Assembly: GCA_026003175.1 (NCBI GenBank)
Contig: BPGT01000001.1
Span: 1,402,839-1,466,838 of the forward strand
Origin: Armatimonadota bacterium
Lineage (GTDB): Bacteria > Armatimonadota > HRBIN16
Length of the DNA stretch: 64,000 nucleotides
Direction: 5' to 3'
Position numbers and translations under genes: made by a program. The notes under the pieces are model-generated. The model did no database searches. It was not told the DNA's origin and saw only the letters and a list, made by a program, of their open reading frames with translations. How positions within the stretch are numbered: position 1 is the stretch's first letter; the number at the start of each line of letters is the position of its first letter. Below are positions 1 through 64,000 of the stretch, one piece after another.

Positions 1-285
1 GCGGGCAATCTGCGCTACTTCCAGCGTGTGCGTCAAGCGTGTGCGATAGTGGTCTTCCTCAGGGTCGAGGAACACCTGGGTTTTATGTTTCAACCGCCGA
101 AACGCCTTCGAGTGTAGCACCCTGTCGCGGTCGCGCTGGAAGCAGGTTCTTACCGGGCAAGGCGGTTCGGGGCGCAACCTGCCTCGCGATTGAGCACTTT
201 TGGCTGCATAGGGCGAGAGGACCTGCAACTCCCACTGCTCAATCCGCTGGCGGATGAAACCGTCCCGAAGTGAAACACTGGTCAT
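1..285 (-). CDS. dgt: dGTPase (deoxyguanosine triphosphate triphosphohydrolase), N-terminal part, cut by window edge
   Basis: The frame from the ATG at 285 stays open to the window edge (95 codons). It reads through [20 protein letters not shown] and then [17 protein letters not shown], the start of the dGTPase-like HD domain; the histidine in RLTHTLEV is the first metal ligand of the HD motif. The family hydrolyses dGTP (or other dNTPs) to the deoxynucleoside and tripolyphosphate and so adjusts dNTP pools in the cytoplasm. The catalytic HD pair and the rest of the protein lie outside the window. A good promoter (TTGCAC-N17-TATACT) sits directly upstream on the same strand. The family call is firm; dGTP specificity is inferred. 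Confidence 0.88.
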
Positions 286-320
286 AGAAAACACTCAGCA
301 CTGGGTTCGGTAACACCCAT

Positions 321-349
321 AGTATACACTATCCCCGAAGAGGGTGCAA
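321..349 (-). promoter_or_regulatory. Sigma-70-type promoter of dgt
   Basis: On the minus strand, TTGCAC (344-349) and TATACT (321-326) are separated by exactly 17 bases, about 36 bases before the dgt ATG at 285. Five of six bases match consensus in each box. Confidence 0.6.
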
Positions 350-389
350 CGTTAGCGGTGAATCCCGTAACAGTACAGGCTTACAGAGC

Positions 390-419
390 TTGACACCCTA
401 TATTTCAGCATACTAAAAT
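390..419 (+). promoter_or_regulatory. Sigma-70-type promoter of prepilin-like gene 1
   Basis: TTGACA (390-395) and TAAAAT (414-419) are separated by 18 bases, leaving a 5' leader of about 70 nt before the ATG at 497. The second prepilin-like gene (11994) has the same arrangement, TTGACA-N18-TATCAT. Confidence 0.6.
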
Positions 420-496
420 ATCAGCGGTGAGGGAATGCACGCTACCGATATCGCCTATGGAGGCGTTCGGTAAATTATCCAAAAGGAGGGTCTTTG

Positions 497-1297
497 ATGC
501 GAAACCTTATCACCAGAAGGCGAGCGTTCACGCTGATTGAACTGCTCGTTGTCATCGCGATTATCGCGATCCTGGCAGCTATTCTGTTCCCGGTGTTCGC
601 GCAGGCGCGCGAGAAGGCACGGGCAACCTCGTGTTTAAGCAACACCAAACAGATTGCTCTGGCAGTGCAGATGTACACGCAGGACTATGACGAGACATAC
701 GCCATGAACCTGTATTTCGTGGCGCCGAACGTGTGGGTGAGTTTCTATGATGCACACGTTCCCTACGTGAAGAACGCCGATATCCTGCGCTGTCCGTCTA
801 ACCCGACCGAGATCGACTGGCCAGGCATGATCCAGATGCTGACTGGGGGCGCGCTGACCTCGCCTGGCAATTTCCGCTATGCCTCGTACAACGGCAACTA
901 TGCGCTGTTCGAGGACGGCAACTGGGGCGCGCCTCTGGGCGCGAACACTGCTGTGCCGCCCATTCGCGAGGCGGAGCTGCGATACCCTGCAGAAACCGGT
1001 GCCTTTTATGATGGCTGGCTGGACGTGCAGTTCTACAGCCCGATCGCTCCGCGCCATAACGAGATGGTGAACTGCGCTTATGCGGATGGTCATGCGAAGG
1101 TAGTGCGAGCACGCCGCAACCCGAACCCCACCGCTCCTACTGACCCCATCAAGGGACGCAAGCGCGACGAGTGGCTGGTAGCGGGCGGTCCGTATGGCGG
1201 CTCGTATGAGATATGGGGTATCGTCATTGACCCCAACTGCAACTATGACCTGAGACGCGCTGGGCAGTGCTCCGACACACCGAGAGCGCTTCGCTAA
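497..1297 (+). CDS. Prepilin-like secreted protein with H-X9-DG motif (DUF1559-like)
   Basis: A 266-residue protein with a class III prepilin leader: a short basic N-terminus, then [20 protein letters not shown], where a prepilin peptidase would cut before F and methylate it. The rest is an extracytoplasmic domain ending in an H-X9-DG motif ([16 protein letters not shown]). Proteins of this kind are expanded in Planctomycetes and Armatimonadota; they are presumed pseudopilins, but their substrate and pilus are unknown. I start at the ATG at 497, seven bases after GGAGG (485-489), not at the TTG at 494. An intrinsic terminator follows. It is monocistronic and no pilus-assembly genes are nearby. 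Confidence 0.85.
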
Positions 1298-1311
1298 ACC
1301 CGAGATACTGC

Positions 1312-1342
1312 AAAGGGGGTACGGCTTTCGCACCCCCTTTTT
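1312..1342 (+). terminator. Intrinsic terminator after prepilin-like gene 1
   Basis: A nine-base stem AAAGGGGGT / ACCCCCTTT (1312-1320 with 1332-1340), an 11-base loop and a run of Ts. It also lies at the 3' end of the convergent GGDEF/HD-GYP gene, so it may work in both directions. Confidence 0.75.
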
Positions 1343-1353
1343 ATCACACACTA

Positions 1354-2670
1354 TTATGCCGCTGCCAGCAGCTCTTCCCCTCCACGCTGCGATAGCATTT
1401 TGCGTCTGTTCACCGCCGCCATAAAAGCGTCCACCATTAAGGGGTCAAACTGCTTCCCTTTCTGCCGTTGAAGTTCAGCCAGTGCGGATTGCCAGTCCAT
1501 ACCCTTACGGTAGGGGCGGTCGGTAGTCATCGCGCTGAAGGCATCAGCAACAGCAAGGAGGCGCGCCAGGAAGGGGATTTGCTCGCCTGCTAAGCCGTCA
1601 GGATAACCTTTCCCATCCCATCGCTCGTGGTGCCAACGCACCACCGGCACAATCGGTTCCATCCCCGGCAGGGCAGCCAGCATCACCGCACCCAGCACAG
1701 CATGTTGCTTCATCGCCTCGTACTCTTCGGTGGTTAGCATATCGGGCTTGAGCAACACCTCGTCAGGGATGCCAATCTTTCCTATATCGTGCACCAGCCC
1801 GGCAAGGCGCAAGGTCTGCTTTTCTGCGTCAGACAAGCCCAGTTCCTCCGCTATCCACTGCGCGTACTCGGTAACCTCTTCGGAATGTCGGCGCGTGTAG
1901 TGGTCCTTGTTGTCGATAGCGATGACCATTGCTTCCAGAGTAGAAAACGCCCCGTTCGCATGGATGCGATAGCGCGTGCGCCAGCTGGAGCGAGTATCGG
2001 CGACACCACTACCGTTCTGTCTTGCTACAGAGATGGCGTGCTCAGCAGCAGATAACAGTTCCTGAGCGCTGGTGGCGTCGGTGGGGAAGCAGGCAACGCC
2101 GATGCTTGCTGTAATCGGGATAGCCTGCCCATTTGCAGAGCGAGCTAGTGTGCTCCGGCGTATCCTCTCGCGCAGGTGGTGAGCGATGGTCAGCGCTTGT
2201 CCTCGTGTGGTGTCGGGCAGAATAATCAAGAACTCGTCCGAGTCGTAGCGGCCTGCAATGACCCCCGGTGGCAGTAGCTCCTGGATGGTCCATCCGACTT
2301 GTCGGAGTAAATCATCACCTGCTGCGTGACCGTAAGTGGCATTGAACAGCACGAAGCGGTCAAGGTCTATGCGGATGATCGCGAGTGAACACTCCTGTTT
2401 GCCAGCCTGGCTCAGTTTCCGCTCGAGTAGTTCGTGCAATGCGTAGTGATTCAACATGCCGGTGACTGCATCACGGCGACGGTGTTGTTCGGTTATTTCG
2501 CGCAGATGTATCTCTATGGCGCGGTTGCGCCACCACAACGCCAACGCCCACGCTCCCAGAAGCATCCCTGGCGTGCCGATGACTGCCATCGCTGTGCCTT
2601 TAGGGTGTTCCCACAGCAAAACCAACACAATTACAACGACACTGCAAATCAGTGTCATCAGCAGTCGCAT
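1354..2670 (-). CDS. Membrane GGDEF (degenerate) / HD-GYP domain protein
   Basis: A 438-residue protein. Two N-terminal membrane segments (about residues 5-50) are followed by a diguanylate-cyclase-like domain and a C-terminal HD-GYP domain. The HD-GYP signatures are intact: HDIGKIGIP near residue 292 and HHERWDGKGYPDG further on, so it should hydrolyse cyclic di-GMP or a related cyclic dinucleotide. The GGDEF motif near residue 140 reads YDSDEF, having lost both glycines, so cyclase activity is unlikely and this domain probably senses or regulates. I start at the ATG at 2670 (MRLLMTLICSVVV), preceded by GGGAGG at 6-base spacing; an upstream in-frame extension to 2934 has no such site and crosses the divergent promoter region. 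Confidence 0.85.
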   Translation of the reverse strand: MRLLMTLICSVVVIVLVLLWEHPKGTAMAVIGTPGMLLGAWALALWWRNRAIEIHLREITEQHRRRDAVTGMLNHYALHELLERKLSQAGKQECSLAIIRIDLDRFVLFNATYGHAAGDDLLRQVGWTIQELLPPGVIAGRYDSDEFLIILPDTTRGQALTIAHHLRERIRRSTLARSANGQAIPITASIGVACFPTDATSAQELLSAAEHAISVARQNGSGVADTRSSWRTRYRIHANGAFSTLEAMVIAIDNKDHYTRRHSEEVTEYAQWIAEELGLSDAEKQTLRLAGLVHDIGKIGIPDEVLLKPDMLTTEEYEAMKQHAVLGAVMLAALPGMEPIVPVVRWHHERWDGKGYPDGLAGEQIPFLARLLAVADAFSAMTTDRPYRKGMDWQSALAELQRQKGKQFDPLMVDAFMAAVNRRKMLSQRGGEELLAAA

Positions 2671-2795
2671 GAGAATCCTCCCTGAAGAAACGGGTTGCTT
2701 TTCCCTCCATAGACCCGGCAGGGCGTATCGCCGAAAGCAACCGTTAAAAATTATTCCATAACGCCGCAGGAACCACATACGTAAATCTGCTAGAG

Positions 2796-2824
2796 TTCCC
2801 ATCTTTCGGGCAGTATGGTATAAT
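2796..2824 (+). promoter_or_regulatory. Extended -10 promoter of the Doc-like gene
   Basis: TATAAT at 2819-2824 is preceded by TGG, giving an extended -10. The weak -35 is TTCCCA (2796-2801), 17 bases upstream. The first base of transcription would fall about 30 bases before the ATG at 2863. Confidence 0.55.
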
Positions 2825-2862
2825 GCTCGTGCGATGAGAACCCGTTTCGTGCGAGGAAGAGG

Positions 2863-3303
2863 ATGCGTTATCTGACCGTTCACGATGTCATCTGGATCAA
2901 TACCGCCGTCACTGGCTCGCCGCAGCGGTATCATTTTGACCGTTTAGAAAACGCGGTATACAGCCAGTATTCTTATGTGGACAGTCGCAATGTGTTGACG
3001 CAGGCGGCGCGGATGTTTCGTCGGTTACTGCTGGATAAGCCGTTTGAGCAGGGCAACGAGTGGACCGCTCTAGTAGCTACGATGACCTTCCTGCAGCTGA
3101 ACGGTTATACCTTGCGAATCGACGCGGAAGAGGTGCAAACGGTTCTCACCCAGCTGGCACAGGGACAGGCAAGCGCAAGGGAGTTTGTGCTGCAGCGGGC
3201 GCAACCTCTGGAAAGCGCGGGAGGCTCTCTGCGTGAGGTGGTGACGCAGATTTGTCAGCGCCTTCATCTGCCGATGAAGGCAGCGCTGGCGGGAGTGCAT
3301 TGA
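2863..3303 (+). CDS. Doc/Fic-like protein with a degenerate catalytic motif
   Basis: A 146-residue protein that opens like a Doc (death-on-curing) toxin (MRYLTVHDVIWINTAVTG) and has the Fic/Doc core helix followed by the usual FLQLNGYTL. Doc kinases need HxFx(D/A)(G/A)NKRTA; here the segment is KPFEQGNEWTAL, so the histidine is lysine and the Lys-Arg pair is Glu-Trp. Toxic kinase or AMPylase activity is therefore unlikely. No Phd-like antitoxin precedes it. It may be a neutralised toxin, an adopted regulator, or a structural Fic-fold protein. It heads a possible three-gene unit with the two unknown genes that follow. Confidence 0.7.
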   Translation: MRYLTVHDVIWINTAVTGSPQRYHFDRLENAVYSQYSYVDSRNVLTQAARMFRRLLLDKPFEQGNEWTALVATMTFLQLNGYTLRIDAEEVQTVLTQLAQGQASAREFVLQRAQPLESAGGSLREVVTQICQRLHLPMKAALAGVH

Positions 3304-3334
3304 TTCTCCCTGAGGGAAAGGCGGCATACTCAAG

Positions 3335-3958
3335 ATGCAATTGAAGCAAGTGCAGATTAACCTGAACGCTCCTATCGGGCAGCTGGGCGAGGTGCGTAAA
3401 AGCCATGTGCTGCAGGCGTTGGGGGTGCCCTTTACCATTCAGCCTGCGCCCATACCGGGCTTCGTAGCGTACGTGGACCCGCTCCATCGGCGCAGTGTGA
3501 TGCTGGCGGAACAGCAGATTATCTTCATCCACGAGGGCGAGAACATCTCCCCGGACCTGCGCGATGCCGAGCGCACGCTGATACGCACCCGCGATGCACT
3601 GTTGCTGGACGACCGATTTGTTGCCGGCATCCAGTGGATTGCGCACCACGAGGCAGAAGGCGCTGCGACCGAGCTCTCGGTAGAGCGGTTTCTGCGCCTC
3701 AGTGCGCCGGAAGTGCGCGCGCTGTTCGAGCAGGGCTTACGCGGCATTGGCTTGCGGTTCACTTACGAATCGCCTCCCTTTACCTGTGACCTGCGCATCG
3801 AGCCGTTTTACGCGGATACCGCTTTCTTCTTTATTCAGTTTAATGCGGCGCACCCGCAACCGCTCTCGTTAGAAACCATTTTGCTACGCGCGGCTGAATT
3901 CGGCGAGTACGTGCGCGACGAGGCGGAAGAGGTGCTTACCGCGCTCTTGCAGGGGTGA
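3335..3958 (+). CDS. Hypothetical protein, 207 residues
   Basis: I do not recognise a family. The protein is soluble, has no signal peptide or membrane segment, and contains an acidic, charged C-terminal helix (AAEFGEYVRDEAEEVLTALL). The starting ATG follows the Doc-like gene by 31 bases. Its last bases overlap the GTG of the next gene (GTGA), so the two are probably translationally coupled and act together. Confidence 0.65.
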   Translation: MQLKQVQINLNAPIGQLGEVRKSHVLQALGVPFTIQPAPIPGFVAYVDPLHRRSVMLAEQQIIFIHEGENISPDLRDAERTLIRTRDALLLDDRFVAGIQWIAHHEAEGAATELSVERFLRLSAPEVRALFEQGLRGIGLRFTYESPPFTCDLRIEPFYADTAFFFIQFNAAHPQPLSLETILLRAAEFGEYVRDEAEEVLTALLQG

Positions 3959-4572
3959 GAAAGATAAAGGCACCAGCCTGGCGCTGGAAGCAAATTCTGG
4001 AGACGATTTTACCGCTGGCGCTGGGCGTTCTGGCGGTGCGTATCAAGAGCGCACTGCACCAGCTGGGCGGCTCCAGTACAGCCTCACTGCTTCTGGCGAT
4101 GGTAGTGATTGCCCTCCTTATCCCACAGTTGCGACGCTACACGCTGGTGCTGATATGCTTCGGAGTGTGCGTGTTCTCCCTGAGCCGCATGTGGGAAGGG
4201 GTACGTGTGGTGGAATGGCACGAGGCGGTATGGACAGATTACGCGTTTGTCGCCATGTGGCTGGGAATCGCCTTCTTCAGCGGTTTGGCAGGCATCGGCG
4301 AGGTATGGTTTGAAGGTGCGCGCTGGTCACAACAAAGCTATCTGGTAGCGGTTGCGCTGTATTTTATCGGGCATGGCGGCTCGGCATGGCTGCAGGGGAA
4401 GCAGATGTTCGCCGCGTTTTTGTTCCTCGTAGGTGTGGTAGTCTTTGGCAGTGTGTTGTGGATAGGTGCAGGGAGAACAGCAACGCCAGAGCCATCGCCA
4501 CGCCAGAGTCGCAGGCGCGTGCGCTGGACGCATGAAACTCATTCTGAATCACCCCATCGCCACCCCAAATAG
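3955..4572 (+). CDS. Hypothetical multi-pass membrane protein, 205 residues
   Basis: A GTG start overlaps the previous stop (GTGA). About six hydrophobic segments are visible between residues 15 and 170, and the C-terminus is a basic, proline-rich cytoplasmic-looking tail (RQSRRRVRW). I recognise no family. Coupling with the preceding soluble protein suggests a membrane partner. It converges on the GxGYxYP gene with only five bases between stops. Confidence 0.65.
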   Translation: MRKIKAPAWRWKQILETILPLALGVLAVRIKSALHQLGGSSTASLLLAMVVIALLIPQLRRYTLVLICFGVCVFSLSRMWEGVRVVEWHEAVWTDYAFVAMWLGIAFFSGLAGIGEVWFEGARWSQQSYLVAVALYFIGHGGSAWLQGKQMFAAFLFLVGVVVFGSVLWIGAGRTATPEPSPRQSRRRVRWTHETHSESPHRHPK

Positions 4573-4577
4573 CCAAT

Positions 4578-6404
4578 TCACCGGTTCCTTGTGGACAGGT
4601 GCTGTTTGAGCAGGGCGAACAGCGTGCCGGTGTGTACCACTTTTGTGCCCGGATAACGCTCCTCGATGGCGCGTTTCAGCTCCAGATGATGCGAGGGTGT
4701 CCACAAGATAGTACGAAACAGCAGGAACTGCGGTTTTTCGCCGGTGAGGCGGCTACCTACGAGATGCAGCGCGTGTGGCATCTGTAGTCCGCCGACGCCG
4801 GGTAAGTCATCACGCATCCGCAGGTAGGGCATCGTGCCGTGCATCCCCAGATCGGGTATTTTTTGTGCGGCGATACCGTTGGGTGAAAAGCGTGCGTAGG
4901 CGTCTAGCCCGCGCTCATCCAGCCCGCGCGCGTTGCCGTCGATAATAAATCCGGTAATCCGGACATCCCATCGGCTGTATTCACGTTGGCAATGCGCCTC
5001 CCACGCCTTCCAGCCATCCGGCAAACCGCTATGGGGTCGGGGACGGCTGAGGTAACCGGGGTTCAGGTAGCCCGCGCCAGTGTCACCAGCGATGAAATAA
5101 TCACAGGGCGAAGCGTTGCGCCTCACGAAGTGCATACCCACCGGAAACCGGTGCGCTAGATTGGGATTAAACGCCCACGCCAGCGGCACTTTACCCCTCG
5201 CCGGGTCGCTCCACAGGCGAGGAATCATGCGGTAGAACCATGCGCTGGAGTCGTAATCGCCCACATAAAACGCGACGAAGCTGTAAGGGGCAACCATGCC
5301 GTTGGAGAGCACGTAGCCCTCGCGTTGCAAGTCGCTCAGGGTGGGGTGCGACTGAGTGTAGCGCTTTTCCAGCGGATAGTGCATAAAAAACGAGGCGTTT
5401 GCCATCGCGCCGATAGCGGGAGCGTCCGCGTCCAGATAGGCGTTGAAACAGGAGGCGATTTCCACAAACCGCCACTCAGACTCCACCGCGCCGTGTGGTT
5501 CCCCAACTGCGTCGGTGTACTTGAAATCCCATGGCACAAAACCGCTGATGCAGGTCATTCCGCTGTTCGTCATCTCGTACGATGCGGTCAATATCGCCTT
5601 CAGCGTGCGCACATCTGTGCCCAGAGGTTGCGCCGAGTCATCAACGGGCTGGATATCGTCCCAGGGCGACAGGTCAAAGAAAAAACCTTTTCGGGCGATG
5701 AAGTAATCATGGTTGCACAACATGGTGCGTTCAATGGGCAGCTTCACTCGACCAGTCAACCAGTCCGCATCGCTGTAATAGCCCAGCACGCCGGGCGCGC
5801 ATTTCCCCCTGCGCAGGTATGTACCTACCGCCCACATCAGTGCGTCGCACTTTGCGCTGCCGGTACTGGGCAATGATAGCGATGCCAGGCTACCCCTGCC
5901 GGTGAAGAGGGAACCACCGTCTGAGCGAATTAGCGCGAGACGAACAGGTAGCGCACCTTTACCCTGCGAAAGGCGGCTGTAGAGAGAATCGGCGTTTGGG
6001 TCGTAGCGCACCGGTAGCAGGTTGTCCACCCCGGCGGCGGTAGAGGCTACCAGCGCGGTAGCAGGCACGCGCTCATCCCATACGACCAGTCCGTTGATGG
6101 AGCGGCGGAACCGCCGTATCAGCTCCATGAGGTCGCTGACCTTTTCGAAATGGGCGCGGTGGAGCCATTCGCCCGGCTTACGCAGGTGTTCCAACCAATA
6201 GCGGTCGGTGTCGCCTCGCCCATCATCTCCAACAAAAATGACGTAGAGACGTGGCTGACGACGGTTAACGATACCTTGCAGGGCGGTCACCAGATGCAGT
6301 TCGTCCCACGCCTGCCGTCGGCGATGGGCATCGGAGGTATCGGCGTGGTGTAAGTGGGTCAGCTCGTACAGGACAACGGTTCCTGCGAACTCTCCGGCGG
6401 TCAT
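4578..6404 (-). CDS. GxGYxYP-type putative glycoside hydrolase
   Basis: A 608-residue protein whose central part carries GDTGAGYLNPGYL, the motif that names the GxGYxYP family (Pfam PF14323), with the associated N-terminal domain (YVIFVGDDGRGDTDRYWLEHL). The family is assigned to carbohydrate hydrolysis by inference only; no substrate is known to me. No signal peptide is visible. The ATG at 6404 overlaps the rpoN stop (ATGA), and an AGGAGG just before it encodes the Lys-Glu tail of a spurious GTG-start extension to 6431. Its coupling to rpoN is unusual. Confidence 0.75.
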   Translation of the reverse strand: MTAGEFAGTVVLYELTHLHHADTSDAHRRRQAWDELHLVTALQGIVNRRQPRLYVIFVGDDGRGDTDRYWLEHLRKPGEWLHRAHFEKVSDLMELIRRFRRSINGLVVWDERVPATALVASTAAGVDNLLPVRYDPNADSLYSRLSQGKGALPVRLALIRSDGGSLFTGRGSLASLSLPSTGSAKCDALMWAVGTYLRRGKCAPGVLGYYSDADWLTGRVKLPIERTMLCNHDYFIARKGFFFDLSPWDDIQPVDDSAQPLGTDVRTLKAILTASYEMTNSGMTCISGFVPWDFKYTDAVGEPHGAVESEWRFVEIASCFNAYLDADAPAIGAMANASFFMHYPLEKRYTQSHPTLSDLQREGYVLSNGMVAPYSFVAFYVGDYDSSAWFYRMIPRLWSDPARGKVPLAWAFNPNLAHRFPVGMHFVRRNASPCDYFIAGDTGAGYLNPGYLSRPRPHSGLPDGWKAWEAHCQREYSRWDVRITGFIIDGNARGLDERGLDAYARFSPNGIAAQKIPDLGMHGTMPYLRMRDDLPGVGGLQMPHALHLVGSRLTGEKPQFLLFRTILWTPSHHLELKRAIEERYPGTKVVHTGTLFALLKQHLSTRNR

Positions 6405-7771
6405 CTCCTCCTCTTTCTTTCTCGCGAGCACGGGATATTCATGCGGTTACGATGTTTCACTATTGTTCGCCGGGTGGTCTTGATGCCCCATCGCTGGTAA
6501 AGGATGTCAGCGATTTGCTGGTCGCTGTATGGGTGATGTTGGTCTTCAGAGCTTATCACTTCCTGTATCGCCTGTCGGATGTTCAGGGAGGGCGTGAAAA
6601 AGTCCGAAAAGGGTATCAGGTCATCGGTGGGGATAAGCACCCATTTGTTGGATATGGCTCGGCTGACGGTCGACTCATGAAGGCCGAGTTGCTCGGCTAT
6701 CTGCGTGCGCGTGAGCGGTTTCAGGAACGTGTGCGAGCCGGTTTCCAGAAACGCGAACTGGTGGTCAATCACCGCGCGGGTAACGCGGTACAGGGTGCGA
6801 TAGCGTATTTCAATATTTTGGAGAAACCTTTCTGCGCGCTCAACGTACTCCTCTACCTGTCTGATCATTTCCTCTGGATATGCCGATGGGTTGCTTTTAA
6901 TTTTCTCGTGCTGCTCGCGCCACTGAGGGTTGACGATAAGTATCCAGCGTGGACGGACAATCTCCACCTCAAAGCCCTGTGGATTACGTCGGATAATCAC
7001 ATCTGGTTTGATAGCGGTCAGATAGGGAGGCGCCGGCATGTCCCACGGGTTACGAAAGCGATATGCCGGGTAGGGGTGCAGCGCTTCCCGGATGTACTTC
7101 AGGGCATTTTCTACCTCTTCACTGTTGACTCGCAGTTCTCGCGCGAACCGGCGTATTGGAGGGTCTGCCAGCCGGTGAAAGTACCGCTCCACAATCCGTT
7201 CTGCAAGAGGGTTGCCCTGTCCTTGCTCGCGCAGGTAGCGCAACTGCAAGAGCATACATTCTTGAACAGAACGCGCCCCAATGCCGGGTGGGTCCATCGA
7301 CTGCAAGATACGCAGAACCTCTTCGATCTCATTCGGGGATGCTCCTGTCTCGAAAGAGGCACGCTCGCAGTCGAAATCGGGAAGCAGCCCATGTTCGTCC
7401 AGATTATCCAGAATGTACTCCGCAATGGCGTACTGGCGTTCAGATAGCTGCGCGTGCAACTCGCGACTGAGGTATTCACGCAGCGTCAAGCTGTTATCGA
7501 CGGCATTGCTGATAGGGTCTACTTCTAGGTCCAGCGTGTCGCTGTTGTCGCCGTCGTCAACGCGTACGATATACCGTCCTCTCAGCGCTATCGGATGGGT
7601 ATCGGTATCTTCGGGCGCACTCTCTATCCGTTCGAGCGCAGGGTTTTCAACCAGCTCCTGCTCGATAACGCTTTCCAGCTCCAGTGTGTTGCACTGTAAT
7701 AGACGGGCTGCCTGAATAACTTTTTGGTCTACGCGTACTTCGAGAGCCTGTCGTTGCTCGGGTGCTAACAC
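6401..7771 (-). CDS. rpoN: RNA polymerase sigma-54 factor RpoN
   Basis: A 456-residue protein with all sigma-54 regions: the N-terminal activator-interacting helix (AARLLQCNTLELESVIEQEL, about residues 20-40), a core-binding domain, a helix-turn-helix that reads the -12 element, and the C-terminal RpoN box TTRRTIVKHRNRMNIP (consensus ARRTVAKYRE) that reads the -24 element. It directs RNA polymerase to enhancer-dependent promoters. The start is GTG at 7771. A promoter TTGACA-N17-TATGAT lies about 85 bases upstream. It shares four bases with the following GxGYxYP gene. I see no enhancer-binding activator in the window. Confidence 0.92.
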   Translation of the reverse strand: MLAPEQRQALEVRVDQKVIQAARLLQCNTLELESVIEQELVENPALERIESAPEDTDTHPIALRGRYIVRVDDGDNSDTLDLEVDPISNAVDNSLTLREYLSRELHAQLSERQYAIAEYILDNLDEHGLLPDFDCERASFETGASPNEIEEVLRILQSMDPPGIGARSVQECMLLQLRYLREQGQGNPLAERIVERYFHRLADPPIRRFARELRVNSEEVENALKYIREALHPYPAYRFRNPWDMPAPPYLTAIKPDVIIRRNPQGFEVEIVRPRWILIVNPQWREQHEKIKSNPSAYPEEMIRQVEEYVERAERFLQNIEIRYRTLYRVTRAVIDHQFAFLETGSHTFLKPLTRTQIAEQLGLHESTVSRAISNKWVLIPTDDLIPFSDFFTPSLNIRQAIQEVISSEDQHHPYSDQQIADILYQRWGIKTTRRTIVKHRNRMNIPCSRERKRRR

Positions 7772-7855
7772 GACATACCGCCTACCTTTCGTCTCGGCTC
7801 ATGCTTATCGCCTGCCGCCGTCTTGAGCCGCGGCACCATCATATTGCTCGGCACT

Positions 7856-7884
7856 ATCATACTCTTTTCGTGTTACGATGTCAA
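7856..7884 (-). promoter_or_regulatory. Sigma-70-type promoter of rpoN
   Basis: On the minus strand, TTGACA (7879-7884), exactly 17 bases, then TATGAT (7856-7861). The space between this promoter and the antiporter gene end at 8033 holds no convincing gene. Confidence 0.65.
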
Positions 7885-8032
7885 GACCACGTGCTGTTGT
7901 TAGAGGCACGCATAGCACGCGGAGGAACATGGATGCAAGGGATGTACACGGTCAGATAATCCGTGCCATCTGTGCCTACCTGTGTCCTCTGGGTGTGCCT
8001 GTAAGTACTTTCCATGTTTGCGAGGTAATTTC

Positions 8033-9217
8033 TCACCCTGTGTGCCGTACGTGCGTCCCATATCGGCGAGCCAGAACGCGCAGCCACGGGGGCGTGACGA
8101 GCGTAGTCACCATCACCAGTATCAACACAGCAGTATACACCGTAATATCGAACACCTTCTGCTGCAATCCGATGGTAGCGAAGATGAGCCCAACCTCTCC
8201 GCGCGGCACCATGCCCACGCCCACCAGCCAGGGGTGCATTCTGGTGCGCCACAGAGCCAGCCCTGAAGCGAGTTTGCCCACTATGGCTACTACAATCAGC
8301 AGGACTGCCAGTCCAACGATAGACAAGCCAGTAGGGGTCGTGACGTCTATCGCCCGCAGGTTCATTTGGGCTCCCATCATCACGAAGAAGATGGGCACCA
8401 GCATATCGGCGATGGCGCTGGCACGTTCGGTGATGCGAACGCGGTGTTCGGTACGGGCGAGCACCAATCCCGCCGAGAACGCACCCACAATCGGCGCAAG
8501 CCCCGCCAGCTGCGCTACCGCTGCCAGCAGGAAACAGAACACCAGTGCAGCGGTCACCAGCGCGGCGCGCGCCCGCATTTGCTCTGCTACCCTTAACAGG
8601 ATATGTGATGCTTTCAACCCTGCAGTAAGCGCACCAGCCAAGAACACCAGCGCCAAAAGCAATACCTTGCCCACTTGCCACGCAGACATCGTTTCGCCCT
8701 GCGCCAGCCCGCTGAACACTGCCAGGATTAGCAGCCCTATTACGTCGTCCGCTACGGCCGCCCCCAGCACGATTTGCGCCTCGCCCCAGCGCAGAATGTT
8801 CAGGTCCTTCATCACCCGTGCGGTAATGCCCACGCTGGTCGCTGTTAGCGTGGCTCCGATGAAGGCAGCGGTCATGGGAGGCTGTCCCAGCAGCAGGCTT
8901 ACCCCAAATCCCAGCACCGCCGGCGTGACGACGCCGATAAGTGCCACCCATAACGAGCGCCAGCCGACCCGGAACAGCTCCGTAATGTCCGACTCCAGTC
9001 CGATTTCGAAAAGCAACAGCACCGCGCCCAGTTCTGCCAGGATATGCAGGATATCATTGTGGGGGTTGACGATACGTAGCAGGCTGTCGCCAAGGATTAG
9101 CCCCGCCAGTAGCTCGCCCAGTACGGCAGGCTGCGACACACGCTCGCTGATCTCCGAAAACAGCTTCGCCGCTGCCAGCATCACCACCAGTATCAGCAGG
9201 ACATGGGCAAACTCCAT
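8033..9217 (-). CDS. Cation:proton antiporter, CPA2 family (KefB/NapA-like)
   Basis: A 394-residue, roughly 12-segment membrane protein. Family signs are the N-terminal SQPAVLGELLAGLILGDS, the following LLLFEIGLESD, and the unwound-helix region GFGVSLLLGQPP. Members exchange Na+ or K+ for protons across the inner membrane. The C-terminal cytoplasmic regulatory (RCK/TrkA-N) domain of KefB is absent; the length is that of the transport core alone. The ATG follows GGAGACGGT. It is the last gene of an operon with the glycosyltransferase (nine bases upstream) and the sugar-nucleotide dehydrogenase. The ion cannot be told from sequence. Confidence 0.85.
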   Translation of the reverse strand: MEFAHVLLILVVMLAAAKLFSEISERVSQPAVLGELLAGLILGDSLLRIVNPHNDILHILAELGAVLLLFEIGLESDITELFRVGWRSLWVALIGVVTPAVLGFGVSLLLGQPPMTAAFIGATLTATSVGITARVMKDLNILRWGEAQIVLGAAVADDVIGLLILAVFSGLAQGETMSAWQVGKVLLLALVFLAGALTAGLKASHILLRVAEQMRARAALVTAALVFCFLLAAVAQLAGLAPIVGAFSAGLVLARTEHRVRITERASAIADMLVPIFFVMMGAQMNLRAIDVTTPTGLSIVGLAVLLIVVAIVGKLASGLALWRTRMHPWLVGVGMVPRGEVGLIFATIGLQQKVFDITVYTAVLILVMVTTLVTPPWLRVLARRYGTHVRHTG

Positions 9218-9226
9218 ACCGTCTCC

Positions 9227-10423
9227 TTACTTGCCTTCACACAGTAACCCAGTATACAACTCAACCAGCACCTTACGGCTATGCTCCCACGCGAGATGTT
9301 CTCGCACGCGCTGCAATCCGTATTCGCCCATACGCCGGCGACGTTCAGGGTCGTCGAGCAGCTCGATAATGCGCTGCGCGAACTCGCGCTCGTCGTTCGG
9401 AGTAGCATATACCGCCGCTTCGCCCGCCGAGTAGCGCGTCTCCTTTAGCTCAAAGCTTACCACAGGCAAACCCATTGCCATATATTCTACCACCTTGTTC
9501 ATGGTGGACACGTCGTTCAGAGGGTTCTTGGGGTCGGGCGCGAGCGCGACATCGGCAGTAGAAAGCACCTCTTGCAACTGCTCGTCGGGAATACGTCCGG
9601 TGAAATACACCCACTCGTCCAGCCCTTTTTCCCGAGCCATCGCTTCGAGGTCGGGGCGCACATCCCCATCGCCCACCATCACAAACTGTATATCTTCCCT
9701 GCCGAAGGTGCGCACCACATGCTCTACCGCGCGAATCAGATAATCCACGCCGTCCTGGGGTCCCATCACGCCCAGATATACCGCCAGATAACGCTTCCCC
9801 CGTTTGAGCGACTCGTTGGGAGCAACGCGATGGAAGCGGTTCAGGTCGGGACCACTGCGCACCACCACCACGCGCTCGGGGGGCACACCGCCTCGCTGGA
9901 TGGCAACTTGTCGGTAAGACTCATTGGTGGCAATCACCCTGTCGGCGGTGCGGAACTGCTGTTTCTCCAGCCAGAGCAACACCCGATGGATCCAGCCTCG
10001 CTTGCCGAAGCGTGATTCATAAAGCTCGGGATTGAGGTCATGGTGGTCGAACACGTACTTCTTGCCGAACAGCTTGTAAAACCGCCCCAGTAGCCAATAG
10101 GTATCCGGCGGGTTGCAGGCGTGTATGACATCAAATCCCTCACGTCGCCACACCACCAGGCTCAACCAGAAGGTCATCACCCAGCAATAGGTGAACTCCC
10201 AGAGGAAGCTGATCACTCCACGCGTGGGGGGATACATTTTGTACCTGTACACACTCACGCCGTCGATAACCGCATGGGGGGCGTCACCCGGCTTGCGCGG
10301 AGAAATCACCGACACTCCAAAGCCTGCCTGTACCAGCGAGGTAGCTTCCATCCACACCCTTCGGTCGAAGGGAACAGGCAGGTTCTCCACCACGATCAAT
10401 ATGCGTTTACCAGTACAACCCAA
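9227..10423 (-). CDS. Glycosyltransferase family 4 (GT-B fold)
   Basis: A 398-residue protein beginning RILIVVENLPVPFDRRVWME, typical of WcaI/capsule-type GT4 enzymes. The donor-binding half has VVVRSGPDLNRF and LAPDPKNPLNDVSTMNKVVEY (nucleotide-sugar binding), and it ends in the usual helix (AWEHSRKVLVELY). It likely transfers a sugar to a lipid-linked or exopolysaccharide acceptor at the inner face of the membrane. The start is TTG at 10423, with AAGGGGG seven bases before it, and overlaps the end of the dehydrogenase gene by 17 bases. The upstream dehydrogenase probably makes the uronic-acid donor for the same polysaccharide. Confidence 0.87.
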   Translation of the reverse strand: MGCTGKRILIVVENLPVPFDRRVWMEATSLVQAGFGVSVISPRKPGDAPHAVIDGVSVYRYKMYPPTRGVISFLWEFTYCWVMTFWLSLVVWRREGFDVIHACNPPDTYWLLGRFYKLFGKKYVFDHHDLNPELYESRFGKRGWIHRVLLWLEKQQFRTADRVIATNESYRQVAIQRGGVPPERVVVVRSGPDLNRFHRVAPNESLKRGKRYLAVYLGVMGPQDGVDYLIRAVEHVVRTFGREDIQFVMVGDGDVRPDLEAMAREKGLDEWVYFTGRIPDEQLQEVLSTADVALAPDPKNPLNDVSTMNKVVEYMAMGLPVVSFELKETRYSAGEAAVYATPNDEREFAQRIIELLDDPERRRRMGEYGLQRVREHLAWEHSRKVLVELYTGLLCEGK

Positions 10424-11720
10424 TGTACCGCCCCCTTATCGCCTCTGGAGAGATACACCTCGCTAGGTCAATCACCGTCTGATGATCACGGAGTCGATCG
10501 GCGAGTTGCGTCAAGCGCTCCTGCCGGTTCGCCAGCACCACCACGTCGCTTTCGTCGATTAACTGCTCTAGGCTCTCGCACATCAGCGCATGGATATGCG
10601 GAATTTCGCGTTCAATGTACGCTTTGTTGCTACCATAAATCGCTGCCAGAGAGACATTCGGGTCGTAGATGCGTAGAGAGTAGCCCTTGCCGATTAGATG
10701 CTCACACAGTGTCACCACAGGGCTTTCGCGCAGGTCATCGGTGCCCGCCTTGAACGCCAGCCCCACCACGCCCACACGCTTCTTGCCCAGCTGTACAATG
10801 AGGTCCACCGTACGTTCGATCTGCAGGCGGTTGCTCACCAGTATCGATTCCAGAGTGGGAAGGGTCAGGTCGTGCTGACGCGCTCGATATACCAGCGCAC
10901 GCAGGTCCTTGGGCAGGCAGGAGCCCCCAAACGCGAATCCGGGTGTCAGATACGCCGGAGAGATGTTCAGCTTGGTATCCATGGTTAACAGCCGCATCAC
11001 CACGTGGCTATCCACGCCTTCCTGCTTGCACCATGCGCCGATCTCGTTCGCAAAAGTGATCTTGAGCGCATGGAAGGCGTTGTTTGCGTACTTGACCAGC
11101 TCAGCGGTGCGCAGGTCGGTCTTCACACATTCGGCGGGGATGCCGGTGTACAGCTCCGCCACACGGTCGGCAGCTTGCTGGCTCTGCGAGCCGATAACGG
11201 TGAGCGGCGGATGGTAGAAGTCATGGATGGCAGTGCCTTCGCGCAGAAACTCCGGGTTCATGCACACATGAAACCCCTCTCCATGCCGCTTGCCGGATGC
11301 TTTTTCCAGAGTGGGAATAACCAGCCCTTCACAGGTACCCGGAAGGACAGTACTGCGCACCACCACAATGTACGGCTCCTCGCGCTCGGCGAGCGCAACA
11401 CCAATCTGGCGGCACACGCGCTCCACGAACTCCAGATTCAGGCTTCCGTTGCGTCGGCTGGGCGTGCCCACGCAGATCAGGGCGATATCGCTTTGCGCCA
11501 CTGCCTCATCCGCACAGGTAGTGGCTGTCAGCCTGCCTGCCTCACGCGCGCGGCGGATATACTCTTCCAGGTCACGCTCCACAATAGGAGAACGTCCCTC
11601 CAGAATACACTGCACCTTGTAGGAATCCGTATCCACCCCGATCACACGATGCCCCCCCGCCGCGAAGCAGGCGGCAGTGACCGCTCCGACATAACCAAGT
11701 CCGAAAACCGCTATCTCCAT
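10407..11720 (-). CDS. UDP-glucose/GDP-mannose 6-dehydrogenase family enzyme
   Basis: A 437-residue protein. It has the N-terminal Rossmann motif [19 protein letters not shown], the substrate segment [18 protein letters not shown], and the catalytic cysteine in [16 protein letters not shown]. It oxidises a nucleotide hexose to the uronate in two NAD-dependent steps. The wording of the motifs is closest to AlgD-type GDP-mannose dehydrogenases as I know them, but the substrate is undecided. The real start is the ATG at 11720; a longer frame to 11948 has no family support. It leads the polysaccharide operon. Confidence 0.87.
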
Positions 11721-11918
11721 TTCTCGTCTGTCACCTCGACGACCCGTAGCGAGAAACTGCCCTTCGCCCACGTCGCCACAATACCCTGTGCGCTGGCTGT
11801 TGTGTCCGGTAGGCGGTTGCAGGCAGAGACTCAGCCAAACCGATGGTATCTGCATTCTATCACCCCATGCCTGAGAAGCGCAAGTCTGCAAAGACAACCA
11901 TTTCTTCCCTGCATCGGG

Positions 11919-11948
11919 TTGACATCTGTCCTGCTCGGGGAGTATCAT
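11919..11948 (+). promoter_or_regulatory. Sigma-70-type promoter of prepilin-like gene 2
   Basis: TTGACA (11919-11924), 18 bases, then TATCAT (11943-11948). Transcription should start near 11955, at the left edge of the palindrome at 11956-11982. Confidence 0.65.
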
Positions 11949-11955
11949 ATCTTTG

Positions 11956-11982
11956 GTAACATGTTTTTTAAAAAGATGTTAC
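11956..11982 (+). promoter_or_regulatory. 27-bp palindrome at the transcription start (probable operator)
   Basis: Perfect seven-base arms GTAACAT (11956-11962) and ATGTTAC (11976-11982) enclose an almost perfect T/A-rich centre; only one base pair (positions 8 and 20 of the repeat) breaks the symmetry. It begins within about eight bases of the -10 box and ends directly before the ribosome-binding site AAGGAGG (11983-11989). This is where a dimeric repressor would bind. An RNA hairpin beside the ribosome site is the alternative. Confidence 0.6.
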
Positions 11983-11993
11983 AAGGAGGCAAC

Positions 11994-12710
11994 ATGAGAC
12001 GAGCGTTCACATTGATCGAGCTGCTGGTAGTTATCGCGATTATCGCGATTCTGGCAGCAATACTCTTCCCCGTTTTCTCACAGGCGCGTGAAAAGGCACG
12101 TTCCATTTCCTGTCTGTCCAACTGCAGGCAGATGGGTATAGCCATTGCGATGTATGTGCAGGATTGGGATGAAGGGTTTCCCCTGACCGAACCGCACGAA
12201 TACGGTGGGGGACATGCTCCGGTTGGGCCGGGCTGGTTGAAAAGCTGCCAGCCATACGTGAAGACAAAGCTGTTGAACCGTTGCCCCTCTGACAGTAGCC
12301 CCCTCTGGAACGACGACGATCCCACCTCGCGCGTGGCTTCGTATGGGCTCAACGCCTATCTGACCGCTGACCATCCGCCGTACTATGGCATCCGCTTGGG
12401 AGGAGTGAACAACCCGGCGCAGTGCGTGGTGGTTGCTGAGCTCGCAGACCAGGTACTGGATGACCATTTTGTGGCTGCGGCATGGGGTAATCCAACGAAA
12501 GTGCCCGAGTTTGGGCCTGGCTCGGAGGAGCACGAAGCGGAATGGAACGACGAGGCATGGGAGCCGCGTAGTGTAGCTATCCGTCGTCATCAGGGCGGGG
12601 CGAACTATGTGTTTGTCGACGGGCACGCTAAGTGGCATCGTTTCGAGCAAACCTGGCAGCAAACGCCTGGACAGTTACCCACAATAGACTGGTATGACCC
12701 TCAGCGGTAA
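11994..12710 (+). CDS. Prepilin-like secreted protein with H-X9-DG motif (DUF1559-like)
   Basis: A 238-residue paralogue of the gene at 497. The class III leader is [20 protein letters not shown] with cleavage expected before F. It shares [19 protein letters not shown] and has the tail motif [17 protein letters not shown] (H, nine residues, DG). The ATG at 11994 follows AAGGAGG; a much longer upstream frame is not used. Unlike its paralogue it is preceded by a palindromic operator-like site. A strong hairpin terminator follows. Confidence 0.87.
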
Positions 12711-12737
12711 GTACGCATAGCCGATAAGTATACAGCG

Positions 12738-12821
12738 CACGGATAAGCACGAACGCAATGGATAGATAACAGCGAGATAGCCGTGCCGATGCGGCGCGTG
12801 CGTGCTTATCCGTGTGTTTTT
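12738..12821 (+). terminator. Long-stem terminator after prepilin-like gene 2
   Basis: The inverted repeat CACGGATAAGCACG (12738-12751) pairs with CGTGCTTATCCGTG (12801-12814). The pairing extends to about 19 bp with one mismatch, and the repeat is followed by TTTTT. The loop is about 39 bases, which is long for an intrinsic terminator. Confidence 0.6.
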
Positions 12822-12838
12822 ATAACCGTCCTCTATGG

Positions 12839-12844
12839 TATAAT
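12839..12844 (+). promoter_or_regulatory. Extended -10 promoter of the coiled-coil gene
   Basis: TATAAT preceded by TGG, the same TGGTATAAT string seen before the genes at 2863 and 53750. No good -35 box is visible. It lies 18 bases before the ATG at 12863. Confidence 0.5.
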
Positions 12845-12862
12845 GCAGGCGGTGGATGACAG

Positions 12863-14338
12863 ATGCCCTTTACTGTAGGCGATTTTGAGGACCTTGTTCG
12901 GCTGCTTCGCGAGAACCCGGAGTGGTGTGAGCGGCTGCGCTCTGTGATACTGACAGAGGATGTTCTCGCTCCAGCGCAGCTCGTGCGCGGCCATGACGAA
13001 GCGATCCGCCGCATCGAGCAGGCAGTAGCGGAGCTGGCGGAGCTTCAGCGTCGCGCGGATGAGCGCTTCGAAGCCTTCCGGGAGGAGATGCGAGGGGGCT
13101 TGCGCGAGCTTCGCGAGTCTATCAGGGAGCTGACCGAGTCTCAGAAACGCACCGACGAGCAGATGGCGGAGTTCAGGGAGGTGCAGAAGCGCATAGACCA
13201 GCGCTTCCTCGAGCTGCGGGAGGCACAGAGACAGACAGACGAGCGTCTGGCAGCCTTGAGCGAGTCCACCGAGCAGCGTTTTCTGGAGTTACGCGAGGCG
13301 CAGAAGCATACAGACGAGCAGTTAGCCTCGTTGCGCACCGAGTTTTACGATTTCCGCGCTTCTACCGAGCAGCGTTTTCTGGAGTTACGCGAGGCGCAGA
13401 AGCATACAGACGAGCAGTTAGCCTCGTTGCGCACCGAGTTTTACGATTTCCGCGCTTCTACCGAGCAGCGTTTTCTGGAGTTACGCGAGGCGCAGAAGCA
13501 TACAGACGAGCAGTTAGCCTCGTTGCGCACCGAGTTTTACGATTTCCGCGCTTCTACCGAGCAGCGTTTTCTGGAGTTACGCGAGGCGCAGAAGCATACA
13601 GACGAGCAGTTAGCCTCGTTGCGCACCGAGTTTTACGATTTCCGCGCTTCTACCGAGCAGCGTTTTCTGGAGTTACGCGAGGCGCAGCAGCGCACGGATG
13701 AGCGATTGGCAGCGTTGAGCGAGTCCACCGAGCAGCGTTTTGCCGAGGCGAGGCAGTATACAGACGAACGAATATCCGCCCTGCAGGAGTGGGCGGAACA
13801 GCGCTTTGCCGAGACGTTGAGGCACACGGACCAGAGGTGGTCTTCGCTGCGGGAATGGGCGGAACAGCGTTTTGAGCGGCTGGAGAGCAGGGTGGACAAC
13901 CTGTACTCGGAAGTGGGGCGTCTGACGAACATCATCGGGGCGTCGCTGGAGGAAGAGGCACAGGCATCGGTCTCGACGTTGATGAGGCAGAAGGGTTACA
14001 AAGCCCCGGTGGAGGGTTATCCTTTGCGGTTGGATGGGGCAGGCGAAATCGACGTGGTTCTGCCAGTGGAATCGCCAGAGGGCGAGAAACTCACTGTGGT
14101 GGCTGAAAGCAAGGCGCGCCTCAGCCGTCGTGCAGTCATAGACTGGGCAAACCGCATGGCATCTGCCGACTTCCGCCGCCGATTGAAAGAGGCTGGCGTG
14201 GCGGGACCCTACCTGGTATACACCTACGCGATTCGCGTGGATCCTGCAGCCCTGGACGCAGCGCGAGAGGTGGGCATCGGTGTGATGTCCGGGCGAGGAA
14301 TACTGGTAGAGCCCAGGGAACCCTTGCCTGAAGCGTAG
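12863..14338 (+). CDS. Coiled-coil protein with C-terminal PD-(D/E)XK nuclease-like domain (DUF3782-like)
   Basis: A 491-residue protein. A short N-terminal domain (about residues 1-45) leads into a long coiled coil built from repeats containing RFLELREAQ-TDE-LA-L (about 60-370). Four copies of a 32-residue unit are identical even at the DNA level. The C-terminal 110 residues contain GEIDVVLP and VVAESKARLS, the D...(E)xK pattern of a PD-(D/E)XK nuclease fold. Similar coiled-coil plus nuclease proteins are common in thermophiles and cyanobacteria; their role is unknown. The number of repeats may differ in the real genome because short reads collapse or expand such arrays. Confidence 0.75.
   Translation: MPFTVGDFEDLVRLLRENPEWCERLRSVILTEDVLAPAQLVRGHDEAIRRIEQAVAELAELQRRADERFEAFREEMRGGLRELRESIRELTESQKRTDEQMAEFREVQKRIDQRFLELREAQRQTDERLAALSESTEQRFLELREAQKHTDEQLASLRTEFYDFRASTEQRFLELREAQKHTDEQLASLRTEFYDFRASTEQRFLELREAQKHTDEQLASLRTEFYDFRASTEQRFLELREAQKHTDEQLASLRTEFYDFRASTEQRFLELREAQQRTDERLAALSESTEQRFAEARQYTDERISALQEWAEQRFAETLRHTDQRWSSLREWAEQRFERLESRVDNLYSEVGRLTNIIGASLEEEAQASVSTLMRQKGYKAPVEGYPLRLDGAGEIDVVLPVESPEGEKLTVVAESKARLSRRAVIDWANRMASADFRRRLKEAGVAGPYLVYTYAIRVDPAALDAAREVGIGVMSGRGILVEPREPLPEA
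13277..13685 (+). repeat. Perfect 96-bp tandem repeat inside the coiled-coil gene
   Basis: Units begin at 13277, 13373, 13469 and 13565, all 96 bp and identical as far as I can read, with a partial fifth copy from 13661. The length is a multiple of three, so gain or loss of units keeps the reading frame. Identity at silent positions points to recent duplication. Confidence 0.92.
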
Positions 14339-14412
14339 CCCACGCCTGATAGCAGGACGCGCTTGTTTTCCCCACGAAACCTTTGTATAGACCCTTGCGT
14401 GGAGGTTCTCTC

Positions 14413-15723
14413 ATGCATCCCAAGCCAACGCCGCAGCAGCTTGCCTGGCAGGAAGCGGAGCTGAGCATGTTCCTGCATTTCGGCATGAACACCTTTACCG
14501 ACCGCGAATGGGGCGAGGGCAACGAAGACCCGCAGTGGTTCAACCCTTCCCAGATGGACACCGAGCAGTGGGTGCAAGTCGCCAAAGAGTGTGGGTTCAA
14601 GTATATCATCCTCACCGCTAAACATCATGACGGTTTCTGCTTATGGCAGACACGTTACACAGAGCACTGCGTCAAGAATAGTGCCTGGCGCATGGGCAGG
14701 GGCGATGTGGTGCGCGAATTCGCACGGGCGTGTGAGCAGGCGGGGCTGAAGATGGGCATCTACCTTTCCCCGTGGGACAGGCACGAGCGCACCTACGGCG
14801 ATTCGCCCGCCTATAACCGCTACTTCATCAACCAGCTCACCGAACTGCTGACCCAGTACGGCGAGGTGGCAGAGGTATGGTTCGACGGCGCGTGCGGCGA
14901 AGGACCCAACGGGCGCCGGCAAGAGTACGACTGGCAGGGCTACTACGCGGTCATACGTAAACTTCAGCCCAACGCACTGATTGCTATCTGCGGTCCCGAC
15001 ATCCGCTGGGTGGGCAACGAGGACGGCTACGCGGCGGAAACCGAATGGAGCGTGCAAGACCCTGTGCCTGCCTTTCACGGCAATATGTCAGACAAGGTAT
15101 GGTGGCCCGCCGAGTGTGATGTGTCCATTCGCCCCGGATGGTTCTACCATACGCACGAAGACACGAAAGTGAAGTCACTGGAACACCTGCTGGACATCTA
15201 TTTCAAATCGGTGGGGCGCAACAGTGTGCTTCTGCTGAATGTGCCTCCTGACAGGCGCGGACTCCTCCCGGACCCCGATGTGCAACGTCTGCGCGAGTGG
15301 CGGAAGGCACTGAACAGGATATTCGCCAGAGACCTGGCTGTACGGAAGCCCGTTCGTGCCAGCAGTGCACGGCGCGGACACGGAGCCGCATACGCCGTCG
15401 ATGGGAAACGTGAGACCTACTGGATGCCGAACGAACTGCCCGCTTCTCTGGAAATAGACCTGCGCCAGCCGACCACGTTCAACATCGTCCTGCTGCAGGA
15501 GTACATCGCCGAAGGGCAACATGTGGAGGAATACTCGGTAGAGGCGTGGACCTCCGCGGGCTGGCAACAGGTCAAACAGGGCACCACCATCGGGCACAAG
15601 AAACTGGACAGGGTTGTGCCGGTTACCACCACGCGCGTGCGGGTGAATATTCTCCGATCCCGTGACCTGCCGATGATACGCACCGTAAGCCTCTATCACG
15701 CCCCGGAGGTAAAGAGCGCATGA
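14413..15723 (+). CDS. Alpha-L-fucosidase, GH29, with C-terminal discoidin-like domain
   Basis: A 436-residue protein. The N-terminal barrel carries FLHFGMNTFTDREWGEG, ILTAKHHDGFCLW (substrate histidines) and VAEVWFDGACG, whose aspartate is the expected nucleophile of GH29. From about residue 320 an F5/8C-like sugar-binding domain follows (ASSARRGHGAAYAVDGKRET). It should release alpha-linked fucose with retention. No signal peptide is visible. The ATG at 14413 has GGAGG at seven-base spacing; the in-frame start at 14383 has none. It overlaps the GH95 gene by four bases. Confidence 0.88.
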   Translation: MHPKPTPQQLAWQEAELSMFLHFGMNTFTDREWGEGNEDPQWFNPSQMDTEQWVQVAKECGFKYIILTAKHHDGFCLWQTRYTEHCVKNSAWRMGRGDVVREFARACEQAGLKMGIYLSPWDRHERTYGDSPAYNRYFINQLTELLTQYGEVAEVWFDGACGEGPNGRRQEYDWQGYYAVIRKLQPNALIAICGPDIRWVGNEDGYAAETEWSVQDPVPAFHGNMSDKVWWPAECDVSIRPGWFYHTHEDTKVKSLEHLLDIYFKSVGRNSVLLLNVPPDRRGLLPDPDVQRLREWRKALNRIFARDLAVRKPVRASSARRGHGAAYAVDGKRETYWMPNELPASLEIDLRQPTTFNIVLLQEYIAEGQHVEEYSVEAWTSAGWQQVKQGTTIGHKKLDRVVPVTTTRVRVNILRSRDLPMIRTVSLYHAPEVKSA

Positions 15724-18083
15724 GAGACACCGCCCAGCAGAATCTCTGGAAAATCTGGTATCGCGAGCCGGCGCCTGTAGAGCCACCCACCACCAACGCC
15801 TGGCAGAACTCGCCAGGCTGGGTACGCGCCCTGCCCATTGGTAACGGCAAACTGGGCGCGATGATTTATGGGGGTATCGAGGAAGAGCGCATCCAGCTGA
15901 ACGAGGAAAGCGTCTGGTCCGGTCAACCGCAGGAGGCGGACAATCCCGATGCGCCGCGCTACCTGCCAGAAATTCGCCGTTTGCTGTTTGAGGGCAAGTA
16001 CGCGCAGGCACAGCAACTGGCAGCAGAAAAGTTTGTCTGCCTTGGAGCAGGCTCCGGGCACGGCAACGGCGCAAATGTGCCCTTTGGTTGCTACCAGATG
16101 CTGGGTGACCTGCGCCTGCGCTTCGATGGGCACACGAAAGCCACAGACTACCACCGAGAGCTCGACCTGACCACCGGTATCGTGCGGGTGCAATACCAGG
16201 TGGATAATGTGACATATACCCGCGAGCACTTCGCCAGCCTAGACCAGGATGTCATCGTCATCCGTTTGACCAGCAGTAAACGGGGGGCGTTGAGTTTGGA
16301 GGCGACTCTTAGCCGCCCGGAACGGGCAGAAGCCACCGCGAAAAAAGACTATGTGTTGCTTTCCGGTGAGATGAACGGTGGACTACGTTTTGCTGCAAGA
16401 CTGGTCGCGCTGCCTCGAGACGGCACAGCGCAGATAGTGGGGAACACCCTGCGTGTGCAGCAGGCGACAGAGGTCATCCTGCTTCTCAGCGCGGCAACCA
16501 CTTACCGGACGAAAAACCCAGTTGCTGCGACGGTAAATCTGCTCAGCCGGGTGCGTCAGCGGGGCTATAACCGGTTGCGTGAGGCGCATATCCTTGCATA
16601 CCGCAATCTGTTCGACAGAGTGTCTCTGAATCTCGGTGGGCAGGAGGCAGCTGCCCTGCCTACCGATGAACGTCTGGAGTGGGTAAAGCGCGGCGAGCCT
16701 GACCCGCACTTGTTTGCGCTCTATTTCCAGTTTGCCCGCTACCTGATGATTTGCAGCAGCCAGCCCGGCAGCCTTCCCGCCAACCTGCAGGGCATCTGGG
16801 CGGACGGCATCCAGACACCCTGGAACTGCGATTACCATACCGACATCAACGTGCAGATGAACTACTGGATAGTGGAGACGGGCGCACTGCCTGAATGTGC
16901 GCAGCCGCTGATAGATTTCATCGAACGCCTGCGCGAGCCGGGACGCAAGACGGCGAGAGTACATTATGGCTTGAGCGGCTGGGTGGTGCATACGGTGACC
17001 AACCTTTGGGGCTTTACATCACCGGGCGAACGTCCCGAATGGGGGCAGTTTCCCGCAGCGGCAGGCTGGTTGTGCCAGCACCTGTGGGAGCGTTACGCTT
17101 TCTCACTGGATAAGAACATCCTGAAGCGTGTTTACCCCCTCATGAAAGAGGCGGCGGAGTTCTACCTGCAGTTTCTGGTGCCTGAGCCGAAGCATGGTTG
17201 GCTGGTAACTGCGCCCTCTATCTCGCCGGAAAACTCCTTCCGCACCGCCGATGGGCAGGTCGCCAGCTTGTGCTATGGGCCAACAATGGACATGCAAATC
17301 CTGCACGAGCTGTTTACCAACTGCATCGAAGCAAGTCGTATCCTGGGTGGGGACGAGGAGTTCCGCAAGCGATTAGAAGAGGCGAAAGACCGCCTTGCAC
17401 CCATGCAAATCGGCAAGTATGGGCAACTTCAGGAGTGGATAGAGGATTTTGAGGAGAATGAACCCGGGCACCGTCACATGTCGCACCTGTACGGCTTGCA
17501 CCCGGGCAACCAGATTACCCCGCGAGGCACGCCGCAGCTGGCGAAAGCGGCGCGTATCTCGCTGGAGCGGCGTCTGGCGCACGGCGGCGGACATACGGGC
17601 TGGAGCCGCGCGTGGCTGGTGAACTTCTGGGCGCGATTGGGGGACGGCGAGAGGGCTTACGAGAGCCTGATAGCATTGCTGAAGCAATCCACCCTGCCCA
17701 ACCTGTTCGACAGCCATCCGCCTTTCCAGATTGACGGCAACTTCGGCGGAGCAGCGGGCATTGCCGAGATGCTGGTGCAGAGCCACACAGGGGAGATTCA
17801 CCTGCTACCCGCTCTGCCCAAAGCGTGGCGCGATGGGTATGTGAAGGGTTTATGCGTGCGCGGAGGGGCGCAGATAGACATCTTCTGGCGCAACGGCAAA
17901 GCCACCCGAGCTGTTCTCTTTTCGGCAAAGGCGCACACTTTCCGCATCCGTCCTCCCGACGGGCAGCGGGTATCGCTGGTTACCGAGAACGGCAAACGCA
18001 CGCCGTTTGAAGCCAACGATGATGGCACCATTACGCTGAAAACAGCGAAGGGGTGGAATGTGTACAACCTGATAGTGCGGTAG
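15720..18083 (+). CDS. Alpha-L-fucosidase, GH95
   Basis: A 787-residue protein beginning with the GH95 N-terminal domain (ALPIGNGKLGAMIYGG, LNEESVWSG). The catalytic domain has DINVQMNYW (the asparagine pair that activates water), SISPENSF (general acid glutamate) and FQIDGNFGG (aspartate). GH95 enzymes cut alpha-1,2-fucosyl links with inversion, complementing the GH29 enzyme encoded just upstream. ATGA overlap with GH29 indicates coupling. No signal peptide is seen, so the pair probably acts on imported oligosaccharides, unless export is non-classical. Confidence 0.9.
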   Translation: MRDTAQQNLWKIWYREPAPVEPPTTNAWQNSPGWVRALPIGNGKLGAMIYGGIEEERIQLNEESVWSGQPQEADNPDAPRYLPEIRRLLFEGKYAQAQQLAAEKFVCLGAGSGHGNGANVPFGCYQMLGDLRLRFDGHTKATDYHRELDLTTGIVRVQYQVDNVTYTREHFASLDQDVIVIRLTSSKRGALSLEATLSRPERAEATAKKDYVLLSGEMNGGLRFAARLVALPRDGTAQIVGNTLRVQQATEVILLLSAATTYRTKNPVAATVNLLSRVRQRGYNRLREAHILAYRNLFDRVSLNLGGQEAAALPTDERLEWVKRGEPDPHLFALYFQFARYLMICSSQPGSLPANLQGIWADGIQTPWNCDYHTDINVQMNYWIVETGALPECAQPLIDFIERLREPGRKTARVHYGLSGWVVHTVTNLWGFTSPGERPEWGQFPAAAGWLCQHLWERYAFSLDKNILKRVYPLMKEAAEFYLQFLVPEPKHGWLVTAPSISPENSFRTADGQVASLCYGPTMDMQILHELFTNCIEASRILGGDEEFRKRLEEAKDRLAPMQIGKYGQLQEWIEDFEENEPGHRHMSHLYGLHPGNQITPRGTPQLAKAARISLERRLAHGGGHTGWSRAWLVNFWARLGDGERAYESLIALLKQSTLPNLFDSHPPFQIDGNFGGAAGIAEMLVQSHTGEIHLLPALPKAWRDGYVKGLCVRGGAQIDIFWRNGKATRAVLFSAKAHTFRIRPPDGQRVSLVTENGKRTPFEANDDGTITLKTAKGWNVYNLIVR

Positions 18084-18159
18084 GGCGAGGCAAGGGCAAA
18101 CTGCTGGCTTTTCTGCGAAGGATTCGTGCTAACATTAAGGCGGAGGAGGTGATTCCCTC

Positions 18160-18361
18160 ATGCGTGTGAAAGTGGTGCTGGAAGCCAGCGAGGATGGGGG
18201 ATACACAGTCTATGTTCCCTCATCCGGGTTGCATCAGCGAGGGCGAAACGATAGAAGAGGCTCTTCAGAACATTCAGGAGGCGATTTCGCTATACTTGGA
18301 ACCGGTAGAAGACGACCTGGTGGCTGCGGGCAACGCGCTGGTGCGGGAGATTGAACTGTGA
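18160..18361 (+). pseudogene. hicB-type antitoxin remnant (frameshifted)
   Basis: The frame opens like a HicB antitoxin (RVKVVLEASEDGGYTVYVPS). At about 18220-18225 it must shift by one base to continue as GCISEGETIEEALQNIQEAI and end at a TGA at 18359. Removing one base there gives a 66-residue HicB of normal length. The break is not in a homopolymer. The TGA overlaps the GTG of the hicA remnant, as expected of a hicBA operon. Confidence 0.7.
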
Positions 18362-18503
18362 GCAAAGTGCCGAGCCTGCCCTACTATGAGATTATTCGCG
18401 CTCTGCAGAAGGATGGGCGGACCGTTGTGCGCCAGCGGCAGGAGCGTCGCCCTCCAACAGGATTGTTGCCAGTGATCGGGAACCCCGATATATCATGCGT
18501 TAA
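18358..18503 (+). pseudogene. hicA-type mRNA interferase remnant
   Basis: From a GTG start it reads SKVPSLPYYEIIRALQKDG and TVVRQR, the first half of a HicA toxin. The catalytic histidine region that should follow is missing. A shifted frame reads SNRIVASDREPRY to a stop at 18501, resembling the second half. The toxin is therefore dead, consistent with its broken antitoxin partner. Confidence 0.6.
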
Positions 18504-18526
18504 CGCTTTCCGTTCAGGGGGATACT

Positions 18527-19921
18527 ATGCTGCAACCACAAAATAGACCCTACGCGGAGCACCGCCCCGCGTACCACTTTCTGCCGCCGGCGGGCTGGAT
18601 GAACGACCCGAACGGACTGATCCACTTCAAGGGCGAATACCATCTGTTTTACCAGCACAACCCCGAATCCGCCGTGCCGCGAAACATCGTGTGGGGGCAC
18701 GCGGTGAGCAAAGACCTCGTGCGCTGGAAGCACCTGCCCGTCGCCCTGCGCCCCGATAAACCGTATGACAAGGACGGTGTGTGGACGGGATGCATGGTGG
18801 ATGATAACGGCACGCCTACTGCTGTCTACACAGGCGTACACCCCGAGGTGCAGTGCATCGCCACCAGCGGGGACATGCTCACGTGGGAGAAGGCGACAGA
18901 AAACCCTGTCATCGCCGCACCCCCACCTGGTTTGCAGGTGACCGGTTTTCGTGACCCGTACGTTTGGCGCAGTCGCGACTGGTGGTATGCGGTGGTGGGT
19001 TCGGGTATTCGGGACGTAGGTGGAACGATTTTGCTGTATCGTTCCAGAGACCTGCGCCGCTGGGAGTATCTGGAGCCTGCGCTGGTGGGCGAGAGGGCAA
19101 AAACGGGCGAGATGTGGGAATGCCCGAATTTTTTCCAGCTCGGCAGGAAGTGGGTGCTGTGGACGTCGCCTGTGCCGTTGGGACGAGTGATATACTTCGT
19201 GGGCACGTTTCGCAATCACCGATTCAGCCCGGAATATCAGGGTGAGATGGACCTGGGCGGATGCTTCTACGCACCGCAAGGCTTCCGCGACGCGCGCGGC
19301 AGGCGTATCCTGTTCGGCTGGCTGTGGGAGACACGCCCTGAGAAGATGAGCGTGGACGCAGGCTGGGCTGGTGTGCAATCGCTGCCGCGTCAGGTATCGT
19401 TATCGCCAGAAGGTCGTTTGCTCTTTGAGCCGGTTGCCGAGGTGCGCCAGCTACGTCGCGAGCAGGTTAGCCTGCCTTCACAGACTCTGAAATCGGGGGA
19501 GGAGGTGGTGGTCAAAGGTTTGACTGGCGACCGCTGGGAGCTGCTGGCGGAGATACAGCCTCAAGAAGCCGCCCGATGCGGTATCCGGCTGGTGCATACC
19601 GCCGATGAAGGGCAGGTAACCACCATCGCCTTCTCGCAGGCGGAAGGCACACTGTCTGTAGACCGCACGCACTCCAGCCGTTACGAGGAAGTTGCCCGCG
19701 ACGTGCGTTCCGCGCCATTCTCGCTGAAGGAGGGCGAATCGTTGCGCCTGCGTGTGTTTGTGGACCGCTCGGTGCTGGAAGTATACGCCAACGGACATAC
19801 CTGCCTGACGAGCCGAATCTACCCGCAGGGTGTGGGCGGCTATCAGCCGCTGCTGTTTGCCGAAGAGGGAAGCGCGAGGCTGGTGCGAATAGAGGGGTGG
19901 ACGTTAGACGCTATCTGGTGA
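18527..19921 (+). CDS. Glycoside hydrolase family 32 (beta-fructosidase/invertase type)
   Basis: A 464-residue protein. The beta-propeller has WMNDPNGLIHFKGEYHLFYQ (nucleophile aspartate), GFRDPYV (transition-state stabiliser) and EMWECPNFF (acid/base glutamate). A C-terminal beta-sandwich includes SVEVYAN-like VLEVYANGHTCLTSRIYP. It hydrolyses terminal beta-fructosides (sucrose, fructans); the exact substrate is open. No signal peptide. GGGGGA precedes the ATG. It leads into the DUF6785 membrane gene ten bases downstream. Confidence 0.9.
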   Translation: MLQPQNRPYAEHRPAYHFLPPAGWMNDPNGLIHFKGEYHLFYQHNPESAVPRNIVWGHAVSKDLVRWKHLPVALRPDKPYDKDGVWTGCMVDDNGTPTAVYTGVHPEVQCIATSGDMLTWEKATENPVIAAPPPGLQVTGFRDPYVWRSRDWWYAVVGSGIRDVGGTILLYRSRDLRRWEYLEPALVGERAKTGEMWECPNFFQLGRKWVLWTSPVPLGRVIYFVGTFRNHRFSPEYQGEMDLGGCFYAPQGFRDARGRRILFGWLWETRPEKMSVDAGWAGVQSLPRQVSLSPEGRLLFEPVAEVRQLRREQVSLPSQTLKSGEEVVVKGLTGDRWELLAEIQPQEAARCGIRLVHTADEGQVTTIAFSQAEGTLSVDRTHSSRYEEVARDVRSAPFSLKEGESLRLRVFVDRSVLEVYANGHTCLTSRIYPQGVGGYQPLLFAEEGSARLVRIEGWTLDAIW

Positions 19922-19930
19922 GGAGACGAT

Positions 19931-21865
19931 GTGAAAGCGGGCATCCCCTGGCGAGCCGTTCTGATTGGGCTGCTGCTGTTGCCGATTAACGCCTTCTGGC
20001 TCGTACAGATGGAGATGTCGTCAGGGGGACCCGCGCTTGGTACGTGGGCGCTGGGACCCTATCCTACCACCTTCTCGCTATTCGCCAACGTCATCTGCTT
20101 CACGGTACTGCTGGTTCTGTTCAACCTGCTGGTCAGGCGGTGGCGTCCGCGCTGGATGCTTTCGCAGGCAGAGGTGCTCATCATCTATTCCATGCTTGCC
20201 ATTGGTACCAGTCTCACCAGCGTGGATTTTCTGGACGTACTGATACCTATGCTAGGACATCCTACTCGCCATGCAACACTATACAACCGCTGGGAGACCC
20301 TCTTTATGCAATACCTGCCTGACTGGTTCCTCGTGCGTGATAAACACGCGCTGACCGGCTGGTATACCGGTACGACCCATCCTTACACCTGGTGGCGACT
20401 GCGTGCCTGGTTGCTTCCTCTTGCGGCATGGGGCGTGTTCATTCTGGTGCTATTATGGGTGATGCTGTGCTTGAACGTGTTGGTGCGCAAGCAATGGACA
20501 CAACACGAACGGCTGAGCTACCCCATCATTCTGCTCCCACTGGAGATGACGGATGACCCTATTTGCTTCTTTCGGCAGCCTCTACTGTGGGCAGGGTTCG
20601 CCCTGTCGGGTGGCATCTGCATCCTGAACGGGCTGCACGTACTATATCCTTACTTGCCCTACATCCCTGTCAAGATGCAGGACATCAGTCCGATGTTCAC
20701 CTCGCACCCATGGAACGCCATCGGCTGGACGCCGGTCTCCTTCTATCCCTTTGCGATTGGCTTGGGCTTCCTGATGCCCGCTGACCTGCTCTTTTCCAGC
20801 TGGTTCTTCTATTTCTTTTTCAAGGCACAACGCATCCTCAGCGCAGCCTTCGGCTGGTCGTATGACCGCCCGAACTTCCCTTACATCAACGAACAGTGCT
20901 TCGGCGGCTACATGGGCGTGGCGATGCTGGCAATCTGGGCAACGCGCAGGCATCTGGCGCAGTTCCTTCGTGCCGTGTGGCGTGCTGATCCCGCCGAGTG
21001 GGGGGATGAGCCTTTCAGCCCACGCGTCGCTGTGATAGGACTGGTATTGGGGTTTCTGTTTCTGGTTGCCTTCTTCTGGCTGTCGGGGCTGACATTGTGG
21101 GTAAGTATGCTCGCCTTCTTCATCTACTTTGCCATCGCGGTTGCCTGCACGCGGATGAGGGCGGAACTTGGTCCACCCGCACACGACCTGCACAACGGCG
21201 GTCCCGACTACATCCTCACTGCTGCACTGGGCACGCGCTTCTTCTCCGACCGCGACCTGACCGTCCTGACCTACTTCTACGGTTTCAACCGCGCCTACCG
21301 CAGCCTGGCGATGCCGGTGCAACTGGAAGCGTTCAAGATGGGCGAACGCAAAGCGATCCCGGCGCGCAGTATCGCCTTCGCGCTGGTGGTGGCATCGGTG
21401 GGAGGATTGCTATCAGGCTACTGGGCATTATACCATTTCGGTTACACGCGCGGCGTAGAGGAGCGCATGGCGCTGCATCTTAGCTACTTCGGGTGGGAGG
21501 CGTTCAACCGCCTGAGCAACTGGCTACAGAACCCACGCGATACCGACATCCCTGCGGTGACCGCTATCGGTGTGGGGTGGGGCACGGTGCTGGGGTTGCA
21601 GGCGTTGCGGATGCGTTTTGCGTGGTGGCCGTTGCACCCCATCGGTTTACCTATCTCCGGCAGCTGGACGATGAACACAATATGGCTGCCGATGATGATT
21701 AGCTGGGCGGTAAAGGTAGTGGTGTTGCGCTACGGGGGGTTACGCATCTACCGCCGCGCTCTCGCGTTCTTCTTCGGGCTGATCCTGGGCGACTTCCTAA
21801 TAGGCTGCCTGTGGCCCATTTTAGGCTGGTGGCTGAAGGTGAACACGTACAGCTTCAGCCAGTGA
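19931..21865 (+). CDS. DUF6785-type polytopic membrane protein
   Basis: A 644-residue protein with about 13 membrane segments, beginning with a basic residue and GIPWRAVLIGLLLLPINAFWL. Later segments include QHERLSYPIILLPLEM and ELGPPAHDLHNGGPDYIL, wording I associate with the DUF6785/DUF6784 family found in Armatimonadota and Planctomycetes and distantly like oligopeptide transporters. Position after three glycosidase genes suggests transport of the sugars they release or of their oligomers; this is inference. The start is GTG at 19931, after GAGGAGACG. Confidence 0.7.
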   Translation: MKAGIPWRAVLIGLLLLPINAFWLVQMEMSSGGPALGTWALGPYPTTFSLFANVICFTVLLVLFNLLVRRWRPRWMLSQAEVLIIYSMLAIGTSLTSVDFLDVLIPMLGHPTRHATLYNRWETLFMQYLPDWFLVRDKHALTGWYTGTTHPYTWWRLRAWLLPLAAWGVFILVLLWVMLCLNVLVRKQWTQHERLSYPIILLPLEMTDDPICFFRQPLLWAGFALSGGICILNGLHVLYPYLPYIPVKMQDISPMFTSHPWNAIGWTPVSFYPFAIGLGFLMPADLLFSSWFFYFFFKAQRILSAAFGWSYDRPNFPYINEQCFGGYMGVAMLAIWATRRHLAQFLRAVWRADPAEWGDEPFSPRVAVIGLVLGFLFLVAFFWLSGLTLWVSMLAFFIYFAIAVACTRMRAELGPPAHDLHNGGPDYILTAALGTRFFSDRDLTVLTYFYGFNRAYRSLAMPVQLEAFKMGERKAIPARSIAFALVVASVGGLLSGYWALYHFGYTRGVEERMALHLSYFGWEAFNRLSNWLQNPRDTDIPAVTAIGVGWGTVLGLQALRMRFAWWPLHPIGLPISGSWTMNTIWLPMMISWAVKVVVLRYGGLRIYRRALAFFFGLILGDFLIGCLWPILGWWLKVNTYSFSQ

Positions 21866-21909
21866 AGGGAAAGTGTTGGTTTGTCAAACGTGAATCTTCG
21901 CTTTGCTAC

Positions 21910-21981
21910 TCTGGAGGGCGAACCTCCCGGTGAGCCGAGCATCACATCCACAAAGGCTCGGCAGGAGCCTCGCCCTCCAGA
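21910..21981. repeat. 72-bp two-tier inverted repeat (REP/MITE-like)
   Basis: Perfect 12-base arms TCTGGAGGGCGA (21910-21921) and TCGCCCTCCAGA (21970-21981) enclose a second pair, GCCGAGC (21934-21940) and GCTCGGC (21956-21962). It lies in the intergenic region after the DUF6785 gene. No U-run follows, so an intrinsic terminator is less likely than a dispersed palindromic element. Confidence 0.7.
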
Positions 21982-22007
21982 AGATTGAGCATTGACAAAG
22001 CAGTAGC

Positions 22008-22036
22008 TTGAAGGATGTCATGCTTTGTGCTATGCT
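22008..22036 (+). promoter_or_regulatory. Possible promoter of prmC
   Basis: TTGAAG (22008-22013), 17 bases, TATGCT (22031-22036). An alternative uses TTGACA at 21992 with TGTCAT at 22016. Neither is strong. Confidence 0.3.
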
Positions 22037-22123
22037 CTACATTCGAGCGTTCACCACAGAGGATACAGGGTGTGCGGAGAGAAACTCTGCCTCCCTGCGG
22101 TAAGGATGGGTGAGCAAGTTATC

Positions 22124-22970
22124 ATGTATTCTATGGCAACCATCAGCCATCTCATAGCGCAGGGAGTACACATTCTCCAGCAGGCGGGCGTAGATACCCC
22201 TCGTCTGGATGTGGAGTTGTTGCTGGCAGATCTGTTGGGCGTCGGGCGAGCCTACCTCTACGCGCATCCTGAAGAGGAAGTGAACGCACACATCTGGCAG
22301 GAGTGGCAGAAACGCCTGGAACGGAGGGCGCGTCGCGAACCGCTGGCGTATATTTTAGGCAAAGCGGGCTTCTACGGACTGGAGTTCACTGTAACGCCCG
22401 ATGTGCTGGTTCCGCGTCCGGAAACTGAGGTGTTGGTAGAAGCTGCTCTTGCCAAACAGCCCGCTACTATGGTGGACATCGGCACGGGAAGCGGTTGCAT
22501 TGCGGTCGCGGTGGCGGTGAACCTGCCGCAGGCGCAGGTCTGGGCGACCGACATCAGCGAAGCCGCTCTTCGCGTGGCTCGTGAGAACGCCGAACGTCAT
22601 GGCGTGGCAGAGCGTATACACTTTGTGCAAGGTGACCTGCTACAGCCTCTGGCTGGGATGCGGTTTGACGTGATTGCCTCCAACCCTCCGTATGTGGCGG
22701 CAAGTGAGCGGACATCGCTTCAGCCCGAGGTGCGCGATTGGGAGCCACCGCAAGCATTATTTACCGGCGGCGATCCCCTGCGGTTTCACCGTCGCCTGGC
22801 AGCGGAAGCGCACTTCTACCTGCACGAGGGCGGATGGCTGGTGATGGAAGTAGGCATGGGGCAGGCGGAGATGGTGGCAGCTCTCTTAGAGGGGGCGGGG
22901 GTACAGGCGGGTACGTATCCTGAACGACCTCGCGGGCGTTGGGCGTGTGGTGGAGGGAAGGTATCGCTAG
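22124..22970 (+). CDS. prmC: Peptide chain release factor N5-glutamine methyltransferase (apparent +1 frameshift near the 3' end)
   Basis: PrmC methylates the GGQ glutamine of RF1/RF2. The N-terminal helical domain (about 1-75) precedes a Rossmann methyltransferase fold with VDIGTGSGCIAVAVA and the catalytic NPPY in IASNPPYVAASE. At G-run 22897-22901 followed by TAC the frame breaks. With one G fewer the protein ends YRRVRILNDLAGVGRVVEGR and a TAG at 22968, giving a normal 281 residues. As written, the frame runs on into the next gene and produces a false 530-residue fusion. The start is uncertain: ATG at 22124 is preferred, 22106 and 22132 are possible. Confidence 0.85.
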
Positions 22971-22984
22971 GAGGAGTGGTGTCT

Positions 22985-23624
22985 ATGGGACAGATTATAC
23001 GCGTTTCCACAGATTCGCTGCAGGAAGCCGTGCGACAGGCATCCGAGGTTCTTTGCCGCGGCGGGCTGGTCATTTTCCCCACCGAGACCGTGTATGGTTT
23101 GGCGGCGGATGCCCTTTCGGAGGAAGCGGTGCGCCGGGTGTGGGAGGTCAAGGGGCGTCCGTCCAACAAGCCACTGCCGGTGCAGGTAGCAGATATCGGC
23201 GGTTTGCGACTGCTCTGGCGTGAGGTGCCTGAATACCTGTTGCCGCTGATAAACGCCTTCATGCCCGGACCACTAACCCTCGTCTACTGGCGCAGTGCGC
23301 TGGTACCTGACATCGTCACCGCGGGGGCGGATACGGTAGGGGTACGGATACCCAACCACTCTGTTGCGCTTGCCCTGCTGCAGGCGTTCGGCAGACCCGT
23401 GGTTGCACCCAGCGCGAACCTGTCGGGAGAAGAACCGCCTGCCCGGGTGGAGGGTATCTCGCCACAACTGCTGGAACAGGTGGACCTGGTGATGAACGCA
23501 GGCGATACGGGCGGGGGGGGTACCTTCTACCGTGCTGGATGTGACCGTGCGTCCGGCGCGAGTGCTGCGTGCAGGTGCGCTCTCACCGTACGAATTGCGG
23601 AAGTACCTGGATCTTGACGTTTGA
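22985..23624 (+). CDS. tsaC: L-threonylcarbamoyladenylate synthase (apparent +1 frameshift near the 3' end)
   Basis: The YrdC/Sua5 domain makes threonylcarbamoyl-AMP from threonine, bicarbonate and ATP for the t6A37 modification of tRNA. It has GGLVIFPTETVYGLAADAL, KGRPSNKPLPVQV and RIPNHSVALALL, and VVAPSANLSGEEPP. The ATG at 22985 follows AGGAGG. At the eight-base G-run 23513-23520 followed by TAC the frame breaks; with seven Gs it continues VPSTVLDVTVRPARVLRAGA to a TGA at 23622, 212 residues in all. The short Sua5-type C-terminal extension is absent. Gene order prmC-tsaC is common. Confidence 0.87.
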
Positions 23625-23654
23625 TGAAGGATTCCCCTCTTCGTGCTCACGCGG

Positions 23655-23660
23655 TATAAT
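23655..23660 (+). promoter_or_regulatory. -10 element of the CPBP protease gene
   Basis: TATAAT, 20 bases before the ATG at 23681; the -35 region (TTCCCC at 23632) is poor. Confidence 0.45.
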
Positions 23661-23680
23661 CAGGACAGAGGTTGAGGACG

Positions 23681-24592
23681 ATGCCAACGCTATTAGACAT
23701 CCTGCTGCTTCTCCTGCTGATGGCTTACGCGATGGTGCATATCGGCGTGCTCGTCGTGTGGGGAATTCACACGTACTATGTGCGACGGGGGATGCCGGGG
23801 CTTCTCGCCGAACGCTGGAGCTTTTTGGACATCTGGGTCGGTTTTCATCTTGCCTTGCTGTTTACCTTCATCTCGCTGGTGGCAATGGCGGCTTTTGCGG
23901 GCTTCTTGCTGACACTCTTCTCGCCCCAGTATATCCGCGTGCTGCAGCAGGCGTTTGACACATTAGACCGCAACGCACCACTGTTCTGGGCTGGGTTGTT
24001 GTGCTTACTGCTGGTGCAGAACGGCGCCTTCGTGGCAGTAGCGATATGGTATACGCTGGGCAAATATGGGATGGAGGCGGGCAGAGTGGGTCTATCGTGG
24101 GATTGGCAGGCGGTGCGCAAGGGCGTATTGTGGGGTGGAGCGGCGTTTCTGATTACCCCGCTGGTGGAACTGCTCAGTATGGGGATGCTCAGGCTGGTGC
24201 TTGGCGCATCGGCTTTCCAGCGATTGATGGACTGGGAAAGGCAGAACGTGGCGCTGGATGCCTTCCTGGAGTCGCTCCAACCCGGTGCAATCGCGCTGGC
24301 GTTTGTGCTGGTGGTCGCGGTTGCTGCACCAATTGGCGAGGAGCTGTTCTTCCGAGGGTTCGTGTTTAACGTGTTGCGCAACCGGATGAATTGCACATCG
24401 GCAGTATGGCTATCCGCCGCACTGTTTGCACTGCTTCACGCATCGGTCAAGAACTTTCTCCCTATTCTGGTAATCGGTGTATTGTTGGCGCGGCTGTATG
24501 CGCGCACGGGGTCGTTGTGGAGCAGCGTGGTGATGCATGGCACGTTCAACTTTTTGTCCGCGCTAGCGACGATTGTACTGGGAGGGCGGTAG
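23681..24592 (+). CDS. CPBP-family intramembrane glutamic endopeptidase (CAAX protease-like)
   Basis: A 303-residue protein with about eight membrane segments. The conserved motifs of the CPBP/Abi family are present: EELFFRGFVFNVLRNR (Glu-Glu...Arg), ALLHASVKNFLP and HGTFNFLSA. The two glutamates and two histidines form the intramembrane active site. Substrates are unknown. The start at 23681 has GAGG; a TTG start nine bases earlier is less likely. It abuts the TPR lipoprotein gene (stop TAG, then ATG), which points to co-expression. Confidence 0.85.
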   Translation: MPTLLDILLLLLLMAYAMVHIGVLVVWGIHTYYVRRGMPGLLAERWSFLDIWVGFHLALLFTFISLVAMAAFAGFLLTLFSPQYIRVLQQAFDTLDRNAPLFWAGLLCLLLVQNGAFVAVAIWYTLGKYGMEAGRVGLSWDWQAVRKGVLWGGAAFLITPLVELLSMGMLRLVLGASAFQRLMDWERQNVALDAFLESLQPGAIALAFVLVVAVAAPIGEELFFRGFVFNVLRNRMNCTSAVWLSAALFALLHASVKNFLPILVIGVLLARLYARTGSLWSSVVMHGTFNFLSALATIVLGGR

Positions 24593-25399
24593 ATGCATCT
24601 GGTCAGATACGCGGGGCTGATCGGTATCATGCTGTTGCTGGCAGGTTGTGGCAGGATGGGCACGGTACGAGGCACTCTGCCACCCCCACTGCAGCAGGCG
24701 GAACGACACTTGCGCGACGGGGATATTGCCGCTGCAAAGCAGGCGATCGACACCCATCTGCAGCAATCGCCAACCTTCGAGTCCTACCTGCAGGTGCTGG
24801 CGCTGCTGAGCACGAGCAACCAGTATGAAATGAGCGCGGAATACGCCCAGCGTGCGCTGAACGACGGACGACTGAAACTCAGATCCATAGAGGAAGCCCA
24901 GCTGTGGCAGATACGTGGGGACTCGCTGGGTTATCTCAAGCGTTATGATGAAGCGGCGCGGTGTTATGAAGAGGTTCTCAAACGCACTCCCGGCAATCCG
25001 CTCACTCTGAACAACTACGCCTACCTGCTGGCGGAAGCAAACATCCGCCTGGACGAAGCAGAGGCGATGGCGAACCGTGCTCTCGCCGCCGAACCGAATA
25101 ACCCCGTGTATCTCGACACACTGGGCTGGATATACTACCGGCAGGGACGCTATCCGCAGGCGGTGCAGCTATTAGAGCAGGCAGTACAGGATGCCCCTCA
25201 GGAACCTGAACTGCGCTACCATTTGGGCATGGCGTACTGGAAGCGAGGGAGACTACCCGAGGCGCGCGTGGAGCTGCGCAAGGCAGCCAACCTGTGGCGC
25301 ATCCAGAAAGGCAAGCCATACGAAGAGGCTCTGAAGGCGCTGGAGCAGGTGGAGAAAGGTGTCAAAGCGGAACCCGGAAGGGAGCGGATAGACTTGTAG
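24593..25399 (+). CDS. TPR-repeat lipoprotein
   Basis: A 268-residue protein with a lipobox at the N-terminus (IMLLLAGC, lipidated at Cys of about residue 19). Several tetratricopeptide repeats follow from about residue 35 to 240, such as AQLWQIRGDSLGYLKRYDEAARCYEEVLK and its neighbours (quoted only in part), with the typical PNNPVYLDTLGWIYYRQG. It is probably a membrane-anchored scaffold. The ATG directly follows the protease stop codon. Confidence 0.8.
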   Translation: MHLVRYAGLIGIMLLLAGCGRMGTVRGTLPPPLQQAERHLRDGDIAAAKQAIDTHLQQSPTFESYLQVLALLSTSNQYEMSAEYAQRALNDGRLKLRSIEEAQLWQIRGDSLGYLKRYDEAARCYEEVLKRTPGNPLTLNNYAYLLAEANIRLDEAEAMANRALAAEPNNPVYLDTLGWIYYRQGRYPQAVQLLEQAVQDAPQEPELRYHLGMAYWKRGRLPEARVELRKAANLWRIQKGKPYEEALKALEQVEKGVKAEPGRERIDL

Positions 25400-25410
25400 T
25401 CAGTGACACA

Positions 25411-25611
25411 ATGGAGAGATTGCTCTGGCATGTGCACGCCTCAGCAGACCTTCTGGATATAGCGCGCGAGCTGGACAAGTTCTACATCCCCCCACACTAC
25501 CCAAACGCTCATCCGAGAGGTGCGCCTATGGACTACGACACCCGTGCAGAGGCGGAAAGGGTAGACCATGCTCAAAGAGTTCTCCTCTGCTGTGCAAGTT
25601 GCCTGGTTTGA
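25411..25611 (+). pseudogene. HEPN-domain toxin remnant (C-terminal half only)
   Basis: The frame reads ELDKFYIPPHYPNAHPRGAP, the conserved C-terminal part of small HEPN proteins, followed by a helix ending at TGA 25609. The N-terminal half, including the RxxxxH catalytic motif, is missing. It sits right before the nucleotidyltransferase remnant, the usual partner in HEPN/MNT toxin-antitoxin pairs. Confidence 0.55.
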
Positions 25612-25727
25612 CTACGACACCGTGTGGCAAGCGGTCAGACGCTTCGCGTCGGGAAGTGGAACAGATACTGCGCGAGGGCAACCATTTCCTGTGCCGAGCG
25701 ATGGAGGAGGGGAGTGTAGTAACTTGA
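25568..25727 (+). pseudogene. MNT nucleotidyltransferase antitoxin remnant (internal deletion)
   Basis: It begins LKEFSSAVQVAWFDYDTVWQ and AVRRFAS like the start of a minimal nucleotidyltransferase. It then jumps, with a frame change, to EVEQILREGNHFLCRAMEEG and a TGA at 25725, resembling the end of the same family. The catalytic GSxxRG...DxD core is deleted. Confidence 0.5.
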
Positions 25728-25752
25728 CAAACCCTTGCCAAATGGTTAGCAT
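25724..25752 (+). promoter_or_regulatory. Possible promoter of polA
   Basis: TTGACA (25724-25729), 17 bases, TAGCAT (25747-25752); the -35 overlaps the stop codon of the MNT remnant. The ATG of polA is at 25786. Confidence 0.45.
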
Positions 25753-25785
25753 ACTCGTACAAATATCGGGACGGAACGAAGAGGG

Positions 25786-28512
25786 ATGAGCAAACAACCG
25801 CGCCACGCGCCCAAACTGGTGCTAATTGATGGACACAGCTTGCTGTATCGCGCCTTTTATGCCACGCGCCCGCTCTCTACCACCGACGGACGCCCCACCA
25901 ACGCTATTTACGGCTTCGCGGGGATGCTGTGGCAGATACTGGAAGATGAGGAGCCCGACGCGATTGTGGTCGCTCTGGATACCGCTGCACCTACCTTCCG
26001 CCATGAGGAGTTCACCGACTACAAAGCGCATCGCCCCGAAACCGCCGAAAGCTTCTACGTGCAGGTTCCCGCCGCGCGCGATCTGGTAGAGGCGATGGGC
26101 ATTCCCGTCATCGCGCTGGAGGGCTATGAGGCAGACGATGTACTGGGCACGCTGGTGCAACGTGCCCGCGAGCAGGGCTATCAGGTGCTGATTGTCACGG
26201 GCGATCAGGACGCCCTGCAGCTGGTGGACGAGGGCACGTTCGTGCTGATGCCCCAGAAGGGCATGGGGCAAACGGTGCGCTACGATGAACAGGCGGTACG
26301 CGAGCGATTCGGGCTGGAGCCGTCGCAACTGCCCGACTTCAAGGCGTTGAAAGGCGACCCCTCCGATAACATCCCCGGCGTGCCCGGTATTGGCGACAAG
26401 AAGGCAGCGGCACTGCTGAAGCAGTTCGGCAGCGTGGAGAACCTCCTGCAGCGCCTGCATGAGGTGGAGGACCCCAAACTGCGCGCCCTGCTGGAGCAGT
26501 ACCGCGAGCAGATTCCCCAGTACAAACGGCTAGCGACCATCGTGCGCGACGCACCTGTGCCGGACACCCCACCGCGCTGGCAGCCTACCCCGGAACATTT
26601 TGCCCGCCTGCAGCAGGTGCTAGAGAGCCTGGAGTTCCGCTCCTTCCTGCGCCGATTGCCCGAGCTTCGTGCGAAGTGGCTCAAAGTGGAAACGCCCACC
26701 CTTCCGCTCGAGACGCCTGCAGAGATCCAAACCGTCGGCGTGAAGTGGAGTGTGGTGCACACAGAAGACGAGGTGCGTCGGCTGGTACAACGATGCCTGC
26801 ACACACCAAAGGTGGGCGTCCGCGCGCTCATACAGGGCACGCACGTGATGGAACTGCAGATGAGCGGTGTGGCAATCGCCCTCTCGCGCGAGGAGGCGGT
26901 ATACCTGCCCGGTAGAGCGCGGATGGCGTCGCTGTTTGAGCAAGAGGGAGGCGGTCTCCTGCACCTGCTTGCGCCACTGTGGGAGAGCGAAGCGGTGGCG
27001 AAGGCGAGTTACCACATCAAGCCGTTGCAGGCGTCGCTGATTCGGGCGGGCGTACAGCCACGACAGTTCCTTTTCGATGCGATGCTGGCGGGCTATGTGT
27101 TGCAATCCGGGCGGAGCAGTTACCCACTGCCGGACCTGGTGCAGGACTATCTGGGCGAGAAGCTGCCTGCGGAGGATACCACCGGTGAAAGCGGCCTCGC
27201 AGCGTACACCTGTGCCGAAGCCGCCGCCTGTCTGCGTCTGGAGCAGGTCATGAACCAGCAGGTAACGGCTATCGGCTGCGCAGACGTGTTGCACCGAATC
27301 GAGATGCCTCTCTCGGAGGTGCTGGCGCGCATGGAGCTGGCGGGGATAGCAGTGGACGTGGAGTATCTGCACCAGCTCTCCGACATGCTGGATGGGCTGT
27401 TACGCACCAAAGAAGGGGAGATTTACACGCTGGCAGGTGAACCGTTCAACATCGCCTCACCCAAGCAGCTGGGGCAGATTCTGTTTGAGAAACTGAAACT
27501 TCCTGCAGGCAAAAAGACACGCACAGGCGCGTATTCCACCGATGCCGAAGTGCTGGAGCAGCTGGCGGTAGAGCACCCGATATGCCGCAGTATCCTGGAG
27601 TACCGCGAGCTGAGCAAGCTGAAGTCCACCTACGCCGATGTGCTTCCGCGACTGGTGCACTCCTCCACCGGGCGCATCCACACTTCGTTCAACCAGACGG
27701 TAGCAGCCACAGGGAGGCTTTCCAGCAGTGAGCCTAACCTGCAAAACATCCCTATCCGCACCGAGGTGGGCAGACAGATACGCCGTGCTTTCGTAGCGGC
27801 GCCGGGCAACAGGCTGCTGGCGGCGGACTACTCGCAGATAGAGCTACGCCTGCTGGCGCATGTGAGCGGTGATGAGAGGCTTTTGCAGGCGTTTGCGGAG
27901 GACAGGGACATCCATGCTGCCACTGCCATGCTGTTGTTTGGCGTGCCGGCGGATGGGGTAACGCCGGAGCTGCGTCGCAAGGCGAAGACCGTGAACTTTG
28001 CGGTACTGTATGGCATGAGCGACTACGGCTTATCGCAGGAGCTGGGGATGCCCGTGCAGGAAGCACGTGCCTTCATCGAGAACTATTTCCGTCAGTTGCC
28101 GGGCGTGCGCCGTTACATCGACGAGACGCTGGATTTCGCGCGACAGCACGGTTACGTCACCACCCTTTACGGCAGGCGACGCTACGTGCCCGAAATCAAC
28201 CACGCCAATCGCAACGTGCGACAGGCGGCAGAACGCGCAGCGATCAACTCGCCCTTGCAGGGAACCGCCGCCGACATCATCAAGCTGGCGATGAACGAAC
28301 TCGATCGCCGACTGCGCCGAGAAGGCTGGAGAGCGCAGATGGTGTTGCAGGTGCACGATGAGCTGGTGCTGGACGCCCCGCCGGAGGAGATACCTGCGCT
28401 GGCGAATCTGGTGCGGGAGTGTATGTCCGGTGTGGCTAATCTGCGTGTACCGCTGAAAGTAGATGTAGAAGCGGGCGACAACTGGGCAGAAATGGAGAAG
28501 ATTGTGTGGTGA
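25786..28512 (+). CDS. polA: DNA polymerase I (inactive proofreading domain)
   Basis: A 908-residue protein. Residues 8-290 form the 5'-3' exonuclease (VLIDGHSLLYRAFYA, VTGDQDALQLV, KGDPSDNIPGVPGIG). The central 3'-5' exonuclease fold (about 320-500) lacks the DxE metal site: the segment expected to read DTET is VGVRALIQG. It should therefore not proofread, as in Taq-type enzymes. The polymerase domain (about 530-908) has DYSQIELRLLAHVSG (motif A, near 680), RRKAKTVNFAVLYGMS (motif B) and QVHDELVL (motif C, near 856). It works in Okazaki-fragment and repair synthesis. Confidence 0.95.
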   Translation: MSKQPRHAPKLVLIDGHSLLYRAFYATRPLSTTDGRPTNAIYGFAGMLWQILEDEEPDAIVVALDTAAPTFRHEEFTDYKAHRPETAESFYVQVPAARDLVEAMGIPVIALEGYEADDVLGTLVQRAREQGYQVLIVTGDQDALQLVDEGTFVLMPQKGMGQTVRYDEQAVRERFGLEPSQLPDFKALKGDPSDNIPGVPGIGDKKAAALLKQFGSVENLLQRLHEVEDPKLRALLEQYREQIPQYKRLATIVRDAPVPDTPPRWQPTPEHFARLQQVLESLEFRSFLRRLPELRAKWLKVETPTLPLETPAEIQTVGVKWSVVHTEDEVRRLVQRCLHTPKVGVRALIQGTHVMELQMSGVAIALSREEAVYLPGRARMASLFEQEGGGLLHLLAPLWESEAVAKASYHIKPLQASLIRAGVQPRQFLFDAMLAGYVLQSGRSSYPLPDLVQDYLGEKLPAEDTTGESGLAAYTCAEAAACLRLEQVMNQQVTAIGCADVLHRIEMPLSEVLARMELAGIAVDVEYLHQLSDMLDGLLRTKEGEIYTLAGEPFNIASPKQLGQILFEKLKLPAGKKTRTGAYSTDAEVLEQLAVEHPICRSILEYRELSKLKSTYADVLPRLVHSSTGRIHTSFNQTVAATGRLSSSEPNLQNIPIRTEVGRQIRRAFVAAPGNRLLAADYSQIELRLLAHVSGDERLLQAFAEDRDIHAATAMLLFGVPADGVTPELRRKAKTVNFAVLYGMSDYGLSQELGMPVQEARAFIENYFRQLPGVRRYIDETLDFARQHGYVTTLYGRRRYVPEINHANRNVRQAAERAAINSPLQGTAADIIKLAMNELDRRLRREGWRAQMVLQVHDELVLDAPPEEIPALANLVRECMSGVANLRVPLKVDVEAGDNWAEMEKIVW

Positions 28513-28588
28513 AAGCAGGAAACAGTATGCGCAGCGGTAAAACCTATAGCGCGTTTGTGTCGCGAATACACAGGGAGTAAGTAGCATT

Positions 28589-29923
28589 ATGCCGGAAGAA
28601 CTGATGGAAGATTCCGCGTTACCGACGGAACAGGTTCCTCTAGAACCACCTGCACCGGAGCCTGCCCCCGAAGTGGATGAGTTTGCCCGTGCTGTGCAGG
28701 AAATGAGCGCGGAGGAGCTGGAACGCGCTACCCGCACGGTGCGCAAGGGGCAGCTTATCCGCGGCACGGTCGTGCATGTGGACGAGAACGGGGTACTGGT
28801 GGATATCGGTACCAAGTCGGAGGGGGTCATTCCTCCGAACGAGCTGAGCCGCCTGCCCAACCAATCGCCAGAAGAGGTGGTGCAGGTGGGGCAGGAGATC
28901 GATGTGGTGGTGCTCAAGCCCGAAACCGAAGAGGGGCAGGTCATCCTTTCCAAAAAGCGTGCAGACTACGAAGTGACCTGGAACCACCTTGAAGAGGCGC
29001 TGCAGGCGAACGCAACACTTCAGGGCACGGTCACCGAACGGGTGAAGGGCGGTTTGATGGTGGATATAGGCGTGCGTGGTTTTGTGCCCGCCTCGCACGT
29101 CGGTATGAGCCGTGCCCCTTTGCCAGATAGCGCACTGGAGAAATACGTGGGACAGACCATCCCGCTAAAGGTGCTGGAGGTAGACAGGGCACACAGGAAG
29201 GTGGTGCTGTCCAATCGGCTGGCGGAGGTGGAGCGTCGTGAACAGGAGCGTCAGCAGGTTTTCGCCAGCATTCAAGAGGGACAGGTCATCGAGGGCAAGG
29301 TACGTCGTATTGTGGACTATGGCGCGTTCATTGATCTGGGTGGCATCGACGGCTTACTGCACATCAGCGAGATTTCATGGAAGCGCATCAAGCACCCATC
29401 AGATGTACTGCGCGAAGGCGAGCGTGTGCGTGTGCAGGTACTGCGTGTGGACCCCGCTAGCCGTAAGGTTTCGCTGGGCATGAAGCAGCTGATACCCGAC
29501 CCCTGGCTCGAGGTAGAGAAACAGTATCAAGTGGGGCAGGTGGTGACAGGCAGAGTAGCGCGTCTGGCTCCCTTCGGGGCGATAGTGGACTTGCCGGGCG
29601 ACCTGGAAGCCACCATCCCTCTGGCGGAGCTATCCACGCGACGGGTACGTAGCGCAGCAGAAGTCGTACAGGAAGGGCAGGAGGTAGAGGCGCTGGTGGT
29701 GCAGATTGTCCCCGCCGAACACCGTATGGTGCTGAGCATGCGCCGCCTGCAAAAACAGCGCGAGGAACAGGAGGATCGGCAGCTGAAGGAACAGTACGGA
29801 AGTACCGGCTCGCGTGGCTTTACCATCGGCGAGGTGGTGGGTAATAAAAACTTCGGCGTTGAAACGGAAGCGAACGAGCCGTCGTCAAATAATGAAGAGG
29901 AAGAACAGGCATCGGCGGAATAG
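28589..29923 (+). CDS. rpsA: 30S ribosomal protein S1-type protein, four S1 domains
   Basis: A 444-residue protein with four S1 RNA-binding repeats: around VRKGQLIRGTVVHVDENGVL, NATLQGTVTERVKGGLMVDI, EGQVIEGKVRRIVDYGAFID, and VGQVVTGRVARLAPFGAIVD. The first 45 residues are acidic and proline-rich, and the tail is acidic. Four repeats instead of six is usual outside Proteobacteria. It should assist mRNA loading on the 30S subunit. It is followed by coaE after two bases, a pairing that suggests one operon. Confidence 0.88.
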   Translation: MPEELMEDSALPTEQVPLEPPAPEPAPEVDEFARAVQEMSAEELERATRTVRKGQLIRGTVVHVDENGVLVDIGTKSEGVIPPNELSRLPNQSPEEVVQVGQEIDVVVLKPETEEGQVILSKKRADYEVTWNHLEEALQANATLQGTVTERVKGGLMVDIGVRGFVPASHVGMSRAPLPDSALEKYVGQTIPLKVLEVDRAHRKVVLSNRLAEVERREQERQQVFASIQEGQVIEGKVRRIVDYGAFIDLGGIDGLLHISEISWKRIKHPSDVLREGERVRVQVLRVDPASRKVSLGMKQLIPDPWLEVEKQYQVGQVVTGRVARLAPFGAIVDLPGDLEATIPLAELSTRRVRSAAEVVQEGQEVEALVVQIVPAEHRMVLSMRRLQKQREEQEDRQLKEQYGSTGSRGFTIGEVVGNKNFGVETEANEPSSNNEEEEQASAE

Positions 29924-29925
29924 CC

Positions 29926-30528
29926 ATGCTGGTCGCTGTCACCGGCGGTATCGCCGAAGGCAAAAGCACGGTATTGCGATGGTTCGAAGAGTGGGGAGCA
30001 CACAGTCTCAGCCTGGATCACATAGCACGCACGCTGAGCGCGCCACGCGAAACGCTTTGGCAAGCGATTGTGGCGGAGTTCGGGCAAGGATACCTGCTAC
30101 CCAACGGTGAATTGAACCGCAGGAAGCTGGGGGAAGCTATTTTTGCGGACATCACTATGCGTCGACGGCTGAACCGCATTAGCCACCCCCTTATCCTGCA
30201 ACAGATGCACCTTGAGATACAAAACATCCAGCGACGGGAACCGAATACAGTTGTCGCGGTAGAGGTGCCGTTGTTGATAGAGTGTGCTCTCTACCCCCGT
30301 TTTGACAGAGTGGTGGTAGTGGAAGCAGACGAGACGATTCAACGTGCTCGCCTGATGGCAAGCGGGCTGGAGGAGAAAGAGGTCGTGAATCGCCTCGCTT
30401 CGCAGCTCCCTACCCGTGTCAAGAGGATTTTCGCCGACTGGGTCGTATGGAATCTGGGGCATTTAGAACAAACTCGTGAACAAAGCTGGCGCGTCTGGCA
30501 GGAGTTGCAGCAGGAAATCGCGAAATAG
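29926..30528 (+). CDS. coaE: Dephospho-CoA kinase
   Basis: A 200-residue P-loop kinase: VTGGIAEGKSTVLRWF (Walker A, in which the common GSGKS is EGKS), LDHIARTL, VAVEVPLLIECAL and the LID region RLMASGLEEKE. It phosphorylates the 3'-hydroxyl of dephospho-CoA in the last step of coenzyme A synthesis. Length is normal. The tail lacks the usual IxN-x-G motif (it reads ADWVVWNLG), a small divergence. Confidence 0.87.
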   Translation: MLVAVTGGIAEGKSTVLRWFEEWGAHSLSLDHIARTLSAPRETLWQAIVAEFGQGYLLPNGELNRRKLGEAIFADITMRRRLNRISHPLILQQMHLEIQNIQRREPNTVVAVEVPLLIECALYPRFDRVVVVEADETIQRARLMASGLEEKEVVNRLASQLPTRVKRIFADWVVWNLGHLEQTREQSWRVWQELQQEIAK

Positions 30529-30552
30529 TGGCGTAAACTACTGTGCAGGTTG

Positions 30553-30581
30553 TTGACAACGCGCAAAGGTGTTCTTATAAT
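30553..30581 (+). promoter_or_regulatory. Consensus promoter of the surface-protein cluster
   Basis: TTGACA (30553-30558), exactly 17 bases, TATAAT (30576-30581): a full consensus match. It leaves an 86-nt leader before the TTG start at 30674, with GAGGAGGAAGG just upstream of the start. No stronger promoter is visible in the next 19 kb, so it may drive most of the cluster. Confidence 0.75.
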
Positions 30582-30673
30582 CTTGCAGGAAACTTGAGGC
30601 ATCTGGTGAACGATATTCAAGGTGACTTTGTGCAAACGGCAAGCACCTAAGACGTGAGGAGGAAGGAACAGCA

Positions 30674-33600
30674 TTGAGAGGCGCTAACGGTCAGGTGTCG
30701 CCCGCGTTGCGGGCATGGACGTTGTTGCTGTGGGTTACAGTCGCTGCGATATGCCTGAACCAGTCATTGGCTTTGGCGCAGCCTAAACCCCGCTTCCCGC
30801 GTTTTCCTATTGTCGGAAGCCCTGATCGCGCACCGGTGGACCTCAAGCGCGATTGGGATATGCTGAGGGGACGTGGTACACCGGAGCAGACCACCAACCT
30901 CACCAACTCCCCGGCGGATGAATTGGGACCCGTGTGGTCCGGCGATGACCGGTTCATCTACTTCTACTCCAACCGCGTCAGCGCGACCAACGGCGCTCGG
31001 GGCACAAACTACCATATCTACACCATCCGCCCCGACGGCACCGACGTCCGCCAGATTACTACCGAAGAGGGCGACCAGATCGAACCCGCACTCTCGTTCA
31101 ACCAGAACCGGCTTGCATACGTGGCACGCGCCTCCGCCGCAGCGCCTTATCACCTTTTTGTGCGCAACCTCGTCACCGGCGCGGTGCTGAGCCTCACGCG
31201 CGAGCGAACCGACCTTCCCTTCACCGAGGTGCGCCAGCCGACCTGGTCACCCAGTGGGCTGGAGATCGCCTTTGCAGGTAAGGTAGGTAGCGTCTACCAT
31301 ATCTTCGTTATCAACGTGGATACAGGTGTGATTCGCCAGGTTACCACCGGGAACTGCAGCGACACGGAACCCGCCTGGTCGCCGGATGGGAGCCTGATAG
31401 CCTTCACTTCCAACCGTGCGGATGCCGCCGGAACCAGCACGAAGCCAACCACCGACATCTGGACGGTGACCGCCTACTCGCTGGACCCAAGCTCTGCGGT
31501 GGTGCGTCGCGTTACCAACTTCTCCGCCAACGGCGTGGAGAGCACGAATAAACAGGCGACATGGAGCCTGCGCGAGCTGCCTCGCTTCATCACCGGGGCC
31601 AACCGCCCCATCCTGTGGCTGGCATTCGCCTCCAACCGACAGGATACCAACAACGACGGCACCCCCGATGCGGTCGGTAGCACTTTTGACATCTACTTCA
31701 TGGACGCTACTGTTCTAGCCGATGGCTCCGGCTTACAGACGGTGGAACCTACCGCGCAGATTTACCATATCGACGCGCGCGATCCTGCCTACAGCTCCGA
31801 CGAGGAGATGCCCACCTGGTCGCAGTTCACTACCGCCCTCAAACTGGCGCACGTAAGCAACCGCACCGGTAACTGGGACATCTTCTCCACCTCGGTGGTG
31901 GACGTGAACGCGCCGGAACTGCAGAAGGTGGACACCGATAAAAACGAAATCGTGCAGGTAATACCGCGCGTCTCCCTACCCGGCACCACAGTGCGCATCC
32001 GCGCAAAGGTGCGCGACCTCGAAAGCGGGTTGGCGGCGGTTTATGCCCAGATTAAGGACCCCGATAGCAAGTATCAGGATGCCCAGGGCATTGAGCATAA
32101 GATTTACTTTAACGCAGGAACGACAATGGTGGAGGGGAGCTCAGTCATCCTGACGATTGTTCCCTATGAGTTCGATTGTCAGCCTATCGACCCAGCCACG
32201 AATACTTACGTGACATTGAGCGGTACTTTGCCTGGCAGACCTACGATGATGCTGAGTCGATTCTCGGGCTATCCGAGAGAGATGTACGAACCGGGCTCGG
32301 ATGACTTCAGTGCTTTCAGCGGTTCATCACATCCGCCGAAGAGCCACTGGTTGCAATTATGGGACGATGGTCCCGCTTCACAGGGAGGGCATGAACCAGA
32401 AGGTGAGGTCGCTGGTGACGGCATCTATACCAACACCTGGGCAACGCCGGCAGATAACCCCAGCGACTGGTACCTGGACATCATCGCTTACGACCGGGCG
32501 GTGAACCCGTTCCGCCCCACCCAACAGTCCAACTGGAAGATTTACGACAATGTTTGGGGCTTTTCCACCAAGCCATTCATTGCATCCAGCAAGGTGCTGT
32601 TCGTCTCCGACTACACGCTGGGACAGAAATTCTTCCAGGGACGGTTCGGCATCAACTTCGCGCTGGATAACGTGTTCTTCACCTACTGGGGAGCGGAGTC
32701 CTGGCTAACCGATATCGACATTAACTATCTGCCGTCGTCTGGACAGTACCTTAGTAGCGAAACCGATACCCAGCCTAAGCCGGTAGCAGATACATGGAAT
32801 ACGCTGGGAGCAGGGTCGTATGGAACCCGTCAGCCAAATGGTGTACCCTGGCCCAACCTTGCTCCCTGGTCGGTTGATCCGCGCATTTCCGACTCACAGC
32901 AATACGACATCTGGCGAATTCTTTGCCGTGGCCCGATACCGCAGTCGGTATACCTGGCGTATCTCCCCAGGCGCGAGCAGCAGCCGAGTCCCTCTAATCC
33001 GCGCACGGCAACGCAGACGGTGCTCGTAGCCGACCGTTGCATCATCTGGGCGGCGCCTTATGCAGGCGATGTGTGGGCAGGCAACGGCACCATCACCGAT
33101 CTGAACACGCAGCGCGACCTGACGCAGTTTGTGGCGCAGGGCGGGCGTCTGTTGCTTACCGGACAGGATATCGGCTGGGCGTTGACGCTTGACAATACGC
33201 AACCCAATCCCTTCTTCACCAACATCTTGAAGGCGCAGTTCTTGAACGATCAGCATCCTTCGCTCGACCCGCTGAACCGCAACGACTTGTCGGGTATCGA
33301 TGATCTAGCTCACCCGTTTGCGCACACGACATGGGATGAGCATAATTACTACGAAATCACCAGTAATGGACTGGTATACGATCCGCCATGGCGAGGTGGG
33401 GCGCGTCACCTACAACCCGGTCCTGACATCAACAACCTGAACTTTAACGATGGCGCGCCGAACCAGCGATATGTGGACGGCATTAACCCACTGGCTCCTG
33501 CACGTGCTGAGCTCACCTTCGAGGATGGCACGCAGGGACTCATCTACTGGTTCGACGCCGGTACTGGCTCTAAAGTGGTCTACGCTAGCTTTGGGATAGA

Positions 33601-36100
33601 GGGACTTAACCGGCACTATTACACCTTCGGTAACCCTGCGGTAGCTTACGGTCGCAACGTTCGCGGAAAGCTAATGCATAACGCCATCTGCTGGATGCGC
33701 ACGGGAACCATCATCGGCACTGTGCGTGACGTGGAAGGTGGCGTACCGATGGAAGGTGTACTGGTGCGAGCCATCTTTAGCGGCGGCAACGAGCGTACCA
33801 CTGGTCCGCAAGTGGGCACTGCTTTCACTCGTAAGGATGGTACGTACAATATTGGTGGGTTAGACGCCTCAGTGTACCAGGTGGTAGCAGCCTTCCCCGG
33901 CTACACCGCGCAGAAAGTGACGCTGGCTGGTGTACACGGCGGCGACTTGGGTGAGACCAGCTTCCTGCTCACCAAAGCGGAGCCGGGCGTGCTGAAGGGT
34001 AAAGTCACCTATCCCGATGGCACAACTCCCATCCAGGGCGCGCTGATAACCGCAACAGAGGTCATCACCGGTCAGCAGTTCACCGCCGTATCCGATGTGC
34101 AGGGCAACTATGTGATTCCGCGCCTGCCGACCAGCCAGGTGCAGGATGGCGGTGGATACGATGTAACCGCAACCAAAGCAGGCTTCTCGCCCGACCAGCC
34201 GCCGCAGCCAGTGCGCGTGAGCATCCCGCCTGCAACCGAAGTGACGCAGGACTTCCGCCTGAAGCCTGCTCCGGGTAACGTCACCGGTACGGTTACCCGC
34301 GCAGATACCGGCGACCCCATCGCCAACGCGCTGGTGACCATCAAGAGCGGCACGACCACAGTGGCGTCCGCCACTACTGATCAGAACGGGCAGTACACCA
34401 TTACCGGTGTGGACGGCGGAACCTATGAAGCGACCGCATCGGCGGCTGGCTTCTCGCCGCAGACAAAGACCATTGTCGTGCAGTCCAACCAGACGATTAC
34501 CGAGAACTTCCAGCTGCAGCCGGTGCCGCCGGGCAGTATCTCCGGTCTGGTTATCCGACAGGGTGATCAACAGCCCGAAGAAGGTGTGGAGGTAGAGGTG
34601 GTCTCCAGCAATAAGACCTACCGCACTACCACGGGACCGGCGCAGACCGAGAACGGCTATACCTTCAACTGGCGTATCACCGGCGTGGACGCGGGCGACT
34701 ACACGGTACGCGTGCACAAGAGCGGGTTCACTCCGGTGCCCGATTCGCGCACGGTGACCGTGCAGTCGGACACCGAGACCACCGGCGTGAACTTTACGCT
34801 CAAGCCGCTGCATACCTTCGCTGCAGGGCTGAGCCTGATCTCGGTGCCGTTTGACTATCCGACTCAGGACCCGGCGGATGTGCTGAACGTGCCGGTAGCG
34901 GACCGTCCGAACTTCAAGCTGTTCGCATGGTCGCTGGGACGGTACGCCACTTACCCGAACGTGCCCGCCGACCGGGTGCGCCTGGGACGCGCCTTCTTCC
35001 TGAACACGCCCAGAACGCTGGTTATCACACAGGAAGGTGCGTCGGCAGATACGGGCGTCCCGTTTGAGATACCGCTCACGCCCGGCTGGAACCTGATTGG
35101 CGTGCCATACAACTTCTCGCTGCGCTGGCTGGATATGAAGGTGCGCGACGGGGCAAACGTCATCAGCGTGCAGGAGGCGATTGCCAATCAGGCGATACGC
35201 AACGGACTGTGGACGTATGTGAGTGGGCAGTATGTGCTCGCCACCGAACTGCAGCCGTGGATGGGCTACTGGGTGCGGGCGAACCGCGCGGTGACCCTGC
35301 TGGTTGACCCTGCAGGACGCAGCCGCAGTGCGCTCACCCGCTCGGCAGAGCCGGTTCAGACTGACGGCTGGCTGGTGCAGATTGCGGCTAGCGCAGGCAG
35401 CGTGATGGATACCAGCAACTACTTCGGTGTGGCGAGCCGCGCCTCCGACGGTTATGATGCCCTGTTCGACGTGGAGCGACCGCCAATGCTCGACGGACAG
35501 CCGATGGTGCAGGTGGCGTTCGAGCATCCCGAGTGGGGCGCAACTGCTGGACAGTATGCAGTGGACGTGCGCTCGCGAGCGGTGGGACAGGTGTGGCGAT
35601 TTACGGTGACCACCAATGTCACCAACACCGACGTAACCCTGCGCTTCCCGAATGCGGCGCGCGTGCCTCGTCATCTGCAGCTGGTGCTGGTGGATGAATC
35701 CACAGGACAGCGTCGCTCCCTGCGCAACCTGTCTGCCTACACCTTCCGCAGCGGAGAAGGGCAGACCACCCGCTCCTTCCGTGTGGAGGTGCAGGACGCC
35801 AGAGCCACCAGCCTGCGCATCAGCAACGTCAGCGTGCTGAGCCGGGGCAACAGCCGCACCATCTCCTTCACGCTGAACGGCGAGGCGGCGGTGAGCGTGG
35901 TGGTGCTGCGCAACGGTCAACCCGTGCGCGAGTTGCTGGCTCAGTCCACACGCAGTGCGGGCATCAACACAGTGACGTGGGACGGGCGCGACCGCCACGG
36001 CGTGTCCCTGCCCGCTGGAGCATACACCGTGGAGATACGCGCCACTAGCGCGGATGGACAGGTCGCGCGCAGTGTGGTGCCCGTGGTGCTGACACGATAA
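30674..36100 (+). CDS. Giant exported protein A: PD40 propeller, carboxypeptidase-regulatory-like repeats, shared C-terminal module
   Basis: An 1808-residue protein with an N-terminal signal peptide (hydrophobic core LLLWVTVAAICL, then ALAQ). Residues about 60-410 form TolB-like PD40 propeller blades (TEPAWSPDGSLIAFTSNR). About 640-1000 is a region with RLLLTGQDIGWAL that resembles a glutamine-amidotransferase-like fold. Four carboxypeptidase-regulatory-like beta domains start near 1013, 1107, 1200 and 1287. Residues about 1384-1808 are the C-terminal module shared with the proteins at 38067, 41066 and 43758, with GWNLIGVP, MGYWVRA, an FlgD-like domain (TVTWDGRDRHGV) and the tail PVVLTR. The start is TTG. 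Role inferred: large cell-surface or secreted structural/binding protein. Confidence 0.8.
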   Translation: MRGANGQVSPALRAWTLLLWVTVAAICLNQSLALAQPKPRFPRFPIVGSPDRAPVDLKRDWDMLRGRGTPEQTTNLTNSPADELGPVWSGDDRFIYFYSNRVSATNGARGTNYHIYTIRPDGTDVRQITTEEGDQIEPALSFNQNRLAYVARASAAAPYHLFVRNLVTGAVLSLTRERTDLPFTEVRQPTWSPSGLEIAFAGKVGSVYHIFVINVDTGVIRQVTTGNCSDTEPAWSPDGSLIAFTSNRADAAGTSTKPTTDIWTVTAYSLDPSSAVVRRVTNFSANGVESTNKQATWSLRELPRFITGANRPILWLAFASNRQDTNNDGTPDAVGSTFDIYFMDATVLADGSGLQTVEPTAQIYHIDARDPAYSSDEEMPTWSQFTTALKLAHVSNRTGNWDIFSTSVVDVNAPELQKVDTDKNEIVQVIPRVSLPGTTVRIRAKVRDLESGLAAVYAQIKDPDSKYQDAQGIEHKIYFNAGTTMVEGSSVILTIVPYEFDCQPIDPATNTYVTLSGTLPGRPTMMLSRFSGYPREMYEPGSDDFSAFSGSSHPPKSHWLQLWDDGPASQGGHEPEGEVAGDGIYTNTWATPADNPSDWYLDIIAYDRAVNPFRPTQQSNWKIYDNVWGFSTKPFIASSKVLFVSDYTLGQKFFQGRFGINFALDNVFFTYWGAESWLTDIDINYLPSSGQYLSSETDTQPKPVADTWNTLGAGSYGTRQPNGVPWPNLAPWSVDPRISDSQQYDIWRILCRGPIPQSVYLAYLPRREQQPSPSNPRTATQTVLVADRCIIWAAPYAGDVWAGNGTITDLNTQRDLTQFVAQGGRLLLTGQDIGWALTLDNTQPNPFFTNILKAQFLNDQHPSLDPLNRNDLSGIDDLAHPFAHTTWDEHNYYEITSNGLVYDPPWRGGARHLQPGPDINNLNFNDGAPNQRYVDGINPLAPARAELTFEDGTQGLIYWFDAGTGSKVVYASFGIEGLNRHYYTFGNPAVAYGRNVRGKLMHNAICWMRTGTIIGTVRDVEGGVPMEGVLVRAIFSGGNERTTGPQVGTAFTRKDGTYNIGGLDASVYQVVAAFPGYTAQKVTLAGVHGGDLGETSFLLTKAEPGVLKGKVTYPDGTTPIQGALITATEVITGQQFTAVSDVQGNYVIPRLPTSQVQDGGGYDVTATKAGFSPDQPPQPVRVSIPPATEVTQDFRLKPAPGNVTGTVTRADTGDPIANALVTIKSGTTTVASATTDQNGQYTITGVDGGTYEATASAAGFSPQTKTIVVQSNQTITENFQLQPVPPGSISGLVIRQGDQQPEEGVEVEVVSSNKTYRTTTGPAQTENGYTFNWRITGVDAGDYTVRVHKSGFTPVPDSRTVTVQSDTETTGVNFTLKPLHTFAAGLSLISVPFDYPTQDPADVLNVPVADRPNFKLFAWSLGRYATYPNVPADRVRLGRAFFLNTPRTLVITQEGASADTGVPFEIPLTPGWNLIGVPYNFSLRWLDMKVRDGANVISVQEAIANQAIRNGLWTYVSGQYVLATELQPWMGYWVRANRAVTLLVDPAGRSRSALTRSAEPVQTDGWLVQIAASAGSVMDTSNYFGVASRASDGYDALFDVERPPMLDGQPMVQVAFEHPEWGATAGQYAVDVRSRAVGQVWRFTVTTNVTNTDVTLRFPNAARVPRHLQLVLVDESTGQRRSLRNLSAYTFRSGEGQTTRSFRVEVQDARATSLRISNVSVLSRGNSRTISFTLNGEAAVSVVVLRNGQPVRELLAQSTRSAGINTVTWDGRDRHGVSLPAGAYTVEIRATSADGQVARSVVPVVLTR

Positions 36101-36175
36101 TCACAGGAGCATCGCCCCGTAAGGGGGAGAGGATATCGACGAAATGAAACGAACGAATAGGGGGAATCGGAAAAG

Positions 36176-37951
36176 GTGAAACGCTTCCGGAAAGGGTTAA
36201 TCGCTCGCGCGTTAAGCTGGATGCTTATCGTGGCAATGATTGTGCCATGGCTGGCGTCTCTGGCACCAGTGCCTGCTGTGGCGCAACAGGCAGCGCGCGG
36301 GACTGTGGCAGTGGTGGACTTCATCGTGCGTCCCGGACTGCAGCAGGCGTTGCTCAGCCGCGCCGCCACAGATGCTGTGGCGATGGAACTGTCGCGCGCG
36401 GGCTTTAATGTGCTTCCGCGCACGCAAGTGCAGAACGCGCTGCAGGAGCTCTCTTTAGAGCCCGTACTGGACCGCCTGGGGGTGATGAAACTGGGCAAAA
36501 CCCTTGCGGTGGATTCTATCGTGTCCGGCGAAGTGGTGGCGGTGACGGTGGAAGGCTCGCCGAGAACTGCTCGTGTGACTCTTCTGGTGCGCGTGACTGA
36601 CGTAGCATCGGGTGAGGACGTCAACGGCGCCGCTGTCACCGGACAGAGCAACCCGCGAGTGGGCTACGTTGGAGACGACGACCAGCTCATCCGGGAAGCG
36701 ATAAGCAACGCCGCATTGCAAGCGGCGACCACGATTGCCTCCTACACCATCCCTGAAGCCACTGTATTGAATACCGTTGGCACTGATGAGGTGCTGCTCA
36801 ACCGTGGTACCCGCAGCGGTATTCAGACCGGCATGGAGATGATAGTGCTGCGTGGTAGAGATGTCGTCGGGCGCATTCGCGTTACCCGTCCGAGCACCAG
36901 CGATGCGATAGCCAAAGTGATCTCCAGCACACTGGGTATCCAGCCCGAAGACAAGGCTCGCGCCGTGTTCAAGCTGCCTGCGGTCACGTTCGACAGAGGC
37001 AAAGTGAAAATCACGGAACCTCGCGCCAAACCCAAGTCGGCAGGCATAAGCAACCTGGGCAAAATACTGGTGGTGGCGGGCCTCATCTTTGGTGCGCTGC
37101 AAATCGGCAAAGGCGGTAATTCCGGGGTGGAAGGACCGAAGGCAGAGGCCATTACAGACCCCACCGGTCCGGCGGTTAAAATCTCGTGGAAGCCCAGTGT
37201 GTTCGCTCAGGCGAACCAGGATCGTGTGCTGTACCACATCTACCGCGAGCCAGCGGACCCCACTCGTCCGCGAGTACCGGTGCTGACCGCCAGGTCCAAC
37301 GAGAGCTCAGTGGTAGACACCCAGACCGCTCGCACGGTAAGCTTCGTGGACATCCCGCCCGGTCAGGAAGTGGATACCCCGGACCTGACCGACGAGGAGG
37401 ATATACCAGGGGTCACTGCCGGGCAATCGTACCGCTATGCGATTACACTGGTTTACCGCTTTGTGTCGCCCTTCATCGGGCAGACCGGCGGCGGTGGTCA
37501 GGGGCAGCAGCAGCAACAGGTAACCTACCGTGAGAGCGACAAGGCGTGGACGGGACTGGCTACTCCGCTCGCTCAGCCGGTGCTGCTGCGCCCAGCAAAC
37601 GGCAGCCAGGATGTAAACCTCGGCTCGGTGGATTTCGAGTTCCAGGCGGTGCCGGGGGCGCAGGCTTATCGGGTAGAGGTCTCAACAGACCCCACCTTCC
37701 AGAATAAGTCGCTCTCGTTCTACACCGACGAGGTGATGTTGCCCGCCGGGGCGACGGTGACCATTCGCAACGTCAACCTGCGTACGAAGTTTGCTGGTGC
37801 GCAGCGTCTGTACTGGCGGGCAGGTGCACGCAACATTAACGACCAGCCCGGACCCGCTCCCTGGCCTGGCGATAATCGCGGGCAGTTCCGATACATCTGG
37901 AGCGAGGGCTTCTCGTTTACACCGGCCGTGGAGCCTCCCCCTGCTCCCTGA
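36176..37951 (+). CDS. CsgG/FlgT-like exported protein 1
   Basis: A 591-residue protein with a signal peptide (MLIVAMIVPWLASL...AVAQQ). Residues about 40-190 resemble CsgG/TolB-N-type domains (VAVVDF, then DSIVSGEVVAVTVEG). Residues about 195-265 resemble the C-terminal domain of FlgT (LNRGTRSGIQTGMEMIVL). A hydrophobic segment near 295 (ILVVAGLIFGALQIG) is followed by two fibronectin-III-like domains and a proline tail. CsgG forms the curli export pore and FlgT a flagellar basal ring; whether this protein makes a pore or ring is unknown. The GTG start overlaps AAAAGG. It lies between two of the giant proteins. Confidence 0.65.
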   Translation: MKRFRKGLIARALSWMLIVAMIVPWLASLAPVPAVAQQAARGTVAVVDFIVRPGLQQALLSRAATDAVAMELSRAGFNVLPRTQVQNALQELSLEPVLDRLGVMKLGKTLAVDSIVSGEVVAVTVEGSPRTARVTLLVRVTDVASGEDVNGAAVTGQSNPRVGYVGDDDQLIREAISNAALQAATTIASYTIPEATVLNTVGTDEVLLNRGTRSGIQTGMEMIVLRGRDVVGRIRVTRPSTSDAIAKVISSTLGIQPEDKARAVFKLPAVTFDRGKVKITEPRAKPKSAGISNLGKILVVAGLIFGALQIGKGGNSGVEGPKAEAITDPTGPAVKISWKPSVFAQANQDRVLYHIYREPADPTRPRVPVLTARSNESSVVDTQTARTVSFVDIPPGQEVDTPDLTDEEDIPGVTAGQSYRYAITLVYRFVSPFIGQTGGGGQGQQQQQVTYRESDKAWTGLATPLAQPVLLRPANGSQDVNLGSVDFEFQAVPGAQAYRVEVSTDPTFQNKSLSFYTDEVMLPAGATVTIRNVNLRTKFAGAQRLYWRAGARNINDQPGPAPWPGDNRGQFRYIWSEGFSFTPAVEPPPAP

Positions 37952-37974
37952 CGGTGGCATCAGTTCGCGATGGT

Positions 37975-38016
37975 TGCGCCCCCTCTAATAACATGACGAG
38001 ACGAGGAGGGGGCGCA
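37975..38016 (+). promoter_or_regulatory. GC-rich hairpin in the leader of the protease gene
   Basis: An 11-base perfect stem TGCGCCCCCTC (37975-37985) / GAGGGGGCGCA (38006-38016) with a 20-base loop, between the CsgG-like gene and the protease gene. There is no U-run. It could attenuate, stabilise a processed mRNA end, or hide the GAGGAGG element. Confidence 0.45.
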
Positions 38017-38066
38017 GAGTAAACAATATCATGGTGAAAAGACGACTCATGCGTCGGAGGTGTCAG

Positions 38067-41015
38067 GTGAAAATGCGCGCGCGGATGTTTCGCATTCTGG
38101 CGACGTTTGTTCTGCTGATAGTGTTTAGCATAAGCGCTGTACCGGAACCGGCAATGCGTCAGTTCGTGGCGGGAGAGCTGATTGTCTCGCTCAACCCGAA
38201 CGCCAGCGTGGAGCAGCTCCAGAGCCTGGCGCAGCAGATGGGTTTGACCATAGACTACCTGGGCGTGCCGGGCGTGTACCGCCTCATCATGAAGGGCGCA
38301 AACGAGGGCACGGTGACCGATGAACAAACGCTGGAAGCAGTGCAAAAGCTGAGGGACACCGGTCTCTTTGCTTACGTGGGACCAAACAGGATTTACTATC
38401 CTGTGCAGCGAGAGGTGCGCCCGAACGACCCCCGCTACGGCGAGCAGTGGGGGCTCGAGATGATCAACATGCCGCGCGCGTGGGTGTTTCAGAAAGGCAA
38501 GTCCAGCATTGTGCTGGCTGTTGTGGATACCGATTTTGAAGTGACGCACCCGGACCTGAAAGACCGTCTCCTCCCGGGCAGGGATGTGGCGGACGACGAT
38601 AACGACCTTTCTGCCCCGGGCACTGGCGGCGGTTGGGGACACGGTACCCTTGTGACTGGTGTCGCTGGCGCAACGACCAACAACGGCATCGGTATAGCGG
38701 GAGTCACCTGGGAGGGCGTGAAGATTTTGCCGGTGAAAGCATCTCCCGACAGCAGCGGCGGCGTCTTCCCGATGGACTCGCTTCTGCGAGCCGTGCAGTA
38801 CTGTATTGACCAGAAAGCGAACGTGGTCAACATGAGCCTTGCTGGAGCGGACGCCAACGACCTGCCAGACCTGACAAACCCCGTGACCCAGCTGATTCTG
38901 ACGGCAACCCGGCAGGGCATCGTGTTTGTTGCAGGAGCGGGCAACTCATTCATGGAAGGAAACCCGCCGATGTGGCCCGCGAACATCGCCTCGGTGAGCG
39001 ACCTTGTGTTATCGGTAGCGGCGGTAGGACCCCGACGCGAACATGCGATGTACTCCTCAGCCCGTTCCTATAACACGGTAGCCGCCCCCGGTGGTAACTC
39101 CTGGGCAACTGGCAATGTGACAGATGATATCCTGAGCACGGCGACCGGGGGAACTTACGAATATGCCCTGGGCACCTCTCTGGCTACCCCGCATGTCTCT
39201 GGCGCGGTAGCTATCCTGCTCTCGCAGGGAGTGAAGCCTACAGAGGTCAAGAAGTTGATTCAGGATACCGCCGCAGCGGACGGACGCTCCGTGCCAAATC
39301 CTGAATTTGGTTATGGAATCCTCGATGTATACAACGCTATCCGTCGGGTGGCGACCTCGGCGGCTGTGGTCAGCCCCGCCCGCGCCGAAGTAGTGGAGAC
39401 GCTCAAACCCACGCTTGTCTTCAGCGTGACCAATACTTCGGCGGCGCTGGTGAGCATTACTATCGACGGGCAGGCGGTGCCGTCCACTGAGATTGCCGAT
39501 AACTACGCTTCATCGCCGGACGGCATCGTGGGTACCATCAAGCTGACCCGCAGACTCGCGCCGGGCACACACACAGTACGGGTGACTGCACGGAATGTGA
39601 ACGACCCCACCATCACTAGCACCGACGAGACCACGTTCCAGGTGTCTCCTCACGTGCTGCGGGCAGGGCGATCGTTGATTTCCATCCCGTACTTCCAGCC
39701 TCAGTCTGGTCAGCCTACCCGCTCGGTCACCGCTGAGGCGGTGCTGGGAACCGGTTTCCAGATGTTCCGCTGGCTGCCTCAGGGACGGTATGCGAAATAC
39801 AGCTCATGGGGCGCACCGAAAGACCCCGCTGCCTCCTTTGACCAGACCTCCGAGCAGGTAGGTCCCGAAGGCGGTAGCACGATGGCGCCTCTGGGGCTGG
39901 CGTACTTCATCGACCTGCCCAGCGATACGCCGGTGCTCACCGAGGGCACTCCTGCACCGGAAGTTCCGTACCGCATCTCCTTGAAGGCGGGCTGGAATAT
40001 GATTGGTAATCCGTTCGCCTTCAACGTGCCGTGGGTAGCCTGTGAGGTGGAAACGACCAGCGGTGTGCGCATGAGCCTGCAGGAAGCGGCGGATAAGAAT
40101 ATCATCCTGCCCCAGCTGTTCCGTTATGAGAACGGCGTGTACACCTGGCAAACTGCGCCCGCTGGCGTGCTCTACAAGTGGGAAGGATTCTGGGTGCGCG
40201 CCTTTGAGGATTGCACGCTGATTGTGATGCCGTTGCCAACGGGTGGACGCTCTGTACCTGCAGATACTACTCTTTCCGGCGGCAGTGGCTGGCTGCTGCG
40301 CTTCGCGGCGACGGTAGGTGTGGCGCGCGACGGCAACACTGTTATCGGGGTGAACAGTCGCGCGGCGGACGGCTACGGACGCGAAGACGTGTTAAAGCCG
40401 CCGTCGCTCAGCCCCTATGTGAGCGTCAAGGTGCTAAATACGGATTGGGGAGCACACGCGGGGGCGTATGCGCAGGACGTGCGCCGCAGCGACAACCGCC
40501 GCCAGATATGGCGACTGCACGTGGAGACCGACCAGGTGAACGAGCCGGTAACCCTGCGGTGGGAAGGTGTGAAAGATGTGCCTGCACGGGTGCGTCTGAC
40601 GCTGGTGGATGAGTTGACGGGTAGAAGGATAGCGATGCGCACAACGGGCAGCTACACCTATCAGCCCGGCGGCGTCAGCAGCCGCAGCTTCACCGTGATT
40701 GCGGAACCGGATGTTTATTCCGCTTTGCGCGTATCCTCGGTGCGGGTGCGGGCGACACGAGGTGGTGGGTTCACCATCGACTACACGCTCTCCGCCGAAG
40801 CGCAGGTACAGATTACTATCACCGACGCTACTGGCAAAGCGATAACCAGTCTGGTGCAGAACACCCGCTCTGCAGGTGTCAACAGCGCCACGTGGAACGG
40901 GCGTGACAGCAAGGGTGTGGCGGTGCCATCGGGAAGCTATCTGGTGCGCATCGAGGCGACCGCTGCTGACGGTGAGCGCACCCGCACGGTGACGCCGATT
41001 GTGATCACTCGATAG
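38067..41015 (+). CDS. Exported subtilisin-type serine protease (S8) with shared C-terminal module (protein B)
   Basis: A 982-residue protein: signal peptide (ILATFVLLIVFSISA), a fervidolysin-type propeptide (FVAGELIVSLNP...), then the catalytic domain with Asp in AVVDTDFEVTHPDL (near 154), His in GGWGHGTLVTGVAGA (near 191) and Ser in GTSLATPHVSGAVAILL (near 370). An Ig-like spacer follows (about 435-525), then the module shared with proteins A, C and D (SLISIP, GWNMIGNP, EGFWVRA, SATWNGRDSKGV, tail PIVITR). I start at the GTG at 38067, six bases after GGAGG; the ATG at 38031 lacks a site. It may mature or release its module-bearing neighbours. Confidence 0.85.
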   Translation: MKMRARMFRILATFVLLIVFSISAVPEPAMRQFVAGELIVSLNPNASVEQLQSLAQQMGLTIDYLGVPGVYRLIMKGANEGTVTDEQTLEAVQKLRDTGLFAYVGPNRIYYPVQREVRPNDPRYGEQWGLEMINMPRAWVFQKGKSSIVLAVVDTDFEVTHPDLKDRLLPGRDVADDDNDLSAPGTGGGWGHGTLVTGVAGATTNNGIGIAGVTWEGVKILPVKASPDSSGGVFPMDSLLRAVQYCIDQKANVVNMSLAGADANDLPDLTNPVTQLILTATRQGIVFVAGAGNSFMEGNPPMWPANIASVSDLVLSVAAVGPRREHAMYSSARSYNTVAAPGGNSWATGNVTDDILSTATGGTYEYALGTSLATPHVSGAVAILLSQGVKPTEVKKLIQDTAAADGRSVPNPEFGYGILDVYNAIRRVATSAAVVSPARAEVVETLKPTLVFSVTNTSAALVSITIDGQAVPSTEIADNYASSPDGIVGTIKLTRRLAPGTHTVRVTARNVNDPTITSTDETTFQVSPHVLRAGRSLISIPYFQPQSGQPTRSVTAEAVLGTGFQMFRWLPQGRYAKYSSWGAPKDPAASFDQTSEQVGPEGGSTMAPLGLAYFIDLPSDTPVLTEGTPAPEVPYRISLKAGWNMIGNPFAFNVPWVACEVETTSGVRMSLQEAADKNIILPQLFRYENGVYTWQTAPAGVLYKWEGFWVRAFEDCTLIVMPLPTGGRSVPADTTLSGGSGWLLRFAATVGVARDGNTVIGVNSRAADGYGREDVLKPPSLSPYVSVKVLNTDWGAHAGAYAQDVRRSDNRRQIWRLHVETDQVNEPVTLRWEGVKDVPARVRLTLVDELTGRRIAMRTTGSYTYQPGGVSSRSFTVIAEPDVYSALRVSSVRVRATRGGGFTIDYTLSAEAQVQITITDATGKAITSLVQNTRSAGVNSATWNGRDSKGVAVPSGSYLVRIEATAADGERTRTVTPIVITR

Positions 41016-41065
41016 AAACGGGTGGAAGCAACATGACACACGGGGAAGATACACAGGGAGGACAG

Positions 41066-43709
41066 ATGATGAAACCCTTCGCAATCGTCGGTTGGAGCAC
41101 ACGACGATGGACGGTATGCGTGCTGATGGCAGGGTTGCTGGTAGGCATCCTGTCAGCCGCCGCGCTAGCACAGCCGAGCAACGACTTTCGCGCCGTATAC
41201 CTCAATAACGGTATCCTGTCCACCGGTATCGGTCTGGATGGGCAGGTTGGCATCGGAGGCACGAACTACGATGCCATCGGCCGCATCACGCTTGGCACAG
41301 TGCAGGGTGCGCGCTTCACTACCGATGACGACAACAAGCCGCTGGTGTTTGCGTACCCCTATCCCTGTGGCAATTTCGGTGTAGTGACGGTGCGCATCGT
41401 AACCGCCGATACAACAGATGACCTTATCTGGGGGTCGGATGACGGCGAATGGGTGGATGGCATCGAGCCGTTCGCTGACCGCAGCGGACGCTATATGATT
41501 GTCGGTCGCTGGCGCCACCCCGACACCAACATCCGCGTGGACCAGGTAGTGGAGCTGGTGGGCGCTTACGCACGTATCACGTGGACCATCACCAACGAAG
41601 ACATACAAACCCATCAGGTGGGCATTCGCTTCCTGGTCGATGAAGAGGTGGGTAGCGGTTTCAATGTTACTACTCCCGATTACGTGCTGGTACCCGGCTA
41701 CTTCCCCGTTCAGAACGATTTGGACTTGCAGAGTGGACTGGTGCCCCCATACGTGGATGCAGCGCCTCGGCGCACGATGAACGCGCCGATTCTGCGCTGG
41801 CTGTTCAAACAGAACGGCTTGACAACGCCCGATAGAGTGGTTATCAGCCAGTTCTCTCGGCTGTCGGCGAACCTGTGGGACTTCACGTCTATCCCGGAGG
41901 CAGAGATTACTGACCATGCCATTGCTACCTACTGGAACCCGCAGTCGCTGGCGCCGGGCAAGTCCCGCACCATCGTGACGATGATCGGACTTGGCACCAG
42001 CACGAACGACCCCTCCGGTCGCTACGCGCTGGACACCGAGTCGCCCGGCGTGGTAGGGTTGGACGCCAGCAAAACGAACCAGCTGTCGCCGGAAGAGTTT
42101 ACCATTAGCGCGTCGGTGACGAACTTCCTGTCGTTGAACTCCTTACAGAACGTGGCGTTTGAGGATGTGAGCCTTGCCATTTCGCTGCCTCGGGGGCTGA
42201 CGCTGGCGGATGGGGAGAACATCACCAAAACTATCCCCACCATCCTGCCCGGCGAGGTGGCGACGGTTAGCTGGCGCGTCAGACCGACCGGTGAGAGGGT
42301 AGGTGAGTTGACGTACCGGGTGTACTCTACGGTGTCGCCCGGCAGCCTCTCGAAGAGCGTTTCGCGCACGCTCGTCGTGCCGATGACGGCGAAGGTAGAC
42401 CTGAAGACCGGCTTCCAGATGGTGAGCTTGCCCTTCGCTTTCGATAACGCCGACCCCGCGGCGGTTCTGGGGCTGGAGCAGGGCGACTTTGCCCTACTGC
42501 GCTGGGACCCCACCCAGCGGCGCTACGCGCTGGTCAACAGCGTCCGTCCGGGTGAAGGTTACTGGCTGCGGGTAAACACCGACCAAACCCTGTCCTTGAA
42601 CGGAGCCAAGATTGCGGGAGATGCGTTTGGCGGTACTTTGCGTCTGCCGCTACCGCAGGGTTGGGTGCAAATCGGCAACCCGTATCCCTACCCGGTTCCC
42701 ATCGGTCTGATACGTTTTATCGATACCACGCAGGGGTTGGCTATTAGCTTTGCGGAGGCGGTGCAGCGTGGACTGGTACGCAGCGTGCTGTTCTACTACG
42801 ATACCACGCCGCCTGCTGGCTACAAGCTCATCTCGCTGTATGGCGACCCCTCCGCGCCGATGATCCCTGGCAGGGGGGTACTGGATGTTCGTGGATAGCC
42901 GTAATCTGGAGATGATATTCCCGAACGTGGTTGCGCCCGGAGCAACTATCACCTTCCCGACGCGGTCGAGCATGGCTCCTGTACGCTGGCAGGTGCAGTT
43001 CAGTGCGCAAAGCGAAGGCAAACAGGACGCAACTGCCATCATCGGCGCAGCCTCTCGCGCGGTGGATGGCATCGACCTCTACGATATGCCCAAGCCGCCT
43101 GCTCCGGTGGAAGAGAGCGTGCGCACGATGTTGATTGCGCCCGATGGGCAGAATATACTGGCTCAGGACATTCGCGCCGACGGCACCCGCCGACAGGTTT
43201 GGGAGATGGTGGTTTCCGCGCCGAAGCCAGACAGTGCGGTGGTGTTGCGATGGAACGGAATGCAGGGCGTGCCTTCATCCCTGCGGTTGAAGCTGGTAGA
43301 CACCGAAGCGAAGGTCACGCGCGACCTGCGTGCCACCTCGTCCTACACCTTCACGGTGGGCGCGTCCGGTAGCCGACGCTTCCAGATAGTGGCGGAACCT
43401 CGTGGCACGGCGGGACTGCGCATCACCTCGTTGCGGGTCACGCGTACGCGCGGCGGCGCAGTGGCTATCAGCTACGCTTTGAGCGATAGCGCCAGCACGA
43501 AGGTGCGAATCCTGGGCGCAACAGGCAAGGTAGTGCAGACCCTGCAAGCAGGAGAAGCCGCATCGCGCGGCGTAACAAATCTGACGTGGAACGGACGCGA
43601 CGGCGCAGGCATCGCGGTACCCGCAGGAACCTATCTGGTTGAGGTCACTGCGACCTCCGAAGATGGGCAGACCGCACGCGCCGTACAACCGGTAGTGATA
43701 ACGCGGTAA
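41066..43709 (+). CDS. Large exported protein C with shared C-terminal module (apparent +1 frameshift)
   Basis: A signal peptide (MAGLLVGILSAAALA) precedes an unrecognised beta-rich domain (about 30-330; GTNYDAIGRITLG, DLIWGSDDGEW), an Ig-like domain, and the shared module from about residue 442 (GFQMVSLPF, GWVQIGNPY). The frame breaks in the six-base G-run 42873-42878, which is followed by TAC. With one G fewer, GYW joins MFVDSRNLEMIF and the frame continues to the tail PVVITR at 43709, about 880 residues. RGYWMFV then aligns with GYWVRA / GFWVRA / GYWIRA of its paralogues. As written it is two reading frames, 41066-42898 and 42885-43709. The start is ATG at 41066 or 41069 after GGGAGG. Confidence 0.75.
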
Positions 43710-43757
43710 GCGAGGGAGGATTGGCGAAGAAAAATGGTTAAGGGAGAGAAACCAACC

Positions 43758-46700
43758 ATGCGAAACGGGTGGAAGTGGCTTACATTATGTTTCGCCAGCC
43801 TGTGGGTGCTGACATGGGCTGTCAGTAGCCAGGCAGCGCCGAGCATCGGCGGTATTTCTATCCGTCCGCACAGGAACCTTCAGCAAGGAGCAACCGCAGA
43901 CGGTTCCGTAAACACCTGGTTTGTGGTCGGCGCGGATGTGACGCCTGGCTCCGACGAAGAGATTGTCAATACGGTGACGCTTGCTGTGGACGGGGTACTG
44001 GTCACATTATCGCCCATCGGTGGTGTGCGTTACCAGGCTGCCTTTCGCGGAAGCGACGTAGGGGTGGGCACACATAACCTTACTGTGGTGGTCGGCTGGA
44101 GCAATAACCAGGGACCTCAGAACCCTGTTACCGCTGACGCAGGCACTCTCATCGTCATCCCGCAGATTACAAACGTATTGTCGCGCGCCCAGCTGTGGCG
44201 CGTGAAGACGCTCTTCGACGATGAGGTTCTGGCAGCTGCTGACCCGTTGCAAAGAGACCCGCTTCGCCCTGACCCGCTGGACCTGCTCGCGCCGGACGAC
44301 GGTTCCAGCTCCACTCGCTACCGCTACCGCGTGGTTTACCGGCATCCATACGGGATTCCGCCGCAGCCGATCTATGAAGCGTTCAATATGAACCCTGCAA
44401 CCGGATTCTTTACCCACCAGTTTGTGGTAGATACCTTTATGCCACCACCTCCGTTTACCGCAGTACCCCATGCGACGCCAGTATGGGGCACCGGCAGGAA
44501 AGACACCAACGATTTCGGTGGTGTGTACATTTATATCGATGGAGAACCCCACTGGATGGTGCCGGTGTATAAGTTCGACTCCAGCGGTAATCCTGTGCCG
44601 CTTGGGACGCTGACGCCGCAGGATTTCCAGAACGGCGTAGTGTACGAGTACATCTGGGAACCTACCCACTACGAAAGTCAGTCCGGCGACACGCGCTACG
44701 GTTTGCCGTACAAGTACGGTCGTCCTACAGATAACGCCTTCGTGGTGGGCGCGTACGGTGTTCATGGATACGACTTCCGGGCAGGGGTAGACCATTTCCC
44801 GGTGGACATTGCCGGCGCTACCGCCGTCTTTGCACCTGGTAACCCGTTCCAGGACCCTGCCTATCCGCTGCCGTCTGCGGAGCATCCGCGTATTACGCCC
44901 GTGCTCAACGGCTTCCGTTCCATGTTCCAGCCGAACTTCCTGCATCTGGGCACGGTGCGCAAAGCAGCAGATGATACCACTGTCTTCTGGAACCCGGACC
45001 AGCAGCTGCCCAACGGACCGTTCCATCCACAACCCGGTCCGACCGCCCCGGGCACACAGTCCTTCCCGGTGGCGATGGGCACGGAAGATACGGTGTTCGA
45101 GTTCCGTATCGGCTACCAGGGTGACCGGGATCCGGCGTACATCAAAGTCTTCATCAGCAACGACTACACGGGTGAGAGCTATCCCTTGCAGCTGACGATG
45201 CAGCCTGAAAACCCCGCTCAAACCAACCCGGGCGTGTACGTGGCTCGCACGCGGCTGCCGCGGGGACCACATACCTACTACTTCGAAGCGAACGACGGCA
45301 CGCGTACGGTGCGATTCCCCGTGCGCCCGCTGGACGACCCGGTACTGCCCGCTGGTGGCATTCATACGAAGGGACGCAACTTCTTCATGGGACCCTTCGT
45401 CAATACCAAAGCGGTGCTCTCGGATTACTCGGTGACGCCAGCAACGGGCAAACAAGGCACCAACTACGTGTTCCGCGTAAAGTACACCGACCCGAACAAC
45501 CAACGTCCGGTGCGCGCACGGTTGCACATCCAGCTGAAGGATGACCCTGCGCCGCGCGGAACGTGGGTCACAGTGAACATGGTGCGTGAAAGCCCGGATT
45601 CGGTACAATACTCCGATGGGGTGGTGTACAAGTTCGATACGTCCTCCGACCCCAGTATCGTCCTGCAGCCGGGCACGAGACACTACTACTTCGAGTTCAG
45701 CGATAACTGGGGCGACCCATACGACCCCAACACCCTGCTGGAAGGTGAAACCACACTCCTGCCAGCCAACGCGACCACCGACCCGAACGACGACGCCAAC
45801 AAGGTGGTGGTGGAGAACACTATCGCTGGACCGATTGTGGTGGACAACAAGCAGCCGTATCTGGTGAAACCCGCTACCGCAGTCGGTACCGACGTGAACT
45901 GGGCACCCGACCCGGCGGATGTGGGTGGTGATTACCTGGCATCCGATACTTTCCAGAACACGGCTACGTCGTTCACCTTCCGCACCAAGTACGTGGACAA
46001 GAACAACGATGCGCCCACATTTATCAAGGTGCAATACCGCAACACGTCCGACCCGGGCAGCGTGTTCGAGCGCGACCTGAGCATCGCGCCAGGTAGCGGC
46101 ACACTGCACTCGGACGGTGTGGTATACCAGGTGACCGGTATCAAGCTACCTGTGGGGCAGACGGAGTTCCGCTTCACCACATCCGACGGCACAGTAGTAG
46201 TGACTACTGGCTGGCAGACCGGTCCCAACGTGGTGGCGAACACCGCTCCCGAACTGCTGGAGCCGACCGGCGGCACGGTCACCCCGACCAGCGGCGACCA
46301 GGGTACGCTTTACACCTTCCGCGTTATCTACAAGGATGCTGAGGGGCAGGCGCCGGTGTCCACCAACGGCGGATTCATCCGCGTGTGGATTGACGGCACC
46401 GAGTATGACATGGTACCCAACGGCACGCCTGACTATGTTAACGGCGCGCTGTTTGAATACGCAACCACGCTGGGCGCTGAACCCGCTATCCACCAGTACC
46501 ACTTTGTGGCATCGGATGGTGGTAACACCGTCCGCCTGCCGGTGACGGGCGAGTTCAGCGGTCCTAACGTAAACGACTTTAACAAACTCTCTAACCCGCG
46601 CGTGACCATCACTCCTGCAGGTAACAACGAGCCGCGCGGGCGTAGCGATGCGGCGTACGCCTTCCAGATTACCTTTACCAACCCCAACGGCACTCCGCCG

Positions 46701-49700
46701 GTGGGTAATATCGAGGTGCTGATAGACGGCACGCCGTACGTGCTGAACGAAACCATACCCGCTAGCCCGACATCTGCGGACTTCCGCAACGGCGTGACCT
46801 ATAGCCTGACGCTCAACGCACCGGCTGCGCCGGTGACGCCCGGACAGCACACCTTCCAGTTCCGCTTCCAGAACGGCGAGTTCATGACCTCGCAGCAGAA
46901 CGTAGCGGTGAACCACAAACCGGTGCTATCGGGCAACAAGGTGACCACCGATGGCAGCACGGCGGTAACGCAGGTTTCTAAGGTGGCGCGCCCCATCTTC
47001 GTGGTCACCTATCAGGACGCGGATAACGATGCGCCCAAGTTCGTGAAGCTGTTTATCGACGGCGACGCGACGGGCGTGAACATGACCTCCACCGGTGGTA
47101 CGGACTATCGGGCGGGCGTGGTGTATCGCTATCAAACTCCTGCTCCGCTGGCAATTGGTAACCACACCTATCGCATCGCGGCGCAGGATGCGGACCCGTT
47201 CGCCGAGGATGCAGCAGAAGTCAACGGTGCGTTTGAGGTGTTGAACTTCAAGCCGATATTGAGCAACGGTACGGTAACCCCCGCGACCGGCTCACATAAC
47301 GCAGCGTTCACCTACAGCGTGAAGTACACCGATGGTGATGGCGATGCTCCCGCTTTCGTGCGGGTGCGCATCCTGAAGCCGGACAGCACCGAGCAGGTGC
47401 TCGACCTCACTGGCTCGGGCAACTACGCACAAGGCGTGACCTTTACCGGTAGCATCCCGGCGAACTCGCGCCTGCTGGTGGGCGACTATCAGTTCCGCTT
47501 TGAGGCGAACGATGGCACCGTGGACGCCGACCCGTTGCTAGGTAACGGACCCACAGTGACCAACACTAAGCCGGCATTGAGCAACGGTTCGGTGGTACCG
47601 GTGCGCGAGTCAGGAAGCGCAGCGTTCCGCTACTCGGTGACCTATACCGATGCAGATGGCGACGCTCCAGAGTTCGTGCGGGTGGTGGTTGTCCAGCCTG
47701 ACAACTCCGAACGCACGCTGGATATGACCGGTAGCGGCACCGACTACACCACGGGCGTTATCTTCACCGCGGACGTGCCGGCGAACTCCAATCTCGCCCC
47801 CGGCAGCTATGCCTTCCGCTTCATCGCGCGAGACGACTACGGCGCAGACGCCGACCCGCTGACCGGAACCGGCCCGCAGGTGAACAACCCGCCGCAGCTG
47901 TTGAATCCGAGGGTCACTCCGGCTTCGGGCAAACTTAGCACAGAGTACGTGTACGAGGTGACCTATAAGGATGCCGATGGGGACGCTCCCACAGCGTTCA
48001 GCGGCACGCCCGGCGGTGAGGTGCAGGTCAATATCGACGGCACATGGTACGCCATGACGAAGGTCGGCACGGGCACCGACTACGTGGCTGGCGTCACCTA
48101 CCAGTTCAAGCGACGCCTGAGCGAGGGCACACACACCTTCCAGTTCCGCGCTCAGGACCAGTTTGACGCGGCAGTAGGTCCGGGAACAACCGTGCAGACC
48201 GGTCCGACCGTGAACAAGGCAACCCTGACGCTCACCGCACCCAGCGGTACCGCGGCGCTCGGTCAGACCGTTACGCTGAGCGGACAACTCACCTTGTCGG
48301 GCAGCACAACGGTCAACGCCTCGGTGCAGGTGGTGATTTCGCCACCGGTAGGCACGGGTGAGATAAAGAACGTCAACACCGCTGCCGACGGCTCCTTCTC
48401 GGTGCAGTTCACGCCGAACGTGACCGGCACATGGTCTGCCTACGCCTCGTGGGCTGGCAATGACGAGTACGACGGCGTGAATAGCGCACCGATAACGATA
48501 CAGGTGCAGGGGGCAACGTTTACCATCCAGCCGGGTACCAGCATGGTTTCCATCCCGCTGATACCACCATCCAGCGACCCCGACTTTCTGTTCGGGTTCG
48601 ACACCAGCACCATCAATCTCGTCCGCTGGTCACCGCTGGCGAATCGCTATGTGAGCAGTGGCAGTGTGGTGGCGCAGGCTGGTGCAGCTTACTGGGTGCG
48701 TGCGACGAGTGCGGTGAACGTATCGCCGGTGGGTACGCTGGCAGACCAGACCCAGCCGTTCTCCATCCAGCTCGCACAGGGCTGGAACATGATAGGCTCG
48801 GTGTATCTGCAACCTACGCTTCTGGGCGCAGCGCAAGTGCGCGTAGCCGGTCAGGTGATGACCCTTGCCGAGGCGGCGAACAGAGGTCTGGTACGCGACT
48901 ACGCATGGCGCTACGACCCGGTAGCTCGCGCCTACAGGCTAGTGAGCGCAGGTGAGAACCTGCAGCCCTTCGTAGGTTACTGGATACGCGCTCTGGTAGA
49001 CGCCGAGCTGATTCTCAACCCGCCCGGAAGCCGTTCCGCAGGCGGTACGCAGATAACGCGCTCGGCGAAGATGAACGAAGGCGACTGGATGGTGCAGCTG
49101 GTAGCCCGCGCTGGCGAGGCTGTGGACGCCGACAACTACATCGGCGTGTCGAGCAATAGCCTGCAGGTGGAGAAGCCTGCTCCGCTGGAGAACTATGTGC
49201 ATGTGCAGCTGCTATCGCCGGAGAGCAACGCTCCGCTAGCAGTGGATGTGCGACGCAGTGCCGGAGCGAAGCAGGTGTACACTTTTGAAGTGCTCACCGA
49301 CATGCCGAACACACCGGTTACCCTCTCCTGGCCCAATCTGGCGAAGATTAGCCGCAACGTCGAGATGGTACTGGTGGATGTAGACGCCAACGTGCGGCGC
49401 GTCCTGACCACCCTGCCGTCTTACACCTACAACAGCGGTGCGAACGGCGGCACTCGCCGGTTCCAGATAATCGTGCAGCCACGTGTGCGCACGGCGGCGA
49501 TAATTAGCAACGTGCGTGTGGCGCAGACCCGTTCGGTGGGCGGCACTCGCGTGCAGATTAGCTACGCGCTGAGCGCGGAGGCGTCGGTAGCGGTGCAGAT
49601 TACCGATGCTACCGGCAAACCGATACGCGCTCTGCAGGCTGGACAAGCGGCTGGACGCGGTGTGAACAGCCTCACCTGGGACGGGCGCAACAGCGCGGGC

Positions 49701-49799
49701 GTGGCGGTGCCGGCTGGCGCCTACATGGTGAGGATAACCGCCACCACCGAAGACGGACAGACCGCCAGCGTGGTTCAGCCGGTCGTCCTGACGAGGTAA
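43758..49799 (+). CDS. Giant exported protein D: Ig/cadherin-like repeats, shared C-terminal module
   Basis: A 2013-residue protein with a signal peptide (LCFASLWVLTWAVSSQA). From about residue 540 to 1490 it has about ten degenerate beta-sandwich repeats of about 100 residues, with recurring YTDADGDAPEFVRV, GTDYVAGVTY and a closing tract such as THTFQFRAQD. An Ig-like domain follows, then the shared module (about 1587-2013) with TSMVSIPL, GWNMIGS, VGYWIRA, SLTWDGRNSAGV and tail PVVLTR. The acidic DxDGD loops suggest calcium-stiffened domains. This architecture is that of a fibrous adhesin or surface-layer-associated protein. The ATG at 43758 has AGGGAGAG; the ATG at 43734 is poorly placed. 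Confidence 0.8.
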   Translation: MRNGWKWLTLCFASLWVLTWAVSSQAAPSIGGISIRPHRNLQQGATADGSVNTWFVVGADVTPGSDEEIVNTVTLAVDGVLVTLSPIGGVRYQAAFRGSDVGVGTHNLTVVVGWSNNQGPQNPVTADAGTLIVIPQITNVLSRAQLWRVKTLFDDEVLAAADPLQRDPLRPDPLDLLAPDDGSSSTRYRYRVVYRHPYGIPPQPIYEAFNMNPATGFFTHQFVVDTFMPPPPFTAVPHATPVWGTGRKDTNDFGGVYIYIDGEPHWMVPVYKFDSSGNPVPLGTLTPQDFQNGVVYEYIWEPTHYESQSGDTRYGLPYKYGRPTDNAFVVGAYGVHGYDFRAGVDHFPVDIAGATAVFAPGNPFQDPAYPLPSAEHPRITPVLNGFRSMFQPNFLHLGTVRKAADDTTVFWNPDQQLPNGPFHPQPGPTAPGTQSFPVAMGTEDTVFEFRIGYQGDRDPAYIKVFISNDYTGESYPLQLTMQPENPAQTNPGVYVARTRLPRGPHTYYFEANDGTRTVRFPVRPLDDPVLPAGGIHTKGRNFFMGPFVNTKAVLSDYSVTPATGKQGTNYVFRVKYTDPNNQRPVRARLHIQLKDDPAPRGTWVTVNMVRESPDSVQYSDGVVYKFDTSSDPSIVLQPGTRHYYFEFSDNWGDPYDPNTLLEGETTLLPANATTDPNDDANKVVVENTIAGPIVVDNKQPYLVKPATAVGTDVNWAPDPADVGGDYLASDTFQNTATSFTFRTKYVDKNNDAPTFIKVQYRNTSDPGSVFERDLSIAPGSGTLHSDGVVYQVTGIKLPVGQTEFRFTTSDGTVVVTTGWQTGPNVVANTAPELLEPTGGTVTPTSGDQGTLYTFRVIYKDAEGQAPVSTNGGFIRVWIDGTEYDMVPNGTPDYVNGALFEYATTLGAEPAIHQYHFVASDGGNTVRLPVTGEFSGPNVNDFNKLSNPRVTITPAGNNEPRGRSDAAYAFQITFTNPNGTPPVGNIEVLIDGTPYVLNETIPASPTSADFRNGVTYSLTLNAPAAPVTPGQHTFQFRFQNGEFMTSQQNVAVNHKPVLSGNKVTTDGSTAVTQVSKVARPIFVVTYQDADNDAPKFVKLFIDGDATGVNMTSTGGTDYRAGVVYRYQTPAPLAIGNHTYRIAAQDADPFAEDAAEVNGAFEVLNFKPILSNGTVTPATGSHNAAFTYSVKYTDGDGDAPAFVRVRILKPDSTEQVLDLTGSGNYAQGVTFTGSIPANSRLLVGDYQFRFEANDGTVDADPLLGNGPTVTNTKPALSNGSVVPVRESGSAAFRYSVTYTDADGDAPEFVRVVVVQPDNSERTLDMTGSGTDYTTGVIFTADVPANSNLAPGSYAFRFIARDDYGADADPLTGTGPQVNNPPQLLNPRVTPASGKLSTEYVYEVTYKDADGDAPTAFSGTPGGEVQVNIDGTWYAMTKVGTGTDYVAGVTYQFKRRLSEGTHTFQFRAQDQFDAAVGPGTTVQTGPTVNKATLTLTAPSGTAALGQTVTLSGQLTLSGSTTVNASVQVVISPPVGTGEIKNVNTAADGSFSVQFTPNVTGTWSAYASWAGNDEYDGVNSAPITIQVQGATFTIQPGTSMVSIPLIPPSSDPDFLFGFDTSTINLVRWSPLANRYVSSGSVVAQAGAAYWVRATSAVNVSPVGTLADQTQPFSIQLAQGWNMIGSVYLQPTLLGAAQVRVAGQVMTLAEAANRGLVRDYAWRYDPVARAYRLVSAGENLQPFVGYWIRALVDAELILNPPGSRSAGGTQITRSAKMNEGDWMVQLVARAGEAVDADNYIGVSSNSLQVEKPAPLENYVHVQLLSPESNAPLAVDVRRSAGAKQVYTFEVLTDMPNTPVTLSWPNLAKISRNVEMVLVDVDANVRRVLTTLPSYTYNSGANGGTRRFQIIVQPRVRTAAIISNVRVAQTRSVGGTRVQISYALSAEASVAVQITDATGKPIRALQAGQAAGRGVNSLTWDGRNSAGVAVPAGAYMVRITATTEDGQTASVVQPVVLTR

Positions 49800-49806
49800 A
49801 TGGGGA

Positions 49807-49836
49807 GGGCTTCCCCCCTCAGGGGAAGCCCCTTTT
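49807..49836 (+). terminator. Intrinsic terminator after protein D
   Basis: A perfect ten-base stem GGGCTTCCCC (49807-49816) / GGGGAAGCCC (49822-49831), a five-base loop and TTTT. It should end or reduce transcription between protein D and the second CsgG-like gene. Confidence 0.75.
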
Positions 49837-49873
49837 CTGAACATTTTGAGCACGATGAGGAGGTTCTGAAGCA

Positions 49874-50644
49874 ATGAATCCTTTCCGACGGGCATCCGTG
49901 CGGATGTGGACGGCGCGAGCGGTGGTGCTTGCGATGCTATCCCCGATCCTGTTCAGTCCTGCTGTAGCGGTAGCTGCACAGGGCAAGCCGCTACCGCCAA
50001 CGGTGCTGGTGCTGCCTTTCGCGCCCTCCCAGCAGATTAGCGCGGCTGTACCCGCGACGCTCGGCGCCAGCCTGACCCGCGCGGTGACGTCGAGCCTGAG
50101 AGGCACCGGTAAGTTCGACATAATGCAATTCAGCGCAGCCAACCCTTCCATCGCGCGTTCGGTGGAAGAAGGGCGATTGCGTGTGCCGGACATCACACCA
50201 CCTTTCGAGGACACCGAGCTGGCTGTGCGCATAGCGCGTGAAGTCGGAACGGACTATGCTCTTGCTGGTGTCATCGAGGACTACAGCTACGATTCAGATG
50301 CGCACAAAGCCTCGCTGACGGTGTCGGTGCAGTGGGTGGAGGTGAAGAGCGGGCGCGCCCTGAAGACGGTTGCCATTTCCGTCGAAGCAACGGGAACTGC
50401 TACCAGCACGCAGGACGAGGTGAACGCCAAGGCGGTCACCGAAGCGGTCAATCGTGTGCTACAGGAGCTGGCACTCGGCGAGGTCAGCGTCGTGCAGCCC
50501 GGCGCAGCTCCTGTCAAGAAGCCCAGCGTGAAGCGCGGCTCGAATGTAGGCTGGATTGTGCTGGGGCTAGGCTTGATTGCTGCCCTTGCGTCCGGTGCGC
50601 GTGGCGGTGGTGCTGGTCTGGATACCCCTCCTCCGCCCCCATAG
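49874..50644 (+). CDS. CsgG-like exported protein 2
   Basis: A 256-residue protein with a signal peptide (VVLAMLSPILFSPAVAVAAQ). The body reads PTVLVLPFAPSQQI, then a helix, KFDIMQFSAANPSI, and GTDYALAGVIEDYSYD, the alternating pattern of the CsgG/TolB-N-like fold. Near the C-terminus a hydrophobic helix (VGWIVLGLGLIAALA) precedes a Pro-rich tail. The layout parallels the N-terminal half of the protein at 36176, so the two are probably paralogues flanking the giant genes. GAGGAGG precedes the ATG. No lipobox is seen, unlike true CsgG. Confidence 0.6.
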   Translation: MNPFRRASVRMWTARAVVLAMLSPILFSPAVAVAAQGKPLPPTVLVLPFAPSQQISAAVPATLGASLTRAVTSSLRGTGKFDIMQFSAANPSIARSVEEGRLRVPDITPPFEDTELAVRIAREVGTDYALAGVIEDYSYDSDAHKASLTVSVQWVEVKSGRALKTVAISVEATGTATSTQDEVNAKAVTEAVNRVLQELALGEVSVVQPGAAPVKKPSVKRGSNVGWIVLGLGLIAALASGARGGGAGLDTPPPPP

Positions 50645-50662
50645 TTCTGGAGGCGATGGTGC

Positions 50663-52603
50663 GTGAACCTGCGCTCGGGAATCTTTTACCTTCTGCTGAT
50701 AGTCTGGAGCGGCGTTGCCTGGGGGGCAGCGCCGCTTTATAGCATCAAACTGTCTGTATCCCCCTCGGTGCTTCTATCGGATGGCAAGTCGGTCGCGTTG
50801 CTCAGCGCGGAAGTGCGCGACGACAAGGGCAACCTGGTGCCGGACGGCACACAGGTGCAGTTCAGCGCGTCGCAGGGTGTGCTGCGTGATGCGGTAGTCG
50901 CTACCAGCGCGGGTATAGCCCGAACCCAGCTGACCAGCAGTACCCTGCCGGGCGTCGCCACCGTCACCGCGACCATACCCGGTGCATCCGCCTTCGAGGA
51001 AACCCGGGTAGTTTTCACCGATGACCCTGATATGCTCCGCCAGCGAGTCAATACCTACCTGTTCACCAGCCCGCAGTATCTGGCTTACAGCGTGGATTGG
51101 CGCAGTGTCGAGGCGATCTCTTCTGAACAAAAGGCAGAGGTGGTTATCGGCAATTTGCGCTTGCAGGCGCGAAGCTACCAGTACCGACTGGACGAGGACA
51201 TGTTGGTGGCGGAGGGAGCCATCCTGACACGAGGCAAAAGAACCCTGGTGGCGGAAAGGATACGCTACTATCCACGCCGTGACGAAGGGCAGGCGATAAT
51301 CGTTGAAAACGGGCAGATACGTGAGGTCGTTTTTAAGGGACCTCTCTGGGAACAAGAACCGGTTGTCTTCAGCAGACCCGATGCCTATGCCTACACCGAC
51401 CTCTCCGCTAGTGAACTGCTGTTCGTTGCGGAAAGCGCGGTGCTACTACCCGGCGAACGCATCCAGTTTCGCCATGTGAAGATGTATGTTGCGGGACAGA
51501 AGCTGTTGACGATGCCAATGTACGACCTCTCCTTCCGCACGAGTGAGGCGCTGGGGCAACAGATTGTGGGTGTCAATTCGGGCGGGTTGACGCTGGACCT
51601 GCCGTTCTATTATGTGGTATCGCCACAGGCGGTAGGGGCGTTGCGATTGCGCCACGCACAACGGGTGGGACGCGCAGTGTACGCGATACGCCCGGGCTGG
51701 TCCCTAGACCTTGAACATACATACAGCCGTCCGGGAATAATGGAAGGAGCGTTTGCGCTGACCAGCTTGACGCGAGGAGACTGGGGGCTTCGTTGGAATC
51801 ACGCACACTGGTTCAGCCAGAACGCCAGCACGCACCTGTATGTGGACGTGCCCGCGCACCGTAACCTGTACATCAACAGCGGCTTGTCCTACGGGTTTGG
51901 GCAGGGACGTATTGGATTAAACCTGTCGGGCGGGCAGAACCTGTCGGGCACGCGCTATCGCGACCTGCGCAGCGACCTCTACGTGGAGAGCAACCCGCTG
52001 AAACTGGGCGGTTTACTGAAAATGACCGTTTCCACCACATTCAGTAGCCGCGTGAGCGAGTTCGCCGACCAGCGTGTGCGCACCGATGGCGCGGGACTGC
52101 GTTCTCGCCTGTACACTGTTCCTCTGCGACTGGCGGGCTTCACGGTGAACTCTTCCTTGATGGCAAGCTACCTGTGGGGCAACAGCCAAACCACCGGTTC
52201 CAGCCTGTTAGCGACGGTTTCCGCCAGCAGAGGACTCTGGGACGGTGCGCTACTAAGTCTAACCTACGACTACACCCACGACCGTCTGGTGCAGGTAACC
52301 GGCTATGGCAGGCATCGGCTCAGCGGGATGTTCGCCTGGTCCGTGGGGCAACGATTCAATGCGTCTCTGGTGGGTACGCGGATACTGGATAGCGACTCCA
52401 CGACCCTCTTTGCCGACGCTTCCTATCGCCTGAGCTCGTTATGGCGTGTGGGAGCAAACTTCAGCTTCAATCGCTTTCAGGGCACACGTTATAACGACCT
52501 GGAGCTGTCTATTGGTTACCGGATAGGTGTTCGCGAATTGCTGCTCACGTGGTCCAGCCTGACCCGCCGGTGGCAGGTAGACCTGATTGCAGCGGGGTTC
52601 TAG
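50663..52603 (+). CDS. LptD/OstA-like outer-membrane protein with N-terminal Ig-like domain
   Basis: A 646-residue protein with a signal peptide (FYLLLIVWSGVAWGAA). Residues about 20-120 form an invasin-type Ig-like domain (VALLSAEVRDDKGNLVPDGT). About 145-220 is an LptA/OstA-type beta-jellyroll (VVIGNLRLQARSYQYRLDED, LVAERIRYY). The remaining 400 residues alternate short amphipathic strands, as in the LptD barrel, and end in F. True LptD brings LPS to the outer surface; the extra Ig domain and the position behind surface-protein genes make another cargo possible. The start is GTG at 50663 after GGAGG. Confidence 0.7.
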   Translation: MNLRSGIFYLLLIVWSGVAWGAAPLYSIKLSVSPSVLLSDGKSVALLSAEVRDDKGNLVPDGTQVQFSASQGVLRDAVVATSAGIARTQLTSSTLPGVATVTATIPGASAFEETRVVFTDDPDMLRQRVNTYLFTSPQYLAYSVDWRSVEAISSEQKAEVVIGNLRLQARSYQYRLDEDMLVAEGAILTRGKRTLVAERIRYYPRRDEGQAIIVENGQIREVVFKGPLWEQEPVVFSRPDAYAYTDLSASELLFVAESAVLLPGERIQFRHVKMYVAGQKLLTMPMYDLSFRTSEALGQQIVGVNSGGLTLDLPFYYVVSPQAVGALRLRHAQRVGRAVYAIRPGWSLDLEHTYSRPGIMEGAFALTSLTRGDWGLRWNHAHWFSQNASTHLYVDVPAHRNLYINSGLSYGFGQGRIGLNLSGGQNLSGTRYRDLRSDLYVESNPLKLGGLLKMTVSTTFSSRVSEFADQRVRTDGAGLRSRLYTVPLRLAGFTVNSSLMASYLWGNSQTTGSSLLATVSASRGLWDGALLSLTYDYTHDRLVQVTGYGRHRLSGMFAWSVGQRFNASLVGTRILDSDSTTLFADASYRLSSLWRVGANFSFNRFQGTRYNDLELSIGYRIGVRELLLTWSSLTRRWQVDLIAAGF

Positions 52604-52609
52604 ATTTCG

Positions 52610-53719
52610 ATGATATGTCCGCGATGCCAGGAACCGTTGGCACGCTACCAGTCCTATGCAGGACTGGTGTGGCAATGCATGCACTGTGGAGGGCGGGCGG
52701 TCGCACTGTCCGTGCTGCGGAAGGCGGTGGAGGAGAACACCGTACGCACCCTGTGGGTCGCCGCCACGCAGGGACGCATCCGCTCGTCGTTGCTCTGTCC
52801 GTCCTGCCGCAAGCCGATGAGTCAGGTATCGGTAGCGGCAAATGTACCCGTCACGATAGATGTGTGCGAGCTGTGCCAGTTTGTCTGGACAGACGCGGGT
52901 GAGCTGGAACAGATGCCCGCTGCTCCGCCACCTGTTAAGCCTCAGGAACCAGACTTGCCTCCAGAGGCAAAAGAGGCTCTGGCAATGGCGAAGGTGGAAG
53001 CACTAAGCCGGCGCGCCCGCGACACGGGTATCAGCGACGAATTACCTGACAGCCCTCTGCAAGCGGCGCTCCTGTTGCTGGGACTGCCAGTGGAAGAAGA
53101 GAACTTCCTGCAGAGCCAGCCGTGGATGACGTGGCTCACCGCTTTCACCGTTACAGCCATTAGCGTGATGGCGTTCTTCGACATGGAGCGGGCGATACGC
53201 ACCCTCGCGCTCATTCCTGCCGAGTGGTGGCGGTACGGCGGGATCACGCTGTTCACCAGCTTCTTCGTGCACGGTTCCGTCTTTCATCTACTGAGCAATC
53301 TCTACTTCCTTGTGGTGTTTGGCGACAATGTGGAGGACTTTTTAGGGCACGCTCGCTTCGTTTTGCTGCTAATGCTGGCGACGCTGGCTGGTGACCTTCT
53401 GCACATCGCCTTTGACCCACGCCCAGACATTCCCTGCATCGGCGCCAGCGGGGGCATTTCGGGAGTGGTTGCCTTCTACGCGCTCGCTTTTCCCCATGCG
53501 CGTGTACAGCTAGCCTACGGCTGGTGGTGGGCGTGGCGATGGTGGGTTTTCAGCATGCCTGCATGGGGGATGGCGCTACTATGGCTGCTGCTGCAACTGC
53601 TGGGGCTAACCGAACAGATAGCTGGTTTCAGCGATGTCTCTGCGCTGGCGCATCTGGGAGGTGCGCTGACGGGTTTTGTCTGCTGGCTGTTGTGGAGACG
53701 CTCTACGAGCATGGTATAA
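52610..53719 (+). CDS. Rhomboid-family intramembrane serine protease with N-terminal zinc ribbon
   Basis: A 369-residue protein. The first 100 residues contain paired cysteines (CPRCQEP...QCMHCGG; CPSCRKPM...DVCELCQFVW), a TFIIB-type zinc-ribbon domain. A linker leads to six membrane segments with the rhomboid features HGSVFHLLSNLYFLVVFGDN, the catalytic serine in CIGASGGISGVVAFYALAFP, and histidine in SALAHLGGALTGF. Rhomboids cut transmembrane segments within the membrane and can shed surface proteins. It starts six bases after the LptD-like gene, so a role in processing cluster products is plausible. Confidence 0.85.
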   Translation: MICPRCQEPLARYQSYAGLVWQCMHCGGRAVALSVLRKAVEENTVRTLWVAATQGRIRSSLLCPSCRKPMSQVSVAANVPVTIDVCELCQFVWTDAGELEQMPAAPPPVKPQEPDLPPEAKEALAMAKVEALSRRARDTGISDELPDSPLQAALLLLGLPVEEENFLQSQPWMTWLTAFTVTAISVMAFFDMERAIRTLALIPAEWWRYGGITLFTSFFVHGSVFHLLSNLYFLVVFGDNVEDFLGHARFVLLLMLATLAGDLLHIAFDPRPDIPCIGASGGISGVVAFYALAFPHARVQLAYGWWWAWRWWVFSMPAWGMALLWLLLQLLGLTEQIAGFSDVSALAHLGGALTGFVCWLLWRRSTSMV

Positions 53720-53720
53720 T
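53715..53720 (+). promoter_or_regulatory. Extended -10 promoter of the DUF2231 gene
   Basis: TGGTATAAT, with TATAAT at 53715-53720 overlapping the stop codon of the rhomboid gene and 29 bases before the GTG start. No clear -35. Confidence 0.5.
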
Positions 53721-53749
53721 GTAGCTAAACAGCGTTTGAGGAGGTTGCT

Positions 53750-54301
53750 GTGTACCAAATCCCTATCCTGCATCCCATTCTGGTGCATTTCCCCATCGCC
53801 TTTATCCTGCTGGCGGCACTGACCGCTCTGGCATGGCTGGTGTGGGGCACTCGCTTCTGGCGCAATGTGACGCTGATCCTGCTCATCGCAGGTTTCATCG
53901 GCGGGTTGGGTGCGTATTTCACTGGCGAGGCGGCAGAGGAGTTCGGCGAGGGCAGTGCAAGGGTTGAACAGTTTGAGAAGCAGCACGAGAGCACAGCGTT
54001 GCTGACGCTGGTGGCAACAGGGCTATCGCTGTTCGTGCTGGCGGCGTATACCGGCGCATCCCGACGGCTGCTGCCATCCGGCAACCCCGATGAAAAAGAC
54101 ATGCCGGTAGTGCGCGTTGTGGTGGCAGTGTTGACCGTTGCGGCGGCGGTGCTGGTGGGGCGTACAGGACATCTGGGCGGTTTGATGGTATGGGGACAGC
54201 CGGTCGGACAAGCAGGTGCAGCCCAGGCGGGTGAACACAATGCGCCGCCGCCACCGCAGTCGGCGGGAGGCGAACGAGAGGAACAGCACGAGAAAGAATA
54301 A
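53750..54301 (+). CDS. DUF2231-type membrane protein
   Basis: A 183-residue protein with four membrane segments, opening HPILVHFPIAFILLAAL, the hallmark of DUF2231. The conserved HP-x3-HFP histidines may bind haem or metal, but the function is unknown. It ends in a charged Gly/Glu tail. The start is GTG at 53750 with GAGG seven bases upstream. It has its own extended -10 promoter. Confidence 0.75.
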   Translation: MYQIPILHPILVHFPIAFILLAALTALAWLVWGTRFWRNVTLILLIAGFIGGLGAYFTGEAAEEFGEGSARVEQFEKQHESTALLTLVATGLSLFVLAAYTGASRRLLPSGNPDEKDMPVVRVVVAVLTVAAAVLVGRTGHLGGLMVWGQPVGQAGAAQAGEHNAPPPPQSAGGEREEQHEKE

Positions 54302-54304
54302 TGG

Positions 54305-54378
54305 TCGGGGTGGGCGGACTTGAACCGCCGACCTCACGGACCCGAACCGTGCGCGCTACCAAACTGCGCCACACCCCG
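54305..54378 (-). tRNA. tRNA-Pro (CGG)
   Basis: On the minus strand a full cloverleaf begins CGGGGTG and ends CACCCCG plus A. The anticodon stem is CACGG/CCGTG around loop TTCGGGT, giving anticodon CGG. The T arm contains GGTTCAAGTCC. CCA is not encoded. Confidence 0.95.
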
Positions 54379-54526
54379 ACCGTCGGCAAGATTATTATAG
54401 CAATATCGTGGAGCAGTTGTCAACCGCGCCGTTTCCGCCCTGGCGTGCATGTTTGACCTTTCGTGGCGGCAATAGCGGCAAAGGCTACGAACTCTATCGG
54501 TCACCTTACCGCAACGCTGCGTCATA

Positions 54527-54555
54527 TTGACGTATCGCCTCTGGCGTGCTAATAT
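54527..54555 (+). promoter_or_regulatory. Promoter of the aldo/keto reductase gene
   Basis: TTGACG (54527-54532), 17 bases, TAATAT (54550-54555). An A/T-rich string TATATACT just after it makes the exact -10 uncertain. Confidence 0.5.
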
Positions 54556-54600
54556 ATACTCACCTTAAACGTTTCAGATTCGGAGACAGGAGGAGGACCG

Positions 54601-55566
54601 ATGCAGTATCGCAAACTGGGCAAATGGGGCGTGAAAGTGAGCGAGGTGAGCCTCGGTTCGTGGTTGACCTTCGGGCATGCTACCGACGAGGAGACCGCCG
54701 CGCAGTGTATCTACCGAGCGTATGAGCTGGGTATCAACCTCTTTGATACCGCGAACGTGTACGCCGCCGGACGGGCGGAAGAGGTGATGGGTAAGGCGTT
54801 GAAAGCCTTTCGGCGCGACTCGTATGTGCTGGCGACCAAATTGTACTTCCCGATGGGTGATGGTCCAAACGACCGCGGGCTCTCACGCAAGCATATCTTC
54901 GAACAGTGCCACGCCAGCCTGAAGCGATTAGGAACCGACTATATTGACCTGTATCAGTGCCATCGCTACGACGCGAACACACCGCTGGAAGAGACGGTGC
55001 GCGCGATGGGTGACCTGATCCGGCAGGGCAAGATACTCTACTGGGGCGTCAGCGAGTGGTCGGCGTCGCAGATACTGGACGCGGTTCACCTATGCCAGCA
55101 GATGAACATCGACCCGCCCGTATCCAACCAGCCACATTACAACATGCTAGGGCGCGAGATTGAGAAGGAAGTGCTGCCGATGTGTGAGCGCGTGGGCATG
55201 GGCAACATCGTCTTCTCGCCGCTGGCGCAGGGTGTATTGACGGGCAAATACCAGCCCGGTTCGCCACCGCCGCCTGATACGCGCGCCGCAGACGAGAGCT
55301 CCAACATGTTTATGCGCTGGCTGATGAGCGATGAAGTACTGGCCAAAGTGCAGAATCTTCGCCCAATTGCCGAACGCAACGGGTTGACGATGGCGCAGCT
55401 GGCGTTGGCCTGGTGCTTGAGACAGCCGATGGTCTCCAGCGTCATCATCGGAGCGCGCAAGGTGTCGCAGATTGAAGACAACGTAAAGGCGTCCGGCGTG
55501 CATCTGTCACCCGAAGACCTGCGCGACATCGACATCGCATTAGGCTTCGCGAAACCGGAAGGGTAA
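54601..55566 (+). CDS. Aldo/keto reductase
   Basis: A 321-residue TIM-barrel protein. It has GINLFDTANVYAAGRAEEVM (catalytic Asp and Tyr), LATKLYFP (Lys), and YIDLYQCHRYD (His), then the NADPH-binding GARKVSQIEDNVKA. It reads like the YghZ / K+-channel beta-subunit group. It reduces aldehydes or ketones with NADPH; the physiological substrate is unknown. GGAGGAGG precedes the ATG. A hairpin separates it from the convergent phosphodiesterase gene. Confidence 0.9.
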   Translation: MQYRKLGKWGVKVSEVSLGSWLTFGHATDEETAAQCIYRAYELGINLFDTANVYAAGRAEEVMGKALKAFRRDSYVLATKLYFPMGDGPNDRGLSRKHIFEQCHASLKRLGTDYIDLYQCHRYDANTPLEETVRAMGDLIRQGKILYWGVSEWSASQILDAVHLCQQMNIDPPVSNQPHYNMLGREIEKEVLPMCERVGMGNIVFSPLAQGVLTGKYQPGSPPPPDTRAADESSNMFMRWLMSDEVLAKVQNLRPIAERNGLTMAQLALAWCLRQPMVSSVIIGARKVSQIEDNVKASGVHLSPEDLRDIDIALGFAKPEG

Positions 55567-55576
55567 AAGGCGTTGT

Positions 55577-55598
55577 GGGGCGCACTGTGGTGCGCCCC
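55577..55598. terminator. Hairpin between convergent genes
   Basis: Perfect nine-base stem GGGGCGCAC (55577-55585) / GTGCGCCCC (55590-55598), touching the stop of the phosphodiesterase gene. There is no U-run on either side, so termination is only presumed. Confidence 0.45.
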
Positions 55599-56347
55599 TA
55601 CTGTCGGATGAAGCGCAACAGGTCGTCCGGGTAATCCGTTTCGATACCGTCTACGCCCATCTCGATGGACTGCCGATATCCCTCCGGTGTATCGGGGAAA
55701 CCCAGGTTGTCCACATACACGGTAATACCCTCGCGGTGTGCCTCCTGAACCAGTTCGGGTGTCCAGAGAACCATATCGCCGTCTAGCGCATCTACTGGTA
55801 ACACTTTTCTCAATTCGGCGATACCGCCCGGCTTGCGATATTGTTGTGGCAGGCTGGGCATGACGGGAAGGGACGGAGCCACCCGTTTCCACTCCCGCAG
55901 TTTGTCCAGTCCGCCGTAAACCAGCACCTGTTTCTCCATTCGGTGGCGGCGGATAGCGCGTAGTATAGCCTCCACGGAGGCGTCTTTGTGGTCGATATAC
56001 ACGTTGATTTTGCCCCGGCACAGTTCGAAAACTTCGTCCAGCGTGGGCACCTTCTCGCCTCGATAGAGCGGTGAGAACTTCGCGCCAGCGTCCAGCTTGC
56101 GGATAGCAGCAAGGGTTAGTTCGTTTACCGCGCCGGAACCGTTCGTGGTGCGGTCTACTGTACGGTCGTGCATGATGACCAGTTTGCCGTCGCGTGTGGT
56201 GCGCACGTCTACCTCCACATAGTCGCAGCCAAGCCGGATGGCGCGCTGGAAGGCAGCGAGGGTATTTTCGGGCATGATGCCCGCCCCTCCCCGATGTGCG
56301 ATCACCGCGATACGGTTTCGGGTTTGAGGCATAGTGGGTGCGCGCAA
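55598..56347 (-). CDS. Glycerophosphodiester phosphodiesterase
   Basis: A 249-residue TIM-barrel protein with IAHRGGAGIMPENTLAAF (HRG...PEN), DYVEVDVRTTRDG (metal-binding Glu and Asp), LVIMHDRTVDRTT (His) and YIDHKD. It hydrolyses glycerophosphodiesters to glycerol-3-phosphate and an alcohol. No signal peptide, so cytoplasmic. The start is probably TTG at 56347, with GGAGGGGGG seven bases upstream; an ATG at 56332 is the alternative. Confidence 0.88.
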   Translation of the reverse strand: MRAPTMPQTRNRIAVIAHRGGAGIMPENTLAAFQRAIRLGCDYVEVDVRTTRDGKLVIMHDRTVDRTTNGSGAVNELTLAAIRKLDAGAKFSPLYRGEKVPTLDEVFELCRGKINVYIDHKDASVEAILRAIRRHRMEKQVLVYGGLDKLREWKRVAPSLPVMPSLPQQYRKPGGIAELRKVLPVDALDGDMVLWTPELVQEAHREGITVYVDNLGFPDTPEGYRQSIEMGVDGIETDYPDDLLRFIRQ

Positions 56348-56379
56348 GCAGCTTCCCCCCTCCGCTGTGAGTTGACTGC

Positions 56380-56408
56380 ATTATAACATGGAGGAACACA
56401 GGGGGCAA
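56380..56408 (-). promoter_or_regulatory. Promoter of the phosphodiesterase gene
   Basis: On the minus strand TTGCCC (56403-56408), 17 bases, TATAAT (56380-56385), about 33 bases before the TTG start. Confidence 0.6.
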
Positions 56409-56448
56409 TACCGTAATCTTTGCCGCAGAATTTTCGAGGTTCGAGGCT

Positions 56449-56634
56449 GAGGGTGTTCGAGAATTGTTGAGAAGTTGGTTGTAGCGCAAGGAGAGAGGCG
56501 TTCTTGCTATCCCTGCCTTACCTCACCCCCGTCCCCTCTCCTACGAGGAGAGGGGCGTCCCCCCTTCCCTTGCAGGGAAGGGGACAAGGGGGTTAGGTTA
56601 TCTATCCATTCAACCAGCAATTTCGAACACCCTC
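56449..56634. mobile_element. MITE-like non-autonomous element
   Basis: Inverted ends GAGGGTGTTCGAGAATT (56449-56465) and AATTTCGAACACCCTC (56619-56634) enclose 150 bases without a gene. The outer ten bases match the ends of the insertion sequence that begins at 56644, so the same transposase may act on both. It contains the three-hairpin repeat at 56521-56597. Confidence 0.6.
56521..56597. repeat. Three-way-junction palindromic repeat
   Basis: Two perfect hairpins, CCCCTCTCCT/AGGAGAGGGG (56533-56555) and CCCCTTCCC/GGGAAGGGG (56561-56583), sit inside an outer stem (ACCCCC at 56525-56530 with GGGGGT at 56588-56593). Repeats of this style are scattered in many bacterial genomes. It would fold as a cruciform or a clover-like RNA. 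Confidence 0.7.
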
Positions 56635-57589
56635 CCACCCCCTGAGGGTGTTCGAAAAATCGCATAGACCCCACACCCACCACCAACACACAAAACAACC
56701 GCTACCAGCCACCTGCACCACACCCACCATGTTCCACAACACAAACATGCCCCACACCCACACCCGTGCAACCACCCACGAACGCGCTCGCCACACACTC
56801 CCATAAGCTCCCTTCACACTACCAAACACCTGCTCTATCCGATAACGCTCCCGCAACGCCCAACCATATGTCTGCGCACGTGCACGCGCACGCAACCGCG
56901 CATCCGCACGCACCTGCTGCCACACGCCATCCCGAACCACTGCCACAGGCAACCAACCCGCACGCTCCAACGCAACCAATAACTGCGCCCGATAACCATA
57001 CAACCCGTCCCCAACTAATAAAGTGCCACACGACAAACCACCAAGCCCATGACGCTCCACCCACTCCCACAACAGACGCCCCTCATCCGCATATGCCCCC
57101 CCACACGATAACCCCATCACCCACACCCGACCCCCCTGCCAACACCCCAACGCCACCACCTTCACATGCGACCGCTGCTGACGTACCTGTGCCCCACGCA
57201 AATACTGCGCCAAAAACGGTGAGGCATACCCCACGCCCGTGCCATCCACAAACACACACGGCGTTTCACGGGTCGGTGTCTCTGACGCGATGCCCTGCTG
57301 GGCAAGCCAAGTGAGCAGTTGGTGCAGGCGTTCGTCTGCAAGATGCTGCAACAGGCAGGGGTTGGTCGGGCAGCAGTTCTGGGGCGAGGGCGAACAGTAG
57401 GCGTCGGTAGGAGGCGTTTTCGCGCACTCCCAGCAAGAGGAGGGTGAGGATGAGCGCTTCGGGGTATTTGTAGGGTCGCCCGCGGCGTGGGGGCAGAGGA
57501 TGGATTTGGCAGAAGCGTTGGACGATGGTGAAGATGACCTTCACCGACAGGGTAGTGAGTCTGCTTTGTGGTAGGTATCGTCGTTTCAT
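56602..57589 (-). pseudogene. IS4/IS5-like DDE transposase, frameshifted
   Basis: The ATG at 57589 opens an N-terminal part (RRGRPYKYPEALILTLLLLG, SYRRLLFALAPELL). About 57340-57350 the frame shifts by +1 and continues LLQHLADERLHQLLTWL. The catalytic core follows: VFVDGTGVGYAS (D1), LLVGDGLYGY (D2), and YRIEQVFGSVKGAYG (E with the Y-R-E-K type signature). The shift is not at an A-rich slippery site, so mutation is likelier than programmed frameshifting. The second frame runs through the terminal inverted repeat and stops outside the element at 56602, another sign of damage. Confidence 0.75.
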
Positions 57590-57632
57590 GGAATCGATAT
57601 ACCCGATACTAACCGATTTTTTGAACACCCTC
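56644..57632 (-). mobile_element. Insertion sequence, about 989 bp
   Basis: Ends GAGGGTGTTCGAAAAATCG (56644-56662) and, inverted, GAGGGTGTTCAAAAAATCG (57614-57632) differ at one base and flank the transposase. Its right end is ten bases from the -35 box of the tRNA-Leu/Gly promoter. A target duplication of only CT can be seen and is not convincing. Confidence 0.75.
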
Positions 57633-57641
57633 CTTCGAGGC

Positions 57642-57670
57642 TTGACATTCGCGCAAACATACCGTATAAT
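57642..57670 (+). promoter_or_regulatory. Consensus promoter of the tRNA-Leu/tRNA-Gly unit
   Basis: TTGACA (57642-57647), 17 bases, TATAAT (57665-57670), both perfect, 20 bases before tRNA-Leu. Confidence 0.8.
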
Positions 57671-57689
57671 TATAGTGCGAACGTCCAGC

Positions 57690-57772
57690 GGGCGAGTGGT
57701 GAAATTGGTAGACACGCCAGACTTAGGATCTGGTGCCGGTAAGGCGTAGGAGTTCGAGTCTCCTCTCGCCCA
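57690..57772 (+). tRNA. tRNA-Leu (TAG)
   Basis: Acceptor stem GGGCGAG/CTCGCCC, anticodon stem CCAGA/TCTGG with loop CTTAGGA (anticodon TAG), a long variable arm typical of leucine tRNA, and T arm GAGTTCGAGTCTC. CCA is encoded at 57773-57775. Confidence 0.96.
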
Positions 57773-57796
57773 CCACTGCCCCAGAAAGCGAAACGA

Positions 57797-57869
57797 GCGG
57801 GAGTAGCTCAGTTGGTAGAGCGTCTGCTTGCCATGCAGAAGGTCGCGGGTTCGAATCCCGTCTCCCGCT
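57797..57869 (+). tRNA. tRNA-Gly (GCC)
   Basis: Acceptor GCGGGAG/CTCCCGC, anticodon stem TCTGC/GCAGA with loop TTGCCAT (anticodon GCC), T arm CGGGTTCGAATCCCG. CCA is encoded at 57870-57872. Its 3' end is the likely attachment site for the adjacent integrase-bearing element, although no second copy of the sequence is in the window. Confidence 0.96.
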
Positions 57870-58031
57870 CCATACTACATCTGCTACCCCTCGCCTCACA
57901 GTGCCACAAGATGTTGGGTTCCATAGACTGACAAGATTCCGAAAGCAGACGTTCCAGATGGGGTCTTGACGCAGGCTTGCAGAGGATGCTACACTGTTCC
58001 TGCGTTCACAGCTCCCGCCTGTGGACGCCAC

Positions 58032-58060
58032 GCCTGCGGTAGTGTACGCTACGCGCAGGC
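58032..58060. repeat. 29-bp imperfect palindrome beside tRNA-Gly
   Basis: Left arm GCCTGCGGTAG, six-base centre TGTACG, right arm CTACGCGCAGGC, with one bulged base. It lies in the 220-base gap between tRNA-Gly and the first gene of the mobile element. An operator or a recombinase core site are possibilities; nothing else is recognised in the gap. Confidence 0.5.
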
Positions 58061-58096
58061 ACTTTCATCATAGCATTCTCTGCAAAGTGTGTCAAG

Positions 58097-58354
58097 ATGG
58101 AAGAGATTCATGCGCCAGAACCCGAAGACCCTGAGGCAGAAGAAGCCTTCCACCTGCTCCTGACGCGCCTCACGTTGGAACAGTGCCTGCGCTCTATTCC
58201 TGACGGCGTGCAGTGGCTCCAACTGGTGCTGGCAGGGCATAGCGCATGGGAAGCCACCACCATGCTCCGGCGCAGTCGCGTATGGCTGCAGAGGGTACGT
58301 GAGGCGTGCAGACGGGCTCTTGAGGATTACCAATCACCGTATGCAAGAGGGTGA
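58097..58354 (+). CDS. Small helical protein, possible sigma-70 region 4-like HTH
   Basis: An 85-residue protein. Its second half, VLAGHSAWEATTMLRRSRVW then a basic helix, has the spacing of a sigma-type helix-turn-helix (LV-AG-S-xEAA-x-L). The N-terminus is acidic. It is the only rightward gene at this end of the element, and its last 28 bases overlap the convergent HTH gene. A phage late-gene-activator role is possible but unproven. Confidence 0.5.
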   Translation: MEEIHAPEPEDPEAEEAFHLLLTRLTLEQCLRSIPDGVQWLQLVLAGHSAWEATTMLRRSRVWLQRVREACRRALEDYQSPYARG

Positions 58355-58644
58355 CCTTCATTCACTACCTCTACACGCTCGGTGAAGCCCTCGTCCTTGC
58401 CCAGCGTCTTGAGCACGAACAGAATCGCCCACGCCTTGCCCTCGTGGACAGCCTTCACCAGTCCCTCATAGGCGTCCCCCACGAGTGTTGCTCGTCCTTC
58501 TTCTAACGCCTCTTGCAGTTTGCTGTGACGCCGGAGCCGTTTATACAGGGCTTGACGGCTGATGCCCAGTTTGCGTGCCACTGCCGACACATTACCCGAC
58601 AGGGCTTGTAGTTCCTGTGCGATTTGCTCTGTGGTTGCTTTCAT
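58327..58644 (-). CDS. HTH protein, terminase-small-subunit-like
   Basis: A 105-residue protein. Residues 10-40 (QALSGNVSAVARKLGISRQA and LYKRLRR) form a Fis/terminase-type helix-turn-helix, followed by a helical region (DAYEGLVKAVHEGKAWAILF) of the sort found in small terminase subunits. GGAGGTGACCC precedes the ATG. In a phage the product would bind the packaging site; in phage satellites such genes redirect packaging. No large terminase subunit is in the window. Confidence 0.55.
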   Translation of the reverse strand: MKATTEQIAQELQALSGNVSAVARKLGISRQALYKRLRRHSKLQEALEEGRATLVGDAYEGLVKAVHEGKAWAILFVLKTLGKDEGFTERVEVVNEGHPLAYGDW

Positions 58645-58754
58645 GGGTCACCTCCGTGAAGGTTGACAAGGTAGACACCCTTAAACACTTATTCCCTACT
58701 GGCGTGCTGCATGTTGACTACAGCGTCCTTGCAAAGGTTGTGTGTCATTGCTGC

Positions 58755-59057
58755 TCACCTCCTCAAGGTTTGTTCAATCTCTGCCCAGCAATCGGGCGTC
58801 CACAGGTAGACCTCCACCTGAGGACACGCACCTAACTGGGCAAGCCAGTGCTGTTGTGCTGGCGTCGGCTTGCGCCCGCCCGTCTTCAGTTCCACGAACA
58901 GCACTCTCGGCGGGCGCACCAGCACTAAGTCCGGGAAGCCCGCAGCCGAGCGGATGCTGACCCACGGGTGGTAGTAGACCCAACCCTGCAGCCTGGCATA
59001 CTGCACCACCGCCTGCAGGAACTCCTTCTCACGTATGGGCACTGCGCCTCTTGCCAT
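58755..59057 (-). CDS. VRR-NUC-domain nuclease
   Basis: A 100-residue stand-alone VRR-NUC protein: EKEFLQAVVQYARLQGW, then SAAGFPDLVLVRPPRVLFVE and LKTGGRKPTPAQQHWLAQL. The GFPD and VELK motifs supply the PD-(D/E)XK metal site. Stand-alone versions are phage or plasmid nucleases, some acting as Holliday-junction resolvases. It begins three bases after the upstream gene ends. Confidence 0.85.
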   Translation of the reverse strand: MARGAVPIREKEFLQAVVQYARLQGWVYYHPWVSIRSAAGFPDLVLVRPPRVLFVELKTGGRKPTPAQQHWLAQLGACPQVEVYLWTPDCWAEIEQTLRR

Positions 59058-59060
59058 GAT

Positions 59061-59411
59061 TCAGAACAGTCTGCCTTGCTTCGGGTCTTCAGTATGCCAC
59101 AGGTTCAGAGGCAGGGCAATCTGCTCACCATGTCCGCGCTGAATGCGGATGCCCTTCTGCCACAGCGTCGCCAGTGGGGCAGTGTAGGTGATGCCGGTCT
59201 CCACGTCGCAAATCTCCACCAGCGACGCGCCTGCCTCGTGTGCCTGCTCCAGGATGTTGCGCTCAAACGCCCACGCAGGGGGCTGTCGCAACTGGTGACG
59301 GCTCGCCTGCACCCTGCGCTTCAGGATGCCCTGCTCCAGCACACAACCGCTGTGCCTGCCGTCACCGGTCAGCAGGTGAACACGCTGCGTGTGTGGAACT
59401 GTCTGTTGCAT
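59061..59411 (-). CDS. Hypothetical protein, 116 residues
   Basis: I recognise no family. The protein is soluble and basic in its first half. I start at the ATG at 59411, about ten bases after AAGGAG; a GTG at 59420 is too close to that site. It lies within the leftward gene row of the mobile element, between the SSB-like and VRR-NUC genes, so replication or packaging is a reasonable guess only. Confidence 0.5.
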   Translation of the reverse strand: MQQTVPHTQRVHLLTGDGRHSGCVLEQGILKRRVQASRHQLRQPPAWAFERNILEQAHEAGASLVEICDVETGITYTAPLATLWQKGIRIQRGHGEQIALPLNLWHTEDPKQGRLF

Positions 59412-59473
59412 GTAAAACACACTCCTTTCATTGGTGTTTTGTGGGCGGGCAGTGTGCCCGCCGGTCGTTTTCG

Positions 59474-59923
59474 TTACTCGTTGAACGGGTCGTCAGGGTC
59501 TTCGTCGTCTGCCATCTCGTAGAACCCCTGTTTGGTAGCAGGAACCGCCACCATGCCATGCTTCACGCGCTTCAGGGGCAGGATGTCGGTCACACGCGCA
59601 AACTCGCGCCCGTCTGCCGTCTGCTTGACCTGCACTACAGCGCGGGCACGCTTGCCCTGCAGCGCGTCGAAGTCGATGGTGTCGCCTTGCGCGTAGGGCT
59701 TGCCCGCAAACGCAGATGCCCACCGCACCGCCTTCGCGTTGATTGCCGTGCTGGCGTTCGTCCACGCCCGCAGTTCCGTGCCCTCATACTCGCCTTCTGC
59801 CACGCGCAACAGCCACACGAACTGCTCGCCGTAGGTTCCGGTCTGCTCCTTCACGTCCAGCAGTTCTACGGTGTACACGTCGTCAGGCAAGGTCTGTGCT
59901 TGTGCAGTCACCACCAGTTTCAT
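59474..59923 (-). CDS. Probable single-stranded-DNA-binding-like protein, nested in-frame start
   Basis: An AAGGAGG at 59931-59937 precedes the ATG at 59923 with ideal spacing, so a 149-residue protein should be made independently of the RNase H part. It opens KLVVTAQAQTLPDDVYTVEL and has alternating strands compatible with an OB fold. It ends in an acidic tail DDEDPDDPFNE, much like the DDDIPF tip by which SSB proteins recruit partners. Between primase and nuclease genes an SSB role fits well. The family call is inference from tail and context, not from a recognised motif. Confidence 0.6.
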   Translation of the reverse strand: MKLVVTAQAQTLPDDVYTVELLDVKEQTGTYGEQFVWLLRVAEGEYEGTELRAWTNASTAINAKAVRWASAFAGKPYAQGDTIDFDALQGKRARAVVQVKQTADGREFARVTDILPLKRVKHGMVAVPATKQGFYEMADDEDPDDPFNE

Positions 59924-60409
59924 GTCGTTACCTCCTTCCGTTTTGTGCTGTGTTTCGTCTATGTCAACCGTTTTTCGCGGGTGTTGCCAAAAGAACCGTC
60001 GTCTGTTCTGCGTGCTTGCGATGTTGGCGTAGGTGTGCGCCAGAGGATTGCTGGCACTCGGCACGCGATGCAACTCCCAGCGGTCAAAACGTTGTAGCAG
60101 CTCCAGACACTGGTCGCGAAGTTGGCGCAAGTGCTCGTGATTACACTGCCAGTTTCCCAACACCTGCTGGCGCACCAGCTCGCTGTCCAGACACACTTCC
60201 ACCTCAGTTGCGCCCAGTCTGAGGCACTCGCGCAAGCCACGAAGCAACGCTATATACTCAGCCTCATTCACGGTTGCCGGGTCCGTCAGCGCCTTACCGA
60301 ACCGCCGAACTGGCGTGCCCGTGTCAGGGTCTGCCACCACCACACCGACGCCAGCACGCCCACCACTGCGCACACTGCCATCCGTGTAAAGCACCAGCTT
60401 CCTACCCAT
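59474..60409 (-). CDS. RNase HI-like protein, in frame with the SSB-like protein (311-residue reading frame)
   Basis: Residues 1-135 are RNase HI-like: VLYTDGSVRSGGRAGVGVVV (first Asp), VNEAEYIALLRGLRECLRLG (Glu), VEVCLDSELVRQQVLG (second Asp), and SNPLAHTYAN near the end of the domain. The frame then runs without a stop through a basic linker into the 149-residue SSB-like protein, which has its own ribosome-binding site and ATG at 59923. Either the RNase H product is a real fusion, or its stop codon was lost. The ATG at 60409 overlaps the primase stop by eight bases and has GGAGGTG upstream. Confidence 0.7.
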   Translation of the reverse strand: MGRKLVLYTDGSVRSGGRAGVGVVVADPDTGTPVRRFGKALTDPATVNEAEYIALLRGLRECLRLGATEVEVCLDSELVRQQVLGNWQCNHEHLRQLRDQCLELLQRFDRWELHRVPSASNPLAHTYANIASTQNRRRFFWQHPRKTVDIDETQHKTEGGNDMKLVVTAQAQTLPDDVYTVELLDVKEQTGTYGEQFVWLLRVAEGEYEGTELRAWTNASTAINAKAVRWASAFAGKPYAQGDTIDFDALQGKRARAVVQVKQTADGREFARVTDILPLKRVKHGMVAVPATKQGFYEMADDEDPDDPFNE

Positions 60410-62792
60410 CGTCCAACACCTCCGGACGGATGACGCCGCACCCGGTGCATTCCCAGTGAAGCGACCCGTCCATCAACTTGTAGGGCTTGTGCACGGTCGT
60501 CGTGCCGCACGCGCCGCACCAGCCTGCCAATCCGTCACGAACAGGGGAGTCGTCTTGCGGAGTAACAGAAGTAACAGAAGTAACAGTATTTTCAAACCAC
60601 TCTCCACTTGTTTCATATAGGGTTTCAGAAATCGTTACTTCTGTTACTTCTGTTACCGGCGGGTCGTTTTTCCAACAGATGCCAATCCACGCCCACCACT
60701 TGCGTTCTCCTTTTTGCGCTTCTTCGTAGCCAAGTTCGCGCATTCTCTGGTTCACGCGCCGTGTCTGGTACTGGTTCATTCCGCGTGCTTGTAGCCACTC
60801 GTTCAGCCGGTCATTGAACTCATACTTGAACACAAAATCATCTGTCCGGCGTGTCCGTTCGCAGTGTTCGGCAATGAACGTCTGAAGCGGGTCGGACAGT
60901 TCCTCATACATCTTGCGCTTCTCAGCAACCGACACGTCGCCGGTCATCTGGAACCCATTTTCCAACAGACGCTGAAGCACCGCCACCGCTTGTGTGAGAA
61001 GCCAGCTGAACTCTCGTGCTTTCACGTCCGGTGGCAACAAGTCCAGTTCCGTCTCAATTCGCGGGTCTTCGGCGAACTGGTGTTCAAACCGCACAATGAA
61101 TGCGCGTCTGTAAAAAGCGTCTGTCCGGTCGTGTGTCAGCGGTAGGGCGTTGCCGGTAAAGAGTAGCTTCGCATGGTTCCGGAATGTGACCGGTTCGCGG
61201 TACTTCCGGTCGGCAGTCAAAAGGTCACCGCCGGTCAAACTCTTCAGCGTGTCCGTCTGTGCCAGGTCGTCATAGCGAAGTTCGCCAGAAAACGCAAGCA
61301 GCTTCCGATGCAACTGCGCGACGGCAAACCGGTTCCCGCTTAAATCATGAAGCGTCACGTTCGCCACGTTCTCCGTGCCTAATGCTGCCATTAGCATTTT
61401 CATCAAATACGACTTGCCTGCACTCGCTTTGCCGACCCAGAAGAACGCGCGTTGCAATGGGTAGCCGCGCCACAGACAATAAGCCAGGAACTCCCAGAAG
61501 TGTGTCTGAATCGCTTCGGGGAACGCGCCAAGACGCACTGCCAGCAACTCGCTGTGCGCGTCGGGGTCATACCGCCAGGGCAGTTTACTGGTGAAGCCAT
61601 CTTCTGGTGTGTAGTCTCGCAGTTCTCCAGTGTGCAGGTCGAACACACCATTGGCAAACGGTATGAGTGTCGGCGGCGGCGTCGGCAACGGCGATTCATG
61701 CCAGCACAACTCGCGGATGTCCGCAATAACTTCGCGAACGTGGCTTTCGCGCTTCCACTCTTCGGGCAAGATGTTGCCTTCACGAAGCAGATTGGCGAGA
61801 AACGCTTCGCCGTCTTCGCGCCACACACCGTCTTCGTGGTCGTACCGGTAGAAGTCGCCAGTGCGCAGGTCACCGCACGAGTAGAATCGGTAATGGTGCA
61901 GAACCTTCTCTGCGAACCGACGTGGCACAAACTTTGTCACCACCTGCATGTGGTCTTTTCCGTTGCGCAGGTGCGCATCCACAGCCTCGCGCAGCTGCTG
62001 CGGGAGACGCGAGAAACCAGCAACAGCTTCCGGTGGCTTCGCGTAAGTGTCCCGCACAGCGCGAAGTCGGTCTTCCAGTTCGGGGTCACGCGCTTCGCAA
62101 GCAATCTCTGTGATGACTGCTTCTGCTTCCGGTTGGGGCACGCCTCGTTTGCGAAGCACGCCCGCTAACGCCAACGCCGTCTCATGCCGTGTTCCTTCGC
62201 CCCACGACGCAACCGCAGCTTGCTTGATTGCTTTGCCGTTCTCGTGTTTCGCAAGCAGCTGCACCAACCAATCCGGTGCTGGTGGCAGTTCGTCTGCTGG
62301 CACAATTGGCCGTTCCCACTCGTAGTACCGTCCCGTCTGGTGTCGGCTTGGCGGTGCTACGACGTACCCGCCGGCGGTGCGGATGTCAATGCCTCGCATG
62401 ATGTTGGCGCTGTTCTTCGTCGCGACACCGTCCGGCGACCGAAACCAGTAGTGCCAACCACCACCGCCGGTTCGGCAACATGGCGAGGCATCGGGCAGCG
62501 CTTTTCCGCGAATGCTGTCAAGTCCTCCCTTGTCGGGGTCGATGTCAAGCACCAACACGCCGTGCCCGACGGCGATGCCTACGTTCGCGTCGGGGTAGCG
62601 CGACCACCAGTGCCGAATAACGTCGGGGTCGTCGGAGGCGTCCCTTACCCCGTGCGCCGTTCGCGGATGTTTGCCCGGCGACGGGCAGTCTGTTTTCCCG
62701 CAGGTGCAACGCCCGTCGCGGGTGCCGTGCAGGGGGAGGACGCGGTAGCCCAACGAGGCATATTGGGTAGCAGCGTCAACGGCGGTTCTCAT
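60402..62792 (-). CDS. Prim-pol primase fused to D5-type helicase, C-terminal zinc ribbon
   Basis: A 796-residue protein. Residues 1-200 are a bifunctional primase-polymerase domain (QYASLGYRVLPLHG, VLVLDIDPDKGGLDSI with the metal-binding Asp pair near 83-85, GGGGWHYWFRSPDG). About 380-690 is a superfamily 3 helicase: Walker A GKASAGKSYLMKML near 455, LHDLSGNRFAVAQLHRKLLA, LLFTGNALP. The C-terminus has CGAC...CTGC. It would initiate and drive replication of the mobile element. I start at the ATG at 62792; the frame extends to 62891 without support. A perfect 23-bp inverted repeat lies near its 3' end. Confidence 0.88.
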   Translation of the reverse strand: MRTAVDAATQYASLGYRVLPLHGTRDGRCTCGKTDCPSPGKHPRTAHGVRDASDDPDVIRHWWSRYPDANVGIAVGHGVLVLDIDPDKGGLDSIRGKALPDASPCCRTGGGGWHYWFRSPDGVATKNSANIMRGIDIRTAGGYVVAPPSRHQTGRYYEWERPIVPADELPPAPDWLVQLLAKHENGKAIKQAAVASWGEGTRHETALALAGVLRKRGVPQPEAEAVITEIACEARDPELEDRLRAVRDTYAKPPEAVAGFSRLPQQLREAVDAHLRNGKDHMQVVTKFVPRRFAEKVLHHYRFYSCGDLRTGDFYRYDHEDGVWREDGEAFLANLLREGNILPEEWKRESHVREVIADIRELCWHESPLPTPPPTLIPFANGVFDLHTGELRDYTPEDGFTSKLPWRYDPDAHSELLAVRLGAFPEAIQTHFWEFLAYCLWRGYPLQRAFFWVGKASAGKSYLMKMLMAALGTENVANVTLHDLSGNRFAVAQLHRKLLAFSGELRYDDLAQTDTLKSLTGGDLLTADRKYREPVTFRNHAKLLFTGNALPLTHDRTDAFYRRAFIVRFEHQFAEDPRIETELDLLPPDVKAREFSWLLTQAVAVLQRLLENGFQMTGDVSVAEKRKMYEELSDPLQTFIAEHCERTRRTDDFVFKYEFNDRLNEWLQARGMNQYQTRRVNQRMRELGYEEAQKGERKWWAWIGICWKNDPPVTEVTEVTISETLYETSGEWFENTVTSVTSVTPQDDSPVRDGLAGWCGACGTTTVHKPYKLMDGSLHWECTGCGVIRPEVLDDG
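60562..60656. repeat. Iteron-like perfect inverted repeat within the primase gene (candidate origin)
   Basis: Two 23-bp arms (60562-60584 and 60634-60656) are exact reverse complements. Each consists of the nine-base unit GTTACTTCT twice plus GTTAC. The 49 bases between are richer in A/T than the surroundings (TTTTCAAA, TTTCATATAGGGTTTCAGAA). Origins inside initiator genes with iterons of this size are known, for example in lambda gene O. The coded peptide is a VTEVTEVT / VTSVTSVT linker between helicase and zinc ribbon. Confidence 0.6.
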
Positions 62793-62982
62793 TGCGTCGC
62801 CCTCGCTTTCGCAGCCACGCCTCGCGTTGCTGCAGGTAACGTTCCACCTCATCGCGCCGGTAAACCCAGCCCGACCGTAGTCGCGTGCCACGAAGCTTGC
62901 CGGTTAGGCGCAGAATGTGAACGCGCTGTCGCGTCACGCCCAACATTTCAGCAACGTCTCCGCACGAAAGCAGGTTCTTCAC
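62776..62982 (-). CDS. Excisionase-like HTH protein
   Basis: A 68-residue winged-helix protein: LSCGDVAEMLGVTRQRVHIL, then TRLRSGWVYRRDEVERYLQQ, the HTH_17/excisionase pattern. Such proteins bend DNA to direct integrase toward excision, or act as small regulators. I start at the GTG at 62982, eight bases after GGAGGGAG; the ATG at 63000 precedes that site. It overlaps the primase start by 17 bases. Confidence 0.75.
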   Translation of the reverse strand: MKNLLSCGDVAEMLGVTRQRVHILRLTGKLRGTRLRSGWVYRRDEVERYLQQREAWLRKRGRRNENRR

Positions 62983-62999
62983 AGGTCGTTCTCCCTCCA

Positions 63000-63028
63000 T
63001 TGACCGAAGTCCACTTTCATGTTACAAT
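63000..63028 (+). promoter_or_regulatory. Promoter of the rightward 63077 gene
   Basis: TTGACC (63000-63005), 17 bases, TACAAT (63023-63028), about 49 bases before the ATG at 63077, in the short gap separating it from the divergent excisionase gene. Confidence 0.55.
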
Positions 63029-63076
63029 GGGGCGATGGCTTTTTTGCGACCATTTTTAAAACGTCACAGGTCTTGA

Positions 63077-63667
63077 ATGAAATACACACGAAAGCAATTT
63101 TACGAGCAGATTGAGAGGGCGGAGGATTTCATCTGGGGAAGTTTGTCGCCAGAGGAAGCGCGTCGCTTCGCAGCCCGGACTACCTCGTGGTTGAGGCGAA
63201 AAGTCGCCCTGTCCGCGCGCATCCCAGGCAAGGACGTTGTGGCTGCGATTGAGATGGCACTGCGCGTTTTCCAAAACACGGGTAGCCTTGATGCTGGTGC
63301 GGCTTGCTTTCAGGCGTATTGCGGAACGCGCGAATACCGCCCGCCGCGCATCGCCTGGTTCGCTGACTTTGAACAGGTTTGCGCCATTGTGTCGGCGCGA
63401 GGATGCACGCTGGAGGAAGCAGTCCGCGAGTTCGCCCGCCTTCGTGGCGAACCGCCAGCACGGGTGCGCCGTCGTGTCTGGCGGTGGCTACGCTACATTG
63501 CGCAGTTTCCCCTGCGTCAAATGCTGGCGGAATTGAGGGAGATGTCCGAAGACGATGATGAACCAGTGGCAGGACTCTTGCCCGACGGGCGAGGCGGTTG
63601 GGTCGCCGTGACGGATTATGTGTTGGAACTGGTCTACGCTTTTTACGGCGAGGCGGGCGCGTCGTGA
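63077..63667 (+). CDS. Hypothetical protein, 196 residues, divergent from the excisionase/primase row
   Basis: No family is recognised. The sequence is helical and basic in the middle (RVRRRVWRWLRYIAQ) with an acidic stretch after it (EMSEDDDEP). Its position, divergent from the excisionase-primase operon with its own promoter in the shared gap, is where mobile elements keep their master repressor, but I see no definite helix-turn-helix. Confidence 0.55.
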   Translation: MKYTRKQFYEQIERAEDFIWGSLSPEEARRFAARTTSWLRRKVALSARIPGKDVVAAIEMALRVFQNTGSLDAGAACFQAYCGTREYRPPRIAWFADFEQVCAIVSARGCTLEEAVREFARLRGEPPARVRRRVWRWLRYIAQFPLRQMLAELREMSEDDDEPVAGLLPDGRGGWVAVTDYVLELVYAFYGEAGAS

Positions 63668-63683
63668 CGCCCGCCGCCGGTGG

Positions 63684-64000
63684 TCACCGTTTGAGCAGGC
63701 GCAGAGGGTCGTGTGCTCGGTAGGCTTCCAGCAGGTCACGTTCGGTCAGGTTCAGGTACAGCATGGTCGTTGACAGGTCGCTGTGCCCGAGAAACTCCTT
63801 CACCACCTGAGGGTTCATGCCGTTCACGATGCACCACGTGCCGAAAGTGCGCCTCAGGCAGTGCGCCCCCAGTTTCATGCCTGCCTTCGCACCCAGTTTG
63901 CGGATGGTCACCTTCAATCCGTCCAGTGTCATGGGCTTGCCTGTGGTGCTCCACCACAGGGGACTGCTGGCGTCCAGATTCAGCTTGCGTTGCGCCTTGA
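63684..64000 (-). CDS. Tyrosine recombinase / integrase, C-terminal part, cut by window edge
   Basis: The frame is open to the window edge (about 105 codons visible). It shows the box II residues of the catalytic domain, HCLRRTFGTWC (HxxR), the third His in LGHSDLSTTMLYL, and the nucleophile tyrosine in that same string. The first arginine lies outside. It should integrate and excise the element, with tRNA-Gly as a likely target. The stop at 63684 faces the 3' end of the 63077 gene. Confidence 0.87.
   Translation of the reverse strand, partial: KAQRKLNLDASSPLWWSTTGKPMTLDGLKVTIRKLGAKAGMKLGAHCLRRTFGTWCIVNGMNPQVVKEFLGHSDLSTTMLYLNLTERDLLEAYRAHDPLRLLKR

What the first reader, a model, noticed from the sequence alone, without database searches (positions are those of the whole stretch)
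30674..49799. Four giant exported proteins share one C-terminal module of about 430 residues
Proteins at 30674, 38067, 41066 and 43758 have unrelated N-terminal parts, yet their ends match box by box: SLISVP / SLISIP / QMVSLP / SMVSIP; GWNLIGVP / GWNMIGNP / GWVQIGNP / GWNMIGS; GYWVRA / GFWVRA / GYWMFV / GYWIRA; YAVDVRS / YAQDVRR / LAQDIRA / LAVDVRR; VLVDE / TLVDE / KLVDT / VLVDV; TWDGRD / TWNGRD / TWNGRD / TWDGRN; and a final VVLTR / IVITR / VVITR / VVLTR. A common end on otherwise different exported proteins is what one expects of a sorting, anchoring or secretion signal, as with type IX C-terminal domains. The FlgD-like Ig fold is known; the whole module and its role are, as far as I know, not described.
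Basis: partly seen in the sequence, partly recalled or inferred. Interest (0 to 1): 0.8.

Follow-up and report, generated by a model that had tools for sequence, protein, structure and literature searches.

The report
Shared C-terminal tail on exported proteins
Many very different exported proteins of the bacterial phylum Armatimonadota end in the same three-part tail that almost always finishes with an arginine and resembles a known secretion address tag, although the machinery that reads that tag elsewhere was not found in this phylum; the tail is probably an unrecognised surface-sorting or anchoring signal.

Summary
The tail is not one block but three separable parts: A (about 180 aa, an internal duplication with no Pfam family and no PDB fold match), B1 (about 145 aa, no Pfam or NCBIfam family) and a terminal FlgD-Ig domain. 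The genome has 10 B1 copies. B1 occurs in 209 of 251 sampled Armatimonadota genomes, at up to 48 copies per genome. It sits at the extreme C-terminus of subtilases, clostripain-like proteases, WD40, beta-helix, deacetylase and other proteins. In an independent set of 90 proteins, 87 end 91-111 residues after B1. The last residue is Arg in 82 of 92 tail clusters (45% identity), against 27 of 208 background ORFs. The end domain is a sequence relative of the PorU and type IX (T9SS) type A tails, and in T9SS-type relatives A+B1 precedes such a tail. But no genome has SprA above cut-off, the own genome lacks PorV and PorU, and the PorV-contacting lysine is almost always missing. Best reading: a phylum-specific C-terminal sorting or anchoring tail that works like a T9SS tail without being one (0.5). 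A and B1 are probably stalk domains. The reading machinery is unknown. The third protein is frameshifted here.

The parts
30674..36100 (+). p1: 1808-aa exported protein (PD40 propeller, CarboxypepD_reg repeats) ending in the A+B1+FlgD-Ig tail
   Evidence: signal-peptide-like start by inspection
34823..35353 (+). part A of p1
   Evidence: HMM and alignment
35366..35797 (+). part B1 of p1
35849..36100 (+). terminal FlgD-Ig domain of p1, ending VVLTR
   Evidence: PF13860 E=3.6e-9
36176..37951 (+). CsgG-like protein, conserved member of the locus across the phylum
38067..41015 (+). p3: S8 subtilase (982 aa) with the tail; longest ORF starts at 38031
   Evidence: PF00082 E=4e-42
39660..40280 (+). 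part A of p3
40287..40709 (+). part B1 of p3
40755..41015 (+). terminal FlgD-Ig domain of p3, ending IVITR; TIGR04183 23.7 bits against a cut-off of 23
41066..43709 (+). p4: about 880 aa, frameshifted here; the only module protein at this locus in the two f12 genomes read
42404..42877 (+). part A of p4, cut by the frameshift
42870..42885 (+). frameshift: one extra base in a G run relative to L012 and L014
42984..43400 (+). part B1 of p4
43449..43709 (+). terminal FlgD-Ig domain of p4, ending VVITR
   Evidence: PF13860 E=2.1e-14
43758..49799 (+). p6: 2013-aa protein with the tail; longest ORF starts at 43734
48531..49064 (+). part A of p6, two GWNLIG/GYWVR repeats; AF2 pLDDT 93.7
49083..49481 (+). 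part B1 of p6
49533..49799 (+). terminal FlgD-Ig domain of p6, ending VVLTR
   Evidence: PF13860 E=9.6e-14
49874..50644 (+). LpoB/DUF3280-like exported protein, conserved neighbour
50663..52603 (+). invasin Ig domain followed by a predicted OM barrel with a weak LptA-like stretch; family in 243 of 251 genomes

Best explanation
The tail is a phylum-specific C-terminal sorting or anchoring module of exported Armatimonadota proteins. The proteins leave the cytoplasm by Sec (signal peptides). The terminal FlgD-Ig domain with its exposed C-terminal Arg is then recognised at the outer membrane by a partner and either guides the protein to the surface or holds it there, much as a T9SS tail is held by PorV. 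Parts A and B1 are rigid spacer or stalk domains between cargo and tag. Shown: position, cargo diversity, phylum-wide spread, conserved terminal Arg, sequence relationship to FlgD/PorU/T9SS tails, absence of SprA above cut-off. Inferred: surface location, recognition of the Arg, and the identity of the partner, which is unknown (neighbouring CsgG-like and barrel proteins are candidates only).
For: B1 in 209/251 Armatimonadota genomes and 155/179 of the best ones, up to 48 copies in one genome. Tail at the C-terminus in 94/97 complete ORFs. In an independent set from 34 genomes, 87/90 proteins stop 91-111 aa after B1, 83 of them at 99-107. Last residue Arg in 82/92 clusters at 45% identity, against 27/208 unrelated ORFs of the same loci. 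Cargo ranges over subtilases, C11, M6, deacetylase, beta-helix, WD40, LVIVD and CARDB proteins. The end domain matches the C-terminus of PorU (residues 1080-1154 of 1156, E=7.9e-6) and FlgD; in Calditrichota, KSB1, Marinimicrobia and Cyclobacteriaceae A+B1 precedes a T9SS-like tail. A confident AF2 model exists (pLDDT 94).
Against: No experiment. No dedicated reader found: the barrel next door also occurs in genomes without B1. Families f17 and f22 have A-only C-termini on orthologous proteins, so the FlgD-Ig part is dispensable there. Most f12 genomes sampled have a single B1 copy, odd for a general signal. FlgD-Ig folds can be purely structural. Outer-membrane passage could be by another route such as T2SS, with the tail acting only as an anchor.
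Confidence: 0.5

Rival explanations
1. The tail is only a structural or adhesive end of surface proteins: a stack of beta-sandwich domains that caps the chain or binds polysaccharide, with no targeting role.
For: Parts A and B1 occur without the FlgD-Ig part; AF2 shows stacked beta domains; FlgD-Ig is a common Ig-like fold.
Against: Fixed distance from B1 to the stop, and a last-residue Arg conserved in 89% of tail clusters while neighbouring positions vary, are hard to explain for a mere structural cap; position is almost never internal.
Confidence: 0.25
2. The proteins assemble with each other and with the conserved neighbours (CsgG-like, LpoB-like, barrel) into one envelope complex, and the tail is the assembly contact, as the FlgD-Ig domain is in the hook cap.
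For: Conserved gene order p1, CsgG-like, S8, p4, (p6), LpoB-like, barrel across many Armatimonadota loci; the two f12 loci read keep only p4 with the CsgG-like and barrel genes; the end domain matches FlgD hook-cap structures.
Against: Most copies in rich genomes lie on other contigs on hydrolase-type cargo.
Confidence: 0.15
3. It is a true T9SS tail and the machinery is present but too diverged to detect.
For: One of the four window tails passes the TIGR04183 cut-off; PorU and RemZ chains match the profile; a short SprA-like hairpin motif occurs in OM barrels of 159/251 genomes.
Against: SprA over cut-off in 0/251; in the own genome no PorV and only tail matches for PorU; the PorV-contacting Lys is present in 12/12 relatives from other loci but in 1/89 Armatimonadota tails; the SprA-like matches cover about 100 of 2319 positions.
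Confidence: 0.07

Closest known systems
T9SS type A C-terminal domain (TIGR04183, PF18962)
   Same: C-terminal beta-sandwich on diverse Sec-exported cargo; sequence relationship through PorU and RemZ; basic last residue in the T9SS-type relatives too
   Different: Conserved PorV-contacting Lys absent (Pro is common at that place); SprA not found above cut-off in the phylum sample, PorV and PorU not found in the own genome; different ending, Arg as last residue
FlgD Ig-like domain (PF13860)
   Same: Fold and sequence, about 30% identity to the Salmonella hook cap
   Different: Sits on exported non-flagellar proteins; every above-threshold FlgD_ig of the own genome lies in a module protein or in the part-A giant, so no flagellar FlgD was seen
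PEP-CTERM, LPXTG and similar sortase tails
   Same: Short conserved C-terminal tag on varied exported proteins, often basic at the end (own knowledge)
   Different: A folded domain without a membrane helix at the end

Membership tests
T9SS type A sorting domain | Folded beta-sandwich domain at the extreme C-terminus of Sec-exported cargo | tested here: met
T9SS type A sorting domain | Conserved Lys that contacts PorV (RemZ Lys1110, PMC10994853) | tested here: not met
   Lys at -8 to -4 in 1/89 Armatimonadota tails against 12/12 others; 8/92 clusters
T9SS type A sorting domain | SprA translocon in the same genome | tested here: not met
   0 of 251 over cut-off; only a motif of about 100 residues
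T9SS type A sorting domain | PorV carrier and PorU sortase | tested here: not met
   own genome: none for PorV, only tail-domain matches for PorU
T9SS type A sorting domain | Passes the TIGR04183 curated score | tested here: inconclusive
   one of the four window tails, 23.7 against 23 bits
T9SS type A sorting domain | Cleavage of the tail and attachment to LPS at the surface | not testable with these tools
   needs biochemistry
FlgD Ig-like domain | Score above the PF13860 gathering threshold | tested here: met
   all four window tails, 36.9 to 55.8 bits against 27
Flagellar hook protein FlgD | Full-length FlgD match or flagellar context | tested here: not met
   NCBIfam FlgD equivalogs far below cut-off
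Known Pfam/NCBIfam family for parts A and B1 | Any match to a curated family | tested here: not met
   A: no Pfam family in 41 members; B1: no Pfam or NCBIfam family in 28 members

The most novel reading that the evidence does not exclude
Armatimonadota use an undescribed outer-membrane export or anchoring pathway whose substrates carry a FlgD-Ig tail ending in Arg. This pathway and T9SS read descendants of one ancestral C-terminal tag with different machinery.
Probability: 0.25. Interest if true: 0.85.

Novelty: new variant of a known kind. Interest (0 to 1): 0.6.

Why it matters
How Armatimonadota place proteins on their surface is not described in the papers searched here. A tag on up to 48 proteins per genome, with a single conserved end residue, gives a directly testable handle. 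It also separates the T9SS-type tail from T9SS itself: the tail fold is used in a phylum in which the SprA translocon was not found, so annotation of such tails as T9SS signals is unsafe there. Part A is a widespread domain with no Pfam family and a confident model without a PDB match.

Tried and rejected
T9SS membership: rejected on the SprA, PorV, PorU and lysine tests. Barrel 50663 as dedicated secretion channel: not supported, since it is also present where B1 is absent; it may instead be the LptD equivalent, as PF04453 finds none in the genome and its middle gives only a weak LptA match (E=0.14). SprA-like barrel in the own genome (L088 6627-9530): no meaningful PDB match. Part A fold search: no match at E<1e-3. 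Programmed frameshift in p4: not favoured, since three close relatives read through without it. Literature searches for Armatimonadota with T9SS, FlgD or sorting domains gave nothing relevant.

Full report
Observation. The window is part of a 4.1-Mb genome whose nearest named relatives are Armatimonadota assemblies such as HRbin16 and Chthonomonadia bacterium Ch118. The four C-termini align over about 420 residues with E-values of 1e-52 to 1e-68, while their N-terminal parts hit different Pfam families: PD40 and CarboxypepD_reg; subtilase; an NEW3-like domain (weak); Big_3_5 (weak). The third protein is frameshifted here; in three close relatives the gene is intact and the window has one extra base in a G run.

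Anatomy. The module has three parts. Part A (about 180 aa) is an internal duplication (hhalign probability 97%). It has no Pfam family and a confident AF2 model (pLDDT 93.7) without a PDB match at E<1e-3. Part B1 (about 145 aa) has no Pfam or NCBIfam family. The last 80 residues are a FlgD Ig-like domain (PF13860). The full module folds with pLDDT 94. The parts can stand apart. In this genome a 257-aa secreted protein is B1 plus FlgD-Ig only, and the gene next to it encodes a 3689-aa protein that ends right after part A. In families f17 and f22 orthologues of p1, p3, p4 and p6 end in part A alone.

Spread. B1 occurs in 209 of 251 Armatimonadota genomes (155 of 179 good ones), part A in 236, FlgD-Ig in 224. 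Copy number runs from one, in most f12 genomes sampled, to 48. The own genome has ten B1 copies, and all FlgD-Ig hits above threshold lie in module proteins or in the part-A giant. In Calditrichota, KSB1, Marinimicrobia and Cyclobacteriaceae A+B1 stands directly before a T9SS-like tail ending in the KMVLIK type.

Position and end signature. Of 97 complete A+B1 proteins in Armatimonadota loci, 94 have the module within six residues of the C-terminus, and 76 of 87 with a readable start have a signal-peptide-like segment by a simple rule (this rule is a heuristic, not SignalP). An independent set of 90 B1 proteins from 34 genomes was then read: 87 stop 91-111 residues after B1 and 83 of these at 99-107; three lack the FlgD-Ig part. 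The last residue is Arg in 78 of 90. After clustering both sets at 45% identity, 82 of 92 end in Arg, against 27 of 208 unrelated ORFs from the same loci. Positions -2 to -6 vary. Such constraint on the very last residue suggests that the C-terminus itself is read (inference).

T9SS test. The end domain matches PorU residues 1080-1154 of 1156 (E=7.9e-6), FlgD and RemZ, so it is a relative of T9SS tails. But SprA is over cut-off in none of 251 genomes, and in the own genome PorV is not found and PorU only through its tail. PMC12611786 calls SprA FCB-specific. PMC10994853 identifies one conserved Lys of type A tails that contacts PorV. A Lys at -8 to -4 is present in 12 of 12 relatives from other loci and in 1 of 89 Armatimonadota tails, where Pro is commonest. 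It is therefore like a T9SS tail but does not meet the definition.

Neighbourhood. The gene order p1, CsgG-like, S8 (p3), p4, (p6), LpoB-like, OM barrel is kept in many Armatimonadota loci. The two f12 loci read keep CsgG-like, p4 and the barrel. A short SprA-like hairpin motif in other OM barrels occurs in 159 of 251 genomes; by hand count from the lists it is found in 8 of 42 B1-negative and 151 of 209 B1-positive genomes. This is a lead only, since phylogeny is not corrected.

Cargo. In rich genomes the tail ends subtilase, C11 clostripain, M6 peptidase, polysaccharide deacetylase, beta-helix and cellulose-binding-like proteins, a spectrum like that of T9SS cargo.

Conclusion. Most likely (0.5) a phylum-specific C-terminal sorting or anchoring tag; next (0.25) a structural or adhesive end; then an assembly contact (0.15) or hidden T9SS (0.07).

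Noticed in passing
window 42870-42885: p4 is frameshifted by one extra base in a G run; intact in three close relatives.
   Followed up: yes
L084 16471-17244 (-) and 5371-16440 (-): A 257-aa secreted protein made only of B1 and FlgD-Ig lies next to a 3689-aa protein that ends in part A; same-genus relatives of the giant also stop at the end of part A.
   Followed up: partly
L088 6627-9530, L089 7242-10730: Outer-membrane barrels with a SprA-like hairpin motif of about 100 residues, present in 159 of 251 Armatimonadota genomes.
   Followed up: partly
window 50663-52603: Invasin-Ig plus OM barrel protein with a weak LptA-like stretch, in 243 of 251 genomes while PF04453 LptD is not found in the own genome; possibly the phylum's LptD.
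   Followed up: partly
L060: A contig titled Euryarchaeota archaeon carries A+B1 and a T9SS-like tail; probably a misbinned contig.
   Followed up: no
L054, L055, L071: WOR-3 proteins end after B1 without any FlgD-Ig or T9SS tail.
   Followed up: no
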